Of a DNA stretch of 64,000 nucleotides, positions 1-64,000 are shown piece by piece (within the stretch, counting starts at the first letter, position 1; each line of letters starts with the position of its first letter). The position numbers and the translations under genes were made by a program. This stretch comes from Desulfovibrio sp. A2 (GTDB taxonomy: Bacteria > Desulfobacterota > Desulfovibrionia > Desulfovibrionales > Desulfovibrionaceae), in the NCBI RefSeq assembly GCF_000226255.1, contig NZ_AGFG01000030.1, forward strand, positions 62,001-126,000. Direction: 5' to 3'. The notes beneath the pieces were generated by a model. It was not told the DNA's origin. It saw nothing but the letters and a program-made list of their open reading frames with translations, and ran no database searches.

Positions 1-147
1 GTTTCGCGTCCGCCCTTGCCACATGGTGGCCGCAATGCCGACCGGCAACGCCCCGGCCACACCGTTGAGCGTTTGCCCAATATTATGAAGAGCTATGATG
101 CGTTCGGCCGATTGTCAATGCGCCGCGCCGCCCTGGCCCCCCTGGAT

Positions 148-1026
148 TCAGGCGAACAGGGCGTCGCCGGGTCTGGATGAACCGGGCAGCGGCCGTCCGG
201 CCAGGGCGGCGGCCTTTTCCAGCAGGGCGCGGATGGCCGAGCGCCCCTCGTCGCGCAAATCCAGGCTGAAATCGTTGACGAAGGTGCGAATGTGGCTGTC
301 GATGACCGTATCGGCCATTTCCTGCGCGTGTTCCCGTATCCACGCGCGAGAAGCCGCGGGGTTGGCGTTGGCGTGTTCCAGGCTGCGGCGGATGGCGTCC
401 TGCACGGCCAGAATGGTTTCCATGCCCAGGTCGCGCCGCGCGGCAATGGCCCCCAGCGGCAGGGGCAGCCCGTAGGCGGATTCCCACCACTGGCCAAGGT
501 CGAGCACGCAATGCAGGCCGAAGCCGCCGTAGGTGAACCGCCCCTCGTGGATGACCAGCCCGCAGTCGGCCCTCCCGGCGGCCACGGCGGGCATGACCTG
601 GTCGAACACCATTTCCTCGCGCGGGCCTTGCAGCACGCCATGCAGCGACAGCAGCAGGTTGGCCGTGGTCATGCGGCCGGGTATGGCCACCCGCGCACCG
701 GCCAGGTCGGCGGGGGACAGGGGCTCGCGCGCCACCAGCAGCGGCCCGCAGCCGCGCCCCAGCGCCGCCCCGGCATTGAGCAGCACGTAATCGTCCAGCA
801 CGTGGGCCATGGCGGCCAGCGACAGCTTGGTCACCTGCAGCGTGCCCGCGCGGGCGCGCCCGTTCAGTTCCTCCACGTCGGCCATGAACAGTTCGAACCC
901 GCAGGGCAGCGGAATGCAGCCCTTGGCCAGGGCGTGGAAGATGTAGGTGTCGTTGGGGCACGGGGAAATGCCCAGCGACAGGGTACGCGGGGCGGTATGC
1001 GGGGGCAGTACGGACGGGGAAGACAT
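148..1026 (-). CDS. mqnD: 1,4-dihydroxy-6-naphthoate synthase MqnD
   Basis: This enzyme makes 1,4-dihydroxy-6-naphthoate from cyclic dehypoxanthine futalosine in the futalosine branch of menaquinone synthesis. The protein is about 292 residues, normal for MqnD. It opens with the family hallmark LGISPCPNDTYIFHAL near residue 16 and later carries a YGGFGLHCVL segment, both typical of the periplasmic-binding-protein-like MqnA/MqnD fold. It is cytoplasmic, with no signal peptide. The ATG at 1026 was chosen because an AAGG lies just upstream and the family N-terminus begins here. The frame stays open to 1176, but that extension is Pro/Arg-rich and unlike protein. It is divergent from mqnE. The call is secure from the motif and the neighbours. 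Confidence 0.93.
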   Translation of the reverse strand: MSSPSVLPPHTAPRTLSLGISPCPNDTYIFHALAKGCIPLPCGFELFMADVEELNGRARAGTLQVTKLSLAAMAHVLDDYVLLNAGAALGRGCGPLLVAREPLSPADLAGARVAIPGRMTTANLLLSLHGVLQGPREEMVFDQVMPAVAAGRADCGLVIHEGRFTYGGFGLHCVLDLGQWWESAYGLPLPLGAIAARRDLGMETILAVQDAIRRSLEHANANPAASRAWIREHAQEMADTVIDSHIRTFVNDFSLDLRDEGRSAIRALLEKAAALAGRPLPGSSRPGDALFA

Positions 1027-1161
1027 GGAATCGACCTTGTTGCGCCGCCGGGATGGCCGAGCGGGTGGAATGAATGATGGATGGGGAAAATGGGCGGGCG
1101 CTCTGAACGGCGGAAAGGACGGGCCGGCACGACGGGCAGTCGTCACGGCTTGGCCACGGTG

Positions 1162-1190
1162 TTGACACGGGCGCACGCCGGGTCGATACT
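1162..1190 (+). promoter_or_regulatory. Candidate sigma-70 promoter of mqnE-mqnC
   Basis: TTGACA, a 17-nt spacer, then GATACT (4 of 6 to the -10 consensus). It lies about 75 nt before the mqnE start in the mqnD/mqnE divergent region. This is a pattern match only. Confidence 0.5.
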
Positions 1191-1265
1191 CCGCCTTCCG
1201 TCCGGGGTGCGCAAGCCCCCGGCCGACTACCGCAAGACATTCAGTCCCGCCACACCGGAGGACAC

Positions 1266-2429
1266 ATGCTCGACGCTGCCCATTACGCCCGCCTGGGGCT
1301 TGGGACCGCCTTTGAAAAAGTGATGCGGGGCGCGCGCCTTTCGCCCGAAGAGGGCTTGGCGCTGTTCAACTGCCCGGACATCACCGCCGTGGGGGCGCTG
1401 GCCCACCACGCGCGCACCCGCCTGCACGGCGACAGAACCTATTACGTGCTCAACCGGCACGTCAATTACACCAATATCTGCGTCAACGGCTGCCTGTTCT
1501 GCGCCTTTCAGCGCGAACGCGGGCAGGCCGGTTCCTTCGCCCTGACGCCCGACGACATCCTGCACCGCGTGCTGGACGACCGGGGCACCCCGTTCTCCGA
1601 GGTGCACATCGTGGGCGGCTGCCATCCGGACCTGAACCTGGCGTGGTTCGAGGACGTCATCCGGCGCATTCGCACGGCGCGCCCCCAGAGCATCGTCAAG
1701 GCGTTCACCGGGGTCGAGATCGCCCACTTCGCCGCCATGGAAGGCATCAGCACCCTGGACGTGCTGTGCCGCCTGCGCGACGCGGGGCTGGCCATGATGC
1801 CCGGCGGCGGGGCAGAAATCTTCGCGCCGGAAGTGCGCACCAAAATCTGCCCGCGCAAGGCCACGGCCGACGAATGGCTGCGCGTGGCGGGCGAGGCGCA
1901 TTCCCTCGGCATCCGCACCAACTGTTCCATGCTCTACGGGCACATTGAAACCTTCGAGCACCGCGTCGACCACCTGTGCCGCCTGCGCGAGCAGCAGGAC
2001 AAGTCCGGCGGGTTCACCTGCTTCATCCCCCTGCCCTTCCTGACGGAAAACAGCCTGCTCAAGCTCCCGCCCGAACGGGTGGGCGAGCACGTGGGCCTCG
2101 ACCGGCTGCGCACCGTGGCCGTCAGCCGCCTGATGCTGGACAACATCCCCCACGTGAAGGCCTACTGGGTGATGATGGGCGTCAAGATGGCCCAGACCGC
2201 CCTGTACTTCGGGGCCGACGACCTGGACGGCACCATCGTCGAGGAACGCATCGGCCATGACGCCGGGGCCGATTCCGCCCAGTCGCTCACCGTGCCCGAA
2301 CTGGAACTGATGATCCGCCGTTCCGGCTTCACCCCGGTGCGCCGCGACTCGCACTTCAACCCCGTGGCCGACCCGGACGCCATCCGGAACGATGCCGGGC
2401 ACGCCGCGACGCCGGAGGTCCGGGCATGA
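1266..2429 (+). CDS. mqnE: Aminofutalosine synthase MqnE (radical SAM)
   Basis: MqnE joins SAM to the chorismate-derived 3-enolpyruvylbenzoate to give aminodeoxyfutalosine, an early step of the futalosine pathway. It is 387 residues, normal length. The radical-SAM Fe-S motif is CVNGCLFC (Cys72, Cys76, Cys79). The later segments IVGGCHPDL, KAFTGVEI and PGGGAEIFAPEVR distinguish MqnE from its paralogue MqnC. GGAGG sits 5 nt before the ATG. Its end overlaps the mqnC start by 4 nt (ATGA), so the two are translationally coupled. Confidence 0.93.
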   Translation: MLDAAHYARLGLGTAFEKVMRGARLSPEEGLALFNCPDITAVGALAHHARTRLHGDRTYYVLNRHVNYTNICVNGCLFCAFQRERGQAGSFALTPDDILHRVLDDRGTPFSEVHIVGGCHPDLNLAWFEDVIRRIRTARPQSIVKAFTGVEIAHFAAMEGISTLDVLCRLRDAGLAMMPGGGAEIFAPEVRTKICPRKATADEWLRVAGEAHSLGIRTNCSMLYGHIETFEHRVDHLCRLREQQDKSGGFTCFIPLPFLTENSLLKLPPERVGEHVGLDRLRTVAVSRLMLDNIPHVKAYWVMMGVKMAQTALYFGADDLDGTIVEERIGHDAGADSAQSLTVPELELMIRRSGFTPVRRDSHFNPVADPDAIRNDAGHAATPEVRA

Positions 2430-3601
2430 GCGCCGCCGCCAACGCCACCAACGCCCCCATCATGCCGGGCGGCTCGTCCCTTGGTGAATCCGCTGGCGAA
2501 TCCGCCGACGTGCGCGCCGTGGCCGCAAAGGTGCTGGACGGTGCGCGCCTGACCCGCGCCGACGCCGACCTGCTGTACGCCCACGCCGGGCTGCATACCC
2601 TGGGGCATCTGGCCCACGCCGTGCGCCTGCGCAAGCATCCGCAGCCCGTGGTCACCTACGTGGCCGACCGCAACATCAACTATTCCAACATCTGCGTGTG
2701 CGCCTGCCGCTTCTGCGCCTTTTTCCGCGCCCCCGGGCACCCCGAGGGCTACGTGCTGACGCGCGAGGAACTGGGCAAGAAGATAGAAGAAACCCTGGCC
2801 CTCGGCGGCACCCAGATACTGCTCCAGGGCGGGCACCACCCCGACCTGCCCCTGTCGTTCTACGAAGGCATGATCGCCTGGATTCGCGACACTTATCCCG
2901 CCATCCACATCCACGCCTTTTCGCCGCCCGAAATCGTCTTTTTCGCGGAACTCGAAAAGATCACCGTGGCCGAGGTCATCGCCCGGCTGCGCGCCGCCGG
3001 GCTGCATTCCATCCCCGGCGGCGGCGCGGAAATCCTGGTGGACGAGGTGCGCACGCAGGTTTCCCCCAACAAGTGCTCCGCCGCGCGCTGGCTGGGCGTC
3101 ATGGAAGAGGCCCACACCCAGGGGCTGCGCACCACCGCCACCATGATGTTCGGCCACGAGGAAGAGCCCCGCCACCGCCTGGACCACCTGTTCGCCGTGC
3201 GCGAGGTGCAGGACCGCACGGGCGGGTTCACCGCGTTCATCCCCTGGACCTTCCAGCCCGCCCACACCAATATCCACCGCGACCCGGAGCCCGCGCCCGC
3301 CTACCTGCGCCTGCTGGCCCTGTCGCGACTGGTGCTGGACAACGTGGACAACGTGCAGGCCTCGTGGGTGACCATGGGGCCGCAAGTGGCCCAACTGGCC
3401 CTGTACTTCGGCGCCAACGACTTCGGCTCGCTGATGATCGAGGAAAACGTGGTGGCCGCCGCTGGCGTCAGCTTCAGCCTTTCGCGCCGTGAAATACACA
3501 ATTGCATCCGCGCCGCCGGGTTCACCCCCGTGCAACGCACCATGAACTACACCCCCGTATCGCCCCAACCCGTGGTGGAAGGGGAGATACAGGAGTTGTA
3601 A
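2426..3601 (+). CDS. mqnC: Cyclic dehypoxanthine futalosine synthase MqnC (radical SAM)
   Basis: This radical SAM enzyme cyclises dehypoxanthine futalosine, the substrate made before MqnD. It is 391 residues. The cluster motif reads CVCACRFC: Cys90, Cys94 and Cys97 form the CxxxCxxC, and Cys92 is extra. LQGGHHPDL and SPPEI are the MqnC versions of the motifs that differ in MqnE. The first 25 residues are Ala/Ser/Gly-rich and probably disordered. It is coupled to mqnE. A strong hairpin follows the stop. The gene for the intervening nucleosidase (mqnB or an MTAN) is not in this window. Confidence 0.92.
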   Translation: MSAAANATNAPIMPGGSSLGESAGESADVRAVAAKVLDGARLTRADADLLYAHAGLHTLGHLAHAVRLRKHPQPVVTYVADRNINYSNICVCACRFCAFFRAPGHPEGYVLTREELGKKIEETLALGGTQILLQGGHHPDLPLSFYEGMIAWIRDTYPAIHIHAFSPPEIVFFAELEKITVAEVIARLRAAGLHSIPGGGAEILVDEVRTQVSPNKCSAARWLGVMEEAHTQGLRTTATMMFGHEEEPRHRLDHLFAVREVQDRTGGFTAFIPWTFQPAHTNIHRDPEPAPAYLRLLALSRLVLDNVDNVQASWVTMGPQVAQLALYFGANDFGSLMIEENVVAAAGVSFSLSRREIHNCIRAAGFTPVQRTMNYTPVSPQPVVEGEIQEL

Positions 3602-3610
3602 AGGCAACAA

Positions 3611-3672
3611 CCGGGGAGGGGACCTTTTAAAAAAGGGCTCCCTCCCCGGCCCCCTCCCCCCCAAATTTTTTC
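3611..3672 (+). terminator. Terminator after mqnE-mqnC
   Basis: The stem CCGGGGAGGG (3611-3620) pairs with CCCTCCCCGG (3640-3649) around an inner T/A-rich stem. A T-rich tract follows at about 3665-3671. It sits 10 nt after the mqnC stop. A second G/C hairpin (GGGGGC-AAA-GCCCCC, about 3745-3759) lies before mqnA. Confidence 0.65.
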
Positions 3673-3817
3673 ATAGGGGTGGGCTGACAGCTGGCATCTC
3701 CCGTTACACGTCCAACGTCCCTTGTTCCCTTTACTCGGGGGTGCTGGGGGCAAAGCCCCCTGCCCGCCGGAGGCATAAAAAACCGAGCCGACAGGGGATA
3801 CAAACGCAATATACACC

Positions 3818-4675
3818 ATGAGTAACACCACCACGCCGTCCTCATGCGCGCGCCCACTTCGTCTGGGCCGCATCGGGTACCTGAACGTGCTGCCCATCTA
3901 CCACCCGCTGGAGTCGGGCATCATCACGCACGAGTACGAACTGGTATCCGGGCCGCCCGCCGTGCTGAACAACATGATGGCCCGCGGCGACCTGCACGTG
4001 TCGGCCAATTCGTCGGTGGAGTATGCGCACAGGCCGCAGAACTACCTGCTGGTGCCCGATCTTGCCATCGGCAGCCGGGGGCCGGTGCAGAGCGTGCTGC
4101 TGCTGTCGCGCCGCCCGGTGGAAGACCTGACCGACCAGCCGGTACTGGTCAGCGCCGAGACGCACACCTCTGCCGCGCTGCTGCGCCTGCTGTTCCGCGA
4201 CTACTACAAGTTTCCGGTGCGGTACGAGGTGGGTTCGGCCACTGGGCGCATTGCGTCGGGCAACCCGCCGGAGGCGTTCCTGGCCATCGGCGACGAGGCC
4301 CTGCGCCTGCGCAACCACCCGGAGTTTCCCTACCGGCTGGACCTGGGCGAGGCGTGGCGGCAGTGGACCGGCCTGCCCTTCGTGTTCGGGGTGTGGGTGG
4401 TCAGCCGCGCGGCGGCGGCCTCCGGCTGTTTTGTCAGTGATCCGTGCGAACTGTTGCAGCGCGCCCGCAACTGGGGCGAACTGCACATGGACGTGATCCT
4501 CGACCTGACCCTGCAGGGCTGTCCCCTGTCGCGCGAGGAACTGCGCCAGTACTACCACGGCCTGGTCTTCCACATGGGCTTTCCGGAAATGGAAGGGCTG
4601 CGCCTGTTCTATCACCGGCTGGCCGAGGCGGGCGAAATACCCGCCGCGCCGGAACTGGAATTCTTCAGCATGTAG
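3818..4675 (+). CDS. mqnA: Chorismate dehydratase MqnA
   Basis: MqnA dehydrates chorismate to 3-[(1-carboxyvinyl)oxy]benzoate, the committing step of the futalosine route. It is 285 residues. The motif RIGYLNVLPIYHPLE near residue 17, and the later NMMARGDLHVSANSSVEYA segment, are family signatures of the periplasmic-binding-protein-like fold. No clear Shine-Dalgarno precedes the ATG; the nearest purine run, AGGGGA, is over 20 nt away. The start is therefore chosen by family alignment. With mqnC, mqnD and mqnE it completes four of the five dedicated pathway enzymes within 4.7 kb. Confidence 0.92.
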   Translation: MSNTTTPSSCARPLRLGRIGYLNVLPIYHPLESGIITHEYELVSGPPAVLNNMMARGDLHVSANSSVEYAHRPQNYLLVPDLAIGSRGPVQSVLLLSRRPVEDLTDQPVLVSAETHTSAALLRLLFRDYYKFPVRYEVGSATGRIASGNPPEAFLAIGDEALRLRNHPEFPYRLDLGEAWRQWTGLPFVFGVWVVSRAAAASGCFVSDPCELLQRARNWGELHMDVILDLTLQGCPLSREELRQYYHGLVFHMGFPEMEGLRLFYHRLAEAGEIPAAPELEFFSM

Positions 4676-4783
4676 CGTGACGGCGGCCGGAAGGCCGCCG
4701 TTCGCGTCTCCGGCCCCGCCATGAGCCACCACGCCCGTTCAGCCTAGAGACCTTCGCCCCCGGCCCGCCCCCTGCTCGTACGG

Positions 4784-5752
4784 GTGTTGGGCCTTGACGT
4801 CACCGCCACACCCGGCCCGCGCAAGCCGCTGACCCTGGCGGTGTGCGCCCTCGCGCCGGGGGAAAGGGATGCGCCAGACAACAACATGTCGGACGCGCCG
4901 CCCGTGCTCACCCTGCACGAACTGCGCGAACTGCATGCGCTGGACGACCTTGACCGGCTGTTCGGCGGGCAACTGGACGCCAGCTTCGCGGGGGGCGATG
5001 GCGCGGCCGGGGATGGCTGGGTGCTGGGCATCGACGCCGCGCTGGCCCAGCCGCTGGAACTGGTGGATGAGTTGGGCTGGCCGCGCGATTGGGCCGGATA
5101 TGCCGCCCTGTGCGGGGCCATGGACCGCGCCGCATTCCGCAACCTGTTGCGCGGGGTGTCCGCCGCCCGGCCCGCCGGGCAAAAGTACCTGTACCGCGCC
5201 TGCTGCTGTAGCGCCGGGGCCGCCAGCCCCATGAACACGGTGCGCCCGCCCGTGGCCCTGATGTTCCATGCCGTGGCTCCCCGCCTTGCCGGGCAGGCGG
5301 TCCACGTGCCCGTTCTGCGCCCCCTGCCGGATGTGCGCCGCGTGGCGTTGGAAACCTACCCCGGCTGGCTGGCCCGCCAGCTGATCGGCCGCGCCCCCTA
5401 CAAGGGCGGCGACGCCGCAAGCCGCACCGCCCGGCGAGAGGCCCGCGCGGCCCTGTTGCAAGGGCTGGCGGGACATCAGGACGATGCGCCGCATGGACCG
5501 GATGTCGTCCCGGCCCCGTCTCCCTCCGGCCTGCCGCCCTTCGCCATCCGCTGGAACGCGGACCACGAGGCCCGCATGCTGGACGACCCGGAAGCGGACC
5601 TGCTGGACGCCCTGCTCTGCGCCGTGCTGGCCGCCGTCTCGACCTTGCGGCCAGGCTACGGCCTTCCCGATTCTTCGGCGCCGCCGTGCGGCGTCCCCCC
5701 CGCGCAACTGGGCGTGGAAGGCTGGATCGCCGGGTTGCCGCCCACATCGTAG
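4784..5752 (+). CDS. DUF429 family protein (predicted RNase H-fold nuclease)
   Basis: A 322-residue protein of unknown function. The N-terminus GLDVTATPGPRKPLTLAV matches the usual DUF429 opening (a G-x-D acidic strand, then a basic stretch). The middle has a VALETYPGWLARQLIG segment and a region ending YKGGDAASRTARREAR. A C-terminal DLLDALLCAVLAAVS helix completes the DUF429 pattern. The family is predicted to adopt an RNase H-like nuclease fold; its activity is not established. GTG at 4784 is the only reasonable start after an in-frame stop at 4745. It lies 108 nt after mqnA in the same direction, but a functional link to menaquinone is not implied. Confidence 0.75.
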   Translation: MLGLDVTATPGPRKPLTLAVCALAPGERDAPDNNMSDAPPVLTLHELRELHALDDLDRLFGGQLDASFAGGDGAAGDGWVLGIDAALAQPLELVDELGWPRDWAGYAALCGAMDRAAFRNLLRGVSAARPAGQKYLYRACCCSAGAASPMNTVRPPVALMFHAVAPRLAGQAVHVPVLRPLPDVRRVALETYPGWLARQLIGRAPYKGGDAASRTARREARAALLQGLAGHQDDAPHGPDVVPAPSPSGLPPFAIRWNADHEARMLDDPEADLLDALLCAVLAAVSTLRPGYGLPDSSAPPCGVPPAQLGVEGWIAGLPPTS

Positions 5753-5952
5753 CCGCGCCGCCATCGGCCTTGCCCGCCAGTCTCCGGCTGTTCCCCTCAG
5801 CCTTCCACATGCGTTTGCCGCTTCGCCCGGCTCGTCCTGCTTCCCACGCAACTTCACAAAACGGCGCAGCGCGCGGCGAGGATTCGCCGCGCGCTGCGCG
5901 TCCGGGCCATGGACAGCCCCGGCCCGGAACAAGAGGGCTTCCCCCGGCCCGG

Positions 5953-6141
5953 CTACCAGCCCGCCCCGCCGGTGAACAGAAAGGACACCATGGTCCACGC
6001 GGCTCCCAGCAGGGCCAGCAGCAGCAACCCCAGAAACAGGCGCAGCACACATCCGGCGGCGGCCAGCAAACCGCGCAGCAACAGCCAGCCCACCACACCC
6101 GCCACGGCGGCCACGAATATCAGGCCCAGAATCTTCATCAT
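5953..6141 (-). CDS. Small hydrophobic membrane protein
   Basis: A 62-residue protein, almost entirely hydrophobic, with two likely membrane helices (about 3-23 and 29-55) separated by a short Arg-containing turn. The start is a double ATG preceded by GGGGAGA at good spacing, which argues for real translation. I do not recognise a family. It lies 49 nt downstream of the EamA transporter gene on the same strand and may share its transcript. Confidence 0.6.
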   Translation of the reverse strand: MMKILGLIFVAAVAGVVGWLLLRGLLAAAGCVLRLFLGLLLLALLGAAWTMVSFLFTGGAGW

Positions 6142-6190
6142 CGTCTCCCCGTCCGGTTGCGGCGCGGCGCGCCTGGGTTGTTGGCCGCCG

Positions 6191-7252
6191 TCATGCCGCG
6201 CCGGAATCCCGGTCCGCGCCGTTGCGGGGGGCCGCCCCGCCCTTCGGGGGCACGACATCCGAGGACTCCGCCATGTCTCCGGGGCGGCAGACCCGCGCCC
6301 CGCCGCCGGACCGGCCCGACGCACCGGACGCGCCGGACGCACCAGACAGGCCCAGCCAGATGGCGAACAGCGAAAGGCCCGCCCCGGCCATGCCCCAGCC
6401 GTCCGTGGGCCGGTCGAACAGCAAAATGTCCCACACGAACGCCAGCGCGGGCTGCACCACCATCACCAGCCCGGCCAGCGAGGCGGGCAGGCGCGGCAGC
6501 CCGGTGGACAGCAACACCCACCCGGCCGCCTGGCACAACACCCCGTAGACGGCGAGATAGCCGAAGCTGGGCATGTCGCCGATGGCGAAACCATCACCCC
6601 GCGCCAGAATGCCCGCCCCGATCACCACCGCGCAGACCAGCGAGATGAGGGCCATGTTGGCCACCGGCGTGAGCATGCCGCCCATGCCCTGCGAATGCCG
6701 CAGCAGCAGGATGAATCCGGTGTAGAACATCGCCGTGGCAAGCCCGTAGGCCACCCCGGCCAGCGCATCGCCCACCACCAGGCCGCCGTCGGCCGCCACG
6801 GGCAGCAACTCGGCCGGGCTCACGCCCAGCAGCAGCCACAGCCCCGCCAGCGCCAGCGGAATGGCCGCCATGTGCCGGACGGAAAGCCGTTCGCGCAGCA
6901 GCGCCGCCCCGGCGATGGCGATGAAGAACACCTGGAAGTTGCCGATGATGGTGGCCAGCCCCGGCCCGATGAGCAGGATGCTGCGGTGCCAGCACTCCAG
7001 GTCCAGCGCGAAGAACACCGCCGCCGCGACCATCACCGCCCATACGCCGCGCCGCGCCCGCAGCCGCTCGCGGCGCGCAAGAACCACGCACAGCAGGGCA
7101 AGGCCGCCGAAAAACATGCGGTAGAAGGCCGACTGGCTGGGCCCCACGTGCGCCAGCTTCACGAACAGGCCGGAAAAGCTGATCAGCACGCCGCCCCCGG
7201 CAACGCGCAGCAGCCCTCCCGCATCAAGGCAGGGGGAACGGTGTGTACTCAT
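6191..7252 (-). CDS. EamA/DMT family transporter
   Basis: A 353-residue inner-membrane protein with about ten helices in two EamA repeats. The second repeat starts near GDALAGVAYGLATAMFYTGF. The segment SGLFVKLAHVGPSQSAFYRM is typical of drug/metabolite exporters. The substrate cannot be read from sequence. The C-terminal tail after the last helix is a low-complexity Gly-Ala-Ser repeat and probably cytoplasmic. ATG 7252 is preceded by a G-run; a second in-frame ATG lies 12 nt upstream. Confidence 0.85.
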   Translation of the reverse strand: MSTHRSPCLDAGGLLRVAGGGVLISFSGLFVKLAHVGPSQSAFYRMFFGGLALLCVVLARRERLRARRGVWAVMVAAAVFFALDLECWHRSILLIGPGLATIIGNFQVFFIAIAGAALLRERLSVRHMAAIPLALAGLWLLLGVSPAELLPVAADGGLVVGDALAGVAYGLATAMFYTGFILLLRHSQGMGGMLTPVANMALISLVCAVVIGAGILARGDGFAIGDMPSFGYLAVYGVLCQAAGWVLLSTGLPRLPASLAGLVMVVQPALAFVWDILLFDRPTDGWGMAGAGLSLFAIWLGLSGASGASGASGRSGGGARVCRPGDMAESSDVVPPKGGAAPRNGADRDSGAA

Positions 7253-7381
7253 GCGGCCCCCCATACTGCGAAGCCGGGTGAAGCGCAAATGCGGGCGGCA
7301 TGTTCCGGCCGGGCGACCAGAGTAAGATGACCGGCCAGATCGATCAGGCGGGATGCCTCCACGGGCAGGCCCCCAACGCAA

Positions 7382-7412
7382 AGGCGGCACACCCCGCAGG
7401 GGGCATGCCGCC
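7382..7412 (-). terminator. Terminator after grpE
   Basis: Read on the minus strand, GGCGGCA pairs with TGCCGCC around a second G/C stem, followed by TTTGCGTT. It sits 49 nt after the grpE stop. Confidence 0.55.
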
Positions 7413-7460
7413 GAATGTTCCGTCATGCGGGTTCGCCGGGCTGTCCGGCGTGTCTCGGCC

Positions 7461-8081
7461 CTATTCCGGGCGGCTCACCGTGACCTTGGCAGGCCGCAGC
7501 AGGCGATCCTTCAGGCGGTAGCCGCGCTGCATAAGGGCGCACACGGTGTTTTCGGGCAGGTCGGGGCGCACCTCGGCCCCGATGGCCTCGTGAATTTCCG
7601 GGCTGAACGGCTCGCCCGCCTCGCCCACCGGCTCCAGCCCATGGCGCTTCAGCGCGTCGAGCAGGAGCTTCTGGGTCATTTCCACGCCGACTAGCATGTC
7701 CTTGAAGGCGGGGTTGCCGCGCCCGTACTGCAGGGCCAGGTCGAAGTTGTCGAGGGTGGGCAGCAGGTCGGCCAGCACCACCTCGGCGGCGTAGCGCACC
7801 TGGTCGTCCTTCTCGCGCTGCAACCGCTTCTTGAAGTTGTCCATTTCCGCCAGGGCGCGCAGCCGCTGCTCGTCGGCCTCGGCCCGCTCGGGACATTCCG
7901 GGCACAACCGCACCGCGCACTGTTCGCGCAGGTCGTCATCGTCCATCACGGCAACGGCGGCCGCGCCGGAGCTTGCGCCGGAAGCGGCCGGGTTCCGCGA
8001 GGGCGCGTCAGCCTCGGCGCGCAAGGCCTCGGCCTCGGGGCTGATCTCGACATTGTCCTTGAACACGTTGCTGGGGGGCAT
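7461..8081 (-). CDS. grpE: Nucleotide exchange factor GrpE
   Basis: GrpE is the nucleotide exchange factor of DnaK. The 206-residue protein has a disordered Ala-rich N-terminus (1-45), a long coiled-coil region around LAEMDNFKKRLQREKDDQV, and the C-terminal beta domain with EIHEAIGAE and GYRLKDRLLRPAKVTVS. An unusual CPECPE motif (Cys60, Cys63) precedes the coiled coil; paired Cys there could bind metal or respond to redox, which is inference. AAGGAG precedes the ATG. It is downstream of hrcA in the same operon; dnaK is not next to it here. Confidence 0.95.
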   Translation of the reverse strand: MPPSNVFKDNVEISPEAEALRAEADAPSRNPAASGASSGAAAVAVMDDDDLREQCAVRLCPECPERAEADEQRLRALAEMDNFKKRLQREKDDQVRYAAEVVLADLLPTLDNFDLALQYGRGNPAFKDMLVGVEMTQKLLLDALKRHGLEPVGEAGEPFSPEIHEAIGAEVRPDLPENTVCALMQRGYRLKDRLLRPAKVTVSRPE

Positions 8082-8174
8082 GTTCCTGAATCTCCTTGGA
8101 ATCCTGATGCGTGAAAGCGTCGTTGAACATCAGCCCGCGAAGACGGGCTGCATGCATCGGGGGTATGTCCGGGG

Positions 8175-9242
8175 TTACGGCAGCAGGGAAGGCGCGGCGG
8201 CGAAGCGTTCGCGAAACAGCTGGGTGAGCGATCGCGAAACGCACTGCACCACCGGCACGATCTTGGCGTAGTCCATGCGCAACGGGCCCACCACGCTGAC
8301 CACCCCGCGCGGCGTGTCGCCGCCGTAGGGAGCGCTGACCACGCTGCACCCGCGCAACCCGTCGGGCGCGCCTTCGGGCACGTCCTGACAGAAGGTGATG
8401 CGCACGTCCTTTTCGGACAGGGTGCGGTCCAGCAGTTCCAGCAAGCGCGAGCGTTCCTCGATGGCCGTCAAGAGGTCGCGCATGCGCGAGACGTCGGTGA
8501 ATTCCGCGTGCTCCAGCATGTTCAGCGTGCCGTTGACGATGAGTTCGCGGTCGTCGCCCATGTGCTCCACGGCGCGGCGCGAAAGCGCCAGGGCGCGCAT
8601 GCACATCTCTTCCAGGCGCGAACCGGCGCGGGCCAGCTCGCGGCCGATGCGGTCACGCGCCTCGGACAGGGGCAGGCCCCGGAAATGTTCGTTGAGGTAG
8701 TTGCCAAAGCGCACCAGTTCATCCTGCCCGTAGCGTTCGTCCACGCGCACGGTGCGGGTGCGCACCAGCCCGCCTTCCAGCATCAGCACGGCCAGCACCA
8801 GCCCTTCGGCCGCCGGGGCGAATTCGATGCTGCGCCAGCGGGCCTCGTCCTCGCTGGGGGCCACCACCATGCCTAGCTGCCGGGCATGGCCGGACAGCAG
8901 GTTGGCGGCGCGGCGCAGGATGCCGGAAATTTCCAGTTCCTGCCGGGTAAGTTCGTCGGCGATGGCCTCGCGCTCGGCGCAGCCCAGCGGCAGCGGCCGC
9001 AGCAGGCTGTCCACGTAAAGCCGGAAGGCCCGCGCGGTGGGCACCCGTCCCGCGGACGTGTGCGGCTGCTCCAGATACCCGAGGTCGGTCAGGTCGGACA
9101 TGGTGGCGCGCATGCTGGCCGGGGAAAGGCGCAAGCCGGAGTGTTCGGCCACGGCGCGAGACCCCACGGGCGAGGCCGAGGCGATGTAGCTTTCTATGAT
9201 GGTGGCGAGCACCTGGGTTTCGCGCTGTCCGAGGGTGGGCAT
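8175..9242 (-). CDS. hrcA: Heat-inducible transcription repressor HrcA
   Basis: HrcA represses chaperone genes by binding the CIRCE element. The protein is 355 residues, with the N-terminal winged helix (ESYIASASPVGSRAVAE, then the LGYLEQPHTSAGRVPTARA signature) and the C-terminal GAF-like domain. ATG 9242 gives the canonical MPTLGQRE start; an upstream extension was rejected. I see no CIRCE inverted repeat (TTAGCACTC-N9-GAGTGCTAA) in front of it, so autoregulation through a standard site is not supported. Confidence 0.94.
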   Translation of the reverse strand: MPTLGQRETQVLATIIESYIASASPVGSRAVAEHSGLRLSPASMRATMSDLTDLGYLEQPHTSAGRVPTARAFRLYVDSLLRPLPLGCAEREAIADELTRQELEISGILRRAANLLSGHARQLGMVVAPSEDEARWRSIEFAPAAEGLVLAVLMLEGGLVRTRTVRVDERYGQDELVRFGNYLNEHFRGLPLSEARDRIGRELARAGSRLEEMCMRALALSRRAVEHMGDDRELIVNGTLNMLEHAEFTDVSRMRDLLTAIEERSRLLELLDRTLSEKDVRITFCQDVPEGAPDGLRGCSVVSAPYGGDTPRGVVSVVGPLRMDYAKIVPVVQCVSRSLTQLFRERFAAAPSLLP

Positions 9243-9593
9243 GAAGGCTCCGGCATCATGAGGATGCAGTTCTTGCAGTAGCACAAACGGGTAACAACGG
9301 GGGTGGGGGCTGTCAAGGTTGGCGGGGCCGCGCCGTCAGTGCCCGCCCCGCGCATCCCTTTGGCAACGCGGAAAAGACGGGTTCGCGCATGCTGCAAGGG
9401 GAACAGGCATTGCCGCGATAGTGAATAAAATCACAAATCGCCGCTACAACAACAGGAAACATCACGAAAAAATATATTATTTCAGCATGATGTCAGAAAT
9501 GTACCAGACCGACCCATTTAGCCGCCCGCCCCGCCAGCCCACTGTATGCACCATGTTGCACCTCTTCATATATTGTGCATTATTTCACATGTA

Positions 9594-9622
9594 TTGACAC
9601 ACAACCAGCAACCCACTACAGT
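9594..9622 (+). promoter_or_regulatory. Strong sigma-70 promoter match in the dsrC leader region
   Basis: TTGACA (6 of 6), a 17-nt spacer, then TACAGT (4 of 6), in an AT-rich island. Transcription would begin near 9629, about 475 nt before the dsrC start codon. Confidence 0.6.
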
Positions 9623-9920
9623 GCACCTGTCATCGCCAGCGTGAAACTGCACCGCCGCATGCAGCACTGCTCTGACTCCTTCATAATACACCCACACGGC
9701 CCGTTCCGCGCCCCTTACGTGCAGCGCGCAGCGGCGAGTGAGCAACTGTTTACCCGCTCACCCGTAGGGTGCTGTAATGCTTGCCGAAAAAACACCCCCG
9801 CCTGCCTTGAATTTTTCATGACATTGTGGCATCTTGTGCCTCGTCCGCATGTCTGGAACCCGGAATAACCCGCGCGTTCGATTCTCCGGCACCCAGGGCT
9901 CTCCGGGGTCGGGGTCCACG

Positions 9921-9949
9921 TTGACACGCCGGGTGAGCACGGTTTATCC
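9921..9949 (+). promoter_or_regulatory. Second candidate promoter of dsrC
   Basis: TTGACA, a 17-nt spacer, then a weak TTATCC. It is closer to dsrC (leader about 150 nt) but has a poor -10. Confidence 0.35.
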
Positions 9950-10103
9950 AGCGGGCAGTTGCCTGCCCCCGGGCTGACCATCATTCGGATAGAGGCAGCG
10001 GATCGCTGCTTATCATCGGCCGGCGCATCGCCGCACGATGCGAAGGTCAGGCGTTTGTCGTGCATCCCTTTCACTGCCAAGAACCTGTCCAAGGAGGACA
10101 CGC

Positions 10104-10421
10104 ATGGCTGAAGTCACTTACAAGGGCAAGAGCTTCGAAGTCGATGAAGACGGCTTCCTTCTTCGCTTTGATGACTGGAGCACCGAGTGGGTTGAATTCG
10201 TGAAGGAATCCGAAGGTATCGCGGACATCACCCCCGATCACCAGAAGATCATCGACTTCCTGCAGGACTACTACAAGAAGAACGGCATCGCCCCGATGGT
10301 TCGTATCCTCTCCAAGAACACCGGCTTCAAGCTGAAGGAGATCTACGAACTGTTCCCCTCCGGCCCCGGCAAGGGCGCCTGCAAGATGGCCGGCCTGCCC
10401 AAGCCCACCGGCTGCGTGTAG
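10104..10421 (+). CDS. dsrC: Dissimilatory sulfite reductase partner DsrC
   Basis: DsrC carries the sulfur taken from sulfite reductase DsrAB as a trisulfide between its two C-terminal cysteines, and passes it to the membrane DsrMKJOP complex. It is the best single marker here for sulfate reduction. The 105-residue protein has the conserved C-terminal arm with CKMAGLPKPTGCV, giving both redox cysteines including the penultimate one. ATG 10104 follows a strong AAGGAGGA. It is monocistronic: a long leader lies upstream and a terminator immediately downstream. Confidence 0.97.
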   Translation: MAEVTYKGKSFEVDEDGFLLRFDDWSTEWVEFVKESEGIADITPDHQKIIDFLQDYYKKNGIAPMVRILSKNTGFKLKEIYELFPSGPGKGACKMAGLPKPTGCV

Positions 10422-10445
10422 TCCATACGGCCCATTGTTCATCGG

Positions 10446-10475
10446 AAGGGCGGGAGCTTGCTCCCGCCCTTCTTC
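10446..10475 (+). terminator. dsrC terminator
   Basis: A perfect 11-bp stem AAGGGCGGGAG / CTCCCGCCCTT with loop CTTG, followed by CTTCATTTT. It sits 25 nt after the stop. Confidence 0.85.
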
Positions 10476-10577
10476 ATTTTGATGCGTTTCCCGGAAGCGG
10501 GGCGCGCGACACACGCCCGCTTCGGCGCTTGTCGTCGGCAGGCGCCTGCGCGGCGACGTGCCCGGAAAACCGGCACG

Positions 10578-10613
10578 CAAGAAGGGCGGGAGCTTGCGCT
10601 CCCGCCCTTCTTG
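10578..10613. terminator. Second, near-identical hairpin (bidirectional terminator)
   Basis: A perfect 16-bp stem with loop TTGC. Its core GAAGGGCGGGAGC matches the dsrC terminator 130 bp upstream. It lies between dsrC and the convergent small gene. Confidence 0.6.
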
Positions 10614-10698
10614 ATTTGCGGTGGCACGCCCGGCCAGTTCGGGCGCGCCGGTTGCGGGCTTCGGACTGCGAAGCGGGTGCGGGTGAGACCGGCCGAAC

Positions 10699-10971
10699 TC
10701 AGTGTTCCGTGCCGGCCTCGGCGGCGTCGAACAGCGTGTTCAGCGCCTCTTCGCGGCACAGGACGCTCGACGCCATGGCGATGCTGAACGTCGAGTGGGC
10801 CTTCTTCCACAGGGAAAGTATCTGTTGCACGGAATGAACCATGGAGACCAGCACCGATGCAGGCACGATGAACGCGCCGTCCGGCGTCCGCTCCAGTCCG
10901 TCCAGCGATACGGAAAGGCCCGTCAGCTCCTTGCCCACGTTGCCCAATAGACCATCAATGTCATGCTTCAC
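10699..10971 (-). CDS. Hypothetical protein, 90 residues
   Basis: I do not recognise a family. From a GTG start the protein is 90 residues, with balanced composition and a likely helical middle (SVLVSMVHSVQQILSLWKKA). The end is acidic (FDAAEAGTEH). There is no signal peptide. The frame continues upstream to 11523, but that part reads as the shadow of the opposite-strand gene, so the GTG was chosen. It is convergent with dsrC. Confidence 0.5.
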   Translation of the reverse strand: MKHDIDGLLGNVGKELTGLSVSLDGLERTPDGAFIVPASVLVSMVHSVQQILSLWKKAHSTFSIAMASSVLCREEALNTLFDAAEAGTEH

Positions 10972-11101
10972 GTTGCGAACCCCGTTGTAGGAACTAGGCG
11001 TCGCGCGCGGCACGCGCCGACACCCGTTACGGTCTAGCAGGGGGCGCGACCGCCGGTCATTTATATTTTCCCCCGTCCGCGCCGTGCGGGAGCGCCCGCA
11101 C

Positions 11102-11130
11102 TTGACGCAAGCCACGCCGCGCAATACACA
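11102..11130 (+). promoter_or_regulatory. Candidate promoter of the 101-residue gene
   Basis: TTGACG, a 17-nt spacer, then TACACA. The predicted start near 11137 would leave only about 6 nt of leader before the ATG at 11143. Confidence 0.45.
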
Positions 11131-11142
11131 GGGCAATACGTC

Positions 11143-11448
11143 ATGTTCGATTACGCAAACGCCACCACCGACGCCATGTCCTGGCTCGCCGCCCTCTCGC
11201 CCCTGAGCGAGCAGGACCTGTGCGACCTGTGCCTTGCCCTGCGCACGCGCGGGTCCGGCCAACGCTTTCGCTGCACCCAGGACGCAAGCCTGCTGCTGCT
11301 TGAAGCCCAGGGGGCGGACACCCCGCTGCTGCTGCTTTCCGAGCGGGCCGCCCGCAACCTGCTGGACCATCTGGTTTCCGGCTACCTGCGCGACAAGCCG
11401 CGCGGGCTGCGCACCTGGCACGCCCGCGAGTACGGCGGGCACGACTAG
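11143..11448 (+). CDS. Hypothetical protein, 101 residues
   Basis: No family recognised. The protein is rich in Leu and Ala (LSPLSEQDLCDLCLALRTR near 19, then a LLLLEAQ stretch) and probably all-helical and cytoplasmic, with two Cys in an LCDLCLA pattern near residue 27. No good Shine-Dalgarno precedes the ATG, which fits the very short predicted leader. It is divergent from the 90-residue gene. Confidence 0.55.
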   Translation: MFDYANATTDAMSWLAALSPLSEQDLCDLCLALRTRGSGQRFRCTQDASLLLLEAQGADTPLLLLSERAARNLLDHLVSGYLRDKPRGLRTWHAREYGGHD

Positions 11449-11606
11449 GCCCCGCCCGGTCCACTGGCCGCCACCAGCCTCCCGGCCCTGCCCGCTGCCT
11501 GCCTGCTGCCTGCCGATGTTCACTGCCCGTCGCGATTCATCGCGGCCCGGCGCATCTCAGTGACGCGCTCCGCACCCTTCCCACCCTCCCGCTCTGCGCA
11601 CGCGAA

Positions 11607-11633
11607 AGGGCCGCCCCCTGTGGGAGCGGCCCC
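11607..11633. terminator. Hairpin between the 101-residue gene and the YnjB-like gene
   Basis: GGGCCGC pairs with GCGGCCC around CCCCTGTGGGA in the 255-nt convergent gap. It lacks a strong T-run. The gap also holds three tandem copies of a 10-bp ACGGGCCGTC unit at about 11670-11700. Confidence 0.4.
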
Positions 11634-11703
11634 TGCATCGCATCGGCTGACCGATCATGTCCTTGTCATCACGGGCCGTCACGGGCCGTCACGGGCCGTC
11701 AGG

Positions 11704-12966
11704 CTACTTGCGCAGCACCTCGGCATCCCAGCCGCGTTCCAGCGCCTCCAGCCAGTCGGCGGGGATTTCAGGCACGGCCCGCCGGGCCAGCGCATCGGGC
11801 GGCAGGGTGGCCTCCCCCATCTTCACGGCGGCGAAACGGGCGCGCCATGCATCGGGCAGCCGCCCCACCTCGATGGCCGGAAAATCGCCCCACCAGGCCG
11901 GGTCCATCTTGGCCAGCTGCGCCTCGGGCGACAGCAGGAAGTTGGCGGCCACCATGGCCCCCGCCTTGTTCGGCGCGTTGAAGGGAATGGCCACGAAATG
12001 GGTGTTGAAGATGGCTCCGTCGTCCAGCGCCACGGTGCGCACCGTGGCCGGATAGGTGCCATCGTCGATGAGCGCCTGGGCGTGCGCCGGATGGTACGAG
12101 ATGGAAAAGTCCACCTCGCCCCGCGCGAACAGCCCGTCCAGCGTCGCGGCGTCGCGCGGGTAGGCGCGCCCGGCCTGCCACAGGTGCGGGGCGAGACCGC
12201 GCAGCCAGCCCCACAGGGCCGGAGACTTGCTGGCCAGCAAATCCCTGTCCAGCGGGCGCATGTACTGGGCATGCCCGCCGGTGAGGGCGTAGAACGCCTG
12301 CCGGATGAAGGCCGACCCGGTGAAGTCCGGCGGCTGGGGGTAGGTGAACCGGCCCGGATGGGCCTTCACCCATTCGCCCAGTTGGGCCATGGTGCGCGGC
12401 GGCTCCGGCGTGCGGGCCGTATCGTATTCCAGCACCAACTGCGCGCGCCCGTAGGGCGATTCATAGCCGTCCACGGGATAGCCGAAGTCGGTGGCGCTCT
12501 GCACCGGGTCGGTCAGGGCCATGTTGGGCAGGGCCGGGGCATAGGGCCCCCACAGCACGCCGCCCAGGCGCGCGTTGCGAAAGTTCTCGCCGTTGATCCA
12601 CAACAGGTCCATGCTGCCCGTGGCCCGGCCCGCCGCCTTTTCCGCCAGCAGCCGGGTGACGAACACCGGGGCCTCCATGGGCACGCGCACCAGGCTGATG
12701 CCGTAGCGCCGCGCCAGTTCCGGCGCGACGTAGCCATCCACGTAGCGGTTGGCCGTGGCCATGCCGGCGTACATGTGAAAGCGCACCGTGCCGCCGCGCG
12801 CTGCGGCCTCCACATCTGCCCACGGCAACGAGGCCGGGGCGGGCAAAGCCGCCTGCCTTGCCGACACGGTTCCGTTGCCTGCGGCCATGACGTTTCGCGC
12901 CATGACCAGACACAGCAGCAGCGCCAGCGCAACACCGGCCCCCGGGGCCATCCTCGACAGAATCAT
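11704..12966 (-). CDS. YnjB-like ABC-type solute-binding protein
   Basis: A 420-residue exported substrate-binding protein. It has a signal peptide (about residues 1-29, ending VMAAGN), then a type-2 binding-protein body. The segments LLWINGENF and LWGPYAPALPN resemble the uncharacterised YnjB family, whose ligand is unknown. AGGGAGA precedes the ATG. Its start overlaps the stop of the upstream DctP-like gene by 4 nt (ATGA), so the two are translated together. No permease or ATPase gene is nearby. Confidence 0.75.
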   Translation of the reverse strand: MILSRMAPGAGVALALLLCLVMARNVMAAGNGTVSARQAALPAPASLPWADVEAAARGGTVRFHMYAGMATANRYVDGYVAPELARRYGISLVRVPMEAPVFVTRLLAEKAAGRATGSMDLLWINGENFRNARLGGVLWGPYAPALPNMALTDPVQSATDFGYPVDGYESPYGRAQLVLEYDTARTPEPPRTMAQLGEWVKAHPGRFTYPQPPDFTGSAFIRQAFYALTGGHAQYMRPLDRDLLASKSPALWGWLRGLAPHLWQAGRAYPRDAATLDGLFARGEVDFSISYHPAHAQALIDDGTYPATVRTVALDDGAIFNTHFVAIPFNAPNKAGAMVAANFLLSPEAQLAKMDPAWWGDFPAIEVGRLPDAWRARFAAVKMGEATLPPDALARRAVPEIPADWLEALERGWDAEVLRK

Positions 12967-14240
12967 GGAATCTCCCTGGTGATGGGCCTGGCGGGGGAGC
13001 TTGCAGGTGGGCTGGCGGGAATCCCGGCGGCGGGCCTGCCCCCAGGGGCAACGGCCTGCCCCGGCTCCGAGCGGGCCTGTTCCGCCTGCCATGCCGTGGC
13101 CTTCACGGTTTCATACAGCGTGGGGTCCACCCCCACGAAATCCACTACCTCGCGCTCACCAAGGCGCAGTCGTTCGCGCCAGCGGCGCAGCACGGCATCG
13201 TCGGGCACGGCGAACACCAGCCCCCTGGCGCGCAGCGTCTCGCGGGCTTCGGCCTGGGCCTCGGCGGCCTGGCCGCGGGCGCCGTCCACGTGGGCCTCCC
13301 AGGCATCACGCAGCGCGGCGCGCACATCGTCGGACAGCCGTTCCCAGAACACCCGGCTGACCAGCGGCACGTACATGGCAAAGTAGGCGCGGTCCTCGAA
13401 CACGTGCGAAACTCCGTACCGCCAGAGCTGGCCGGACACCGCCGTCTCGTGGGTGGACATGAGGCCGTCGAGGTTGCCGGACCGCAGCCAGTGCGGCAGG
13501 TCGTGCCAGGGCACCACCAGGGGCCGCGCGCCCATGGCGGCCAGGCGCAATTCGTTGGCCGGACCGCCCGCCACGCGGATGCGCAGGCCGCCGAGGTCCT
13601 CGTGCCGCCGCACCGCGCGGTCCACCAGGTACAGGTTGGCGTGCCCCAGCTCCAGCCAGCGCCCCAGCACGGCGACGCGCAGGTTGCGCTCGATGCGCGA
13701 ATCGATGATCCGGCCCGGAGGTCCATCGGCCACGGCCAGGCTGGCGCTGGCTGGCGCGCCATAAAACACCGGCAGCATGAACACGCCGCAGTCGGGCACG
13801 GCTGCATGCAACACCCACGTGCCGGGCAGGGCCATTTCCACGCGGCCCAGATTCAGCGCCTGCAGCACGTCGCGGTCGCGGTACAGGCTGGCGCTGTCAT
13901 GCACCTCCACCCGCAGCCGCCCGGCCAGCCGCCGCTCCACGTCTTCCGCGAAGCGGCGCAGGGCCTTGACCTGGAAGTGCGTGGGGCCGTTCTCCGTGGA
14001 AATGCGCAACACCGGCACGGAGCCACCCTCGGGCGTGCCGGACGGAGAAGCCGCCGTTCCGCCCGCAGGTTCCGCGTTCGGAGATTCCTCGCGGGGGAGT
14101 TCTGCGTTCGCGGCGCGCGCCCACGGCGCGGCGATGGCCAGCACGAGCGCGCACAGCGCCACGGCGGTCACGCGCCCCAGCAGATGCGGCCACGCAAGGG
14201 ACAGGCGCACGGGTACGCGTTGCGGAACAAGGTCGGTCAT
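12963..14240 (-). CDS. TRAP-type (DctP-like) solute-binding protein
   Basis: A 425-residue periplasmic binding protein of the DctP family. A hydrophobic signal helix (about 18-42, ending WARA-ANA) is followed by a low-complexity linker to about residue 70. The DctP body follows: NGPTHFQVKALRRFAEDVE, then the GLRIRVAGGPANELRLAAMGA signature and the helical C-terminus. GGAGG precedes the ATG. No DctQ or DctM membrane subunit is encoded next to it. Instead it is coupled to a YnjB-like binding protein, an unusual pairing. The ligand is unknown. Confidence 0.8.
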   Translation of the reverse strand: MTDLVPQRVPVRLSLAWPHLLGRVTAVALCALVLAIAAPWARAANAELPREESPNAEPAGGTAASPSGTPEGGSVPVLRISTENGPTHFQVKALRRFAEDVERRLAGRLRVEVHDSASLYRDRDVLQALNLGRVEMALPGTWVLHAAVPDCGVFMLPVFYGAPASASLAVADGPPGRIIDSRIERNLRVAVLGRWLELGHANLYLVDRAVRRHEDLGGLRIRVAGGPANELRLAAMGARPLVVPWHDLPHWLRSGNLDGLMSTHETAVSGQLWRYGVSHVFEDRAYFAMYVPLVSRVFWERLSDDVRAALRDAWEAHVDGARGQAAEAQAEARETLRARGLVFAVPDDAVLRRWRERLRLGEREVVDFVGVDPTLYETVKATAWQAEQARSEPGQAVAPGGRPAAGIPASPPASSPARPITREIP

Positions 14241-14305
14241 GCGGCCTCCACGGGAAGGAGCGATAACGGTGCAAACGCACCCCCAGCATGCCACAACCGC
14301 CCGCG

Positions 14306-15169
14306 TCAGTACACCTTTCTCCGCGTGAATTGCCCCCCAAGCACGGTGAAGGTGTTCTCGACGATGAACAGCGCATCGGGGTCCACGGTGAACACCAGTT
14401 CCTCCATGCGCTTCAGCTGCACGTTGTTGGTCACGGTCATGACGATTTCCCGGTCGTCGCCGGAATAGCCGCCCCGCCCTTGCAGAAAGGTGGCCCCCTG
14501 CCCCAGTTCGGTGACCAGGTCGTGCCCGATGCGGCGGCTGTGCTCGGAAATGACGAACACCACCTTGCGCTGGTTGAACAGCGCCAGCACGTAATCCAGC
14601 GTCACCGCCGCGATGAACACCTGGATCAGCGAGGCGATGACCGTGTCCACCGGCATGGAGGCAAGGCATGCCGCGAACAGCACCGCGTTGAAGCCGAAGC
14701 CGAACCGCCCGATGCCGACGCCGAAGCGCCGGTGCAGGATGATGGCCGCCACGTCCAGCCCGCCCCCGGACCCCAGCGAACGCAGCATCATGCCGCCGCC
14801 AGCCCCGCAGATGACCCCGGAGGCCACGGCGGCGTACAACTGGTCGCGCACGCCAAGGTCAACGCCCGCGAACACCTCCGCGAACAGGGTGGTGGCCAGC
14901 ATGCCATACAGGCTGTAAAGCAGGAACCGCCGCCCCACTTGCAGCCAACCCAGCACGAACAGCGGGATGTTGCATAGCAGGTACCACGCCGCCGGGGACA
15001 GCAGATGGGTGTGGTACCACGTCAGCAGCGCGATGCCGTAGATGCCGCCGGTGAGAAACCCGTGCCGGGCCACGATGCCCTGCGCCCCCAGGGCGAACAG
15101 GGCCGCCCCCACGGTAAGCAGCAACAGGTTCCAGCGGACGGAATAGGCCAGTTCCTTCCTGGTGAACAT
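14306..15169 (-). CDS. YitT family membrane protein (DUF2179 domain)
   Basis: A 287-residue protein with five to six membrane helices in the first 190 residues, including a conserved GGIYGIALL and a LGSGGGLDVAAIIL motif. A cytoplasmic C-terminal DUF2179 domain follows (REIVMTVTNNVQLKRMEELV, DPDALFIVENTFTVLGG). The function of the YitT family is not established. GGGAGG precedes the ATG. It stands alone on the strand. Confidence 0.85.
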   Translation of the reverse strand: MFTRKELAYSVRWNLLLLTVGAALFALGAQGIVARHGFLTGGIYGIALLTWYHTHLLSPAAWYLLCNIPLFVLGWLQVGRRFLLYSLYGMLATTLFAEVFAGVDLGVRDQLYAAVASGVICGAGGGMMLRSLGSGGGLDVAAIILHRRFGVGIGRFGFGFNAVLFAACLASMPVDTVIASLIQVFIAAVTLDYVLALFNQRKVVFVISEHSRRIGHDLVTELGQGATFLQGRGGYSGDDREIVMTVTNNVQLKRMEELVFTVDPDALFIVENTFTVLGGQFTRRKVY

Positions 15170-15642
15170 GCAAACCTCCCTGCCCGGCCCGCGCCTGATC
15201 GGCGGGTCGCGGACCGGCATGAAAAAAGGGGCACGCCCAACCTCGCGGCGGCGCGCCCAGCTCAGTTCAGATCACCGCGCACCGCCGTTGCCGTGAAGCC
15301 GGGGGCGCGTTGGCCGTGCCTCTATCCCGGATGCGGCGCGCGGCCAAGGGTGAAGATGCCGCAAGACCCGGGGAGACGCGCGGGGAACGCATGAACGGTG
15401 GCGACTGTGACGGCAGACGCGCGGTTGCGGAGCAGACGAAATGAACGGGGGAACCCGCACGGACCAGGGCAGGCCTGAAGGCGTCAGGATCGGGTGCTCC
15501 CGGACGGAATGCCGCCGGACGGAATGGGGCCGGACGGAGGGAGCAGGCACGAGGCCGCCAACCGGACATGCCGGGCGCGCGGGATGGCAGGGGCGTGAGC
15601 GCGCCGGGCGCGACCGGTCAGGCGAACCGGTCAGGCGAACAG
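15170..15642. other. 473-nt intergenic stretch with short direct repeats
   Basis: No gene supported. It holds three close copies of a CCGGACGGA unit (about 15513-15540) and three copies of a GGTCAGGCGAAC unit (about 15616-15650) that reaches the end of the next gene. Neither looks like a known element. Confidence 0.5.
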
Positions 15643-16191
15643 TCAGGGGCGGTCGCAGTCGGGCCAGACCAGGCCGGGCACTTCCGCCGTCAGGATGCGG
15701 CACAGGGTGCGTCCATTCTCGGCCAGGAACAGCGCCTCGTTTTCCAGGCGCAGACGGTAGCCCGTGGCGTCGATGCGGGCATCGCCGCCCTGGCGGCACA
15801 CCGCCCCCGCGCCGTCGATGGCGGCCTCGAGCCGCGCGGCGGATTCGTTGGCGCGGCGGAACGCACCGCGCAGCATCTCCTGCTTGGGGTCGTTCTCCAC
15901 CAGCAGCAGCCGCTTCATGGCCGCATCGGAACCGGCGCGCGTGCCGCGCACCCGCTTCATGTCGTCGTCCAGGCGTCCGCAGACAGGCCCGGCCGCGTAC
16001 GCGTCGGCAAGCTCCACGCCGGTGCGGATGAACCGTTCCACCACGTCGGCGTCCTGCCCCAGGGTGCTGCCCGCCGCCCGCGCGACAGGACCACCGGCCC
16101 CGAAACCCCACAGCGCCGCGCACAACGCCGCGCATGCGGCGGCCACGCGCAGCCCGCGCTTGCGCGCAAACCCCGCCCCGCCACCGGCCAT
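15643..16191 (-). CDS. Hypothetical exported protein
   Basis: A 182-residue protein with a clear signal peptide (RKRGLRVAAACAALCAALWGFG, cleavage near VARAAG). The mature part is helical with four Cys (VCGRLDDDMKRV, AVCRQGG, TLCRILTAE, PDCDRP), which could form disulfides in the periplasm. I know no family. ATG 16191 gives the better signal peptide; an in-frame ATG at 16230 is possible. The last residues overlap a short direct-repeat tract. Confidence 0.6.
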   Translation of the reverse strand: MAGGGAGFARKRGLRVAAACAALCAALWGFGAGGPVARAAGSTLGQDADVVERFIRTGVELADAYAAGPVCGRLDDDMKRVRGTRAGSDAAMKRLLLVENDPKQEMLRGAFRRANESAARLEAAIDGAGAVCRQGGDARIDATGYRLRLENEALFLAENGRTLCRILTAEVPGLVWPDCDRP

Positions 16192-16375
16192 ATGTAAAGT
16201 TTTGTAAAGATGCGCTGCCATCCAGCCCATCTATATGCCGCGCCCCGCGAAGGCAACCCCCCGCCCTGCCGCGCGAAACGGCACGGCGATGCCGCCCGCC
16301 CTACAACGCAGCAGCCCCCGGCGTAGGGGCGCCGGGGGCCGTGCGTGAGAAGACCTTCAGCGGGAGGAGTTTCGT

Positions 16376-17173
16376 CTACAGGAGACCGATCAGCATGCGC
16401 GTCGCCATGACGAGGAGCAACACGGCGAAGATGCGCTTGAGCTTGGTCACCGGCAGGCTGTGGGCCAACCGGGCGCCAAGGGGGGCCGTGAGCACGCTGG
16501 CGCAGACGATGCCGATCAGAGCGGGGAGGTAAACGAAGCCGAAGGTGTTCGCGGGCAGGCCCTGGGTAGCCAGCCCGTTAACTATGTAGCCCACGGTGCC
16601 GGACACCGCGATGGGAAACCCGATGGCGGCCGAGGTGCCGATGGCCGTATGCATGGCCACGTTGCACCACGCCATGAACGGCACCGACAGCGTGCCGCCG
16701 CCAATGCCCACCAGGCTGGACACCGCGCCGATGACGTTGCCCATGCCGAACATGCCCATGCCGCCGGGCAGTTCGCGCGAGGGCTTGGGCTTGATGTTCA
16801 GCAGCATCTGCGCCGCCACCCAGTACAGGAAGCAGACGAAGAAGCCCTTGAGAAAATTGGTGGAAAGCTGGGCCACCACCCATGTGCCCAGCAGCGTGCC
16901 GGTGATGATGCCGGGGGTGATGCGCCACACCACGTTCCACAGCACCGCGCCGCGCTTGTGGTGCGCCCGGAAGCTGGAAATGGAGGTGAACATGATGCTG
17001 GCCATGGAGGTGCCCAGCGCCAGATGCTGCATGAATTCGTGCGGAATGGCCTGCCATTCGAACGCGAAATTGAGCATGGGCACGATGACCAGCCCGCCGC
17101 CCACGCCGAGCAGCCCGGCAAGGATGCCCGCGATGGCGCCAAGAATCAGGTACAGCGCGAGGGAAAGAAGCAT
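16376..17173 (-). CDS. TauE/SafE family sulfite/anion exporter
   Basis: A 265-residue inner-membrane protein with about eight helices in two repeats. Each repeat holds the family Gly-rich motif (GLLGVGGGLVIVPML near 19 and SSLVGIGGGTLSVPFM near 150). Family members export sulfite, sulfoacetate or similar anions. In a sulfate reducer a sulfur-anion substrate is plausible but not shown. The region between the repeats faces the cytoplasm. GGAG precedes the ATG at 17173; an upstream Pro/Ala-rich extension was rejected. Confidence 0.85.
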   Translation of the reverse strand: MLLSLALYLILGAIAGILAGLLGVGGGLVIVPMLNFAFEWQAIPHEFMQHLALGTSMASIMFTSISSFRAHHKRGAVLWNVVWRITPGIITGTLLGTWVVAQLSTNFLKGFFVCFLYWVAAQMLLNIKPKPSRELPGGMGMFGMGNVIGAVSSLVGIGGGTLSVPFMAWCNVAMHTAIGTSAAIGFPIAVSGTVGYIVNGLATQGLPANTFGFVYLPALIGIVCASVLTAPLGARLAHSLPVTKLKRIFAVLLLVMATRMLIGLL

Positions 17174-17319
17174 GTCTGGCACTCCGCGATGCGGGCATTG
17201 CGCGGCCCGCGAGGTTTCGGCCGTGGCGCGCGGCGACGGGGTTGGCGTCGGGCCGGGCGCGGGTTTGATGGCCCGGCGGCGCGCCATGCGGGCGGCCGCC
17301 GGACCGGATATCCTTCAGG

Positions 17320-17562
17320 ATTGCAAATGAAGATTTTCGTTTGTTGGCGCGGAAAACGAGCCTGCCATGAGGGAGTGCCTCACCCGTTAGGCGAGCACGC
17401 AGTGCGTGTCTTACGGATGAGGACCGCAGCGCGTACTCTTATCGTATTCGACCGAGCCTTAGCCGTTAGGCGAGCGCGTAGCGCGAGTCTTACGGATAAG
17501 GACAGCAAGGCTATGGCAGGCGAAGTTTGACAAAGCCAACAAGTGAAAAGACCATTTGCAAT
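17320..17562. repeat. 243-bp inverted-repeat element with two internal hairpins
   Basis: The ends are perfect inverted copies (ATTGCAAATG at 17320-17329, CATTTGCAAT at 17553-17562). The arms continue for about 50 bp with further exact blocks: TTGTTGGC/GCCAACAA and GCCTGCCAT/ATGGCAGGC. Inside lie two copies of a hairpin unit (17378-17422 and 17457-17501) sharing CCGTTAGGCGAG and GTCTTACGG. One stem pair differs as C-G in copy 1 and T-A in copy 2, a compensatory change. GC content is visibly lower than the flanks. It encodes no protein. It abuts the stop codon of the FMN dehydrogenase gene, so it could also end that transcript. It resembles a MITE or REP-like element. Confidence 0.75.
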
Positions 17563-18581
17563 TACATGCGCAGGGCGTGACGGCCGATGGCCGCAACATT
17601 GGCGCTGCCGGTCAGCACCATGGCCTGCACCAGCTGGCCCTTGATGGAATCCACCAGCATGGTCACCCCGTCCTTCAGCCCGCCCACGGCGGCGATGGAG
17701 AACGGGCGGCCCAGCAGCACGGCGTCGGCCCCCAGGGCCAGCATCTTGAACACGTCCACGCCGTCGCGCACGCCGCCGTCGGCCAGGATGGCGATGCGCC
17801 CCTTCACCGCGTCGGCGATTTCGGGCAGCACCTCGGCCGTGCCGGGGGCATGGTCGAGCACGCGGCCGCCGTGGTTGGACACCACGATGCCGTCGGCGCC
17901 CACCTCAACCGCCAGGCTGGCGTCGATGGTGGTCATGATGCCCTTGAGAATGAACGCCATGCCCTTGGCCTTGACCTTGGCCACAATGCGCGAAAGTTCC
18001 GCCGGGGTCTTGGGGCCCACGGGGCGGCCCATCTTGCGCAGGGTGACGAGGCCTGCGGCGTCGATGTCCATGCCTATGGCCGGGCAGCCCAGTTCCAGCG
18101 CGCGGTCGAGCTTTTCGTCCAGTTCCGCGCCGTCCCACGGCTTGATGAACGGGATGCCCCGCCCGCCCGCGCCGGTGATGGCCGCGAAGCCCGCGTCGAT
18201 GATGAACGGGGGCACGCCGTCGCCGGTGCAGCCGATGATGCCGCGCTCGGCGCAGCCGCCCACCACGGCGGCTGCGTAGTCTTCCTCGCTCACGCCGCCG
18301 CCCATGTTGAAGGACACGCCGCCGATGGGCGCGGCCAGCACGGGCATGTCCAGCGCCATGCCGCACACGGTGGTGGAGGTGTCGGGCTCCTTCACGTCGT
18401 GCACCAAGCGCATGTTCAGGCGCACGGCGGCCAGGGCGTCAAGGTTGGCGGCAAAGGTCGCGCCGGTGCCCAGGCCGCCCATGCCGGGCACCTCGCCCGC
18501 GCAGGCCTTGCCGTTGCAAACCGGGCAGACCCGACAGTAGCCTTTCATCAGTTGGCGTGCCTTGTCGCGAACTTCCTTCAT
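17562..18581 (-). CDS. FMN-dependent alpha-hydroxy-acid dehydrogenase
   Basis: A 339-residue TIM-barrel flavoenzyme of the lactate/glycolate oxidase family. It begins with a Cys-rich segment CRVCPVCNGKACAG (residues about 16-29) that the classical oxidases lack. The active-site region is intact: IVVSNHGGRVLDHAPGT holds the catalytic His and the conserved SNHGGR motif, and ADGGVRDGVDVFKMLALGA binds the FMN phosphate. AGGAGG favours the second of two adjacent ATGs. It is downstream of a FadR-type regulator. Lactate or another 2-hydroxy acid is the likely substrate; which one is not clear. Confidence 0.8.
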   Translation of the reverse strand: MKEVRDKARQLMKGYCRVCPVCNGKACAGEVPGMGGLGTGATFAANLDALAAVRLNMRLVHDVKEPDTSTTVCGMALDMPVLAAPIGGVSFNMGGGVSEEDYAAAVVGGCAERGIIGCTGDGVPPFIIDAGFAAITGAGGRGIPFIKPWDGAELDEKLDRALELGCPAIGMDIDAAGLVTLRKMGRPVGPKTPAELSRIVAKVKAKGMAFILKGIMTTIDASLAVEVGADGIVVSNHGGRVLDHAPGTAEVLPEIADAVKGRIAILADGGVRDGVDVFKMLALGADAVLLGRPFSIAAVGGLKDGVTMLVDSIKGQLVQAMVLTGSANVAAIGRHALRM

Positions 18582-18767
18582 CATGTCCCTCCTTTGCCAG
18601 GCGAACATGGGCGGCGCGGGCCTTGCCCGCACCGGGCGTGCCTCGCCCTGGGCGTCGATGGCGTGATGCGCGCCGGGCGTTCCGGATACGCCGGGCGTTC
18701 CGGACGCGCCGGGGCGCGTGGTGAGTGGTCTTGCCGCCTGCGTGGTCATGCGTGGGTGCTCATGGGG

Positions 18768-19484
18768 TCATTCCCCCGACCATTCGAGGGCTATTTCCTC
18801 GACGTGCAGAATATGTTCGTGCATGGCGCGAAAGGCCGCCTGGGGGTCGCGCGCCTCCATGGCGGCGAGGATGTTGGCATGGGTGGCGACGGCCCACTGG
18901 CGGCGATCTTCGGTCTGCAGGGTGAAGTCCCGGCTGTCGCTGAGAATGTCGTGCAGGCGCGTCAGCACTTCCTGCACCACCGTGTTGCGGGTGGCGCGGG
19001 CGATGATCATGTGGAATTCCACGTCGGCGTCGGAGCCGGTGTTGCCGCCTTCTATCTCGGCCACCTGGGCGTCCAGGGCGCGGCGCAGGGCTGCAAGGTC
19101 GCCGTCGCTGACGTGGGCCGCGGCCAGCGCGGCGATTTGCGGTTCGAGCAGACGGCGGAACTCCAGCACCTCGCGCAGCTTGGCGCGGCGCTGTTCGATG
19201 ATGGCGGCCAGCGGCTCGATGAGCGTTTCCTCGGTGTCGTCCAGCACGTAGGTGCCGTCGCCAAGGCGGCTGGTGACGATGCGCTGCTGTTCCAGCGAGC
19301 GGATGGCCTCGCGCACGCAATGGCGCGAGACCCCGAACAGTTCAGCCAGGCGGCGTTCGGGGGGCAGCTTGTCGCCGGATTTCAGTTCGCCCTTCTCGAT
19401 GAGGTCGCGAATCTGCCCCACGATTTCCTCGTGCAGGCGGATGCGGCGCGCGGGCTTGAAGGCGGGGGTCATCTGCGCTTTCAC
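18768..19484 (-). CDS. FadR-type GntR transcriptional regulator (FCD domain)
   Basis: A 238-residue repressor or activator. The N-terminal winged helix has the GntR signature (LKSGDKLPPERRLAELFGVS, then RHCVREAIRSLEQQ). The C-terminal FCD domain has the metal/ligand-binding pattern (EFRRLLEPQIAALAA, then VEFHMIIARATRN and a later THANILAAM). The GTG start at 19484 has GGGAGGG 7 nt upstream. Two TGGT-N3-ACCA operators lie 47-73 nt before it. It precedes the 2-hydroxy-acid dehydrogenase gene on the same strand, an arrangement like LldR-lldD. Confidence 0.87.
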   Translation of the reverse strand: MKAQMTPAFKPARRIRLHEEIVGQIRDLIEKGELKSGDKLPPERRLAELFGVSRHCVREAIRSLEQQRIVTSRLGDGTYVLDDTEETLIEPLAAIIEQRRAKLREVLEFRRLLEPQIAALAAAHVSDGDLAALRRALDAQVAEIEGGNTGSDADVEFHMIIARATRNTVVQEVLTRLHDILSDSRDFTLQTEDRRQWAVATHANILAAMEARDPQAAFRAMHEHILHVEEIALEWSGE

Positions 19485-19527
19485 GCAACGGCCCTCCCGG
19501 GGCAGTGGGATGCGCGAACGGCTGCAA

Positions 19528-19560
19528 AATTGGTACAACCATTCACTGGTTGAACCAATT
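19528..19560. promoter_or_regulatory. Double FadR/LldR-type operator
   Basis: TGGTACAACCA (19531-19541) and TGGTTGAACCA (19547-19557) are two 11-bp TGGT-N3-ACCA palindromes with centres 16 bp apart. They are nested in a larger inverted repeat, 14 bp per arm with one mismatch. The match to the GntR/FadR-family consensus suggests autoregulation. Confidence 0.7.
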
Positions 19561-19654
19561 CACCCGAACGTGCCCCCGCTGTCAACGAAAATCCGCGCCG
19601 GACGGCGAGCGGCGGGCAAGGCGACGCGGTTACGAAGGGGCCGCAACCGACGGA

Positions 19655-19684
19655 AAAGAAAAGCGCGGCCCGAAGGACCGCGCG
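19655..19684 (-). terminator. Terminator after the arsR-DUF3124 operon
   Basis: Read on the minus strand, GCGCGG and CCGCGC pair around a TTCG-type loop, followed by TTTTCTTTTC. It sits 68 nt after the DUF3124 stop. Confidence 0.75.
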
Positions 19685-19751
19685 ATCATCCCTGAAGCAG
19701 GGACGCAAGATGCGGGTGCGAACCGACGCCGCGCCGCACTTGCGAAACCCG

Positions 19752-20345
19752 TCACCTGGCGTTGCCGACCACCTTTCCCTCGGTGATGAACGAAATGCCC
19801 TGCGACGACACGGTGCCGATCATCACCCCCTGGGCCAGGGGTTGCGACACCTGCGCCGCCGCGCGCCACACCACGATGAACGCGGGGCCCGCGCCGCCGA
19901 GGGTGTCCGATTCCTCCACCACGAACTGGGCCGACCCCAGGGGCGGCAACTGGCGGGGCTCGGTCAGATAGGTGCGCACGGTCTTGCCGTTCTCGTCCAC
20001 GTAGCGCACCTCCATGAGGGTGATGGGGATGCGCTGGTCGGTGTTGCGCACCGAAAGCATGGTGGTGATGTTCAGGGTGCGGCCCCGGTTGCCGTACACC
20101 ACCGAGGAATACACCGGCACGTACACCGTCTGCCCCACGGTCATATCGGCCTGCGCGACCGCCGGAAGGATGCCCGCGCGCGGCATGCCCGTGGGCATGG
20201 GCAGCGCGGCAAGGCCGCAGCACAGGGCGAGGCAGGCCGCCACGCGCAGGGCCAACGTGCGCACCCGGGCGACCGAAACTGCCGGGACGCGGGCGGCAAC
20301 GGGCCGGGACAAAAGGGGTGGGGCCGACTGGTCGGGCTGGGTCAT
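19752..20345 (-). CDS. DUF3124 family exported protein
   Basis: A 197-residue protein with a hydrophobic N-terminal signal or anchor (about 27-48, VRTLALRVAACLALCCGLAA). The body matches DUF3124: GQTVYVPVYSSVVYGNRG, LNITTMLSVRNTD, and FVVEESDTLGGAGPAF. Its function is unknown; the body is probably a beta-sandwich in the periplasm. GGGAGA precedes the ATG. It lies 22 nt downstream of an ArsR-family metal sensor and ahead of a terminator, so it is probably controlled by that sensor. Confidence 0.75.
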   Translation of the reverse strand: MTQPDQSAPPLLSRPVAARVPAVSVARVRTLALRVAACLALCCGLAALPMPTGMPRAGILPAVAQADMTVGQTVYVPVYSSVVYGNRGRTLNITTMLSVRNTDQRIPITLMEVRYVDENGKTVRTYLTEPRQLPPLGSAQFVVEESDTLGGAGPAFIVVWRAAAQVSQPLAQGVMIGTVSSQGISFITEGKVVGNAR

Positions 20346-20367
20346 GGGGCGTTCTCCCGCCGCCGGG

Positions 20368-20865
20368 TCAGCGGCTTTCCTGCACGTGGTCCAGCGCCTG
20401 GCGGAACAGGTGCCGCACGTGGTCGTCATCAAGGGTGTAGAAGGCGTTCTTGCCGTCGCGGCGCACCCGCACCAGCTTGGCCGCGCGCAGCAGGCGCAGT
20501 TGGTGCGAGACGGCCGACTGGCTGTGGCCCACCACGGCGGCCAGGTCGCACACGCACAGTTCGTCGCAGGCCAGCGCCTCGAGAATGCGCACGCGGGTGC
20601 GGTCGCCCAGCAGCCGGAAGGTGGCGGCCAGTTCGGCCATGTCCTCGTCCGGGGCAAGCCGCGCGCGCACCCGCGCGATGACCTCGGTGTGCTCGCAGTG
20701 CTGCTGGCACACCGTGGCGTCGGCAAGATCGGCCCCGCCCGGCGCGGCAACCGCGTCCGGACCGTCGGGCATGCTCGGCGCGCACGCGCGCTTGGCCGTG
20801 CGGCCCGACGTGCGGCCGCCGGTTCCGGCGGCGGGTTGCGTGGCGTCTGTCGCGCTCACTGGCAT
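20368..20865 (-). CDS. ArsR/SmtB family metal-responsive repressor
   Basis: A 165-residue winged-helix regulator. It has an N-terminal Cys/His cluster (CQQHCEH) and a Cys pair on the helix of the ELCVCDLAAV motif; these are the ligands of the CadC-type alpha3N metal site, which binds Cd, Pb or Zn. The recognition helix is SQSAVSHQLRLLRAA. The first 45 residues are low complexity. ATG 20865 has GGGAG close upstream; later in-frame starts are possible. It probably represses itself and DUF3124 until metal binds. No metal exporter gene lies next to it. Confidence 0.82.
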   Translation of the reverse strand: MPVSATDATQPAAGTGGRTSGRTAKRACAPSMPDGPDAVAAPGGADLADATVCQQHCEHTEVIARVRARLAPDEDMAELAATFRLLGDRTRVRILEALACDELCVCDLAAVVGHSQSAVSHQLRLLRAAKLVRVRRDGKNAFYTLDDDHVRHLFRQALDHVQESR

Positions 20866-21018
20866 GACTCCCGCGGCATGCTGCTGCCGCACAGTGTGAA
20901 CGATACCCGGTGCCGCCGCACGCCCTTTCCGGGTGCCGGGGCTTCGGACCATGCCCCAAGGCTACCCGGAACACCGGGGCGACGCAAGGCCCACCCGCCG
21001 CGCCGCAGCGACGGAAAA

Positions 21019-21040
21019 GGCCGGGCGCATGCGCCCGGCC
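21019..21040 (-). terminator. Terminator of the MCP-cheW operon
   Basis: A perfect 22-bp palindrome GGCCGGGCGCA/TGCGCCCGGCC, followed on the minus strand by TTTTCC. Confidence 0.7.
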
Positions 21041-21095
21041 CCGTCGTGTCCTTTTCTGCCTGGCCCGGCTCGCCGCAGGCGGGCCGTTCAGGCGG

Positions 21096-21629
21096 CTACA
21101 TGGCCGCGCCGTCGCCCGAAGCCACGGCGGCGGGCATGGCGTCCTCGCCCGGCAGCGTTCCGCCCACCGCAACACCGCTGGCGGCCAGTTCCTCCACCGA
21201 GAAGATGCGGTTGCCGTCCAGGATGATCACGAAGCCGTCGTTGCGATGGCCCATGCCCCGGATGAAGTCCTGCCGCACGGCGGTGCCCATGCGCGGCGCG
21301 GGCTCCACGGCGTCGGCCGGAATCTCGATGACCTCGCGCACCGAATCCACCAGCGCGCCGATGACGGCGGCCTCGCCCTCCAGCTCGGCCTCCACGATGA
21401 TGATGCAGGTGTTCACGGTGTCCGCCACCGGGTCCATCCCGAACTTGCGCCGCAGTTCCAGCACGGGCACGGCGCGGCCGCGCAGGTTGATGACCCCGCG
21501 CATGAACTCCGGCGTGCGGGGTATGCGCGTGATGGCGGTCAGTTCCAGCACCTCGCGCACGGTGCCGATGTCCAGCGCGAACACCTCTTCGCCAAGGGTG
21601 AAGGTAAGATACTGGCTGGTCTCGTACAT
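21096..21629 (-). CDS. cheW: Chemotaxis coupling protein CheW
   Basis: CheW links chemoreceptors to the CheA kinase. The 177-residue protein has the CheW core: YLTFTLGEEVFALDIGTVREV, then RGVINLRGRAVPVLELR and IGALVDSVREVIEI. A variable Ala-rich tail of about 25 residues follows. GGGAGG precedes the ATG. It is 22 nt after the chemoreceptor gene and shares its transcript, so the two proteins probably work in one array. Confidence 0.93.
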   Translation of the reverse strand: MYETSQYLTFTLGEEVFALDIGTVREVLELTAITRIPRTPEFMRGVINLRGRAVPVLELRRKFGMDPVADTVNTCIIIVEAELEGEAAVIGALVDSVREVIEIPADAVEPAPRMGTAVRQDFIRGMGHRNDGFVIILDGNRIFSVEELAASGVAVGGTLPGEDAMPAAVASGDGAAM

Positions 21630-21651
21630 GCTGCCTCCCAAGGCCCAAGCG

Positions 21652-23631
21652 CTAAAAGCGTTCAAACTCGCTGTCGTCCGCATCCGCGCCCATGTCCAGG
21701 GCGATGTTGCCGCCCTTGCCGGGCACCGCCTTGCGCGGGGTGTGAGCGGCCACGGCGCGCGGGGCCGCGGCGGGCTGGGCGCGACGCGGCGCGCGTACCG
21801 CGCCGCCGTCCATCGAGGCCACGCGGAAGCGCGAGACGGTGGCCTGCAACTGTTCGGCCTGGCTGGAAAGCTCTTCGGACGTGGAGGCCATTTCCTCGGA
21901 GGCCGAGGCGTTCTGCTGGATGACCTGATCGAGCTGGGCGATGGCCTTGTTGACCTGTTCCGCGCCCACGTTCTGCTCGTTGCTGGCGGCGGCGATTTCC
22001 TGCACCAGTTCGGCCGTGCGGCGGATGCCGGGCACCATCTTGGTCAGCATCTCGCCCGCCTGCTCGGCCACGGCCACGCTGGATGAGGAAAGGTCGCTGA
22101 TCTCGGCCGCGGCCTCGCCGCTGCGTTCGGCCAGCTTGCGCACCTCGGCCGCCACCACGGCGAAGCCCTTGCCGTGTTCCCCGGCCCGGGCCGCCTCGAT
22201 GGCCGCGTTGAGTGCCAGCAGGTTGGTCTGGCGGGCGATTTCCTCGATGATGGAAATCTTGGCCGCGATGTCGCGCATGGCCCCCACCGTATCGCCCACG
22301 GCCTTGCCCCCCGCTTCCGCGTCGGTGGCGGCCTGCACGGCGATGGTTTCGGTCTGGCGGGCGTTTTCCATGTTCTGGCGGATGTTGGCGGCCATTTCCT
22401 CCATGGACGAGGAAATTTCCTCGATGGAGGCGGCCTGCTCTGTGGCCCCCTGCGACAGGGTTTCGGCCGATGCGGAAAGCTCTTCGCTGCCCGAGGCCAC
22501 GTTCTCCGCCCCGGCGCGCACCTCGGTGATCACCGAGACAAGGCCGTCCACCATGTCCTTCATGTCGGCGTACACGCCGCGCAGCCTGCCGCCGTCCGCG
22601 TCGAAGGACACGTCCAGGTCGCCCGCCGCGATGCGCCGGGTGACGGCGGCCAGCGCCGCCGGGTCCGCGCCCAACTGGGCCATGACCACCCGGATCAGCA
22701 GCCAGGAGATGGCCACGCCCGCCACCACGGCCACCAGGGCGATGCCCCCGGTCAGCAGTTGGGCCTGCTCGTTGGACGCCTGCACGCGCGGGCCGATCTC
22801 GCGCTGTTCCGCCTCGTAGCTGTTCTGGATGGCGTCGCACGCCTGGGCGATGGCCGGGCCGAGCTTGGCCAGGCGTTGGGTGAACACCGCGTCACGCTTC
22901 AGGGCCGCCGCGGACATGCGCTCGAAGGCCGAGAAATAGTCGGTGCGTTGCTGGTACAGCTCGCGCGCCCGGTCGCGCAGCACCGGGTTGCGCACGTCGG
23001 CGATAAGACGGTTGAACGCCTCGCCCACCAGTATGGCATCCTGCTTGGCCTGTTCCAGCCATTTGACGTCGGTGTCGGCCATCATCTTGACCACGGCCAC
23101 GCGCAATTCCAGCATGGCCCGCATGACCGCCTCCACGCGGGAAGCGCCCACCACGTCGCCTTCGCGCTGCGCCGATTCCGCCAGTTGGGCAAGGGCCTGC
23201 ATGCGCTGCGGCCCCAGGGTGTTCAGGATGGTGATTTCGGTCTGTCGTTCCTGGTCATGCTTGCGCAGTTCGGCCACGCCATCCGTGTACTGGGCAAGCG
23301 CATCGGCCACGGTGGCCAGATGCTTGCGGCGGTCGGGATTCTTGATGGACTTGTCGGCCTCGTCCAGCCCCTTGGCCAATTCCGCGCGGGCCTCCTCGTA
23401 GGAGCGCAGTGCCGTCTCCGACGAGGTGTTCATGAAGCTGAGCACGCCAAGGCGCATCTGGAGCATGTTCGTCATGATGCCCCCGCTCATGAGCGAACCG
23501 CGCGCGGTGCGCCGGTAATCCGTGAAACCGAATGTGGCGTCGGACAACGCCTTGTAGGAAATCCCCCCCATCGCCACCAGCAGCACCAGAACAAGACCGA
23601 ACCCCAGAATCAGCTTCTTGGCCAGCGTCAT
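21652..23631 (-). CDS. Methyl-accepting chemotaxis protein with C-terminal CheR-binding pentapeptide
   Basis: A 659-residue membrane chemoreceptor. Helix 1 is at about 7-27. A large helical periplasmic sensor follows to about 295, of the size of a helical bimodular (HBM) domain. Helix 2 ends in WLLIRVV, followed by HAMP and a long cytoplasmic coiled coil. The hairpin tip is [21 protein letters not shown]. The extreme C-terminus is EFERF after a basic flexible linker. This fits the x-[FYWH]-x-x-[FYWH] pentapeptide that tethers CheR/CheB. The ligand is unknown. It is first in an operon with cheW. Confidence 0.93.
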
Positions 23632-23787
23632 GTGTCTTCTCCCGTCCGGAACGTTCACGTCGCGGCGCAGCGTTCGGCCGCGCCGCGGCCCGGCCCGCTT
23701 CTGCCCTGTTTGTCCAGCTCCGCCCTATTCCACCCAGAACAGCCTAATCATGCCCCTGCCAGTGCAACATGATTTTCCCCGTATCGG

Positions 23788-24108
23788 TCAGACGGGCGCA
23801 ACGCCGCACAGCCTGGCCGCGATCCGCACGGCCTGCGCCTCGTCGGGCGCGGCCAGCAGCTCCTCGAACAACTCCCCCGGCAGTACCGCCGGATCGTAGT
23901 CCAGCGTGAGCGTGGAGGTGAAGACGTCGAAACGGGTTCCGCGCAGCCCGGGCCACGTTTCGGGCGTCAGGGCGCGCAGTTGCGCGGCGGACGGATGCCG
24001 CAGGACGGCAAGGTCCACCTTCAGCCGCAACCGGCCTGGAGTATGATCGGCAATTTTCAGAAATTTCCTGAGGTCCGCGAGTACACGTGGATTCATATTT
24101 TGTTGCAT
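23788..24108 (-). CDS. HMA_2-like small protein
   Basis: A 106-residue cytoplasmic protein. It opens NPRVLADLRKFLKIADHTPGRLRLK, and a second half holds FDVFTSTLTLDYDPAVLP. This pattern (a strand ending in HxxPGRLRLK and a later YDP) matches the HMA_2/heavy-metal-associated-related family found with Fe or Cu handling proteins. It lacks the CxxC of true HMA domains. Either ATG 24108 (AGGAGA very close) or ATG 24096 could be the start. Confidence 0.6.
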   Translation of the reverse strand: MQQNMNPRVLADLRKFLKIADHTPGRLRLKVDLAVLRHPSAAQLRALTPETWPGLRGTRFDVFTSTLTLDYDPAVLPGELFEELLAAPDEAQAVRIAARLCGVAPV

Positions 24109-24371
24109 TCTCCTGTCATGCCCGACCGTGCGGAGCACCCTACCCTACTCCCCGGTCGGCGCATGCGCAAGCAGATGCAGGAGAATGTTCGGCATGCCCC
24201 CGCATGCGGGAGCCTATACGTCGCCGCGCCGAGGTGCCGCTCTCGCCCCTGCATGACGGACGCGACCAAAAGCCACGATGCGGGGCGTCGGCCGGGCCGC
24301 GCGGCATTCCGGCGTGGCATCCCGGCAGGGGGGGGGCGGCATGGGGGGCGGCAAGACGCGCAGGCGCGGCT

Positions 24372-24800
24372 TCAAGAGGCGTCGTGCGATCCGGGCGCGT
24401 CGCGGTCCGCGACCGGCGGCGGGGGAACAAGGCGGCGGCGCTGCGCCACCGCAGCCACCTTGCGCAGCATGGAATCCATGTCGAACGGAATCAGGATGTC
24501 GTCGTCGATGCCGCGCTTCATGCACTGGATGGAAAGCCGCACCTGGTCCGGCCGGACCATCAGGATCACCCCCATGTGCGGGGCCAGTCTGCGCGCGGAA
24601 TCCAGCAGGCCCAACGGACAGGGCGGCCCTTCGGCGCAGCCGAACAGAAAGACGCTGAAGCCCCCCGTGGCCAGCAGGCGGCGCGCGTCGTCCGGCTCGG
24701 CCGCCACCACGCAGGCGCTGCCCCCGCCCCCCAGCAGTTCGGCCACGTGCCGGGCGAAGGCGGTATCGGTATCGAACACCAGCACCGAGGTCATCCACAT
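24372..24800 (-). CDS. Pseudo-receiver domain protein
   Basis: A stand-alone receiver-like protein of about 142 residues. The start MTSVLVFDTDTAFARHVAELL fits strand 1 with its acidic pair. At strand 3, where the phosphorylated Asp should be, it reads FSVFLFGCAEG with no Asp. The strand-5 Lys is also lost (DDDILIPFD). It therefore probably does not accept phosphate. The tail is Pro/Arg-rich. The RBS is weak (AAAGG) and follows a strong leader hairpin (24816-24857). A sigma-54 promoter with upstream repeats lies ahead. Start is 24800 or 24794. Confidence 0.6.
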   Translation of the reverse strand: MWMTSVLVFDTDTAFARHVAELLGGGGSACVVAAEPDDARRLLATGGFSVFLFGCAEGPPCPLGLLDSARRLAPHMGVILMVRPDQVRLSIQCMKRGIDDDILIPFDMDSMLRKVAAVAQRRRLVPPPPVADRDAPGSHDAS

Positions 24801-24815
24801 GGTGCACCGGCCTTT

Positions 24816-24857
24816 GGCCTGTCCGGCGAAGGGGCTCGGCCCCGGCCCGGACAGGCC
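24816..24857 (-). promoter_or_regulatory. Leader hairpin before the pseudo-receiver start
   Basis: GGCCTGTCCGG and CCGGACAGGCC pair (11 bp) around an inner GGGGC/GCCCC stem. It ends just before the only RBS-like purine run. It could hide or time translation, but has no T-run of a terminator. Confidence 0.45.
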
Positions 24858-24949
24858 GGGCCGGTTCCGGACATCGCTCCGCCAGGCAGAGGTTGGACAT
24901 CTGGAAACAGTGCTCACGCGCATCCGCTGCGGTGGCTCGTGAAATACAT

Positions 24950-24965
24950 AGCAAACACTGTTCCA
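24950..24965 (-). promoter_or_regulatory. Sigma-54 (-24/-12) promoter
   Basis: On the minus strand the sequence is TGGAACAGTGTTTGCT, with the invariant GG (24963-24964) and GC (24951-24952) separated by exactly 10 nt. It faces the pseudo-receiver gene with a leader of about 140 nt. An AAA+ sigma-54 activator gene lies 700 bp upstream. Confidence 0.65.
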
Positions 24966-24979
24966 GCAATATTTAGCAC

Positions 24980-25087
24980 AATGTTGCGGCATGTTGGAGG
25001 CGACACGATCTGACGACGCAAGGCGGGAGCTGGCGCGGAGCGCTGCGGAAACACGCGTAACGCATCATTTTGCAACATCTTGCGACA
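24980..25087. promoter_or_regulatory. Two repeat sites upstream of the sigma-54 promoter
   Basis: Site 1 (24980-24997, minus) reads CCAACAT-N3-GCAACAT. Site 2 (25071-25087, plus) reads GCAACAT-N3-GCGACAT. Both have a 10-bp repeat period, and they face opposite ways. Site 2 is about 105-120 bp upstream of the -24 element, the usual distance for a sigma-54 activator site. Confidence 0.45.
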
Positions 25088-25173
25088 TAGCGGCGCACTC
25101 CGCAGGAAAAGACCAGCAACGCGTGCCCGGCTGATCGCATCCCGCCGGACACCCCGCGCTCGCCGGACGGGCG

Positions 25174-25557
25174 CTACACCCCGCCCAGCACCGCGTCGGC
25201 CTTCAGGGTGCCCGCCAGCAACGCGCCGATGATGGCGTCGCGCCCGCCCACCACCCCGTCCAGCACGGTGATGCGCTTCCAGGTGAGATAGTCGTGGAAT
25301 TCCTGCTCGATGCCGCAGCAGACCACGGTGCTCACGTTTTCGGTCAGAATGATCCGGCACAGCTCCTCGGCCGAGGCGTTGGCCAGCACCATGGTGCGTG
25401 AACGGGCCAGCCCCCCTTCGCCGTCGATGCGGCCCAGCCACGCCTCGGTGGCCCGGTCGAACCGGGGGGCCACCGCATCGCGGTGCAGGGCCACCAGCAC
25501 GTTGCCGCGCACGGGGGGTTCCTTCGTTGCCCTGTTCCGGGGCGTCGCATCGCTCAT
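25174..25557 (-). CDS. NifX/NafY-type dinitrogenase Fe-Mo cofactor family protein
   Basis: A 127-residue single-domain protein of the NifX/NifB C-terminal family. The core is NVLVALHRDAVAPRFDRATEAWL, then a Cys-containing STVVCCGIEQEFHDYLTW segment and a C-terminal DAIIGALLAGTL. Relatives bind Fe-Mo or mixed-metal clusters; those in sulfate reducers are not tied to nitrogenase. GGGAG precedes the ATG. It follows the sigma-54 activator gene by 78 nt on the same strand, a pairing like the orange-protein loci of Desulfovibrio. Confidence 0.75.
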   Translation of the reverse strand: MSDATPRNRATKEPPVRGNVLVALHRDAVAPRFDRATEAWLGRIDGEGGLARSRTMVLANASAEELCRIILTENVSTVVCCGIEQEFHDYLTWKRITVLDGVVGGRDAIIGALLAGTLKADAVLGGV

Positions 25558-25635
25558 TCCGTCACTCCCTCTCGTCGCGTCTGGCCAGGCATGGCCTGGT
25601 TTCGCCGTTCCTCACCCGTCCGCACCGGAGCGGAG

Positions 25636-27147
25636 TCATTGATCCAGCCCATACTGGCGCATCTTGCGCCACAGCGTGGTGCGCGCCCAGCCCAGTTCGG
25701 CGGCGGCAGCGCCGCGCCGCCCCCGCGCCCGCAGCAGCGCCTCCATGATCAGGCGGCGCTCGGCGTCGGCCCAGGTGCCGTCGACTCCCGCGCCAGCGGC
25801 ATGCGTGTCCGTGGCCCGGACACCGGGCGTGGCACGAGATACGGCGCGGGGCGCATCCACCCTGCCGCCAGCCGGGGCCGTGCTCCGCCCTGGCCGCCCG
25901 TCGCGTGGTCCGCCGTGCGTCTCGACGCCCTCCTCCAGCAGATAGCGGGGCAGATGCGGCAGATCCACGTGGGTGTCCTGGCACACGTTGACGCAGTATT
26001 CCACGATGTTGCGCAGCTCTCGCACGTTGCCAGGGTAGGCATGGTCCAGCAGCGCCCGCTCCGCAGCCGGGGTGAAGCCGGAGATCCGCTTGCCGAACAT
26101 GCCCGCGTACACCTTGAGGTAGTGCGCCAGGAACAGGGCCACGTCGTCGCCCCGCTCGCGCAGGGGCGGCAGATGAAAACGCACCACGTTCAGGCGGTAC
26201 AGCAGATCCTCGCGAAAGCGCCCTTCGCGCACCATGCCCCGCAGGTCACGGTGGGTGGCGGCGATGATCCGCACGTCCACGTGCACCCCGCGCGTGGATC
26301 CCAGCGGGTGGATGATCTTGTCGTCCAGGAAGGTCAGCAGCTTGACCTGCAACGGCAAGGGCAGGTCGCCCACCTCGGTGAGGAACAGCGTGCCGTTGTG
26401 GGCCAGGCGGAACCGGCCGGGCTTGTTCTCCGACGCGCCGGTGAAAGCCCCCTTCTGATGGCCGAACAGCTCCGACTCCAGCAGGCTTTCCGGCAGCGCG
26501 CCGCAGTTCACCTTGACGAACGGCCCCTTGGCCCGGTTGGAGGCGTTGTGCACCGCCTCGGCCAGCAGGTCCTTGCCGGTGCCCGTCTCTCCGGTGACCA
26601 GCACCGAGGAATCCGTCTGCGCGATGCCCGGCAGCAGCCGGAACACCCGCTCCATCTCGGGGCTGTGCCCCAACATGTCGCCGAAGCCCTGCGGCCATTC
26701 CGGCCGGGCCTCGGACGGGCGGAACAGGCGCAGGTCCTCCAGCGTCTCGAAATACCCTACCCGGCTGCCGTCGGCCCCGGTCAGCGCGCCGCAGGTCACC
26801 CGCACGGGGATGCGCGCCCGGTCGGCGTTGACGATGTCCGCCTCGCGCGCCACCGGGGCCACGGCGGCGGACGGCGACTTGTCCACCACGTCCAGCGGGC
26901 AGCCCACGGTGCACAGGCTGCACCGGAACACGTACCGGCAGGGCAGGTTCAGGGCCCGTTCGCGCGACATGGCCGTCAGCGCGCAGGCCGCCTGGTTCAG
27001 GAACACCACTCGCCGCTCGGCCGACACCAGCGCCAGCGGCAAGGGGATGCGGTCCAGCAGGGTGCGCGCCGCAACCGGCCGGTCGAACAGCCCCTGCAGC
27101 AGCGGCCCCAATTCCGAAGCCATGCCTTCCCTTGTCGCAGTGGTCAT
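25636..27147 (-). CDS. Sigma-54-dependent transcriptional activator (PAS-AAA+-Fis)
   Basis: A 503-residue NtrC-family activator without a receiver. The PAS domain at about 20-150 contains a Cys cluster (CRYVFRCSLCTVGC), suggesting a redox or metal ligand. In the AAA+ domain, Walker A is GETGTGKD, the sigma-54 contact loop GAFTGA is intact, and the Arg-finger region RFREDLLYRLN is present. Walker B reads LFLTEVGD: the usual Asp is Thr. The C-terminal Fis-type helix-turn-helix ends AAELGWARTTLWRKMRQYG. ATG 27147 follows a G-run. It likely controls the nearby sigma-54 promoter. Confidence 0.88.
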   Translation of the reverse strand: MTTATREGMASELGPLLQGLFDRPVAARTLLDRIPLPLALVSAERRVVFLNQAACALTAMSRERALNLPCRYVFRCSLCTVGCPLDVVDKSPSAAVAPVAREADIVNADRARIPVRVTCGALTGADGSRVGYFETLEDLRLFRPSEARPEWPQGFGDMLGHSPEMERVFRLLPGIAQTDSSVLVTGETGTGKDLLAEAVHNASNRAKGPFVKVNCGALPESLLESELFGHQKGAFTGASENKPGRFRLAHNGTLFLTEVGDLPLPLQVKLLTFLDDKIIHPLGSTRGVHVDVRIIAATHRDLRGMVREGRFREDLLYRLNVVRFHLPPLRERGDDVALFLAHYLKVYAGMFGKRISGFTPAAERALLDHAYPGNVRELRNIVEYCVNVCQDTHVDLPHLPRYLLEEGVETHGGPRDGRPGRSTAPAGGRVDAPRAVSRATPGVRATDTHAAGAGVDGTWADAERRLIMEALLRARGRRGAAAAELGWARTTLWRKMRQYGLDQ

Positions 27148-27190
27148 TCCGGCCCCCCTGCCCGCTTCTAGCCGCCCGCGCGTCCGGAAC

Positions 27191-27220
27191 GGCAAAACGA
27201 TGCAAAACGTTGCAAAACTT
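27191..27220. repeat. Three 10-bp tandem TTTTGC repeats before the sigma-54 activator gene
   Basis: On the minus strand, GTTTTGCAAC, GTTTTGCATC and GTTTTGCCGT follow each other, so the motif recurs once per DNA turn. They lie 44-73 bp before the activator ATG. They resemble the GCAAC-N5-GCGAC site at 25071, so they may bind the same protein. The rest of the 339-nt gap to the MCP holds no gene. Confidence 0.45.
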
Positions 27221-27486
27221 TTCACAGCGGTAGCGCATTCCCTGCCACAGGACAAGAGCGACTTCACACGCAATGGTCAATACACTGAAATCACAACACA
27301 ACACCTCCATGTGAATTATGGAACGAAGCTTGCTCGTATCGGATCAGCGACCCAAGGCGGGGTGAGCGCATACAGCACGATGCCATGCCGGTCGCTTCGA
27401 AGCCCCAGCACACCAGGCCCCGGCCATCGACACCCGTCGCCCGCAGCCACGCACCATCGCCCCCGTTTTCAAAGAGGAGCATATCC

Positions 27487-29139
27487 ATGGGGATCAAAAC
27501 CAGACTGTACCTGCTGCTTGCCTCCGTTCTCGTGGCCCTGGCCGCCATCGTGGCCGCCAGCTGGGTGGGATCGGCCAAGGTCGAACACGCCCTGGAACTG
27601 CGCGCCCTGGCCGTGGACGCCAACACGGAACTGTTGCAGGCCCGCAGGCAGGAAAAGAACTTCCTCATGCGCAAGGAACAGCAGTGGGCGGACAAGACCC
27701 GCAAGCACATCGCCACCGTGGATTCGCTGCTCCAGCGCATCGCCGCGGGCGACCCCGGCAACGCGGCCATGTGCGACAAGGGCCGTTCCACCCTGGCCCG
27801 CTACAACGCCTCGCTGGACGAGGTGTTCAGGGTGGTTGCCGAAACCGACGCCATGATCCAGGCGGGGCGCGCCGTGGAACCGGCCCTGGCGGACATCCGC
27901 AAGACATACGAGGAAAAGGCCGACGACATCGCCGGGCTCGTGAAGACGGTGAACACCGTCATCGAGGCGGGCATGGGCGTGCTGATAACCCTGTTCGTGC
28001 TGGCGGTGATCTCTGGCATCACCCGTTCGCTGGCGGTATTGCAGGCCTTCTCGCGCGAGGTGGCGGCAGGCAGGCTGGACGCCACGGCGCAGGGCAACCT
28101 GCCGGGCGAGTTCGGCCTGTTGCGCGACGACCTCGCGGCCATGGTGGACCGGCTGAAGGAAACCCTGACCGACTGCGCCACCAAGGGCGACGAGGCCCGT
28201 CACCAGGCCGAGCAGGCCCGCGCCGCCATGGACGCGGCCACCGCGCGCGAGCAGGAAGTGAGCGCGCTGGTGGAAACCATGCGCCGGGTGGCCGGCGAAG
28301 CCGCCGCCATAGCCGGGGACCTCACCGACGCCTCGCAGGAACTGGCCGCCCAGACCCAGCAGGTAAGCGCCGGGGCCGAGGTGCAGCGCGCCCGCATGGC
28401 CGAAACCGCCACCGCCATGGACCAGATGAACGCCACGGTTATGGAGATCGCCCGCAACGCCACCCTGGCCGCCGACGCCTCCAGGTCCACCCGCGAAGAA
28501 GCCCAGAAGGGCGCGCAGGTGGTGCAGACCGCCGGGCAGTCCATCTCGCGGGTGCATGAAATCGCCACCCGCCTGCGCGCAGACATGCAGTCGCTGGGGC
28601 GCGACGCCGAATCCATCGGCGAGGTCATCAACGTCATCAACGAAATCGCCGACCAGACCAACCTGCTGGCGCTTAACGCGGCCATCGAGGCGGCCCGCGC
28701 CGGGGACGCGGGGCGCGGCTTTGCCGTGGTGGCCGACGAGGTGCGCAAGCTGGCGGAAAAGACCACCAACGCCACCAAGGAAGTGGAAACCCGCATCTCG
28801 GCCATCCAGACCGCCGCCCAGCGCAACGTGGGCAACATGGACACGGCCACCCAGGCCGTGGCCGACGCCACGGGCCTTGCCGAGGAATCGGGCGGGGCGC
28901 TGCGGCGCATCGTGGAATTCGCGGACAACACCGCCGGGCAGGTGCAGTCCATCGCCGCCGCCAGCGAAGAGCAGTCGGCCGCGTCGGACCAGATCAGCCG
29001 CGCCGTGGCCGAGGTGAACGACGTGGCCGCCGAATCGGCGCGGGGCATGGAAGCCGCCAGCGAGGCCGTGCGTGCGCTTGCCCTGATGGCCGAACGGCTG
29101 CGTGCCATCATCCAGCAGATGGGCAGCGGACAGCGCTGA
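27487..29139 (+). CDS. Methyl-accepting chemotaxis protein
   Basis: A 550-residue chemoreceptor. Helix 1 is at about 6-24. A short helical periplasmic domain follows, with an [16 protein letters not shown] segment, of the kind seen in four-helix and HBM-like sensors. Helix 2 lies at about 157-178. HAMP is followed by a long coiled coil and the tip [21 protein letters not shown]. It ends IQQMGSGQR with no CheR pentapeptide, unlike the MCP at 21.6 kb. GAGGAG precedes the ATG; the upstream frame is Pro/Ser-rich and was rejected. Ligand unknown. Confidence 0.92.
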
Positions 29140-29170
29140 CCGTCACGGTTTCGCGCCTTTTGCATGCGTT

Positions 29171-29212
29171 CGGGGCATGGCCGGAAACTCACGGCCATGC
29201 CCCGTTCATCTT
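29171..29212. terminator. Terminator between the MCP and the MBL hydrolase
   Basis: A 13-bp stem CGGGGCATGGCCG / CGGCCATGCCCCG with an 8-nt loop, followed by TTCATCTT. It serves two convergent genes. Confidence 0.75.
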
Positions 29213-29255
29213 GCGGCGGATCGCCCGTGCCGCATACGCCCTGCCCTTACGGCCC

Positions 29256-30242
29256 CTACCCCATGGGCAGTGCCGCGTACGGGGCGGGCAGCCAGGAATA
29301 GCCCCCATCCCTGGCGCGCACGCGCCCGATGCCCGGAAACGGCAGATGCGCCCCGGCCACCCAGTGCCGCTCGCGAGCGGCGCGGGCCATGACCTTCTCG
29401 CGCGCGGGATACGCCTTGGCCTGGTCCGCGTCGAAGTCGATGGTCACCGCCGGGCGGGGGAACTGCACATCCATGCAGTGCACCACGTCGCCCCAGCACA
29501 ACAGGCTGGCCCCGCCCGATCCGACGCGGAACCCGTAGTGCCCCGGCGTGTGGCCAAGGATGGGTTCCGCCGCCACGCCGGGCACCGGTGCCTCGCCAGT
29601 CTTGAAGGCGCGCAACGTCCCGGCGGCGCGGTACGGCTCCACGGCGGCGCGCAGCGCGGGCAACACGACGCGCTGCCCCTCGGTAACGCGGTTCTCCGCG
29701 CCGGGGCTGAGCCAGTAGGCCACTTCCGCCTCGTGCACGCGCACCTCGGCCCCGGTGAACAGCGGCTTGCCCGCCCCGTCCACCAGACCCAGGGCATGAT
29801 CGGAATGCAGGTGGGTGAGCAGCACGGTGTCCACCTGTTCGGGCCGGTACCCGGCCTCGACCATGCTCTGCGGCAACAGCCCGGCCTTGTCGCCGAAGTA
29901 GGTGCCCACCCCGGTATCGACAAGGACCAGGTTGCGCCCGGTGTTGACGAGAAACGCATTGATGGACGCGGGGATGCCCGCCTGCGGATCGACATACGCG
30001 TCATCCAGCAGCCTGTTCACCTCGGCCACCGGCGCGCCGTGCAGTAGCTTGGGAGAAATGGGCACCCCGCCGTCATACAGCGCGGTAATCTCCACGTCGC
30101 CGAGCAGCATGCGAAAATAGCCGGGGGCCTGCCGCCCCACTCTGGGCACGGGCGCCGCCGTGGCCGGGGGCACGGCCTTGCCCAGCACCGTACCCGCCAC
30201 CGCCAGCATCGCCCCCTGCATGAACCTGCGCCTGCCTAGCAT
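29256..30242 (-). CDS. Tat-exported metallo-beta-lactamase-fold hydrolase
   Basis: A 328-residue periplasmic hydrolase. The N-terminus GRRRFMQGAMLAVAG is a twin-arginine signal. The MBL motif TVLLTHLHSDHALGL holds the metal ligands HxHxDH. A later PILGHTPGHYGF His and a LLCWGDVVH Asp/His complete the di-metal site. The fold covers lactonases and many other hydrolases, so no substrate is claimed. AGGAGG precedes the ATG. It stands alone on the strand, with a candidate promoter at 30338-30365. Confidence 0.85.
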   Translation of the reverse strand: MLGRRRFMQGAMLAVAGTVLGKAVPPATAAPVPRVGRQAPGYFRMLLGDVEITALYDGGVPISPKLLHGAPVAEVNRLLDDAYVDPQAGIPASINAFLVNTGRNLVLVDTGVGTYFGDKAGLLPQSMVEAGYRPEQVDTVLLTHLHSDHALGLVDGAGKPLFTGAEVRVHEAEVAYWLSPGAENRVTEGQRVVLPALRAAVEPYRAAGTLRAFKTGEAPVPGVAAEPILGHTPGHYGFRVGSGGASLLCWGDVVHCMDVQFPRPAVTIDFDADQAKAYPAREKVMARAARERHWVAGAHLPFPGIGRVRARDGGYSWLPAPYAALPMG

Positions 30243-31218
30243 TTCCTGCCTCCTGTTCGCCACGGTACGCCATGCCCGAAGCGGACGCGCCGGACCACCG
30301 CGTGGCGATGACGCGGTCCGACTGGCATGTACATAACGAAATAGCAGCCGACGCATTTTGTTCAAGTACGCACCATTTTGTTTTATTGTATGCAAAAAGA
30401 TACAGAGGCACCTGATGCATACCTTTCTTTCGCACCGCAGGGCCGAGCGGGAACGAATGCGGGATGGCATGAAGAGCGGCGACACGCGAGTTGCGGGGGA
30501 TCTGATGGTGCCAGACGGGGCCTGGCGGTGTCGGACGGGACCAGACGGGAACAATGCCGGTGGGGGGAAGGAAACGGGAACATGAAAAGGCAACAGGCCC
30601 GGTGCACGGGGCACCGGGCCTGTCCTGCGTCGTCGCGCCTGTTCCGCCACGGGCGGAACCGGGAACCGGCGGACGCGCACCGCCGTCGCGGAGTGGTCCG
30701 GGACTGCCGACATGCCGGACCGCGCGGAGGGCGGATTCGCCGTGTGGAGGCAAGGCGATAGGGAAAATTCGCATCGGCTGCGCGGAGCGCGCAGGGAAGG
30801 CGACAGGGAGGAGAGGGGGGGCCAGGGGTGTGGGCGCCCTGGCCCCGCAGGGCAAGAGGGAGAACCGAACAGGCATGATCGGCGGGGCCGGGAGCACTGG
30901 CCCCGTTGTTCTCGTCTCTCAAAAGCGCCCCGGGCAGGGCGGCGGCCCGCTTTTCGGGGCGTGGGCACTCTCGTCTCCCCGCCGCCGCGCCATCCGGGCC
31001 GATACGGGAACCGGCCACGGCAGTCGCTGCGGCGTGTGCCCGGCAGCTATACAAACTGTTCAACCAACCAGACACAATTCCTGATTAGTCGACTTCCCGG
31101 CAGGAGTCCAGCATTTCGCCGCAGCTTTTCGTGTTTTTTTTAGCGTGCCATTCCGGCACATTAGCGCATCACACCCACTATTCTTCATGGCAGTGGGCAC
31201 GTGTTTTTCCGGAAATTC
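30243..31218. other. 976-nt stretch without a supported gene
   Basis: Open frames here are long only because of high GC; they are Arg/Pro-rich and lack ribosome-binding sites. It holds an AT-rich patch near 30330-30420, a strong hairpin (13-bp stem ACAGGCCCGGTGC/GCACCGGGCCTGT, 30593-30623) followed on the minus strand by a T-rich tract, and a second AT-rich patch near 31120-31200. A minus-strand RNA ending at 30593 is possible. Confidence 0.55.
30338..30365 (-). promoter_or_regulatory. Candidate promoter of the MBL hydrolase gene
   Basis: On the minus strand, TTGAAC, a 16-nt spacer, then TATTTC, in a locally AT-rich patch about 100 nt before the start codon. Confidence 0.4.
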
Positions 31219-31929
31219 CTACTCCGCAAGGCGGATGACCACTTCCGAGCCGGGTGAATAGCCCTTCAGTTCCGCCAACATGCCGCGCAACGCCCCGGAC
31301 ACGATGCGCGCCACGAAGGGGTTCAGCCCCAGTTGGTGCCCGTTCACCGTGACGGACAACGGCCCGTCCACGGAACAACAGTCGGCCGGCGCGGCCTGGT
31401 GGGCCACCACCATGCGGGCGAACCCGGCACAGTCCTGCTGCCCGCACGCGCCGCAGTCCAGCCCCGGCAGCACGAAGCCGCGCTCCGTCACCAGTTCCGC
31501 CAGCGCGTCCACGCTGGCGGCGTCGAAACGGGGCAACCCCTCTGCCTCCACCGTGCCGAAGGTGGCCAGGGCCAGCCCCCTGTCCAGCGCCTGGGCCTCT
31601 CCCGCCTCGCGCAGGCACAGCACGCGCGGCAGCCAGCCCAGGCTCTTGCCGCCCTCCACCAGCAGCACGTCGGCGCACACCAGCGGCAGCAGGTCGGCCA
31701 GGTGCCGCCGGGTGGACCAGAACACCGCGCATTCGCCCTCGGCAATGCCGATGACCGTGCGGCCCGGCTTCATCAGGCGGGCGGTGTCGGTTTCCGCCTT
31801 GTCCAGGTTGTGATGGGTGTGCTTGGCCACGGCCACGGTCAGGCCGCGCGCCTCCAGCGCGTCGGCCAGCAACGCCGTGCAGGTGGTCTTGCCCGAATTC
31901 TTGAACCCGATGATGCTCACTGCCTTCAC
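31219..31929 (-). CDS. mobB: MobB-type GTPase fused to an Fe-S (PF04060-like) domain
   Basis: MobB proteins assist in building the molybdopterin guanine dinucleotide cofactor. The 236-residue protein starts VKAVSIIGFKNSGKTTCTALL (GTG start, GGGAGG upstream) with a Walker A, then a KHTHHNLDKAETDTARL switch region typical of MobB. After about residue 150 comes LPGLDCGACGQQDCAGFA and a later ADCC. This is the CxxC-x4-C-x~17-C pattern of the RnfB/CODH-type 4Fe-4S domain. The C-terminal 60 residues are unassigned. It lies downstream of fdhAB, whose enzyme needs this cofactor. Confidence 0.82.
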   Translation of the reverse strand: MKAVSIIGFKNSGKTTCTALLADALEARGLTVAVAKHTHHNLDKAETDTARLMKPGRTVIGIAEGECAVFWSTRRHLADLLPLVCADVLLVEGGKSLGWLPRVLCLREAGEAQALDRGLALATFGTVEAEGLPRFDAASVDALAELVTERGFVLPGLDCGACGQQDCAGFARMVVAHQAAPADCCSVDGPLSVTVNGHQLGLNPFVARIVSGALRGMLAELKGYSPGSEVVIRLAE

Positions 31930-32191
31930 GGCGTCCTCCCTGTGGCTGGTGCGGCCCGGGCCACTCGCCCTTGGCCTGCTTCTGGATTGCATCCTAGCGT
32001 CGCCCCGGTTCCGACACAAGCCGGGGCGGGAAAAAGGAGCGCCGTCCGCATCCGCCACGGGTGGCAGGCGCGGACGGCGCGGGATGCCGCCTTGCGCGAC
32101 GACGGACAACCATGGGCATGGTCGCCCGCGACGCCCGGCACGGGGGAAGGCGGGAAACCGCCCCCGCGCCCAAGGAGGCAGGGATGATGGG

Positions 32192-32233
32192 AAAACAAGC
32201 CCGCCGCGCCTGTCCGAAGACCGGCGCGGCGGG
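32192..32233 (-). terminator. Terminator of fdhA-fdhB
   Basis: On the minus strand an 11-bp stem CCCGCCGCGCC / GGCGCGGCGGG is followed by CTTGTTTTCCC. It sits 23 nt after the fdhB stop. The rest of the gap to mobB holds no gene. Confidence 0.75.
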
Positions 32234-32255
32234 TCTGGTCAATGCTCGTCTGCGG

Positions 32256-32963
32256 CTACGCGCGCACGCGGAACAGCTTGGCGAACAGCTGCTTGCGGGT
32301 CAGCGGACCGGATTCCAGTTCCGCCACGGCGTGCTCGAAGTAGCTCTTGGGGTCGCGCTGGAACAGGTACACCACGCGCACGTCGTTGGGGTCGCCCAGG
32401 ACGGCCTTGGGGTACTTCTTCTTCACCTCGGCCAGGCGCTTTTCGGCCAGGGCGGACATTTCCGCCTCGTCGCCGAAGTTCATGCACCCGGTGGGGCAGG
32501 TCTTCACGCAGGCGGGCAGCAGGCCGTTCTGCACCCGGTCGTTGCACATGTCGCACTTGGACAGCAGGCCGGTGGCCGCGTCCTTGCGCGGAATGTCGTA
32601 CGGGCAGGCAGAGCGCACCATGTCGCCGTCCACCTTGGCGGTGAGCTCGGTGAACAGGACGGCCCCGGTGGCCTCATCCTTCAGCACCGCGCCTTCCAGG
32701 TCCACGTCCGCCTGGCCCTTGCAGGGGGGCTCAAGGCAATGGCGGCACTGTTCGGGAAAGAACAGCCAGTCCATCTTCTTGTCGAACACGCCCTCCTCGA
32801 AGCGCACGGTCTTCAGCGTGACGTACGAGAGGTCCGGCGGGTTCTGGTGCGAGCCCGTGTTGCGGGTTTCCTCGGCGGGCAGGTTCTTCCACTGCTTGCA
32901 GGCTATCTGGCAGCCGCGGCAGCCGGTGCAGCGGGTAAGGTCGATGAAGAACATCTTTCCCAT
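32256..32963 (-). CDS. fdhB: Formate dehydrogenase iron-sulfur subunit FdhB
   Basis: The electron-transfer subunit of the periplasmic formate dehydrogenase. The 235-residue protein carries Cys clusters for about four 4Fe-4S centres: CTGCRGCQIAC near 13, CRHCLEPPCKG near 75, SACPYDIPR near 105, and CDMCNDRV with LPACVKTCPTG near 130. It has no signal peptide, as expected for a partner carried by the Tat signal of FdhA. There is no membrane anchor or cytochrome gene next to it, so this is the two-subunit soluble type that gives electrons to cytochrome c3. The start is 2 nt after the fdhA stop. Confidence 0.94.
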   Translation of the reverse strand: MGKMFFIDLTRCTGCRGCQIACKQWKNLPAEETRNTGSHQNPPDLSYVTLKTVRFEEGVFDKKMDWLFFPEQCRHCLEPPCKGQADVDLEGAVLKDEATGAVLFTELTAKVDGDMVRSACPYDIPRKDAATGLLSKCDMCNDRVQNGLLPACVKTCPTGCMNFGDEAEMSALAEKRLAEVKKKYPKAVLGDPNDVRVVYLFQRDPKSYFEHAVAELESGPLTRKQLFAKLFRVRA

Positions 32964-32965
32964 GA

Positions 32966-35900
32966 CTACTTACCTCCCACCTTGCGGATGTCGACCATGA
33001 ACGCCTTGGTCTCGGGGATGCCGGTGTTCGGGTCGCCCGCGGACGGCGTGAGCAGGTTGGCCGTGTCGCCGCCGTTCCTGGGCACCATCCAGCCGTAGTG
33101 CCAAGGCAGGCCCACCATGTGGATTTCCGCGCCCATGACCTTGTGCGGCTTGATGCGCTCGGTGACGATGGCCACCGCTTCCAGCGAGCCGCGCAGGCTG
33201 GATACCTTCACGCGGTCGCCGTTCTTGATGCCGCGCAGCTTGGCCAGTTCCTTGCTGATTTCGGCGAAGATCTCGGGCTCCGCTTCCACCAGCCACGCGC
33301 AGCGGCGGGTCATCAGGCCGGTCTGCCAGTGTTCGGTGACGCGGTAGGTGGTGCCGATGAAGGGGAACTTCGGATCGCACACCGCCGCCTTTTCGCCCTC
33401 GATCTTGAAGGCCACCGGGTTGTGCAGCTGCTTCGAGAACGGGTTCTTGGAAACCGGGCACTCCAGCGGTTCATAGTGCTCGGGGAAGGGGCCTTCCTCG
33501 CGCCCCGGCCCGTACAGCGCGCCGAAGCCGTGCGTCTGCATGATGAAGGGGTGCTTGGCGCCGGGGTCGCCGCCGCCGTCAACCACGTCGCCCACCCACT
33601 TGCCGTCCTTCCATTCGATGACGGCCTTGGCCGGGTTCCAGGGCTTGCCGGTCTTGTCCACGGAAGCGCGGTTGTAGATGATGCGCCGGTTCACCGGCCA
33701 GCTGAACGACCAGTTGGGGAACAGGCCGATGCGCGCCTGCTCGGGCGTCTGCGTGGTGTCGCGGCGAGCCATCATGTTGCCCGCGTCGGTGAACGACCCG
33801 GCATGCAGCCAGTTGCCGGAACAGGTGGAGCCGTCCGCCGTCAGGAAGGCGAACGAGGGCACCTGCTGCCCGGCCTTGAACTGCTTGCCGCCCACTTCCA
33901 CGTCCTTCAGGAAGTAGCCGTTCATGAGCTTGGCGGTCTTGGCCGGGGAGAACTCGTTGTGTTCCTCCCAGTCCTTGATGTTCAGCTTCAGGATAGGGTC
34001 TGCGTGCACGCCGCCTTCCTTGGCGTACAGGTCGCGGATCTTGTGCATCATCTCGAGCATGATGTCGCCGTCGGGCTTGGTTGCGCCCCACGGCTTGGGC
34101 CCGCGATAGCGCCACTGCATCCAGCGGCCGGAGTTGGCCACCGAGCCTTCCTTTTCAATGGACACGGCGCACGGCAGGAAGAACACTTCCGTGCCGATTT
34201 CCTCGGGCTTCATGCCCGGGCCCTTCCAGAACGACGATGTTTCGTTCTCGAAGATGTTGACGTTCACCAGCCAGTCCAGCTTGCCGAGCGCGCGCCGGTT
34301 CTTGTTGGCGTTGGCGCCGCCGCAGGCGGGGTTCATGCCCCACGCGAAGCAGCCCTTCACGTCGCCCTTGTCCATCTTGTCGAAGATGTTCAGCCAGAAG
34401 TAGTAGGTGGCGGGCTTGGACGCATCGAGCCTGGGCATGATGTCGTAGGCGTCCGCCGGGGCAAGATCCGGGTACAGGGCCTTCAGGTAGCTGGCCACGT
34501 ACTTGGGCCGATTCTGCCACCAGTTCACGCTCATGGGGTCTTTGGATTGCGGCGTGATGGTGTTGTACAGGTCCAGGGTGGCCTGCTTGGTGGTGGGGGT
34601 GGGGTTGTACCCCGGCCAGATGTGGGCCAGCAGCCCCTGGTCGGTGGAACCCTGCACGTTGGATTCGCCGCGCAGCGCGTTCACGCCGCCGCCCGCCACG
34701 CCGATGTTGCCCAGCAGCAGCTGGATCATGGCCATGGCGCGAATGTTCTGCACGCCCACGGAGTGCTGCGTCCAGCCCATGGCGTACATGATGGTGCCCG
34801 CCTTGTCCGGCTTGCCCGTGGCCGCGTAGGCCTTGTAGACCTTCAGCAGCAGGTCCTTGGGCGTGCCGGTGATGTCGGCCACCTTGTCCACGGTGTAGCG
34901 TTCGTAGTGCTTCTTCATCAGGTTGAAGACGCACCGGGGGTGCTTCAGCGACGGATCGCGCTTGGGCACGCCGTTCTCGTCCAGCTCGAAGGCCCACTGC
35001 GACTTGTCGTACTTGCGCTTGTCCGCGTCGTAGCCGCTGAACAGGCCGTCTTTGAACGAGAACTTCTCGCCCACGATGAGCGAGGCGTTGGTGTACTCGC
35101 GCACGTACTCGTCAAAATACAGCTTGTTCTCGAGGATGTACTTGATGAGGCCGCCAAGGAACGGAATGTCCGAACCAGAGCGGAGGGGGGCGTAGATGTC
35201 GGCCTTGGCCGACGTGCGCGTGAAGCGCGGGTCCACGTGAATGACCGTGGCGCCCTTGTCCTGCGCGCGCAGCACCCACTTGAAGGAAATGGGATGGTTT
35301 TCGGCAGCGTTGCTGCCCATGATCAACACACAATCACTGTTCGCAAGATCGTTCCAGTGATTCGTCATCGCGCCGCGACCGAACGACTCTGCCAGAGCCG
35401 GTACAGTGGGGCTGTGTCAGATCCGCGCCTGGTGTTCGATGAACACCAGGCCGAGGCTTCTGAGGATGACCTGGTAGGCCCAGCATTCCTCGTTGTCCAT
35501 GGCGGCGGAGCCGAACGACGCGATGGCTTCCGTCCGGTTCACCTTTTCACCGGCCGCGTTGGCCAGTTGGAAGGATTCGTCGCGGGTCTTCTTGACGCGC
35601 TTGGCGATTTCGGTCAGCGCCCAGTCCCATTCCACTTCCTTCCACTCGCCGCTGCTGGGCGCGCGGTACAGGGGCTTGGGCGAGCGGGCGTTGTTTTCGC
35701 CCAGTTGGAAGATGGACGCGCCCTTGGGGCACAGCGAACCTTCGTTGATGGGATGGTCCGGGTCGCCTTCCACGTTGACGGCGCGGCCGTCGCCATTCTT
35801 GGCGGTATGGACGATGAGCCCGCAGCCCACCGCACAGTAACAGCAGATCGAGGTGGTCTGCTTGGCCCACTGGAGTTTCTGGAGTTCGGCCCGCGCCACC

Positions 35901-35992
35901 GAGGGCGCAAGGCTGATCCCCAGCCCGCCGAACGCGCCCGCCAGGGTGGCGCCCGCGCTCAGCTTGAGAAATTGCCTGCGATTGACAGTCAT
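32966..35992 (-). CDS. fdhA: Selenocysteine formate dehydrogenase catalytic subunit FdhA (TGA at 35417-35419 read as Sec)
   Basis: Catalytic Mo/W-bis-MGD subunit that oxidises formate or reduces CO2 in the periplasm. It is 1008 residues when the in-frame TGA is read as selenocysteine. The context is IEHQARI-Sec-HSPTVPALAESFG, exactly the family active site. The N-terminus NRRQFLKLSAG is a Tat signal. The 4Fe-4S site is CCYCAVGCG, then CPKG. A stem-loop 17-40 nt past the TGA fits a bacterial SECIS. AAGGAGG favours the second of two ATGs. Read without recoding it would look like two genes. Confidence 0.95.
35379..35402 (-). promoter_or_regulatory. Bacterial SECIS-like stem-loop
   Basis: Just downstream of the Sec TGA, the minus-strand RNA folds as CCGGCUCU, loop GGC, AGAGUCG, with outer G/C pairs. 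Distance and apical G-U content fit the SelB-binding hairpins of fdhF and fdnG. Confidence 0.65.
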
Positions 35993-36065
35993 CATGCCTC
36001 CTTGCGTACCGGATGCACCGTTGCCGCAAGAACGCGAAGCCGGAGCGCGCCTGGGCGCACCCGGC

Positions 36066-36302
36066 TCAGCGCCCTCTCGTTTCCCTGCCCAGCTCGATCT
36101 GAAGCGCATAGCCCGCGCTGCGGCGCGCACGCGCCGTAACGCGCCGCCACACCGCATGCGGCCGGACATCGCGCGGCCGCCGCACGGGGATCCATGCCAG
36201 CAGTCGGGCGTGCGATGCCGTAAGCCCCAGATCGTGTCCCAGGCCCGAAAACGGCAGCGGGGTCTCCCCCGGCACCTCATGTGTTGCAGGGTATGCGAAC
36301 AT
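36066..36302 (-). CDS. Possible small protein upstream of fdhA
   Basis: A 78-residue frame starting at an ATG with AAGGGGA at good spacing, 73 nt before fdhA on the same strand. It begins MFAYPATHEVPGETPLPF and then becomes Arg-rich (RVTARARRSAGYAL). No family is recognised. The Shine-Dalgarno is the main evidence; composition is not decisive. It could be a leader gene or chance. Confidence 0.3.
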   Translation of the reverse strand: MFAYPATHEVPGETPLPFSGLGHDLGLTASHARLLAWIPVRRPRDVRPHAVWRRVTARARRSAGYALQIELGRETRGR

Positions 36303-36739
36303 GGTAGTCCCCTTTCCCTGTGGGCACGGCCACATGCCGCGCCCTGCCCCCTCCACGCCGTTCCCGGCGGCGCAAACGGGACATCTTTCCTGTTAGAGCA
36401 AGGTGTTAGGCGCGACTGTGCGGCGCATCAATGTCGCGTTTCCTGCGCACGGTCCTGCACCATGGCAGGTTTTTTTGTGCCATCATTCACGACCGTTACA
36501 TGATGCCAGAAAACATATAATTACACTTTGGCACCACGCCGCACTGCCCCAACCGCAGCACACCCCATCGCAACACACCGTAACCAAACAAAAAGCCCCG
36601 CCACCGGAAATCCGGATGCGGGGCAAAAAATCACGAATCGGGAGAGAAAAGGAGGGCTGGCCGGTGGGCGTGGTGGGGGCGGGTGGAATGCGGGACACGG
36701 GGGGGGAAAGGTCGCCCGCCCCGCTCACAGGGGGTCCCC
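36303..36739. other. 437-nt region between the fdhA locus and the transposase-like gene
   Basis: No gene. A perfect TATAAT occurs at 36516 without a good -35. A small CCTGC-N6-GCAGG hairpin followed by seven T lies at about 36454-36477. A stronger terminator is at 36594-36624. Confidence 0.5.
36589..36624 (-). terminator. Terminator of the transposase-like gene
   Basis: On the minus strand GCCCCGC pairs with GCGGGGC around an inner CCGG-N4-CCGG, followed by TTTTTGTTTGG. It sits 115 nt after the stop. Confidence 0.65.
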
Positions 36740-37618
36740 CTACCTGGCCTCGTCCATCTCCGGCACGTCGGGCACCATGTCGCACAGGTAGCGCACCAGC
36801 GTGGCGAACAGGTTCTCCCGCCGGTGGTTGAAGCGGAATTCCAGTTCCTTCAGGTACAGCGGAAAACGCTGTGGCGACACGCCCTTGAAGGCCCGCAGCC
36901 GTCCCCCGGCGAACTTCCAGAACTCGCTCTTCGGCTCCGCCTGGCCGTCGGCCCGCCGCCGGATGTACTCGTAAGGCAGCGAATCGTCGCCGCACAGCAC
37001 CAGTGCATCGTAATGACGGTAGGGCGCGGTGTGCACCAGGTTGCCCGAACGTTCGATGCGCAGGTGGAAATTGTGGTTGAAGTGGAACACCGTTTCGGCG
37101 GACAGGCCGGAGACAAGGTCGATGAACACCCACCCGTTGCGTTCCAGAATGCCGAACACCGGAATGGGCACCTGCCCTCCCCCGCCCCTGGGTTCTCCGG
37201 TCAGCTTCTTGCCCTTCAGGTAGCCGCCAAGACCGGTTTCCGGCCCCAGCAGTTGGCGGGCGTCGGGGGCGTGGGCCAGGATGGCGAAGCGCGCCGTGGT
37301 TACCGCCTTGTAGGCGGCGTTGTACGAAAGGCCCAGTTCGGCGGCCAGGGTGTGCACCGTGGCCTCGCCCGCATACAGGTGCAGCAGGCGCAGCCAAGTC
37401 AGCGGCGTGAGGTTGCCGTTGTTGATCCAGCGGCCGGAAAAGGGATGGAAGGTATACTTGCAGCCCGCGCAGCGCCAGCGCCCGGCCGACAGCGCGTACA
37501 GCCGCCCGCCGCCACAGCGCGGACAGAAGCTGCGCCCGCCCGGCCAGCAGTGCTCCAGCAGGTGGGCCAGGGCCGCCTCTTCCGAGGCCAGGCACGGCTC
37601 TTCATGCAGCGATTCCAT
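36740..37618 (-). CDS. IS1595-type transposase homologue with lost catalytic residues
   Basis: A 292-residue protein. It has an N-terminal zinc ribbon (FCPRCGG, then WRCAGCKYTFHPFSG), a helix-turn-helix-like region, and an ISXO2-type DDE fold (PVFGILERNGWVFIDLV; the C-terminal LYLKELEFRFNHRRENLF is diagnostic). The first catalytic Asp, normally in a DE-T/S-x-GG motif, reads GPETGLGG. The second, normally T-D, reads HTAPYRHYDAL. Both Asp are gone, yet the frame is open and composition matches neighbours. I see no terminal inverted repeats. It may be a domesticated protein. Confidence 0.7.
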   Translation of the reverse strand: MESLHEEPCLASEEAALAHLLEHCWPGGRSFCPRCGGGRLYALSAGRWRCAGCKYTFHPFSGRWINNGNLTPLTWLRLLHLYAGEATVHTLAAELGLSYNAAYKAVTTARFAILAHAPDARQLLGPETGLGGYLKGKKLTGEPRGGGGQVPIPVFGILERNGWVFIDLVSGLSAETVFHFNHNFHLRIERSGNLVHTAPYRHYDALVLCGDDSLPYEYIRRRADGQAEPKSEFWKFAGGRLRAFKGVSPQRFPLYLKELEFRFNHRRENLFATLVRYLCDMVPDVPEMDEAR

Positions 37619-37689
37619 GTTCTTCTGGTAGCCCAAGTCACCCCGTGGGCGCAATGCGCCCCCGCCCTCGCTGCCAGCATGCCCGATGC

Positions 37690-38475
37690 TCACGGCAACG
37701 GCCCGGCCGCCGCCAGCACGCGGTCCAGGAACTGGGCCGGGGTGCCGGTGAGCGCGCCGGACAGGGTGAACAACACCCGAAAACCCGTGGCCTCGCGCCG
37801 CACCACCCAGGTGAACGGCACCGGCAGGCCGCCAAGCTGCCCGTGCAGGGCCAGTTCCGGATCAGCAAACAGGGGAAAGACCAGCCCGTGCCGCTGGCGG
37901 AAGGATTGCACCAGATTCCAGTCGTCCCCGGCGGCAATGCCCACCAGGCGCACCCGCCCGGCCAGCCCTCCCGGCCCGGCGGACGAGATGCGCGCGTCCA
38001 GCGCCCGCAGGGCCGGGGCTTCTTCCTGGCAGGGGGCGCAGAACCAACTGTACAGGTTGACGATGAACACCTGGCCTCGCAGGTCGGACAGACGGAGCGT
38101 CTGGCTGCGGGCCGGGGTCTCTCCCGGCAGGGGCGCGGGCACGGCCACGGCCGGCCCCCCGTTCCACCCCGCATCCGGCGACGGCATGGCCAGGACGATG
38201 TCCGGAAAGGCCGCGCCCTCGGGCCATGCGCCCGGCGGCTCCGGCAGCACGGCGGCCTGGGGCGCGCCCTGGGGTGAACCCGAAGTCAAGGAAGACACGG
38301 CGGACGGCGAGGCGGCCTGCCCCGCATCGGCGGCGCGGGCCAGGCTGGCGGTCAGCACCAGCAGGCAGGCCGCCACGGGCAGCCCGAAGCGGAACAGGGC
38401 GGCCAGCCGTGCAGCCGCACCTGTGCACTCGCGTGGGCGGGCACGCCCCGCATCGCGGAAAGGAACGAAGGTCAT
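37690..38475 (-). CDS. TlpA-like periplasmic thioredoxin-fold protein
   Basis: A 261-residue exported protein. The signal or anchor helix is at about 24-48. A Pro/Ala/Ser-rich linker leads to the TlpA/AhpC-like domain: LRLSDLRGQVFIVNLYSWF, then the redox motif WFCAPCQEEAP (CxxC), a VGIAAGDDW strand and a GGLPVPFTWVV cis-Pro segment. It is likely a disulfide reductase for cytochrome c maturation or another periplasmic thiol protein. AGGAG precedes the ATG. It is 71 nt upstream of the transposase-like gene on the same strand. Confidence 0.83.
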   Translation of the reverse strand: MTFVPFRDAGRARPRECTGAAARLAALFRFGLPVAACLLVLTASLARAADAGQAASPSAVSSLTSGSPQGAPQAAVLPEPPGAWPEGAAFPDIVLAMPSPDAGWNGGPAVAVPAPLPGETPARSQTLRLSDLRGQVFIVNLYSWFCAPCQEEAPALRALDARISSAGPGGLAGRVRLVGIAAGDDWNLVQSFRQRHGLVFPLFADPELALHGQLGGLPVPFTWVVRREATGFRVLFTLSGALTGTPAQFLDRVLAAAGPLP

Positions 38476-38693
38476 CCGGGCTCCTGTGGGTGGGCGCGGC
38501 ATGAGGGGGCCGACGCCGGGCCACGTTCCGTGGCGCCATCAAAAAGTGTAGCCCTGCTCCGCATTCCTGACAACGGGGCGCGAGCAGCGCCCCCGCCCCG
38601 CAACCGGCACCCCTCGCCGGTTTCCGCGCCACGGCAGGCATTTCGCCAGTCGTGCCCGCCCTTTTGCCCCCTTTGGACGCACGCCACGCGCCC

Positions 38694-38723
38694 TTGAACT
38701 TTCCGCCGTCGTCAGGCTACAGT
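38694..38723 (+). promoter_or_regulatory. Candidate promoter of the binding-protein/kinase operon
   Basis: TTGAAC, an 18-nt spacer, then TACAGT. It lies 50 nt before the GTG start of the binding protein. Confidence 0.5.
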
Positions 38724-38772
38724 CCGCTCGGCGCGACATCGATCCGCCCGCACCACACGCAAGGGAGCAAGA

Positions 38773-40269
38773 GTGACCACGCGCACAGCACCGCAGTGCA
38801 CCGCCCCCCGACGCCCTGCCCTCCGGCCATCCGCGACAAACGGAGCCCGGCCTACCGACCCCATAGGGGCCCTCGTGCCCACCGGGGGCATCCGGTCTGA
38901 CGGGTTTGGGCCGCGCCGCCGCGCCACGTGGCGTCGCGCGCTGCTTCTACCCGTGCTGCTCCTGCTGGCGCTGTGCCCCTTCCTTGCCGCCTGCAACTCC
39001 GACAACCCCCGCCAACCGGACCACACCGGCACGCCCGGCGTCACCGACGACGCCATCCACCTCGCCTCGTCGCTGGCCCTCACCGGGCACGCCAGCTACC
39101 TTGGGGTGCAGACCCTGCGCGGCGCGCTGTCGTACATCAACCATGTCAACGACACCGGCGGGGTGCACGGGCGGCGCATTCTGGTCACCGCCGCCGACGA
39201 CGGCTACGACCCGCCCCGCTGCCTGACCAACACCCAGCGCTTTCTCATCGACGGCGACGTGTTCGCCCTGTTCAGCTACGTGGGCACGCCCACCACCATG
39301 CGCGTGCTGCCGCTGGTGGAAGAGGCGCGCATCCCGCTGGTGGGCATGTTCACCGGGGCCAACGGCCTGCGCGAACCCTTCAACCGCTACGTTTTCAACG
39401 TGCGCGCCTCGTACTACCAGGAAACGGCGGCCGCCGTGCGCCACCTGGTGCGCGACCTGGGGCTGACGCGCATCGCCGTGTTCTATCAGTACGACGCCTA
39501 CGGCTTCGACGGGCTGACCGGCACGGAAATAGCCCTGCGCGAACTGGGCCTGGCCCCGGTGGCGCGCGGCTCGTACGTGCGCGGCACCGCCAAGGTGGAG
39601 GAAGGGCTGCGCCGCATCCTGGCATCCGACGCCCAGGCCGTGGTCATGGTGGGCACCTACGAGCCCTCGGCCCGGTTCATCCGGCTGGCGGAACAGGCGG
39701 GACTGCACGCTGTGTTCCACTGCCTGTCGTTCACCGGGGCAGAGGAACTGGCCCGCCTGCTGGGCAATTCGCCGGTCAATCCGGTGATCATGTCGCAGGT
39801 GGTTCCGCCGCCCGGCGCGCGCGAAACCCCGGACCTGCTGGCCGCCGCCGCCGACTACGTGCAACTGCTGCGCCGCTACTTTCCCGACGAGGCCCCCAAC
39901 ACCACCGGCCTCGAAGGCTACGTCAACGCGCGCATCCTGGTGGAGGGGCTGCGCCGCGCCGGGCGCGACCTGACCCGCGAAGGCCTGGTGCAGGCGCTGG
40001 AATCGCTACGCGACTATCCGCTTGGCGGCAGCACCTACGTGTCCTTCTCGCCCGAAAGCCGCCAGGGCATGAACCAGGTGTACTTCACCCGGCTGCAGGA
40101 CGGCCGTTTCGACCTGATCCGCGATTTCCGCGAGGTGCGCCCCCTGCCCGTGGCCCTGTCCGGCCGGGTGCGCGGCCCCGCGCCGGAAGCCACGGAGCCC
40201 CACCCCGCACAGGAACAGCCTGCGGAAGAACGTTCCGCCGACGAGCGGCCAGAGGGGGCGCAGCCATGA
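38773..40269 (+). CDS. LivK-type periplasmic ligand-binding lipoprotein
   Basis: A 498-residue binding protein of the branched-chain amino acid/amide class (type 1 fold). A long N-terminal extension precedes the lipoprotein signal with lipobox LAAC (Cys about 75). The body shows IHLASSLALTGHASYLGVQT, GTPTTMRVLPLVEEARIPLVG and RIAVFYQYDAYGFDG. GGGAGC precedes the GTG. It overlaps the kinase gene by 4 nt, and no transporter genes follow. It therefore probably presents a ligand to the sensor kinase rather than feeding an ABC importer. Confidence 0.85.
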   Translation: MTTRTAPQCTAPRRPALRPSATNGARPTDPIGALVPTGGIRSDGFGPRRRATWRRALLLPVLLLLALCPFLAACNSDNPRQPDHTGTPGVTDDAIHLASSLALTGHASYLGVQTLRGALSYINHVNDTGGVHGRRILVTAADDGYDPPRCLTNTQRFLIDGDVFALFSYVGTPTTMRVLPLVEEARIPLVGMFTGANGLREPFNRYVFNVRASYYQETAAAVRHLVRDLGLTRIAVFYQYDAYGFDGLTGTEIALRELGLAPVARGSYVRGTAKVEEGLRRILASDAQAVVMVGTYEPSARFIRLAEQAGLHAVFHCLSFTGAEELARLLGNSPVNPVIMSQVVPPPGARETPDLLAAAADYVQLLRRYFPDEAPNTTGLEGYVNARILVEGLRRAGRDLTREGLVQALESLRDYPLGGSTYVSFSPESRQGMNQVYFTRLQDGRFDLIRDFREVRPLPVALSGRVRGPAPEATEPHPAQEQPAEERSADERPEGAQP

Positions 40270-42320
40270 TCCTGCGCCGCTTCCAGCGCCTGGGGCTGCA
40301 ACAGAAGTTCTTCATCACCATCCTGGTGGTCATCATGGCCATCAGCGGCACCATCGCCCTGCTGGCCCGGTGGATCCTGGTTTCCGGCCTGACGGCGGAA
40401 CTGGAACTGCGCGGGGCGGCCATCGCGCACAGCGTGGCCGCGCGCGGGGCGGGGTACATCCTGGACAACGACGCCGCGCAGCTCGTGGGGCTGATCTTCG
40501 ACGAGGCCCAACTGCGCGAACGGCACCAGTTCATCGCCTACATCTTCGTCACCGACCCGCAAGGCGCGGTGCTGGCCCATACCTTCATCAAGCCCTTTCC
40601 CGAATACCTGCGCACGGCCAACCCCCTGGCCGACGGCGCGGCCAAGAGCGTGCAACTGGTGGATGTGTTCGGCATGTCGGCCTACGACATCGCCGTGCCG
40701 GTGAAGGAGGGGCTGTACCGCATCGGCGACGTGCACGTGGGCCTGAGCAAGGACCACATGGACAGCCTGGTGGGCAAGCTGCGGGTGACCTTTCTGGGGT
40801 TCATCACGGCGGTGGTGGTGATCACCTTCTTCATCAGCCATTACCTGGCCCGGTACATCACCGCGCCGGTCACGCGGCTGACGCGCATTTCCGACGATCT
40901 TTCGCGCGGCAACTTCAACACCGCCGTGGATCTCGACGTGCGCGACGCGGGCTGGGACATCCACGACTGCCCAGCCTACAGCGACACCGACCTGCCGTGC
41001 TGGCACTTTGACGAGCAGCGCCGGGGGGCGCGCCAGGCCCCGGAAAAGCTGCACAGCTGCCCCACCTGCGTGTTCTACCGCAAGCGCGGCGGCGACGAGG
41101 TGATCCAGCTGGCCGACTCGTTCCGCAACATGGTCTGGTCCATCCGGCTGTACCGCAAGCGGTTGCAGGAATCGGAGGGCAAGTACCGCTCGCTGTTCGA
41201 CAGCGGGCCGGACCCCATCTTCGTGGTGGACTGCACCGACCTGCGCATCATGGACGCCAACCCCCGCGCCGTGGAGATGTACGGCTACACCCGCGAGGAA
41301 CTGGCGGGCCTTTCGCTCACCGAGATCGGCGGCGACGCCGTGCGCGAGTGCAGCGCCGTGTTCGACACCGTGTTCGACGGGGGCGACGCGGCGGGCGGCT
41401 GCCTGAACATTCCCAAGGCCATGCAGGTGCGCAAGGACGGCAGCGTGTTCCACGTCAACCTGCACGCCTGCCCCATCAGCTATCGCGGGCGGCCCGCCAT
41501 CATCGTGTCCACCACCGACATCACCGAAATGATGGACAAGGACGCCCAGATCATCCAGGCGGCCAAGATGAAGTCGCTGGGCGAAATGTCCGCCGGGGTG
41601 GCCCACGAACTGAACCAGCCGCTCAACGCCATCCGCATGGGCAGCGACTTTCTGTCGCTGGTCATCGAGCAAGGGCTGCCGGTGCCGCAATCGCGCCTGC
41701 ACGAGGTGGCGCGCGACATCTGCACCCAGGTGGACCGGGCCACGGAGATCATCAACACCCTGCGCTCGTTCGGCCGCAAGTCCGATTCGGTCATCGAGCC
41801 GCTGGACCTCAACCGGCCAACCCGCGCCGTGCTGCCGCTGGTGGAGCGCCAGTTTCTGCTCCAGAACGTGGAGGTGAAGCTGGACCTGGCCGAGGGACTG
41901 CCCCCGGTGCGCGCCCACGAGAACCGCTTGCAGCAGGTGTTCTTCAACCTGGTGACCAACGCGCGCGACGCCATTGTCGACCGCGCCCTCACCGATGGCG
42001 GCCTGCGCGGGGTGATCACCATCTCCACGCGGGCCGAAGGCGACACCGTGGTGGCCACCGTGGCCGACAACGGCGCGGGCATTCCCGAAGCCCTGCGCGA
42101 CCAGATATTCCAGCCTTTCTTCACCACCAAGGTCACGGGCCAGGGCATGGGCCTGGGGCTCGCCATCGTGTACGGCATCGTGCGCGACTACGGCGGCGAC
42201 ATCCGCATCGAAAGCACAGAGGGCAAGGGCACCGCGTTCCACGTGCGCCTGCCCGCCCACCGCGAGCCCCCGCCCCACGGCGGGAAGAAGGACGACAGCC
42301 ATGCGCATCCTGGTGATTGA
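40266..42320 (+). CDS. Membrane sensor histidine kinase (HAMP-PAS-HisKA)
   Basis: A 684-residue kinase. Helix 1 lies at about 14-38, a periplasmic sensor at about 39-175, and helix 2 at about 180-200. After the start of HAMP there is a Cys-containing insert ([18 protein letters not shown], then HSCPTCVFY) that could bind metal or heme. The PAS domain is at about 310-430. The H-box is [15 protein letters not shown], and the ATPase has DNGAGIPEA and [11 protein letters not shown]. It overlaps both neighbours. It probably senses the bound form of the upstream lipoprotein and passes phosphate to the next gene product. Confidence 0.9.
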
Positions 42321-43059
42321 CGACGAGGTGCCCACCCTGAAGATGTTCGGCCTGCTGCTGGAGGCGCTGGGGCATGAGCCCATCGCGGCGGAATCCGGCG
42401 AGGAAGGGCTGATCCGCTTCGACCGCGAGCGCCCCGACGTGGTGCTGACCGACATCAAGATGCCCGGCATCGACGGCATGGACGTGCTGCGGGCCCTGAA
42501 GGAGGCCGACCCGCGCATCGAGGTCATCGTCATCACCGGCCACGGCGACACCGAACTGGCCATAGAATCGCTGCACCTGGACGCCACCGACTTCATCAAC
42601 AAGCCGGTGCGGCGCGAGGCGCTGGAACACGCCCTGGCCCGGGCCGAGGAACGCATCCGCCTCAAGCGGGCCAAGGAAGAGGAAATCCGCCTGGTGGCCG
42701 GGCCGGGGGTGGCGAATACCGACGCTGCGCAGGACGGCGGGGACGCGGGCGCGGCGGCACGGGACGGAGCCGCCGTGGTGCGCATTCGCGGTACGGTGAA
42801 CAGCCCGGCCGAACCGGTGCTGCGCCACGTGTTCGAAGAGGCGCTGCTGACCGGCGCGCCCACCGTGGTGCTGGACTTCGAGCCCTCCGTGTCGGTCAAC
42901 GGCGCGGGCATCGCCGTGCTGGCGGAACTGGTGCGCCACGCCAGCAGCCTGGGGCGCGCCGTGCGCATCACCGGGGTTTCCCCCAATCTGTCCACCGTGT
43001 TCGACGTGGTGGGCATTGCCCGCAACGCCACGGTGGACGTGGCCTCCGCCGTGGAATAA
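42301..43059 (+). CDS. Response regulator with receiver and STAS output domain
   Basis: A 252-residue protein. The receiver at 1-120 is intact: IDDE acidic pair, phospho-Asp in VVLTDIKMPG, ITGHG, and NKPVR Lys. A variable Ala-rich linker follows. The C-terminal half (about 160-250) reads as a STAS/anti-anti-sigma fold: VVLDFEPSVSVNGAGIAVLAELV, where the usual Ser of DxSxVxxxG is in a similar position (SVSVNGAG). There is no DNA-binding domain. Output is likely by protein contact, for example partner switching. The start is 20 nt inside the kinase gene. Confidence 0.85.
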   Translation: MRILVIDDEVPTLKMFGLLLEALGHEPIAAESGEEGLIRFDRERPDVVLTDIKMPGIDGMDVLRALKEADPRIEVIVITGHGDTELAIESLHLDATDFINKPVRREALEHALARAEERIRLKRAKEEEIRLVAGPGVANTDAAQDGGDAGAAARDGAAVVRIRGTVNSPAEPVLRHVFEEALLTGAPTVVLDFEPSVSVNGAGIAVLAELVRHASSLGRAVRITGVSPNLSTVFDVVGIARNATVDVASAVE

Positions 43060-43090
43060 GCGCAGCCCCGCCGCCACGACCCCATCTCTT

Positions 43091-43126
43091 GCCGCGCGTG
43101 CCGCACAGGCCCGCGCGGCGCGTTTT
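43091..43126 (+). terminator. Terminator of the receiver-STAS operon
   Basis: GCCGCGCG (43091-43098) pairs with CGCGCGGC (43112-43119), followed by GCGTTTT. It sits 31 nt after the stop. Confidence 0.6.
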
Positions 43127-43145
43127 CAGGCCCTTTCCACCCCTC

Positions 43146-43174
43146 TGGACAGCCCCCCTGCCCGGCGCTAGATA
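43146..43174 (+). promoter_or_regulatory. Candidate promoter of the btsR-btsS-like operon
   Basis: TGGACA, a 17-nt spacer, then TAGATA. It lies about 165 nt before the regulator gene. Confidence 0.45.
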
Positions 43175-43340
43175 GGCGCAAAGGGCCACCGTCGGCGCGC
43201 GCTCCGGCGGGTGAGCAGTTGCGCCCGGCACTGCCTGCCGCCCCCTGTCACCGGACACCGGACACCGGGCACCGCCAGCGCCGCCAGCGCCCCCCAAATG
43301 GGTCCCTTTCCCAAACGGCCGTCCCACAGAAAGGCTCATC

Positions 43341-44138
43341 ATGACCATCCGCGTCCTCATCGTCGATGACGAACGCCCCGCCAGGGACGAACTTGCCTAC
43401 CTGCTCTCGGCCCACCCCGACGTGGAGTCGGCCGAGGCGGCGTCGGCGGCGGAGGCCTTGCGCAAGCTGGCCGACGAGCGGTTCGACCTGGTGCTCCAGG
43501 ACATCCAGATGCCGGGGCACGACGGCTTCCACGTCCTGCGCGAGGCGCAGACGCAGGCCCAGCCGGGCGAAGCCGCCCCGCTGTTCGTCTTCGTCACCGC
43601 CTTCGACGAGCACGCCATCCGCGCCTTCGAGGAAAACGCCCTCGACTACCTGCTGAAACCCGTGGCCCCCAGCCGCCTTGCCCGCTGCCTGGACCGGGTG
43701 CGCGGCCGCCTGGCCGCCGACGGGGCGCGCCCGCTGCAGAACGCCGTGGCCACCCTGCTGGGCGCGCTGGGGCACGCCAAGCCGGTGGACCGTCTGCCCG
43801 TGGACCGTCTGGCTGTCGAGCACGGGGGGCGCATCAGCCTCATCCCCACGCGCGACGTGGTGATGATAGAGGCAGAGGAAAAGCGCATCGTGGCCGTCAC
43901 GGGCGAAGGCCGCGTGCCCTGCCACAACATGAACACCCTGGCCCGCGCGGAAGAACGCCTGGCCGGGCTGCCGTTCTTCCGGGTGAACCGGGCCGTGCTG
44001 GTGAACCTGGAGCGCATTGCCGAATTTTCGCCGTGGATCAACGGCAAGTACCATCTCGTCATGAACGACGCGGACCGCACCGAGGTCACCGTCAGCCGCA
44101 ACCGGGCGCGGGATTTTCGCGCCCGGCTGGGCGTCTAG
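43341..44138 (+). CDS. btsR: LytTR-type response regulator (BtsR-like)
   Basis: A 265-residue DNA-binding response regulator. The receiver at 1-120 has the DDE pair, phospho-Asp in LVLQDIQMPG, and Lys in LLKPV. The C-terminal LytTR domain at about 155-260 has MIEAEEKRIVAVTGEG, FFRVNRAVLVNLERI and HLVMNDADRTEVTVSRNRA. It is paired with a LytS-type kinase 12 nt downstream and with CstA-family transporters. This is the gene order expected of the pyruvate-sensing BtsS/BtsR system of enterobacteria, though the ligand here is inference. Confidence 0.87.
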   Translation: MTIRVLIVDDERPARDELAYLLSAHPDVESAEAASAAEALRKLADERFDLVLQDIQMPGHDGFHVLREAQTQAQPGEAAPLFVFVTAFDEHAIRAFEENALDYLLKPVAPSRLARCLDRVRGRLAADGARPLQNAVATLLGALGHAKPVDRLPVDRLAVEHGGRISLIPTRDVVMIEAEEKRIVAVTGEGRVPCHNMNTLARAEERLAGLPFFRVNRAVLVNLERIAEFSPWINGKYHLVMNDADRTEVTVSRNRARDFRARLGV

Positions 44139-44150
44139 CAAGGGGACCGC

Positions 44151-45938
44151 ATGGACCCGATACTCTCCCCCCACGTCCCGGAACTGTTCATCACCCTCAC
44201 CCAGCGTTTCGGCCTGCTGCTGGCCGGGGGCTTCGCCATCATGACCTTCGCCCCGCTGGACAAAGTGGGGCCGGGCCGTTCGCGCCCGTTGTGGGCCACG
44301 GCGCTGCTGGTGGTCATGTTCGGGCTGTTCGGCATCCTCGGCACCTACACCGGCAACTTCGTGTTCCAGTCGTTCGCCAACCTGCGGGCCATGGGCGTGA
44401 TCACCGCCGGGCTGTTCGGCGGGCCGGTGGTGGGCGCGGGGGCCGGGCTCATCGCCGCCGGGCACCGCTACCTCATCGACGTGGGCGGGTTCAGCGCGGT
44501 GCCGTGCGGCCTCGCCACCCTCAGCGAGGGGATATTGGCGGGGCTTGTGGCATGGCGCTTTCCGGAACGGCGGCTGGACTGGGCCACGGCCCTGACACTG
44601 GGGCTGGTGGGCGAAACCTACCACATGGGCCTCGTGCTGGGGCTGGCCGAACCGTTCACAGAGGCCGTGGAACTGGTGCGGGTGATCAGCCTGCCCATGA
44701 TCCTCATCAACGCCATGGGGGCCGCGCTGTTCGTGCAGGCCCTGCGCCTGCAACTGCACTTCCGTGACCTGCGCGATTCCACGCAGGCCCGGCAGATCCT
44801 GTCCATCGCCAACCAGACCCTGATCCATCTGCGCGCGGGCCTCACGCGCGCCTCCGCGCAGGCCACGGCGGAAATCATCCAGGCCGAAACCCACGTGGCC
44901 GCCGTGGCCCTGACCGGGGGCGACATCGTGCTGGCCCACGTGGGCGCGGGGGCCGACCATCACCTGGCGGGGTTCCACGTGCGCACCCAGGCCACCAGAA
45001 GGGTTGCCGAAAACGGCGAGCCGCTGTTCGTGCGCGACCGCGAATCCATCGGCTGCCGCCAGTCGGGCTGCCCGCTGACCGACGCCATCATCGTGCCGCT
45101 GCGCAAGGGCGGCGAGATTCTCGGGTGCCTCAAGCTGTACGGCACCAAGAACCGCCCGCTGGACCAGACCCGCTTCGAACTGGCCAAGGGGCTGGCGGAC
45201 CTGTTCTCCACCCAGATCGAACTGGAAGAGATAGGCATCAAGAACCAGCTCATCGCCCGCGCCGAAATCCGGCGGTTGCAGGCCCAGATCAACCCGCACT
45301 TCCTGTTCAACTCGCTGAACACGGTGGCCTCGTTCTGCCGCACCGCGCCCGGCCAGGCGCGCGACCTGATCCTGGACCTGGCCCGGTACATGCGCCGCAA
45401 CCTCGATTCCAGCCGGGGGGCCATCCGCCTGTCCGAGGAACTGGAGCAGGTGCGCTCGTACCTGGTCATCGAACAGGCCCGCTTCGGCGACCGCATCCGC
45501 GCCGACATCGACCTTGCCCCCGGCACGGCCGACTGGCTCATCCCGCCGCTGCTCATCCAGCCGCTGGTGGAAAACAGCGTGCGCCACGGCATTCTGGCCC
45601 GCGAGGAAGGCGGGCTGGTGCGCCTTTCCGCCCATGCCGACGGCGACCACCTGCTGGTGACCGTGGAGGACGACGGCGCGGGCATGGACGACGACACCCG
45701 CAGCGCCATCCTGGCCCCCGCCGCCAGCGACCTTGGCCCCCACGCCGCGCAGGCCGTGCAGGCCGTGCATGATTGTCCCGCCGCCGTCGGGGAAAGCCTG
45801 AACGACGGCATCGGCGCGCGCAACTGCAACCAGCGGCTGGTGCAGATGTACGGCCCCTCCTACGCCATGCGCATCGACAGCGAACCCGGCCGGGGCACGC
45901 GCATCTCGTTCCGCATTCCCCGCCAGCAGTTGCAGTAG
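44151..45938 (+). CDS. btsS: LytS/BtsS-type sensor histidine kinase
   Basis: A 595-residue kinase. The N-terminal 5TM-5TMR_LYT membrane sensor spans about 1-205 (FGLLLAGGFAIMTF, GVITAGLFGGPVVGAGAGLIA). A GAF-like domain with a CRQSGCPL pair follows at about 220-350. The LytS-type H-box is INPHFLFNSLNTVASFCR, and the ATP site has LIQPLVENSVRHGIL and DDGAGMDDD. The C-terminus has an insert after the G1 box (APAASDLGPHAAQAVQAVHD) before GARNCNQRL. It is translated right after its regulator. Confidence 0.9.
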   Translation: MDPILSPHVPELFITLTQRFGLLLAGGFAIMTFAPLDKVGPGRSRPLWATALLVVMFGLFGILGTYTGNFVFQSFANLRAMGVITAGLFGGPVVGAGAGLIAAGHRYLIDVGGFSAVPCGLATLSEGILAGLVAWRFPERRLDWATALTLGLVGETYHMGLVLGLAEPFTEAVELVRVISLPMILINAMGAALFVQALRLQLHFRDLRDSTQARQILSIANQTLIHLRAGLTRASAQATAEIIQAETHVAAVALTGGDIVLAHVGAGADHHLAGFHVRTQATRRVAENGEPLFVRDRESIGCRQSGCPLTDAIIVPLRKGGEILGCLKLYGTKNRPLDQTRFELAKGLADLFSTQIELEEIGIKNQLIARAEIRRLQAQINPHFLFNSLNTVASFCRTAPGQARDLILDLARYMRRNLDSSRGAIRLSEELEQVRSYLVIEQARFGDRIRADIDLAPGTADWLIPPLLIQPLVENSVRHGILAREEGGLVRLSAHADGDHLLVTVEDDGAGMDDDTRSAILAPAASDLGPHAAQAVQAVHDCPAAVGESLNDGIGARNCNQRLVQMYGPSYAMRIDSEPGRGTRISFRIPRQQLQ

Positions 45939-46081
45939 CGCCGGGCGAAACGGCCCTGCCGCGCTTTCCTGGCCGTCCGCGTGCGTCCCCGCGCCGCGTT
46001 GCCATGCGCGGCGGATGCGGGTATTTTCCCCCCGGTCGTCGGCCACCATGCCGTCCGCGCCATCTCTCCCAAGGAGCACCC

Positions 46082-47485
46082 ATGCCGCCCGGGGCATACC
46101 TTGCCATAAGCCTTGCCGCGCTTCTCTGCGGCTACCTTCTCTACGGCCGCCTGATGGCGCGCCTGATGCGCCCGGACAACGCCCGACCCACCCCCGCCTG
46201 CACCATGGCCGACGGTGTGGACTACGTGAAGATGCCCGCCAAGAGCGTCTTTCTCATCCAGTTGCTGAACATCGCGGGCATCGGTCCGGTGTACGGCCCC
46301 ATCCTGGGCGCGCTGTACGGGCCGTGGGCGCTGGTGTGGATCGTGCTTGGGTCCATCTTCGCCGGGGGGGTGCACGACTATTTTTCGGGCATGCTTTCCG
46401 TGCGGCGGGGCGGCCTTTCGCTGCCCGACGTGGTGGGCGACCATCTGGGCGCCTCCATGCGCCGCTTCATGCAGGTCTTCTCGCTGGTGGTGGTGGTGCT
46501 GGTGGGAGTGGTGTTCGTCACCGGCCCGGCGCGCCTGCTGTCGGACATGACCAGCATACCGGTGATGACCTGGGTGGTGGTCATCTTCGCCTACTATTTC
46601 CTGGCCACCATCCTGCCCATCGACGTGCTCATCGGGCGGGTCTACCCCATCTTCGCGGGTTCGCTGCTGGTCATGGCCGTGGGCCTTACCGCCGCCCTGT
46701 TCGTGGAGGGGTACGCCACCAGCGCCCCCCTGGCCTGGGCATCGCCCCCCCCGGACCTGCCCATGTGGCCGCTGCTGTTCATCACCATAGCCTGCGGGGC
46801 CATTTCCGGCTTTCACGCCACCCAATCGCCCCTGATGGCCCGCTGTCTGCCCGACGAACGCAGCGGGCTGCCCGTGTTCTACGGGGCCATGATCGTCGAG
46901 GGCGCGCTGGCGCTCATCTGGGCCACCCTTGGCATGGCCCTGTACCCAGACCCCGCGAAGTTGCAGGCCGCCATCGCCGCCGGGGGGCCGGGCAAGGTGG
47001 TCAACGACGTGTCCATGGAACTGATGGGCCCGGCGGGCGGCATTCTGGCCATCCTGGGGGTCATCGTGCTGCCCATCACCTCTGGCGACACGGCCTTCCG
47101 CTCCGCCCGCCTGACCATCGCCGACGTGCTCGGCATACAGCAGGGAAAACGTGGCCGCCGCCTGCTCATCGCCGTGCCGCTGTTCGCGCTGGGGGCCATC
47201 TTGTCGCAGGTCAACTTCGAGGTGATCTGGCGCTACTTCGGCTGGGCCAACCAGGTGCTGGCAACGCTGGTGCTGTGGACGGTCGCGGCCTTCATGGCAC
47301 GGGGGGGCATGTTCCACTGGCCGGCCAGCCTGCCCGCCAGCTTCATGACCGCCGTGTGCGCCACCTACATCTGCCATGCCCGCATCGGCCTGAACCTGCC
47401 GCTGGGCGTCTCTTCGTGGATGGGGGGGGCCGCCGCCGTGCTGGCGCTGGCCCTGTTCCTCTTCCGCTGCCGCCGCAAGGCCTGA
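46082..47485 (+). CDS. CstA-family transporter, short form
   Basis: A 467-residue inner-membrane protein with about 12-13 helices. The CstA signature near the start is PTPACTMADGVDYVKMPAKS, then GPVYGPILGALYGPWAL and GGVHDYFSGM. A second conserved block reads ITIACGAISGFHATQSPL. It lacks the C-terminal extension of full CstA. Family members import pyruvate or peptides. AAGGAG precedes the ATG. It follows the BtsS-like kinase by 143 nt, so it may be co-transcribed or a direct target. Confidence 0.87.
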   Translation: MPPGAYLAISLAALLCGYLLYGRLMARLMRPDNARPTPACTMADGVDYVKMPAKSVFLIQLLNIAGIGPVYGPILGALYGPWALVWIVLGSIFAGGVHDYFSGMLSVRRGGLSLPDVVGDHLGASMRRFMQVFSLVVVVLVGVVFVTGPARLLSDMTSIPVMTWVVVIFAYYFLATILPIDVLIGRVYPIFAGSLLVMAVGLTAALFVEGYATSAPLAWASPPPDLPMWPLLFITIACGAISGFHATQSPLMARCLPDERSGLPVFYGAMIVEGALALIWATLGMALYPDPAKLQAAIAAGGPGKVVNDVSMELMGPAGGILAILGVIVLPITSGDTAFRSARLTIADVLGIQQGKRGRRLLIAVPLFALGAILSQVNFEVIWRYFGWANQVLATLVLWTVAAFMARGGMFHWPASLPASFMTAVCATYICHARIGLNLPLGVSSWMGGAAAVLALALFLFRCRRKA

Positions 47486-47819
47486 CACTCCCCCGCATTC
47501 ACGCAACTGGCGCCTCTGGCGCGCCAAGGGCACGCGGCGCACCGCCATGAAGACGGAAGCCGGTCGTTCCGGGCATCCTGCTTACGGCAGTGTGGCCTCT
47601 GCAGCCCCCTCTCTCAGCACACCAGTTACCCGCCCCTCCAGGCATTTCGGGGCTTCTTTCCTGCATTCCACACGTAAAAAAGTACATATCGCAACAACCT
47701 TCATTGCCATGAAGCATGTTTTCCTCCGATTATACGCCCAAGAGCTGGAAACTGCACACATGGCACCCGCCAGTTTTCCATGAACACTGGCAAACCGACA
47801 GCATCAACGGAGGAACATG
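47486..47819. other. 334-nt gap between the two cstA genes
   Basis: No gene. The middle is less GC-rich and holds a candidate promoter (TTGCCA 47704-47709, 18-nt spacer, GATTAT 47728-47733). It may also hold regulator sites, but no clear LytTR direct repeat was seen. Confidence 0.45.
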
Positions 47820-49631
47820 ATGAACGCATTGACGCTTGTCTTCGCGGCACTATGCGTCTTCGCCATCGCCTATCGCTTCTACGGGCTTTTCCTGACCCGT
47901 ACGGTCCTGGGCGTTAAGCCCGGCAGGCCGACCCCGGCGGTACGCATGGCCGATGGCCACGACTACGTGGAAACAAACAAGTACGTGCTCTTCGGGCACC
48001 ATTTCGCCGCCATCGCGGCGGCAGGCCCCCTGCTTGGCCCCGTGCTGGCCGCGCAGTTCGGCTACCTGCCGGGCACCCTGTGGATCCTCGTCGGCTGCGT
48101 GGTGGCGGGCGCGGTGCACGACACCGTGGTGCTGTTCGCCTCGGTGCGGCACAAGGGCCAGAGCCTCGCCTACATCGCCGCCAAGGAAATCGACAAGTTC
48201 ACCGGCTCGGTGGCCTCGTTCGCGGTGCTGTTCATCCTCATCCTGACCCTGGCCGGCCTGTCCATCGCCGTGGTCAACGCCATGCACGACAGCGCCTGGG
48301 GCACCTTCACCGTGTTCGCCACCATTCCCATCGCCCTGCTGATGGGCGTGTACCTGCACGTCTGGCGCGACGGCGACGTGAAGGGCGCTTCCATCATCGG
48401 CGTGGTGCTGCTGGCGCTGGCCATCCTGGCCGGTCCCTACGTGGTCGAGCACCCGGTGCTGTCCTCGTGGTTCAACATGTCGCGGCACACCATCGCGCTG
48501 TCCATCCCGGTGTACGGCTTCGCGGCATCGGTGCTGCCGGTGTGGCTGCTGCTGTGCCCGCGCGACTACCTGTCCACCTACCTGAAGATCGGCACCATCG
48601 CCGCCCTGGCCGTGGGCATCTTCTGGGTGCATCCCACCCTGCAGATGGAAGCCATCACCCCGTTCGTGAACGGCGGCGGCCCCATCATCCCCGGCGCGGT
48701 GTTCCCCTTCCTGTTCATCACCATCGCCTGCGGCGCGCTGTCCGGCTTCCACGCCATCATCGCCACCGGCACCACGCCCAAGATGATCGGCAGCGAACGC
48801 GACCTGCTGTTCGTGGGCTACGGCGCCATGCTCACCGAAGGCTTCGTGGCCATCATGGCCCTGATCGCCGCCTGCGTGCTGGTGCCCGCCGACTACTTCG
48901 CCATCAACTCCGCCCCCGCCGTGTACGCCAAGCTGGGCATGACCCCCGTGGACCTGCCGCAGCTTGCTGCCGCCGTGGGCGAAAACATCCAGGGCCGTCC
49001 CGGCGGCGCGGTGTCGCTGGCCGTGGGCATGGCGCACATCTTCTCGTCCATCCCGTTCATGGAACACCTGATGTCGTACTGGTACCACTTCGCCATCATG
49101 TTCGAAGCGGTGTTCATCCTCACCGCCGTAGACACCGGCACCCGCGTGGGCCGCTTCTTCCTGCAGGAAATGATCGGCACGGTGATTCCCAAGTTCTCGG
49201 AAAAGCGCTGGATGCCCGGCATCCTGATCACCAGCGGCCTGTTCACGGCATCGTGGGGCTACCTGGTGTACACCGGCGACATCTCGACCATCTGGCCCCT
49301 GTTCGGCATGTCCAACCAGCTGCTGGCGGCCGTGGGCCTGCTGATCGGCACCACCATGATCATCCGCATGAACAAGGCCAAGTACGCCTGGATGACCGCC
49401 ATCCCAGGCCTGTCCATGGTGGGCATCACCTTCTGGGCGGGCTACCTGAACGTGATGAACAACTACCTGCCCAAGGGGCTGTACCTGCTCGCCACGCTGG
49501 CCATCATCGTCATGTGCCTGATGGCCGTGGTCATCGTGGGCACGGTGAAGCGCTGGATGCAGCTGCTGGCCATCCAGAAGACCGTGACCGACGCAGACGG
49601 CGACGAAGTGCTGGAAGTGGTTACGGAATAA
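47820..49631 (+). CDS. cstA: Carbon starvation protein CstA (full length)
   Basis: A 603-residue transporter with about 16 helices. It has the family motif PTPAVRMADGHDYVETNKYV, then GHHFAAIAAAGPLLGPVLAA and ITIACGALSGFHAIIATGTT. The C-terminal extension has FEAVFILTAVDTGTRVGRF. CstA and its paralogue BtsT take up pyruvate and peptides in enterobacteria; pyruvate is a normal Desulfovibrio substrate. GGAGG precedes two adjacent ATGs (47817 and 47820); the second has better spacing. It has its own upstream region, so it can be controlled separately from the short form. Confidence 0.93.
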   Translation: MNALTLVFAALCVFAIAYRFYGLFLTRTVLGVKPGRPTPAVRMADGHDYVETNKYVLFGHHFAAIAAAGPLLGPVLAAQFGYLPGTLWILVGCVVAGAVHDTVVLFASVRHKGQSLAYIAAKEIDKFTGSVASFAVLFILILTLAGLSIAVVNAMHDSAWGTFTVFATIPIALLMGVYLHVWRDGDVKGASIIGVVLLALAILAGPYVVEHPVLSSWFNMSRHTIALSIPVYGFAASVLPVWLLLCPRDYLSTYLKIGTIAALAVGIFWVHPTLQMEAITPFVNGGGPIIPGAVFPFLFITIACGALSGFHAIIATGTTPKMIGSERDLLFVGYGAMLTEGFVAIMALIAACVLVPADYFAINSAPAVYAKLGMTPVDLPQLAAAVGENIQGRPGGAVSLAVGMAHIFSSIPFMEHLMSYWYHFAIMFEAVFILTAVDTGTRVGRFFLQEMIGTVIPKFSEKRWMPGILITSGLFTASWGYLVYTGDISTIWPLFGMSNQLLAAVGLLIGTTMIIRMNKAKYAWMTAIPGLSMVGITFWAGYLNVMNNYLPKGLYLLATLAIIVMCLMAVVIVGTVKRWMQLLAIQKTVTDADGDEVLEVVTE

Positions 49632-49732
49632 GCCCGCAACGGCGCGGCGCGTGGGCAGCCCGCGCGCCGCGCACCACCCCGGCCCGCACCCGCCGGGGCG
49701 GAGAGTGACCGGAGACGGTCCATCGACGAGAA

Positions 49733-49766
49733 GAGGCCGGAACCCCCAGGGGTTCCGGCCTCGCTT
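49733..49766. terminator. Bidirectional terminator between cstA and moaA
   Basis: A perfect 14-bp stem GAGGCCGGAACCCC / GGGGTTCCGGCCTC with a 2-nt loop, between two convergent genes. Confidence 0.75.
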
Positions 49767-49872
49767 CGTTACGCCGGGAAACGTGATGGCGGAAAAGGAA
49801 TGCGGCAGGGCACGCTCCGCGCCCTGCGGGTCGGTCTGGCAGGGAACAACAGGGCCGTGGCGGAAACAGGCC

Positions 49873-50994
49873 CTACCCGCCGATGGCGCTCATGCGGCGG
49901 TTGGCCACGGCCGTGCCGCCCTCGCACGGGGCGTTGGGCAACTCCTGCCCCGCGCCGCGCAGTTCGGCCAGCTGCCCGGCACGCACCCGCGCCAGCAACT
50001 GGTAGCCCAGGGGCTTGCGACGGTTGGCCAGGCGCAGCACCTTGCGCACCGCGTCCATGCCGAGCCGGGGGTGGCGCAGCAGCGGGCGCAGACGGTATTC
50101 GCGGTCGGAGAACAGGCAGGTGCGCAGCCGCCCGTCCGGCGTCACGCGCAGGCGGTTGCAGTCGCCGCAGAAGTGGTCGGACAGGGGCGTGATGAGCCCG
50201 AAGCGGCCCAGCCCACCGGCAATGCCCCACAGCTTGGCCGGGCCCTTGCGCCGCTCGCCGGGGGCCAGGGGCACCAGGTCCGCCAGCCGTTCCGCCGCCG
50301 CCAGAATGTCCGGCGCGCCCCAGAACTGGTCTTCGGTCCAACTGGTGCCGCCGCCCATGGGCATGAACTCGATGAACCGCACGTCAACAGGATGGGTTCG
50401 CGCGAAATCGAGGAAGGCGGCCAGTTCGTCGTCGTTGACGCCCTTCAGGGCCACGGCGTTGATCTTCACCCCCAGGCCCGCGTCCAGCGCGGCGTGGATG
50501 CCCTCCAGCACCTGGGGCAGCATGTCGCGCCCGGTGGTGGCCGCGAACCGCTCGCGCCGGAAGGTGTCCAGCGAAATGTTCACCGTGCTCACGCCAAGGC
50601 CGCGCAGTTCTGCGGCGCGCGGGGCCAGCAGGGTGCCGTTGGTGGTGATGCGGATGTCCAACGCGGGGTGGCGCTGGTGCAGCATGGCCAGGAACCCGGT
50701 CAACCCCTTGCGCACGAAGGGCTCGCCCCCGGTCAGGCGCACCTTTTCCACGCCCTCTTCCACGGCCACATCCACGATGCGCGCCATTTCCTCGTAGCGC
50801 AGCACGTCGCCGTGAGGGATGAAGCGCATCTCGGAGCAGCCCCAGCAGTACGAACAGCGCAGGTTGCAGCGGTCGGTGACGGACAGGCGCAGGTAACGCA
50901 CCTTGCGGCCGTGCGCGTCGGTCAGGCTGCCCTGGCCGGGGGCGGGAGCGGGGGCGGCTGCGGCGTCCGGCTGGGGGGCGGAATCTCTGGTCAT
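49873..50994 (-). CDS. moaA: GTP 3',8-cyclase MoaA (radical SAM)
   Basis: First enzyme of molybdopterin synthesis, acting on GTP. The 373-residue protein has an N-terminal extension (about 1-30). The SAM cluster is CNLRCSYC, followed by RLTGGEPFVRKG. The second cluster is FCGDCNRLRVTPDGRLRTC, and the protein ends in the Gly-Gly that MoaA needs for activity. GGAG favours ATG 50994 over one at 51030. It is last in the fdhE-fdhD-mobA-moaA cluster and supplies the cofactor for FdhA and other molybdo- or tungsto-enzymes. Confidence 0.94.
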   Translation of the reverse strand: MTRDSAPQPDAAAAPAPAPGQGSLTDAHGRKVRYLRLSVTDRCNLRCSYCWGCSEMRFIPHGDVLRYEEMARIVDVAVEEGVEKVRLTGGEPFVRKGLTGFLAMLHQRHPALDIRITTNGTLLAPRAAELRGLGVSTVNISLDTFRRERFAATTGRDMLPQVLEGIHAALDAGLGVKINAVALKGVNDDELAAFLDFARTHPVDVRFIEFMPMGGGTSWTEDQFWGAPDILAAAERLADLVPLAPGERRKGPAKLWGIAGGLGRFGLITPLSDHFCGDCNRLRVTPDGRLRTCLFSDREYRLRPLLRHPRLGMDAVRKVLRLANRRKPLGYQLLARVRAGQLAELRGAGQELPNAPCEGGTAVANRRMSAIGG

Positions 50995-51061
50995 GACAGC
51001 ATCTCCGGGCATGGCGACATCCCTGGGCATGGCGTCTTGCGGGGCATTGCGGCGCGCCGGG

Positions 51062-51856
51062 TTACAGCGAACCGATGATCCGCCGGGCCATTTCCAGGTC
51101 GGCGGGGTAGTTGATGTTGAAGAACGGCAGGGCGTCCTGCACCGAATAGGGAATGTGCTCGCGCAGGTCCGGCGGCACCACCCGGCTCAGCTTGCGCTCG
51201 CCGTCCTCCAGCGCCTGCCGGAACAGCGGCAGGGCCTCGAATTCGTACACGGCCACCAGCGATTCGATGAAGCCGGTCTCCGTCTGCCGGAAGGTGGTCA
51301 TCACCGTACCCGGCCGCCGCACGGCCCGGCGGGCCAGCAACCGTTCCAGCACGGCGCGCTCCATGAACGGCAGGTCGCACGAGAGCACCAGCACCGGCCC
51401 CTGGGCCACGCGCAGGGCGGTGATCACCCCGCCGAACGGCCCCATGCCTTCCACCTCGTCATTAAGGCGGTAATAGGGGCCGTCAACACCCGTCGTGGCC
51501 ACCGGGCACGGGCGGCCGCCACGGCACGATATCCACACCTCGCCGGTGACGGAACGCAGCAGCGCGGCCGTGCGGGCCAGCATGTCCGGGGCTGCTTCGC
51601 CGTGCAGGTGCAGCCGGGTCTTGTCCTGCCCCAGCCGGGTGGACAGCCCGCCCGCCAGCACCACGCCGACGACGCCGTGCGCCGCCGGGACGTCGGCGAC
51701 GGCATCGGCATCCCCCATGCCCGGAGTGGGAATGGCATCTTCAAAGCCGCCGCCCCCCTCCGCGCCGGAGGCCTTCGCCACGGCAAGGCCGGGGGCCGCG
51801 TCCGCGCCCTCCTCCGGCATGTCCGCCGTGTGCTCCGTTCCCCGGCCGCGGCTCAT
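51062..51856 (-). CDS. mobA: Molybdenum cofactor guanylyltransferase MobA
   Basis: MobA attaches GMP to molybdopterin to make the MGD cofactor. The 264-residue protein has an unusual, probably disordered extension of about 70 residues. The nucleotidyltransferase core begins [20 protein letters not shown] (GTP-binding motif), then [10 protein letters not shown] and [11 protein letters not shown]. The start overlaps the fdhD stop (ATGA), so it is coupled to FdhD. MobA would finish the cofactor that MobB assists and FdhA uses. Confidence 0.9.
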
Positions 51857-52656
51857 TCCAGCACCCTGCCCCCGGCATCGGCGAACACGGTGAAGCGCTC
51901 CTCGCGGTCCCGCGCGAAACCCACCAGCGTGACGCCCTGCGCCTCGGCCATGTCCACCGAGGCGGTGGTCACGGCCGAGCGGCTGACGATGAACGAAAAG
52001 CCCGCCCGGCGCGCCTTGGCGAACAGGCTGGCCGTCACCCGCGCGGAAACCAGCAGCAGCCTGGGGGCCAGGTCCACGCCTTCGCGCGCGGCCCACCCGG
52101 CCAGCCGGTCGATGCAGTTGTGGCGGCCAATGTCCTCGGCCCGGCGCAACAGACGCCCCTGCACGGGGTCGTACACGCCCGCCCGGTGAAAGCAGCCGGT
52201 GCCGTCCCACAGCCCTTCCTCGCCCATGAAGGCGCGCATGGCGTCCAGCAGCACGGCGGCGGGCATGGGCATGGGCGGCTGCGGCGCACGGGCGGGGGCC
52301 GCAGCGCGCAACGCCACCTGAAAGGCAAGCTCATCGCCCGTCCCCGTTTCGGCCACCGCGCCCGCATGGCGGATGCCCCACGCCCCCGGTTCCTGCCCGG
52401 TCACGGCGGGGTGCACCCGGTCCAGCAGTACATGGCCCAGGGCCAGGTCGGCCAGGCCGTGCGGCCAGGCCCACAGCCGGGTGGAACCCGCTGCGATGCC
52501 CGCTTCGCCGGGCGCGGCATCCCACGCCACGCGCACCGGCACCTCGCGGCTCAGCACGTCGTCCACCTCATGCCAGGCCGCGTCCTTGTAGCGGCGCACG
52601 AAAACCTGGCGCGGCACCGCTCCTTCGGGCAACTGCGTCGCGTCGCGTCCGCTCAT
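51853..52656 (-). CDS. fdhD: FdhD-family protein lacking the canonical CxxC
   Basis: FdhD sulfurates the bis-MGD cofactor of formate dehydrogenases using a CxxC loop. The 267-residue protein keeps most of the family: GTGCFHRAGVYD, AEDIGRHNCIDRLAG, SARVTASLFAKARRAGF and GVTLVGFARD. However, the segment before GTGC is Ala/Pro-rich (LRAAAPARAPQPPMPMP) and has no CGxCG. The only Cys near the active region are in GTGCFH and RHNC. It may act through these or have a changed role. The start is 1 nt after fdhE. It is coupled to mobA. Confidence 0.85.
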   Translation of the reverse strand: MSGRDATQLPEGAVPRQVFVRRYKDAAWHEVDDVLSREVPVRVAWDAAPGEAGIAAGSTRLWAWPHGLADLALGHVLLDRVHPAVTGQEPGAWGIRHAGAVAETGTGDELAFQVALRAAAPARAPQPPMPMPAAVLLDAMRAFMGEEGLWDGTGCFHRAGVYDPVQGRLLRRAEDIGRHNCIDRLAGWAAREGVDLAPRLLLVSARVTASLFAKARRAGFSFIVSRSAVTTASVDMAEAQGVTLVGFARDREERFTVFADAGGRVLE

Positions 52657-53568
52657 CTAGAACCCCCAGGCCGACGCCGTGGGCCGCTTGTAGCCCTGCT
52701 GGCGCGCCACGATGTCCAGGGCCAGCGACTCCAGGTCGTCCAGCACGGGGATGGAGATGCGGTCGAACTCGCGAAAATCCGCCACCTTGATGTACCCCTT
52801 GCACGACTTGCAGACATGTACCTGGAAGCCGGGCTCGCCGTCTGCGGTGAAGTATTCGAGATTCTTTGATTCTTCTTCCAGGCAGAACGGGCACTGCAGC
52901 CGCTTGGCACGGTATTCGTGGCGGCAGAACGAGCAGGTGTGGTGCAGCGCCCCTTCCTTGCCCACCAGGCGGCCCACCAGCGGCGCGCTGCCGCACACGG
53001 GACAGTGGCCGTGCTGCCAGACCACCGGGGTTGCGCCCGGCTGGTCCGCGCCGGTGCGGCGGGCATCTTCGGCGGCAACCTGCGCGGCCAGCGCCTCCAC
53101 CGAGGGCACCACGCTGCCCATGGCCAGAAAACGCACCAGGCTGGGCGCGTCGGTCAGGCGCAGGGCCCAGGCGTCGAACCAGGCCACGTCGTCGCGCAGG
53201 GCCGCGTCGCAGGCGTCCTCCACGGCCAGTTCGCCCTTTTCCATGGCCTCGCGCACCACCTCGGCGGCGCCCCCCAGGCTGCCCCCGGCGGCGCGCATCA
53301 TGGCCAGCAGGCGGCCGAAGGTGGCCGCCGTCCGCGCGCGGTCGTAGGTGAAGGCGTCGCGCGGGAGCAGCGGCGCGCCCTGGGCGTGGGCATCGGGCGT
53401 GGCCAGTTCCGGCAGCGGGGCCGCCTGCACGGCGGCACGCGCCTCCACCTGGATGGCGGCGGTGCGCGCCACGATCTCCAGCAGCGCGTCGGGGATGTAT
53501 TCCTTGCTGCGCAGGGACTTCAGCTTGCCTTCAAGGCGCTGCATCTCGTGGTCGAAATCGAAGCTCAT
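52657..53568 (-). CDS. fdhE: Formate dehydrogenase accessory protein FdhE
   Basis: FdhE is needed for active formate dehydrogenase and binds iron through Cys pairs. The 303-residue protein has a helical N-terminal half. The C-terminal rubredoxin-like half has four CxxC motifs: HCPVCGSAP, TCSFCRHEY, QCPFCLEEE and VCKSCKGYIKV. AGGAGA precedes the ATG. It is first in the coupled fdhE-fdhD-mobA-moaA cluster and divergent from msrB. Confidence 0.9.
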   Translation of the reverse strand: MSFDFDHEMQRLEGKLKSLRSKEYIPDALLEIVARTAAIQVEARAAVQAAPLPELATPDAHAQGAPLLPRDAFTYDRARTAATFGRLLAMMRAAGGSLGGAAEVVREAMEKGELAVEDACDAALRDDVAWFDAWALRLTDAPSLVRFLAMGSVVPSVEALAAQVAAEDARRTGADQPGATPVVWQHGHCPVCGSAPLVGRLVGKEGALHHTCSFCRHEYRAKRLQCPFCLEEESKNLEYFTADGEPGFQVHVCKSCKGYIKVADFREFDRISIPVLDDLESLALDIVARQQGYKRPTASAWGF

Positions 53569-53940
53569 GCGTTCTCCTGAATGGAACGTGGGAAAGGGCG
53601 CTGGCCCTTCCGGGCCGGGCTGCACGCCCGGTTTGAAACCACCCTACCGCCCTTGGCGGCCCCCCACAATGGCTGGGGCTCCTGCGCAAGGTCTTGCACC
53701 GGAACCAGTCGTCGCAAGGTCGTCCAAGGTCATCCCCGGCCAACCTTTCTCCGGCGCGGAAGGGTACGGTACCCATATTCCACGCTCCTGTGAACCGTCC
53801 GGGACGGGTTTGCCGCGCGGCCCGCCCGGCACGCGGACCGGCTTGACACGCCCCGCGCAGGTTCTACCTGTATTCAGGACACCCCGGACATCGCCGGGGC
53901 ACCGTTCCAGGGCGGCGCGCCGCGCCGCCGGGAGGTTGCC
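53569..53940. other. 372-nt fdhE/msrB divergent region
   Basis: No gene. It holds a candidate msrB promoter (TTGACA 53843-53848, 16-nt spacer, TACCTG 53865-53870). I see no clear promoter for fdhE. Confidence 0.5.
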
Positions 53941-54720
53941 ATGATCCACTTCCGCATTCCCACCCGCACTGCCCGACGCGCATCGGCCGCCCCCCCGCGT
54001 ACGCGCCGCGCCCCGGCCCCCGCCGAAACGGCGCAGCCCCTCGCCACCAGCCGCGCGTTCAGCCGCATCCGCAAGCCTGACGGCCTGCCCGATCTGCTGT
54101 GGTTGCTGCTGGCCGTGCTGCTGTTCGCCCTGCTGGCGGGCCAGCCCACGTATGCCGGGGCGGGGAGCACGGGCGAAACCGGGCCGAATGCCCCCACACA
54201 CCAGACGCAAGGCCATGCCGCCGCCCCAGCGGCGCATGACGCCACCGGAGATACAGCCATGACCGCACCCGCACCATGGCAGCGCTTTTTCAAGCCCAAG
54301 GCAGAGGAACTGCGCGCCCGCCTTACCCCCATGCAGTACGAGGTCACCCAGAAGGAGGGTACCGAACCCGCCTTCCGCAACGAATACTGGGATGAAAAAC
54401 GCCCCGGCATCTACGTGGACGTGGTGTCGGGAGAGCCGCTGTTCCTCTCTTCCGACAAGTACGATTCCGGCACCGGCTGGCCCAGCTTCACCCGGCCCGT
54501 ACGCCCGGACGCGGTGACCGAACACATGGACCGCACCCTGTGGATGGTGCGCACCGAGGTACGCAGCCGTATCGCCGGGTCGCATCTGGGGCACGTGTTT
54601 CCCGATGGCCCGGCCCCCACGGGCCTGCGCTATTGCATGAATTCCGCGTCGCTGCGGTTCATCCCGCGCGAGGCCATGCAGGCCGAAGGCTACGGGGAAT
54701 TCCTCGACCAGCTGCCGTAA
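53941..54720 (+). CDS. msrB: Periplasmic peptide methionine (R)-sulfoxide reductase MsrB
   Basis: MsrB repairs oxidised methionine in proteins. The 259-residue protein has a membrane anchor or signal at about 52-70 ([16 protein letters not shown]) after a basic, Ala-rich start, then a linker. The MsrB domain follows from about 120: [43 protein letters not shown] and [11 protein letters not shown] with the catalytic Cys. The paired zinc-binding CxxC motifs of many MsrB are absent. There is no msrA next to it. It is likely a repair enzyme of the cell envelope. Confidence 0.9.
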
Positions 54721-54775
54721 CCCGTTGGCAAAATTGGCGCTTGCCCCCCCGTTCCGGCTCTGCTACACGGGCCGG

Positions 54776-55081
54776 ATGAAGCACACCATCCGTCCGCTCG
54801 CCCGTACCCTTCTGCTGTCCGGAACCGCGCTGCTGTCCCTGGCCCTGCCCTGCGCCGCCCTGGCGTGGGACGGATTCGACACCGAGTCGGGCCATCTCGT
54901 GGAAGTCGACGTGGACACCGTGCCCATGCGCGGCGAAATGGTCGACGTGTACGACTGCGACACCAAGGAAACGGCCACGCTGATGGTGGACGCCGTGAAG
55001 AACAACGCCCGCACCGTGGAAATCACCGTGCGCGAGTCCGATACCGGGCGCACGCGCATTCTGGTGATGGAAGCGCGCTAG
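54776..55081 (+). CDS. Small exported DUF5334-like protein
   Basis: A 101-residue protein with a clear signal peptide (TLLLSGTALLSLALPCAALA, cleavage about residue 30). The mature part reads DGFDTESGHLVEVDVDTVPM, VDVYDCDTKE and TRILVMEAR. The pattern matches a short family of unknown function seen in Desulfovibrio. It lies 55 nt downstream of msrB on the same strand. Function unknown; the location suggests the periplasm. Confidence 0.65.
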   Translation: MKHTIRPLARTLLLSGTALLSLALPCAALAWDGFDTESGHLVEVDVDTVPMRGEMVDVYDCDTKETATLMVDAVKNNARTVEITVRESDTGRTRILVMEAR

Positions 55082-55192
55082 GCGCGCGGGGGCTTCGGAG
55101 CACCCCGAACGGGCCGAAGCGCGCTTTTGCCGCGCGCCTCACCATGCGGTCGGTCGTGCGGTTGAAACCGCACCGACCGGCGCCGGACGAGC

Positions 55193-55222
55193 AAGGGCCG
55201 GGCATGTACATGCCCGGCCCTT
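55193..55222. terminator. Bidirectional hairpin between DUF5334 and DUF4412 genes
   Basis: A perfect 14-bp stem AAGGGCCGGGCATG / CATGCCCGGCCCTT with a 2-nt loop, between convergent genes. A second hairpin (about 55148-55178, CGGTCG-type arms) precedes it. T-runs are weak. Confidence 0.55.
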
Positions 55223-55266
55223 GGCGTTGCATTCGTGACCGATTGTATGGGTGGCGGCGGCGCGGC

Positions 55267-56019
55267 CTACTGGCCCGGCATCTTCATGCCCGGGGGCATG
55301 CCCATGCCTTCCAGCGCCTTCATGTCCGGCATGTCGGGCATGTCCTTCATGTCGGGCATATCCATATCCGGCATCCCCGGCATGCCCTTGCCCTTGGCGT
55401 ATCCCTTGGGCACCTCGAACAGCGCGGCAGGCTGCGCGCCTACCACGATGTTGCGGAATTCCTCGGCCCCGCCCTGTTCGTCGCGTTCGCGCAGGGGCAC
55501 GTCGAATTCGTCGGCCATCCACACCGTCGACACGGTGGTGTACGTCTTGCCCATGACCTTGGACGTGGAGGTGACCCGTTTCTTGCGCGTGTCGTAGCCG
55601 TTCACCTTTTCGCTGCCCAGCGGCTCTTCCTTCACGACGTGTTCGCCCATGGGCATGGCCGCCCCCCCGCCCCGGCTCATGTCGGCGATGGCCTTCTCGT
55701 CCAGTTGCTGCTCGAAGTATGTCTTGGCCTTCACGTCGATCATCCACTGCACCTTGCGGTCGGGCCGCACGATGATCACCATGGGCCCCATGTCCTCCTG
55801 CGCGGGTACTTCCACGCGCACGTTGCCGCCGGAGAAGAACAGGCGGCTGGTGCTTTCCACCTTGCCCGCCGCGTCCAGCGACACCATGTCCCCGGCGTAG
55901 TCCTTGATGCTGCCCGCCACGGCCGCCGAACAGCCGAACACCGCGACGGCAAGGCTCCACACGGCGACCAGCGCCGCGCGCGCCGCCCTGCGGCGGCCCA
56001 TTCCACGCATCTCCTGCAT
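55267..56019 (-). CDS. DUF4412-like exported protein with Met-rich tail
   Basis: A 250-residue protein. The signal peptide is at about 8-36 (ALVAVWSLAVAVFGCSAAVAG). The body fits the DUF4412 beta fold (DYAGDMVSLDAAGKVESTSR, VIIVRPDRKVQWMIDVKAKT, VSTVWMADEFDVPLRERDE). The last 40 residues are a Met/Asp/Pro tract with repeated MPDM units, ending MPPGMKMPG. Met-rich tails can bind Cu or be redox-sensitive, which is inference. GGAGG precedes the ATG. Function unknown. Confidence 0.7.
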   Translation of the reverse strand: MQEMRGMGRRRAARAALVAVWSLAVAVFGCSAAVAGSIKDYAGDMVSLDAAGKVESTSRLFFSGGNVRVEVPAQEDMGPMVIIVRPDRKVQWMIDVKAKTYFEQQLDEKAIADMSRGGGAAMPMGEHVVKEEPLGSEKVNGYDTRKKRVTSTSKVMGKTYTTVSTVWMADEFDVPLRERDEQGGAEEFRNIVVGAQPAALFEVPKGYAKGKGMPGMPDMDMPDMKDMPDMPDMKALEGMGMPPGMKMPGQ

Positions 56020-56128
56020 CCGAATACCTCCGCGTGTCTGCCCGTCCGCATCGGCGGCGGGCGTTTTCCGGCCCCCCGCGCATGGTATCGCACACCCCAC
56101 GTGACGAGTAAACCCACGGCAACAAAAG

Positions 56129-56155
56129 AGCCCGCCACTCTCATGGCGGGCTTTT
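56129..56155. terminator. Terminator of creA
   Basis: AGCCCGCCA / TGGCGGGCT (9 bp) with a 6-nt loop. It is followed by T-rich tracts on both strands (CTTTTGTTG on the minus side). It is 41 nt after the creA stop. Confidence 0.75.
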
Positions 56156-56192
56156 GGAGGATGCGGGGATTCTGCGGAAACGAAAGGCCCCG

Positions 56193-56735
56193 CTAGGGGC
56201 GCACGGGCACCGTGGACACCGAATTGTAGGGCGAACCGTCAATGATCTTGCGACTTACCGCCAGATAGACCAGGGTGTTGCGCTGCTTGTCCCACAGCCG
56301 GGTGACGCGGGTGGCCTTGAAGAACACCGAGGTCGATTCCTTGAACACGTTTTCCTTGGCGGGCAGCTTGTCGGGGATGACGATGGGGCCGGTCTGGCTG
56401 CACGAAACGGAGAAGTTGGACGGGTCCTCGGCCAGCCCCAGGCTGCCGCTGATGCCGCCGGTCTTGGCCTGGCTGATGAAGCACGACACGCCGGGGATGC
56501 GCGGGTCCTGGAAGGCGAAGACGCACACCTGGTGGTTGGCGCCCAGCAGCTTCCATTCAGTGGTCACGCAGCCTATTTCGCTGTCGTCGGCGCGCGCGGG
56601 AGCGGCCAGCGCCAGCATGCCCAACAGCACAAGCAGGAGAATGGGGGCCAGCAGGGCCAACGAAAGAGCGGTGTCGTCGCGGGTGGCGGCAATGGCCACG
56701 GCTCGGGGGCGGGCGATACGGGTACGGGGATGCAT
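56193..56735 (-). CDS. creA: CreA family exported protein
   Basis: A 180-residue protein with a long signal region (hydrophobic 25-46, ending APARADD). The CreA body follows: IGCVTTEWKLLGANHQVCVFAFQDP, GVSCFISQAKTGG, and IPDKLPAKENVFKESTSVFFKATRV. Four Cys are in conserved places. CreA function is unknown. AAGGAG precedes the ATG at 56735. The gene is monocistronic, ending in a terminator. Confidence 0.85.
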   Translation of the reverse strand: MHPRTRIARPRAVAIAATRDDTALSLALLAPILLLVLLGMLALAAPARADDSEIGCVTTEWKLLGANHQVCVFAFQDPRIPGVSCFISQAKTGGISGSLGLAEDPSNFSVSCSQTGPIVIPDKLPAKENVFKESTSVFFKATRVTRLWDKQRNTLVYLAVSRKIIDGSPYNSVSTVPVRP

Positions 56736-56844
56736 GTCGATGCTCCTTGGCTTCGTGAGGTCGGGCGAACGCAACCAGCCTTCAGGATAACGCATCGCGT
56801 GGACGATGCAAGGCCGGGGATGCCGAGGAGGAAATGCGGAGGGA

Positions 56845-58407
56845 TTACCGCCAGCGCACCAACCCCAGCGCATACCGCTCCACCGGGGCGTATTCATCGG
56901 TGAGTGGCGGCACGCCGTCGCGGGTCACATCCGGCAGATTCAGGCGGCGGGCCTGCATCTCGCGCACCTCGGGCGGCAGGGACACGGCGGGAACCTCCGG
57001 CAGCCCGGCCACCGGCCGCGCCACCAGCATCAGGTTCTGCACGTAGTCCGTCGAATCCGCCGTGGCCACGGCATACACCCGCACGTCCGCGAACGACGCG
57101 GCGAATGCCGCGCGAATGGCCCGGAACAGCCGCCCGTCCTCGCCGCCAGCGGCGGAGATGATGTTCATGACCACCGCGCCGTCGTCGGCCAGCAGCGCAC
57201 GCATGCGGCGGGCCGCCTCCACCGTGCCCACGTGGAAGGGCACGGAATAATATGAATTGAAGATGTCGGTGAAGATCAGGTCGTAGCGGTTCGGCCCATT
57301 CGGCCCGCTCGGACCGCCCGCGCCGCCTTCGCCCCCGGCCAGCCGCGCCGCCCGGCGGTTCAGGAAGGCCCGCGCGTCCTCGTGAAAGATGCGCAGCCGC
57401 GCATCGTCGGCCAGGCCGAAATGGCGGCGGGCCACCCCGGTCATGCCGGGGTCCAACTCCACCACGTCCACCCGCAACGCATCGGCGTCAAGCCCGGCAC
57501 GGCCCGACAGCAGCCATTTGGGCACGGAATACCCGCCGCCCCCCAGCATGAGCACCCGGCGCGCCTGCGGGACCAGCGCCGGGCCAAGGGCGTAGAAGCG
57601 GGTGTACGGCAGGGCCAGCTCGGCCATGTCGTCCGGGTAGGCGGCGGACTGGTAGCGGCCGGGGTCCGTGGCCAGCAGACGCATGGGCCGCCCGGCCTGC
57701 GTGGCGTCGTACACGCGGATGTGGTTGTACGGCGTTTCGGTAACCCGCACGCCGTAGTACCGCTCGGAAAAGGCCGCGTAGGCGTGCGACGCCCAGGCCA
57801 GCCCGCCCACCGCCGCCAGCATGGCCAGCCGGGCCAGCGGCGCGCGCGGGTGCGCCAGCAGCGACGCCCCCAGCAGGCAGGCCGCCACCCCGTGCAGGAT
57901 CAGCGTGCTGCCGAACCACGAAACCAGCACCATGCCGCCCAGAAACGTGCCCAGGATGCTGCCCGTGGTGGACACGGCGTACAGCCGCCCCACCACCGCG
58001 CCCGAGGTGTCCATGTCCGACAGGGCCAGCCGCACCACGTAGGGCGAAACCATGCCGCACAGCACGCCCGGCACGGCAAACAGCACCACGGCGGCCACCA
58101 CGGCGGCCACGTACAGCGAATCCAGCCCCCCGGCCACCCAGCCCACCACGCGGCCGTGCGCCAGGGCCACGGCCAGCACCGAAAGCGCGGCCCCGGCCAG
58201 GATGCGCGACAGGGTGCGGCGCGACAGGGTGCGGTCGGCCAGGCGTCCGCCCAGCCAGTACCCCACGCTCAGGCTGGCCAACACCACGCCTATGAGGCTG
58301 GTCCAGACGATGACCGAGGTGCCCAGGTGCGGGGCCAGCAGGCGCGCCCCCACCATTTCGAGCACCATGACCATGGCCCCGGACAGAAACATGATGGCGT
58401 CGAGCAT
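56845..58407 (-). CDS. Membrane-embedded spermidine synthase-like protein
   Basis: A 520-residue protein. The first 215 residues have about six membrane helices (MFLSGAMVMVLEMVGARLLAP, SVGYWLGGRLADRTLS). The rest is a spermidine-synthase/SAM-methyltransferase fold: VLMLGGGGYSVPKWLL (the GGGxG loop), VDVVELDPGM and YDLIFTDIFNSYYSVPFHV. Relatives include a class of fused membrane transporters/aminopropyltransferases whose substrate is unsettled. A Gly/Pro/Asn-rich loop (about 368-383) is inserted before the catalytic Asp segment. AGGAGG precedes the ATG. Confidence 0.82.
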   Translation of the reverse strand: MLDAIMFLSGAMVMVLEMVGARLLAPHLGTSVIVWTSLIGVVLASLSVGYWLGGRLADRTLSRRTLSRILAGAALSVLAVALAHGRVVGWVAGGLDSLYVAAVVAAVVLFAVPGVLCGMVSPYVVRLALSDMDTSGAVVGRLYAVSTTGSILGTFLGGMVLVSWFGSTLILHGVAACLLGASLLAHPRAPLARLAMLAAVGGLAWASHAYAAFSERYYGVRVTETPYNHIRVYDATQAGRPMRLLATDPGRYQSAAYPDDMAELALPYTRFYALGPALVPQARRVLMLGGGGYSVPKWLLSGRAGLDADALRVDVVELDPGMTGVARRHFGLADDARLRIFHEDARAFLNRRAARLAGGEGGAGGPSGPNGPNRYDLIFTDIFNSYYSVPFHVGTVEAARRMRALLADDGAVVMNIISAAGGEDGRLFRAIRAAFAASFADVRVYAVATADSTDYVQNLMLVARPVAGLPEVPAVSLPPEVREMQARRLNLPDVTRDGVPPLTDEYAPVERYALGLVRWR

Positions 58408-58673
58408 GGGGCCTCCTGAAGGGGGAAGAAAACCGGCGGGGATGGCGGCCAGATGCGACCGGACGCGGCCGGGACGGCGGCGCGGCGCGAGGGGCCGTGC
58501 CCATGCTGTAACAGGGGCCGGGGCGGCGAGGCAACGGCAGTTCAAGGGGAACAGACGGGCGAGGGAGGCTGGTAAATGGCGCGGAAGGCGGGCGGCGGGC
58601 CGGAACGGCGTGAACGCGCGGGGGATGACGGGCGCGGCGGCCCCCGCGAAAACGGGCGGCAACGCACGCAAAA

Positions 58674-58697
58674 GGGGCTCCGCCAAAGCGGAGCCCC
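58674..58697 (-). terminator. Terminator of the DksA-like gene
   Basis: GGGGCTCCGC / GCGGAGCCCC (10 bp, 4-nt loop), followed on the minus strand by TTTTGCG. It overlaps the last bases before the stop. Confidence 0.75.
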
Positions 58698-58700
58698 CTG

Positions 58701-59060
58701 CTAGAACACCATGGGCCGGGCCTGCGCGCCGCGCTCTTCGCGCGCGGACATGCAGTGCACGCAGCGGGTGGTGGTGGGCACGGCCAGCAGCCGCGCGGCG
58801 GGAATCTCGTTGCCGCAGTCGTCGCAGTAGCCGAAGTCCTCGTCGTCCAGCCTCTCCAGGGTGGCGCGCAGCACCTGCAGGCGCGCCTCTGTGCGCTGCT
58901 TCCACGAACGGTAGGTCATGCCTTCCACGTCGGGCAACTGTTCGGAGTCGCCCGCGTCCTCCACGCCCTGCAGACCGCGCCAACGGTCCAGGGCCTCGCG
59001 CAGGTCGCGGATTTCCTGCTTCAGTCTGCGCCGTACCACGGCGATGGTTTCTTCGCGCAT
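58701..59060 (-). CDS. TraR/DksA-type zinc finger protein
   Basis: A 119-residue DksA-like protein. The N-terminal coiled coil is at about 1-70 (VVRRRLKQEIRDLREALDRW). The C-terminal zinc finger is CDDCGNEIPAARLL with a second CVHC 17 residues on. DksA relatives bind RNA polymerase with ppGpp and tune transcription. This one is shorter than E. coli DksA. GGAGGA precedes the ATG. A terminator-like hairpin lies 90 nt upstream, separating it from a small upstream transcript. Confidence 0.8.
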   Translation of the reverse strand: MREETIAVVRRRLKQEIRDLREALDRWRGLQGVEDAGDSEQLPDVEGMTYRSWKQRTEARLQVLRATLERLDDEDFGYCDDCGNEIPAARLLAVPTTTRCVHCMSAREERGAQARPMVF

Positions 59061-59154
59061 CTTGGTCCTCCTTCGGCGCGGCCCTGTCATGCCCGCGAGC
59101 AACGCGGGCCGGACGGCCATGCGCCGGATGCCATATGGGGTGAAATGAAAAGGC

Positions 59155-59187
59155 CCCGCCTACCAGAGTGGTGGACGGGGCCGCGTG
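59155..59187 (-). terminator. Terminator-like hairpin 90 nt before the DksA-like gene
   Basis: On the minus strand GGCCCCG pairs with CGGGGCC around an inner CC/GG and ACCA-type stem, followed by TTTTCATTT. It lies 25 nt after a small frame ending at 59213. Confidence 0.6.
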
Positions 59188-59212
59188 CAGCGTGTGCGTG
59201 CGGATGCTGCCG

Positions 59213-59314
59213 CTATGCGCCCCTCCCCGTCCCGGAGAAGCGTTCCCCACGGGCAAAGCACCGGTCGGAACCGGTGAATGCGGTGGTGCTGGACGGAACG
59301 GAAATGAAACGCAT
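59213..59314 (-). CDS. Possible 33-residue peptide upstream of the DksA-like gene
   Basis: A short frame starting MRFISVPSSTTAFTGSDR and ending GTGRGA. AAGGAAG lies before the ATG. It sits inside a transcript bounded by a good promoter (59390-59417) and a terminator-like hairpin (59155). An ATG 18 nt upstream in frame is an alternative. No known family. It may be a leader peptide or the coding part of a small RNA. Confidence 0.35.
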   Translation of the reverse strand: MRFISVPSSTTAFTGSDRCFARGERFSGTGRGA

Positions 59315-59389
59315 GGGAGCTTCCTTGTTCATCTGGGTTTCGCGAAACTTGCGTGCTTCACGAAAAAATATTTCGGACGCAACGACTTT

Positions 59390-59417
59390 ACTATACATCA
59401 TCCCACGAACAATGCAA
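59390..59417 (-). promoter_or_regulatory. Candidate promoter of the small transcript before the DksA-like gene
   Basis: On the minus strand TTGCAT (59417-59412), a 16-nt spacer, then TATAGT (59395-59390), in an AT-rich patch. Transcription would begin near 59383. Confidence 0.55.
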
Positions 59418-59600
59418 GCCTTGGCTGGATACTTTTTCCCGACGTTACGCAAGGTTGCACCATGCCACACAACAGCATGAATTATCTTGCGTTCGCAAGA
59501 AAGTTCAAACGGCGTGCACGGCGCGCGCCCAGTCTGCCCGCCAGCGGCAACGCGGATCCGCCGTCCCCATGACCGGGCGTCCTTCCGCATGCCGCCCCCG

Positions 59601-59644
59601 AAAAAACGGAACGCGCCGATCAGCCCCAGGGGCCAATCGGCGCG
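59601..59644 (-). terminator. Terminator of the 44-residue gene
   Basis: On the minus strand CGCGCCGAT/ATCGGCGCG arms (9 bp) close on an inner GGCCCC/GGGGC stem, followed by TTCCGTTTTTTC. Confidence 0.7.
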
Positions 59645-59671
59645 CACGACCGACGATGCTCGTCGGCAGAT

Positions 59672-59806
59672 TCAGCGGTCCTGTACGGATGCGGGCGCGA
59701 CGGCGGACGTCTCGGCGGCTGCGCCGCGGGCGACCTCGTTCTGCGCATGGACGAACGTGAACAGGGCCGATGTGAGAATGATGATGGCCAGCAACAAGTA
59801 CCTCAT
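59672..59806 (-). CDS. Small single-pass membrane or exported peptide (44 residues)
   Basis: The protein starts MRYLLLAIIILTSALFTFVHA, one hydrophobic helix or signal, then a short polar tail (AQNEVARGAAAETSAVAPAS). AAGGATG precedes the ATG and a clear terminator follows 28 nt after the stop. Both support a real gene below normal size cut-offs. No family recognised. If cleaved at VHA, the mature peptide would be only about 22 residues. Confidence 0.55.
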   Translation of the reverse strand: MRYLLLAIIILTSALFTFVHAQNEVARGAAAETSAVAPASVQDR

Positions 59807-60145
59807 CGAACGGACATCCTTCTGCGACGGTTGAAGGTGGCGCGGCTGGAGCACGAAGCGCCTGCCTGCGCAATGCGGTCCCCGTTGCAAGCGCTATAGT
59901 CCGGGACGAGGCGTCGCGCAAGACAAAATGCCCGGTTTCTCCGCATGGTGCAAAACATTGCGCAACAACGGGACCACTCTCGCGGCGCGATTCCTCACGG
60001 CGCAGGCCGCCCCAATCGCAGGACTTCGCACCACGTGCTCCGGCGCGTTGCTTCCGCGCCGCCCACCTGCTAGATTGGCGGGAATCGGAAAAGCGCGCCT
60101 GCGGCGTGCCCTTTCGCACCACACCCATCGCCAGGGAGAACGTCC
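59807..60145. other. 339-nt divergent region before terC
   Basis: No gene. It holds the terC promoter candidate (60048-60076). I see no yybP-ykoY Mn riboswitch pattern upstream of terC. Confidence 0.5.
60048..60076 (+). promoter_or_regulatory. Promoter candidate of terC
   Basis: TTGCTT, a 17-nt spacer, then TAGATT. It lies 69 nt before the ATG. Confidence 0.55.
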
Positions 60146-61186
60146 ATGTCCGGTTACATGCTCTGGGGCGGCTTCAACCTTTTCGTGCTCGTGCTGCTGG
60201 CCTTCGACCTTGGCGTGCTGCACCGCAAGGACAAGGAGATGTCCCTGTCCGGCGCGCTGTGGATGAGCCTTGCCTACTTCGTGCTGGCGCTGGCCTTCGG
60301 GGGCGGCGTGTTCGTCTTCATGGGCGAGCAGAAGGGGCTGGAATTCCTTACCGGCTACCTCATCGAAAAGAGCCTCAGCGTCGACAACATCTTCGTCTTC
60401 GTGCTGGTGTTCACCCATTTCGCCGTGCCCGCCGCGTTGCAGTACCGGGTGCTGTTCTGGGGCATCCTGGGCGCGCTGGCCATGCGCGCCGGACTGATCC
60501 TGGCAGGGGCGGCCATCCTTGCGGCCTTCCACTGGGTAATTTACGTGTTCGGCGGCTTTCTGGTGGTCACCGGCATCAAGATGCTGCTGGCCGCGGACAG
60601 TGAGCCGGACCTTTCCGGCAACCGGGTGGTGCGGCTGTTCCGCCGCAGCTTCCGGCTGACCGAAGGCTACGAGGGCGGGCACTTCGTGGTGCGCAAGAAC
60701 GGCCTGCTGCACGCAACCCCGCTGCTGGTGGTGCTGGTGATCATCGAATTCTCCGACCTGGTCTTCGCGCTGGACTCCATACCCGCCATCTTCGCCGTGT
60801 CCACCGACCCGTTCATCGTCTACACCTCCAACGTGTTCGCCATCCTGGGGCTGCGGGCGCTGTACTTCGCGCTGGCGGGCGTCATCCACCGCTTCCGGTA
60901 CCTGAAGTACGGCCTGTCGCTGGTGCTGGTGTTCATCGGCGGCAAGATGATCGTCAACGCCGCCTTCGACGCCAAGATCATCTCCACCGGGGCGGCGCTG
61001 CTGGTCACCTTCGGCATCATCGCCGGGTCCATGCTGATCTCGGTGCTGAAGACGCGTGGCGCTGGCGAGGCGGAAAAGGCCGCCCTGCCGCTGGGCTGGG
61101 TGCCCGGCACGCCGCGCCAGGCGGAACCGTCGCGCAAGGATGGCGGGCCCTCGGAAGGGGATGGCGGCCCTATGGGACGCGCCTGA
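60146..61186 (+). CDS. TerC/Alx family membrane protein
   Basis: A 346-residue inner-membrane protein with about nine helices. The family acidic motifs are in place: LLAFDLGVLHRKD, GYLIEKSLSVDNIFVFVLVF, VIIEFSDLVFALDSIPAIFA and FIGGKMIVNAAF. Relatives (Alx, MeeF/MeeY) export Mn2+ or load metalloenzymes; original members were linked to tellurite resistance. The C-terminal 50 residues are a polar Pro/Gly tail. GGGAGA precedes the ATG. It is convergent with the kinase downstream. Confidence 0.9.
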   Translation: MSGYMLWGGFNLFVLVLLAFDLGVLHRKDKEMSLSGALWMSLAYFVLALAFGGGVFVFMGEQKGLEFLTGYLIEKSLSVDNIFVFVLVFTHFAVPAALQYRVLFWGILGALAMRAGLILAGAAILAAFHWVIYVFGGFLVVTGIKMLLAADSEPDLSGNRVVRLFRRSFRLTEGYEGGHFVVRKNGLLHATPLLVVLVIIEFSDLVFALDSIPAIFAVSTDPFIVYTSNVFAILGLRALYFALAGVIHRFRYLKYGLSLVLVFIGGKMIVNAAFDAKIISTGAALLVTFGIIAGSMLISVLKTRGAGEAEKAALPLGWVPGTPRQAEPSRKDGGPSEGDGGPMGRA

Positions 61187-61216
61187 CGCAAAACGCCTTC
61201 CTTGCGCGGGGCCGGA

Positions 61217-63373
61217 TCAAGGCCGGGGGGCGTCGCCCCCCGACACGGGACGGCCGCTCACGGGCAGGTCGATGCGGAACACGCAGCCCTCGCCGGGGCG
61301 CGATTCCACGGACATGCGGCCCTCGTGCCCCTTGGTGATGATGAAGTACGACACCGACAGGCCGAGCCCCGTGCCCACGCCCGGCGGCTTGGTGGTGTAG
61401 AACGGCTCGAAGATGCGCCGCTGCACCTCGGGCTCCATGCCGGGGCCGTTGTCTTCCACCTCCAGGCGCAGCCAGTCCCCGTGGGGGAAGGCGCGCAGGA
61501 TGATGCGCGGCTCTTCCGGCGGCGGGCTCATGCCCGCCAGGGCCTGCGCCGCGTTGCGCAGCAGGTTCAGCAGCACCTGCTCTACCTCCGTCTCCACGCA
61601 GGACACGGGGGGCAGGTCATCCAAGAACTGGATGTCGATACGTATTTTTCTGAAATCGTAATTCTTCTTCAGGTCGTAGTCGCTGGCGGCCAGGTTCACG
61701 GCGCGGGCCGCCAGGCCCCGCAGGTCGCTGGCCGTGCTGCGCGCGGCGCTGCTGCGGCTGAAGTCCAGCATGTGCCGGATGATGCTGGATGCGCGGATGG
61801 CCGCCGAGCGGATGTCCTCGATGAACCGGTCCACCTTGCGGGCTTTCAGGTAGCGTTGCAGCGCGTCCAGGTCCAGCCCCGCGTCCTCCGCCGCCGCGAT
61901 GTTGGCGGGCAGGGTGGTGTTCATGCGCTGCTGCATGTTCTGCGAGGCCTGCATGATGGCTCCGAGGGGGTTGTTGATCTCGTGGGCGATGCCCGCCGCG
62001 ATGCCCCCCACCGAAATCATCTTCTCGGTCTGGATCATTACCTCCTGCATCTTCTTCAGTTCCGTCACGTCGCGCAGCACCAGCATGAACAGCTGCCTGC
62101 CGCCGATGTCCATGGCTTGCCCCGACAGGGAATGGATGACTTCCCGGCCGTCGGGGGTGCGCCCCGCCACCTCGGCGTTGCGCACCACGCCTTCCGCTTC
62201 CAGCCTCGCCCATGTCCCGCGCCGCGCGCTCTCGCCGGGAAAGATGCCCAGGTCGAGCACGGTACGGCCCACCATGGCCTGGCGCGCCAGGCCATACGCC
62301 GTGGCGGCCGTGTCGTTGACGTCTTCCACCATGCCGGTGTCCGGCGCAACCAGCAGCACGCTGTCCGGCGAAAGCCGGAACAGGCTGGAAAACCTGTCCT
62401 CGGACCGGCGCAGCCGGGCCATGGCCCGCTGCAACGCGCCCAGCGCCAGCGCCACGCAGGCCAGCGTGACCAGAGATATGCCGCCGCTCACGGCGGCCAG
62501 CCTGCGCGCCGGGGCCAGCAAATCCTCTTCGTCCGCCTCTATCACCAAGTACCAGCCCGTGGCCTCGTTGCGCCGGAACAGCATCAGGCGTTCCCGCTCC
62601 GCGCGCTGGACGCGGTGGATGCCCAGTTCCGCGCCATCGCCGGAGTGCAGCATGTCCATCAGGTGCGCGTCGGGCGAAAAGGCGTCCGCGCCGGACCAGC
62701 CGGGCCGGGCCACCAGCCGCCCCTCGCCGCTCAGGATGTACGCGCCGCCCCGGGAACCCAGGTGCACGCTGTCCAGAATGTCGCGCGAGAAGGCGTCCAT
62801 TTCCGTGATGGCCGCCACCACGCCGGTCACATTGCCCTCCGTGTCGCGCACCGGCTCGGCCGTCACCACCACCGCGCCGCCCGTGATGACGGACATGGGC
62901 ACCAATTCCAGCGCGGCGCGCCCCTGCATGGCCGTCTGAAACGCCTCGCGATGGGAAACGTCGCGCCGGTCGTCCGCCACCGGCACGGTGGCCAGCACCA
63001 TAACCCCCGAGCCGTTGATGAGCGTCAGGTGGCTGAAACCGCCCGCCTGCACGAACGCATCCAGCTTGCGCTGCGCCGCCAGCCGGGCCGAACGGCCCAG
63101 GTACGAGCCCTCCAGCGCCAGCGGCAAGACCTCTTCCTGGCTCACCAGAAAGGTGCGCCGCGCCATGTCACGCACCCGGCCGGAAACGTCGCGGTCCAGC
63201 AGTTCCAGCGCCTGCACCATCTGCGTCACGGCCATGTCCTCGGCCGTGGCGCGGGTGTGGCGGTAGGACACCACGGAAATGACCACCACCCCGACGAACA
63301 CCGCCGTCAGCACCGAGGCGCTCAGCCGGTTCAGCATGGCCCAGCGCCAGGCCCGCTCGGTGAACACGCTCAT
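61217..63373 (-). CDS. Membrane sensor histidine kinase with periplasmic sensor and PAS
   Basis: A 718-residue kinase. Helix 1 lies at about 14-36. A large periplasmic sensor follows at about 37-285, of dCache-like size, containing SHREAFQTAMQGRAALELVPMSV and RGGAYILSGEGRLV. Helix 2 is near 293-312. The PAS is at about 325-445. The H-box is AAGIAHEINNPLGAIMQAS, and the ATPase has EDNGPGMEP and GVGTGLGLSVSYFII. Its start overlaps the stop of a binding-protein gene (ATGA), so ligand-bound protein may be its input. There is no response regulator next to it in the window. Confidence 0.88.
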   Translation of the reverse strand: MSVFTERAWRWAMLNRLSASVLTAVFVGVVVISVVSYRHTRATAEDMAVTQMVQALELLDRDVSGRVRDMARRTFLVSQEEVLPLALEGSYLGRSARLAAQRKLDAFVQAGGFSHLTLINGSGVMVLATVPVADDRRDVSHREAFQTAMQGRAALELVPMSVITGGAVVVTAEPVRDTEGNVTGVVAAITEMDAFSRDILDSVHLGSRGGAYILSGEGRLVARPGWSGADAFSPDAHLMDMLHSGDGAELGIHRVQRAERERLMLFRRNEATGWYLVIEADEEDLLAPARRLAAVSGGISLVTLACVALALGALQRAMARLRRSEDRFSSLFRLSPDSVLLVAPDTGMVEDVNDTAATAYGLARQAMVGRTVLDLGIFPGESARRGTWARLEAEGVVRNAEVAGRTPDGREVIHSLSGQAMDIGGRQLFMLVLRDVTELKKMQEVMIQTEKMISVGGIAAGIAHEINNPLGAIMQASQNMQQRMNTTLPANIAAAEDAGLDLDALQRYLKARKVDRFIEDIRSAAIRASSIIRHMLDFSRSSAARSTASDLRGLAARAVNLAASDYDLKKNYDFRKIRIDIQFLDDLPPVSCVETEVEQVLLNLLRNAAQALAGMSPPPEEPRIILRAFPHGDWLRLEVEDNGPGMEPEVQRRIFEPFYTTKPPGVGTGLGLSVSYFIITKGHEGRMSVESRPGEGCVFRIDLPVSGRPVSGGDAPRP

Positions 63374-64000
63374 TGGATGACCATCTCCGCCGCCTTGATG
63401 ATCTCGTAGGGAATGACCAGCCCCAGGCGTTCCGCCGTCTTCAGGTTGACGAACACCAGCCCCTGCTGGTTGATGGACACGGGCAGATCGCCCGCGCGCC
63501 CGCCGCGCAGCAGCAGGTGCCGGGCCATGCGGCCCGCCAGCAACCCCTGCTCGTGCCCCGATTCCAGAATGCCGCAAAGATGCCCGTGATCGCGGGTGGC
63601 GTCGCTGAAGCCCAGCGTGGGCTTGCGCAGCGCGGAAAGGTTCCAGTCGCGCACGGTTTCCACGGGCACCACCTTGCCGGTGGTCTCGTCCACCAGCGAA
63701 TGGTACAGCCCCAGGGCCACCGCGTCGGCACGTTCCTGCGCGGAAAGCACCGCGCGCTTCCATTCCTGAAAGGTGCGCAGCATGGCCACGTCGGACAGTT
63801 GCAGCGCAAAGGGGCCGTTGCGGGCCAAGTCGGCACGCATGTCGGCCAGCACGTATCCCGCCGATTCCGAATCATCCAGCAGTACCGCCACGGTCTTCAC
63901 GCGTGGATCGATCTTGTGCAGCAGGTCGAAACCGTCGCGAAAGTGCCAGCGCTCGCGCACCCCGGTCACGTCGGCCGCCGGATAGCCGTAGTTTTCCAGC
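63370..64000 (-). CDS. ABC_sub_bind (PF04392-like) ligand-binding protein, 5' part outside the window
   Basis: About 210 C-terminal residues of a periplasmic binding protein. The frame is open to the window edge, so the signal peptide and start are not seen. Segments DPRVKTVAVLLDDSESAGYVL, TLGFSDATRDHGHLCGILESG and SINQQGLVFVNLKTAERLGLVIP match the TrpX-like family. It is coupled to the sensor kinase gene downstream and not followed by permease genes, so it likely acts as a sensor partner. Confidence 0.75.
   Translation of the reverse strand, partial: LENYGYPAADVTGVRERWHFRDGFDLLHKIDPRVKTVAVLLDDSESAGYVLADMRADLARNGPFALQLSDVAMLRTFQEWKRAVLSAQERADAVALGLYHSLVDETTGKVVPVETVRDWNLSALRKPTLGFSDATRDHGHLCGILESGHEQGLLAGRMARHLLLRGGRAGDLPVSINQQGLVFVNLKTAERLGLVIPYEIIKAAEMVIQ

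Follow-up and report, generated by a model that had tools for sequence, protein, structure and literature searches.

The element at positions 17320..17562 of the window (the whole stretch of DNA analysed, 64,000 nucleotides) was found to be one member of a dispersed family whose copies share a common core with three slots and have variable yet above-chance complementary ends. The stop-codon abutment, mentioned only in passing in the original prediction, is the main feature of this family, and 84 of the 89 distinct copies abut the in-frame stop of the gene that reads into their native 5' end. The best reading is a MITE-like, BOX-like modular element with an unusual stop-codon placement. In its full form, a genus-wide non-autonomous MITE-like modular palindrome that inserts by transposition at the TA of stop codons and has a mild function there, this reading was given about an even chance. 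Among the family members the window copy is old and eroded, and it is the evidence from the family as a whole that carries the argument.

Layout of the window copy

The native orientation of an element was defined as the one read from its upstream gene, which places the window copy on the minus strand. The features of the locus were as follows:

17562..18749, minus strand: upstream gene, an FMN-dependent dehydrogenase family protein (PF01070)
17562..17564, minus strand: TAA stop of the dehydrogenase gene, whose final base also begins the inverted end
17320..17562, minus strand: whole element, slot state 110 (repeats and parse into core parts)
17553..17562, minus strand: native 5' inverted end, ATTGCAAATG as read on the minus strand
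17534..17555, minus strand: outer part of the native 5' arm, core part R2 (core-part parse)
17532..17533, minus strand: slot 3, empty here and holding a module of ~72 nt in other copies
17513..17531, minus strand: inner part of the native 5' arm, core part R1 (core-part parse)
17456..17512, minus strand: slot 2 hairpin module (repeat search and parse)
17434..17455, minus strand: central segment C (core-part parse)
17377..17433, minus strand: slot 1 hairpin module (repeat search and parse)
17332..17376, minus strand: native 3' arm, core part LA (core-part parse)
17320..17329, minus strand: native 3' inverted end (repeat search)
16376..17287, minus strand: next gene, TauE/SafE sulfite exporter family (PF01925), longest ORF

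The element sits between the dehydrogenase and TauE/SafE genes, both on the minus strand. Orthologs of the dehydrogenase gene end at the same point as the window gene, and the protein was 95% identical to its counterparts in Nitratidesulfovibrio liaohensis and N. oxamicus, so the source is probably a member of Nitratidesulfovibrio. Comparison with orthologs suggests that the TauE/SafE gene more likely starts near 17173.

The structural details given in the original prediction were recovered. The ends, ATTGCAAATG at 17320-17329 and CATTTGCAAT at 17553-17562, match exactly as inverted copies, and further arm blocks pair at 17334-17348/17535-17549 (87% complementary) and 17360-17368/17513-17521 (100%). 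The two predicted internal hairpins correspond to a 52-nt direct repeat (17377-17428 and 17456-17507; 85% identical, spacing 79), and the compensatory double change was present as claimed, with C17381/G17419 in one copy and T17460/A17498 in the other. The GC content of the element (53.1%) was below that of the 500 bp on each side (66.6% and 69.8%), and the element adjoins the dehydrogenase stop with a 1-base overlap (TAA 17564-17562, minus strand). Folded as RNA, it gave z values of -7.2 on the plus strand and -5.3 on the minus strand, and on neither strand did any of the 200 shuffles match it.

The family end TAGGGGCTGTTTC was unrecognisable in the window copy, which lies outside the 46 copies with recognisable ends. 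Its core differed from that of L032 at 9/83 positions, and its arms differed from those of the N. oxamicus ortholog likewise at 9/83. The lost ends and the arm differences make the window copy a poor witness for recent movement.

A long plus-strand ORF without ATG (16460-17530), which runs across the element antisense to real genes, was treated as spurious. The Rfam covariance models gave no family, their single match (17242-17279; 13.7 bits, E 2.3) being sub-threshold and outside the element. A plasmid or phage origin was rejected, as the element had no match in the plasmid or phage collection, and so was a tRNA-linked insertion, as positions 10000-25000 of the window hold no tRNA. Elsewhere in the window, at 49808-49875, a decayed copy follows a stop codon; what survives is an end remnant, TAGGGCCTGTTTCC, with part of a slot-3 module.

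Core, slots and modules of the family

In the genome of the window (G000), at least 56 pieces matched the 281-bp query (40 scored among 89 candidates), and the sequence is thus not single-copy. The original prediction had also proposed looking for many copies in Desulfovibrionaceae genomes. Among 59 genomes, including that of the window, all 8 genomes of the genus matched strongly, with 84-134 first-look candidates (candidates, not counted copies) in each. Only 4 of the 51 genomes of other genera gave matches, which were weak and confined to the inner hairpin region. These weak matches (L119-L122, L130, and L131) come from four other genera of the same bacterial family, and they suggest that the module may predate the composite element. 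A literature search, in which subscription journals were covered in part, returned no recognisable description of this element family.

A total of 118 loci were parsed into a left arm, a centre, and two right-arm parts, and 89 distinct copies were kept: 39 from G000, 33 from G007, and 17 from G001-G006. The dropped loci were 17 duplicates and 12 whose arms were weak within the searched stretch (L008, L020, L022, L023, L026, L119-L123, L130, and L131). Among the latter, L008 is a real copy, L119-L122, L130, and L131 are the matches in other genera, and L123 was missed because the parse covered a fixed stretch only. Because the copies were collected by their resemblance to two queries, the set holds too few of the decayed or divergent ones. 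Three of the dropped loci (L020, L022, and L023) represent a variant with other inner arms and the same slot-1 module, and the variant at L023 occupies the same stop codon as a standard-form element in G007 (L178).

The core is a near-palindrome of ~150 bp with three fixed slots between its parts. Each slot is either closed (0-5 nt) or filled by a module of ~52, ~56, or ~72 nt, and the palindrome ranges from ~150 nt to an upper size of ~330 nt. All eight slot combinations were seen among the 89 copies (000, 42; 110, 19; 111, 15; 001, 6; 010, 3; 011, 2; 100, 1; 101, 1), in proportions that are influenced by the choice of queries; in the window copy the first two slots are occupied, and a short copy (L019) parsed poorly at slots 1 and 2. 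One hairpin core, CCGTTAGGC...CTTACGG, is common to the modules and, by reading, is reversed in slot 3. Both ends were recognisably TAGGGGCTGTTTC-like in 46 of the 89 copies.

One module per slot was the rule, with no boxB-like tandem array. The exception was L201 (12971-13324), in which a fourth module lies inside the slot-3 module and extra modules lie in the centre. A scan of 41 stretches gave 45 module-like matches inside the element intervals as scored and 18 outside, two of the latter (L222) belonging to L008 and two (L220) to the variant L022. Long, unrelated hairpins whose arms are G-rich, GGGGAAGGAACCTTTT being one example, also carried modules in their loops (L219:6620-6859, L208:9761-9818, L215:5466-5520, and L212:14072-14309), and these hairpins are probably further nested repeat families. 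The stray modules in hairpin loops and the nested module in L201 make the modules look separately mobile, and they seem to favour hairpin apices or internal loops. No GTAG/CGTC tag was seen by eye at the hairpin end in 12 modules per slot.

The inner core differed by 0-2% in 5 of 7 ortholog pairs, with the flank ortholog being the closest core; the mean core difference among copies within a genome was 14% (G000) and 12% (G007). Slot states differed in four of five near-identical pairs (L118/L173, L024/L184, L021/L117, and L025/L132), which means that modules came or went while the copy itself stayed in place. Gene conversion of the whole element was rejected as the source of these changes for 5 of the 7 pairs because the flank ortholog was the closest core (in two of the five, the other genome offered only 3 catalogued copies), and short-tract exchange limited to the conserved centre may lie behind them. 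L138/L177 gave a tie for the closest core, and L007/L190 were nearer to other copies. In six ortholog pairs pooled, counting only pairs with both copies intact, 12 of 660 core sites differed, compared with 85 of 701 downstream. Strong general purifying selection on the core is not claimed, as several pairs diverge: L009/L201 at 4/83, the window and L032 as given above, L195/L008 at 9/82, and L007/L190 by 14.3% (L015/L218 differed at 1/83).

Stop codons, empty sites and mobility

The stop test counted in-frame stops that end long, GC3-biased ORFs. Such a stop was found near the native 5' reference point in 83 of the 89 copies, 80 of them with the stop 4-16 nt before it and 3 (L113, L133, and L147) with the stop 1-5 nt inside it, and the 84th copy (L190) was added by reading. 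The same test at the opposite end gave 0/89 in the first range and 2/89 weak cases at +5. The stops at the 83 copies were 66 TAG, 11 TAA, and 6 TGA. The five exceptions were L118 and L173, which are orthologs, L185, L188, and L194. TAG was also the commonest stop of crudely called genes (343 of 619; TGA 181, TAA 95) in the high-GC stretches (the window and L199-L238).

Among 19 ortholog pairs, 8 were element-free with the stop kept at the same place (L126/L233, L129/window, L144/L215, L155/L209, L170/L230, L171/L223, L181/L231, and L014/L206), 2 had another insert at the same stop, 2 were empty at a non-stop site, 1 held a stub, 5 were filled, and 1 was unreadable. At the cleanest site (L155/L209) the TA is single when empty and stands on both flanks when filled, and it is doubled at L170/L230 as well. 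A target-site duplication, which the original prediction had proposed to look for, is suggested mainly by these two sites, as the far-side TA is still readable in only 14 of the 46 copies whose ends could be recognised. The base that follows the far TA position was G or A in 40 of these 46, as expected of a former TAG or TAA.

Decay was visible as well, with some copies collapsing from inside to short hairpins. At the window locus, N. oxamicus retains the full element, two relatives have short hairpins built from outer arm pieces, and in one relative only ATTGCAATTTGCAAT remains after the stop. Insertion into pre-existing palindromes was not supported as the source of the variable paired ends, since L031/L033 retain pieces of the family arms, which points to decay.

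Under the best reading, a copy would transpose into a stop codon (usually TAG) at its TA and duplicate that TA, which would leave the stop intact; the transposase would be provided in trans or would have been lost in the meantime. The modules would be hairpins with a mobility of their own, settling where an existing hairpin has its apex or an internal loop. With its start at the stop codon, the element's hairpin probably has a mild effect on translation termination or on the mRNA 3' end, and the opposite orientation would be lost through selection against carrying the stronger-folding strand in mRNA. Such a mild action is suggested by what the accessible part of PMC12306157 reports for E. coli REPs, which lower translation when <16 nt after a stop (Liang 2015, cited therein); only ~11% of the REPs predicted there fall within 15 nt of one. 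Against the best reading, a symmetric TA/CTAG target predicts no single orientation, five copies are not at a stop in this orientation, four transposase Pfam models gave no cognate enzyme, and with a cruder greedy gene set a gene ended at the native 5' end for only 41 of 56 elements (fetched stretches).

A purely selfish, functionless MITE that targets TA/CTAG, with a stop placement that is simply what selection tolerates, is on the unlikely side. CTAG is often a stop here (102 stops, 114 intergenic, and 55 coding among 271 sites in 842 kb, by crude gene calls and with the elements' own CTAGs in the intergenic count), a gene is left unharmed by insertion there, and harm would have to be assumed for the other intergenic sites. 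The next gene (n=55) was co-directional in 33 and convergent in 22 cases, which resembles the background (392 and 202) as such a MITE would have it and indicates that copies are not simply at operon ends; old copies also collapse freely at the window's own locus. However, a CTAG target minus its coding sites predicts only 47% at stops, against the 84/89 observed (P ~7e-22), and the single orientation is left unexplained by tolerance alone. The pneumococcal BOX and RUP, read as tolerated parasites in the accessible part of PMC3049150, favour convergent gene pairs and not the stop codon itself.

The 84/89 at stops in one orientation is hard to reconcile with a symmetric DNA target. It is improbable, on the present evidence, that insertion itself is directed to stops in the orientation of the mRNA (transcription- or translation-coupled), with the three docking slots as a combinatorial 3'-end tag; if so, slots would be filled and emptied precisely, tagging the 3' ends of many genes per genome. 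The family offers a natural way to ask if mRNA direction can be read by transposition or by selection, and its three-slot on/off variants at orthologs would allow the effect of a stop-codon hairpin on translation, termination, and mRNA decay to be measured.

An IS630-, IS5- or Y1-type mobilizer was rejected, being absent or rare and never beside element sequence. G000 carried no Y1 transposase (PF01797), and of the seven relatives only G001 and G004 had fragments of one. In the 5 genomes searched, DDE_3 (PF13358) was absent and DDE_Tnp_1 (PF01609) had one match each in G000 and G007, and the one PF13586 match (G007) fell at the same place as the PF01609 match. No element sequence was found near the four transposase loci, and the four Pfam models returned no cognate transposase with matching ends. 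The Y1 fragments (L252 and L253) span open frames of 74 aa and 75 aa, one of them interrupted by a TGA, and no element lies nearby. The end pattern matched 23 places in the own genome, of which 11 were catalogue copies and the other 12 were end remnants (several at stops), shortened copies, or chance matches, with no insertion sequence. IS5-type elements target YTAR.

The original assignment to MITEs agrees with the dispersed short copies (89, with a core of ~150 nt), the inverted ends, the element-free orthologous sites, and the doubled TA at the cleanest site, and the element fits the general description of a non-autonomous MITE in all but the cognate transposase and, in part, the target-site duplication. 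The alternative assignment, to a REP-derived device, held in part: the inner hairpins fit as short palindromic high-copy modules, but they are not RAYT-linked REPs, as Y1 matches in the own genome numbered 0. The element also differs from REPs in that its unit is a palindrome of ~150-330 nt and that RAYT genes are missing; the accessible part of PMC3733652, on GTAG/CGTC REPs, does not mention Desulfovibrio.

By analogy, the design would work most like the pneumococcal BOX, with modules that resemble REPs and a placement that recalls the E. coli REPs near stops. BOX of Streptococcus pneumoniae (boxA-boxB-boxC), likened here by description only, is likewise dispersed, hairpin-forming, and modular. 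It has a variable tandem boxB array, whereas the present element has three separate on/off slots and a stop-codon placement. ERIC elements carry internal insertions of ~70 bp. Integron attC sites lie after a stop codon in one orientation and have variable but complementary ends, and in this the element may be likened to them; attC sites stand in cassette arrays, whereas the element is dispersed at unrelated genes with TA doubled at its cleanest site. As described in the accessible part of PMC3049150, the inner modules of BOX come and go between strains. Prokaryotic MITEs such as ERIC, Correia, RUP, and QMITE2 are non-coding with inverted ends like the element, and some lie in 3' regions and can alter transcript fate; strict one-orientation stop placement and a three-slot on/off design go unreported for them in the accessible parts of PMC10969869 and PMC5896051. 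The one-orientation stop-codon placement is the part that existing categories leave unexplained.

Pairing, strand and the RNA question

The 42 module-free copies were scored on a 52-pair structure. Pairing was found in 86.9% of the cells, compared with 35-44% in slid versions, over which the structure is favoured because it was taken from the consensus of the same sequences, and 80.1% in shuffled ones. Double changes were seen in 34 pairs (shuffled mean 21.3), and 0 of 500 shuffles reached the observed pairing. In the outer stem of the 89 cores, Watson-Crick pairs made up 64%, compared with 49% with rows shuffled, and the variable ends therefore match within a copy.

The claim that the fold is selected was upheld as to the covariation, which is far above the controls, but not as to the transcribed strand. 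On the sense strand of the 89 cores, departures from Watson-Crick pairing showed no excess of G-U (216) over A-C (200). The inner stem had 36 G-U and 77 A-C departures and the outer stem 180 and 123, respectively, 75 of the outer G-U being one consensus G-T pair. The sense strand folded worse than its complement in 42/42 (000), 19/19 (110), and 14/15 (111) copies, a comparison that covered these three states (76 of the 89 copies).

An RNA device under selection in the sense mRNA, such as a terminator, stability or RNase III element, is accordingly disfavoured by the equal departures and the weaker sense fold in 75 of 76 copies, and is now very improbable, although the pairing, the double changes, and the position at the 3' ends of genes speak for it. 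An intrinsic terminator was rejected, with 0 terminator-like sites in 16900-17900 and a T4+ tract within 20 nt past the native 3' end in 9/89 copies; terminator-like hairpins beyond the element were found in 10/89. The lack of an Rfam family also counts against such a device. Two-sided Watson-Crick changes between orthologs were confined to one of seven pairs (L007/L190, with 5 pairs changed; 0 in the six others).

The structured strand could instead be the antisense one (the plus strand of the window), with single-stranded DNA in the element's own mobility, or an antisense RNA, setting the orientation. It is known that attC sites and REPs use one strand. The better plus-strand fold in 75/76 copies and the inner-stem excess of sense A-C over G-U (77 vs 36), which is reversed on the plus strand, agree with this, but the inner excess comes largely from a few edge pairs while the overall counts are equal, the own genome is without a Y1 transposase, and no promoter-like site for an antisense transcript was found in 16900-17900. 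Such a role of the antisense strand is decidedly unlikely.

The absence of a G-U excess and the weaker sense fold mean that template switching, a DNA-level constraint or an antisense constraint explains the covariation at least equally well, and the family cautions that covariation in a palindrome need not imply a functional RNA. Replication template switching, which would copy one arm of the palindrome onto the other without RNA selection, is a possible source of the covariation, held tentatively at somewhat under even weight, and can be combined with the best reading as well as with a selfish MITE. It has been proposed as a mechanism for hairpin stems that yields double changes without RNA selection (PMC8794818, accessible part). 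The equal G-U and A-C departures speak for it, as do the multi-base ends that depart from the family consensus identically on both arms, although the single-pair G-U steps (L031, window locus) fit ordinary compensation too.
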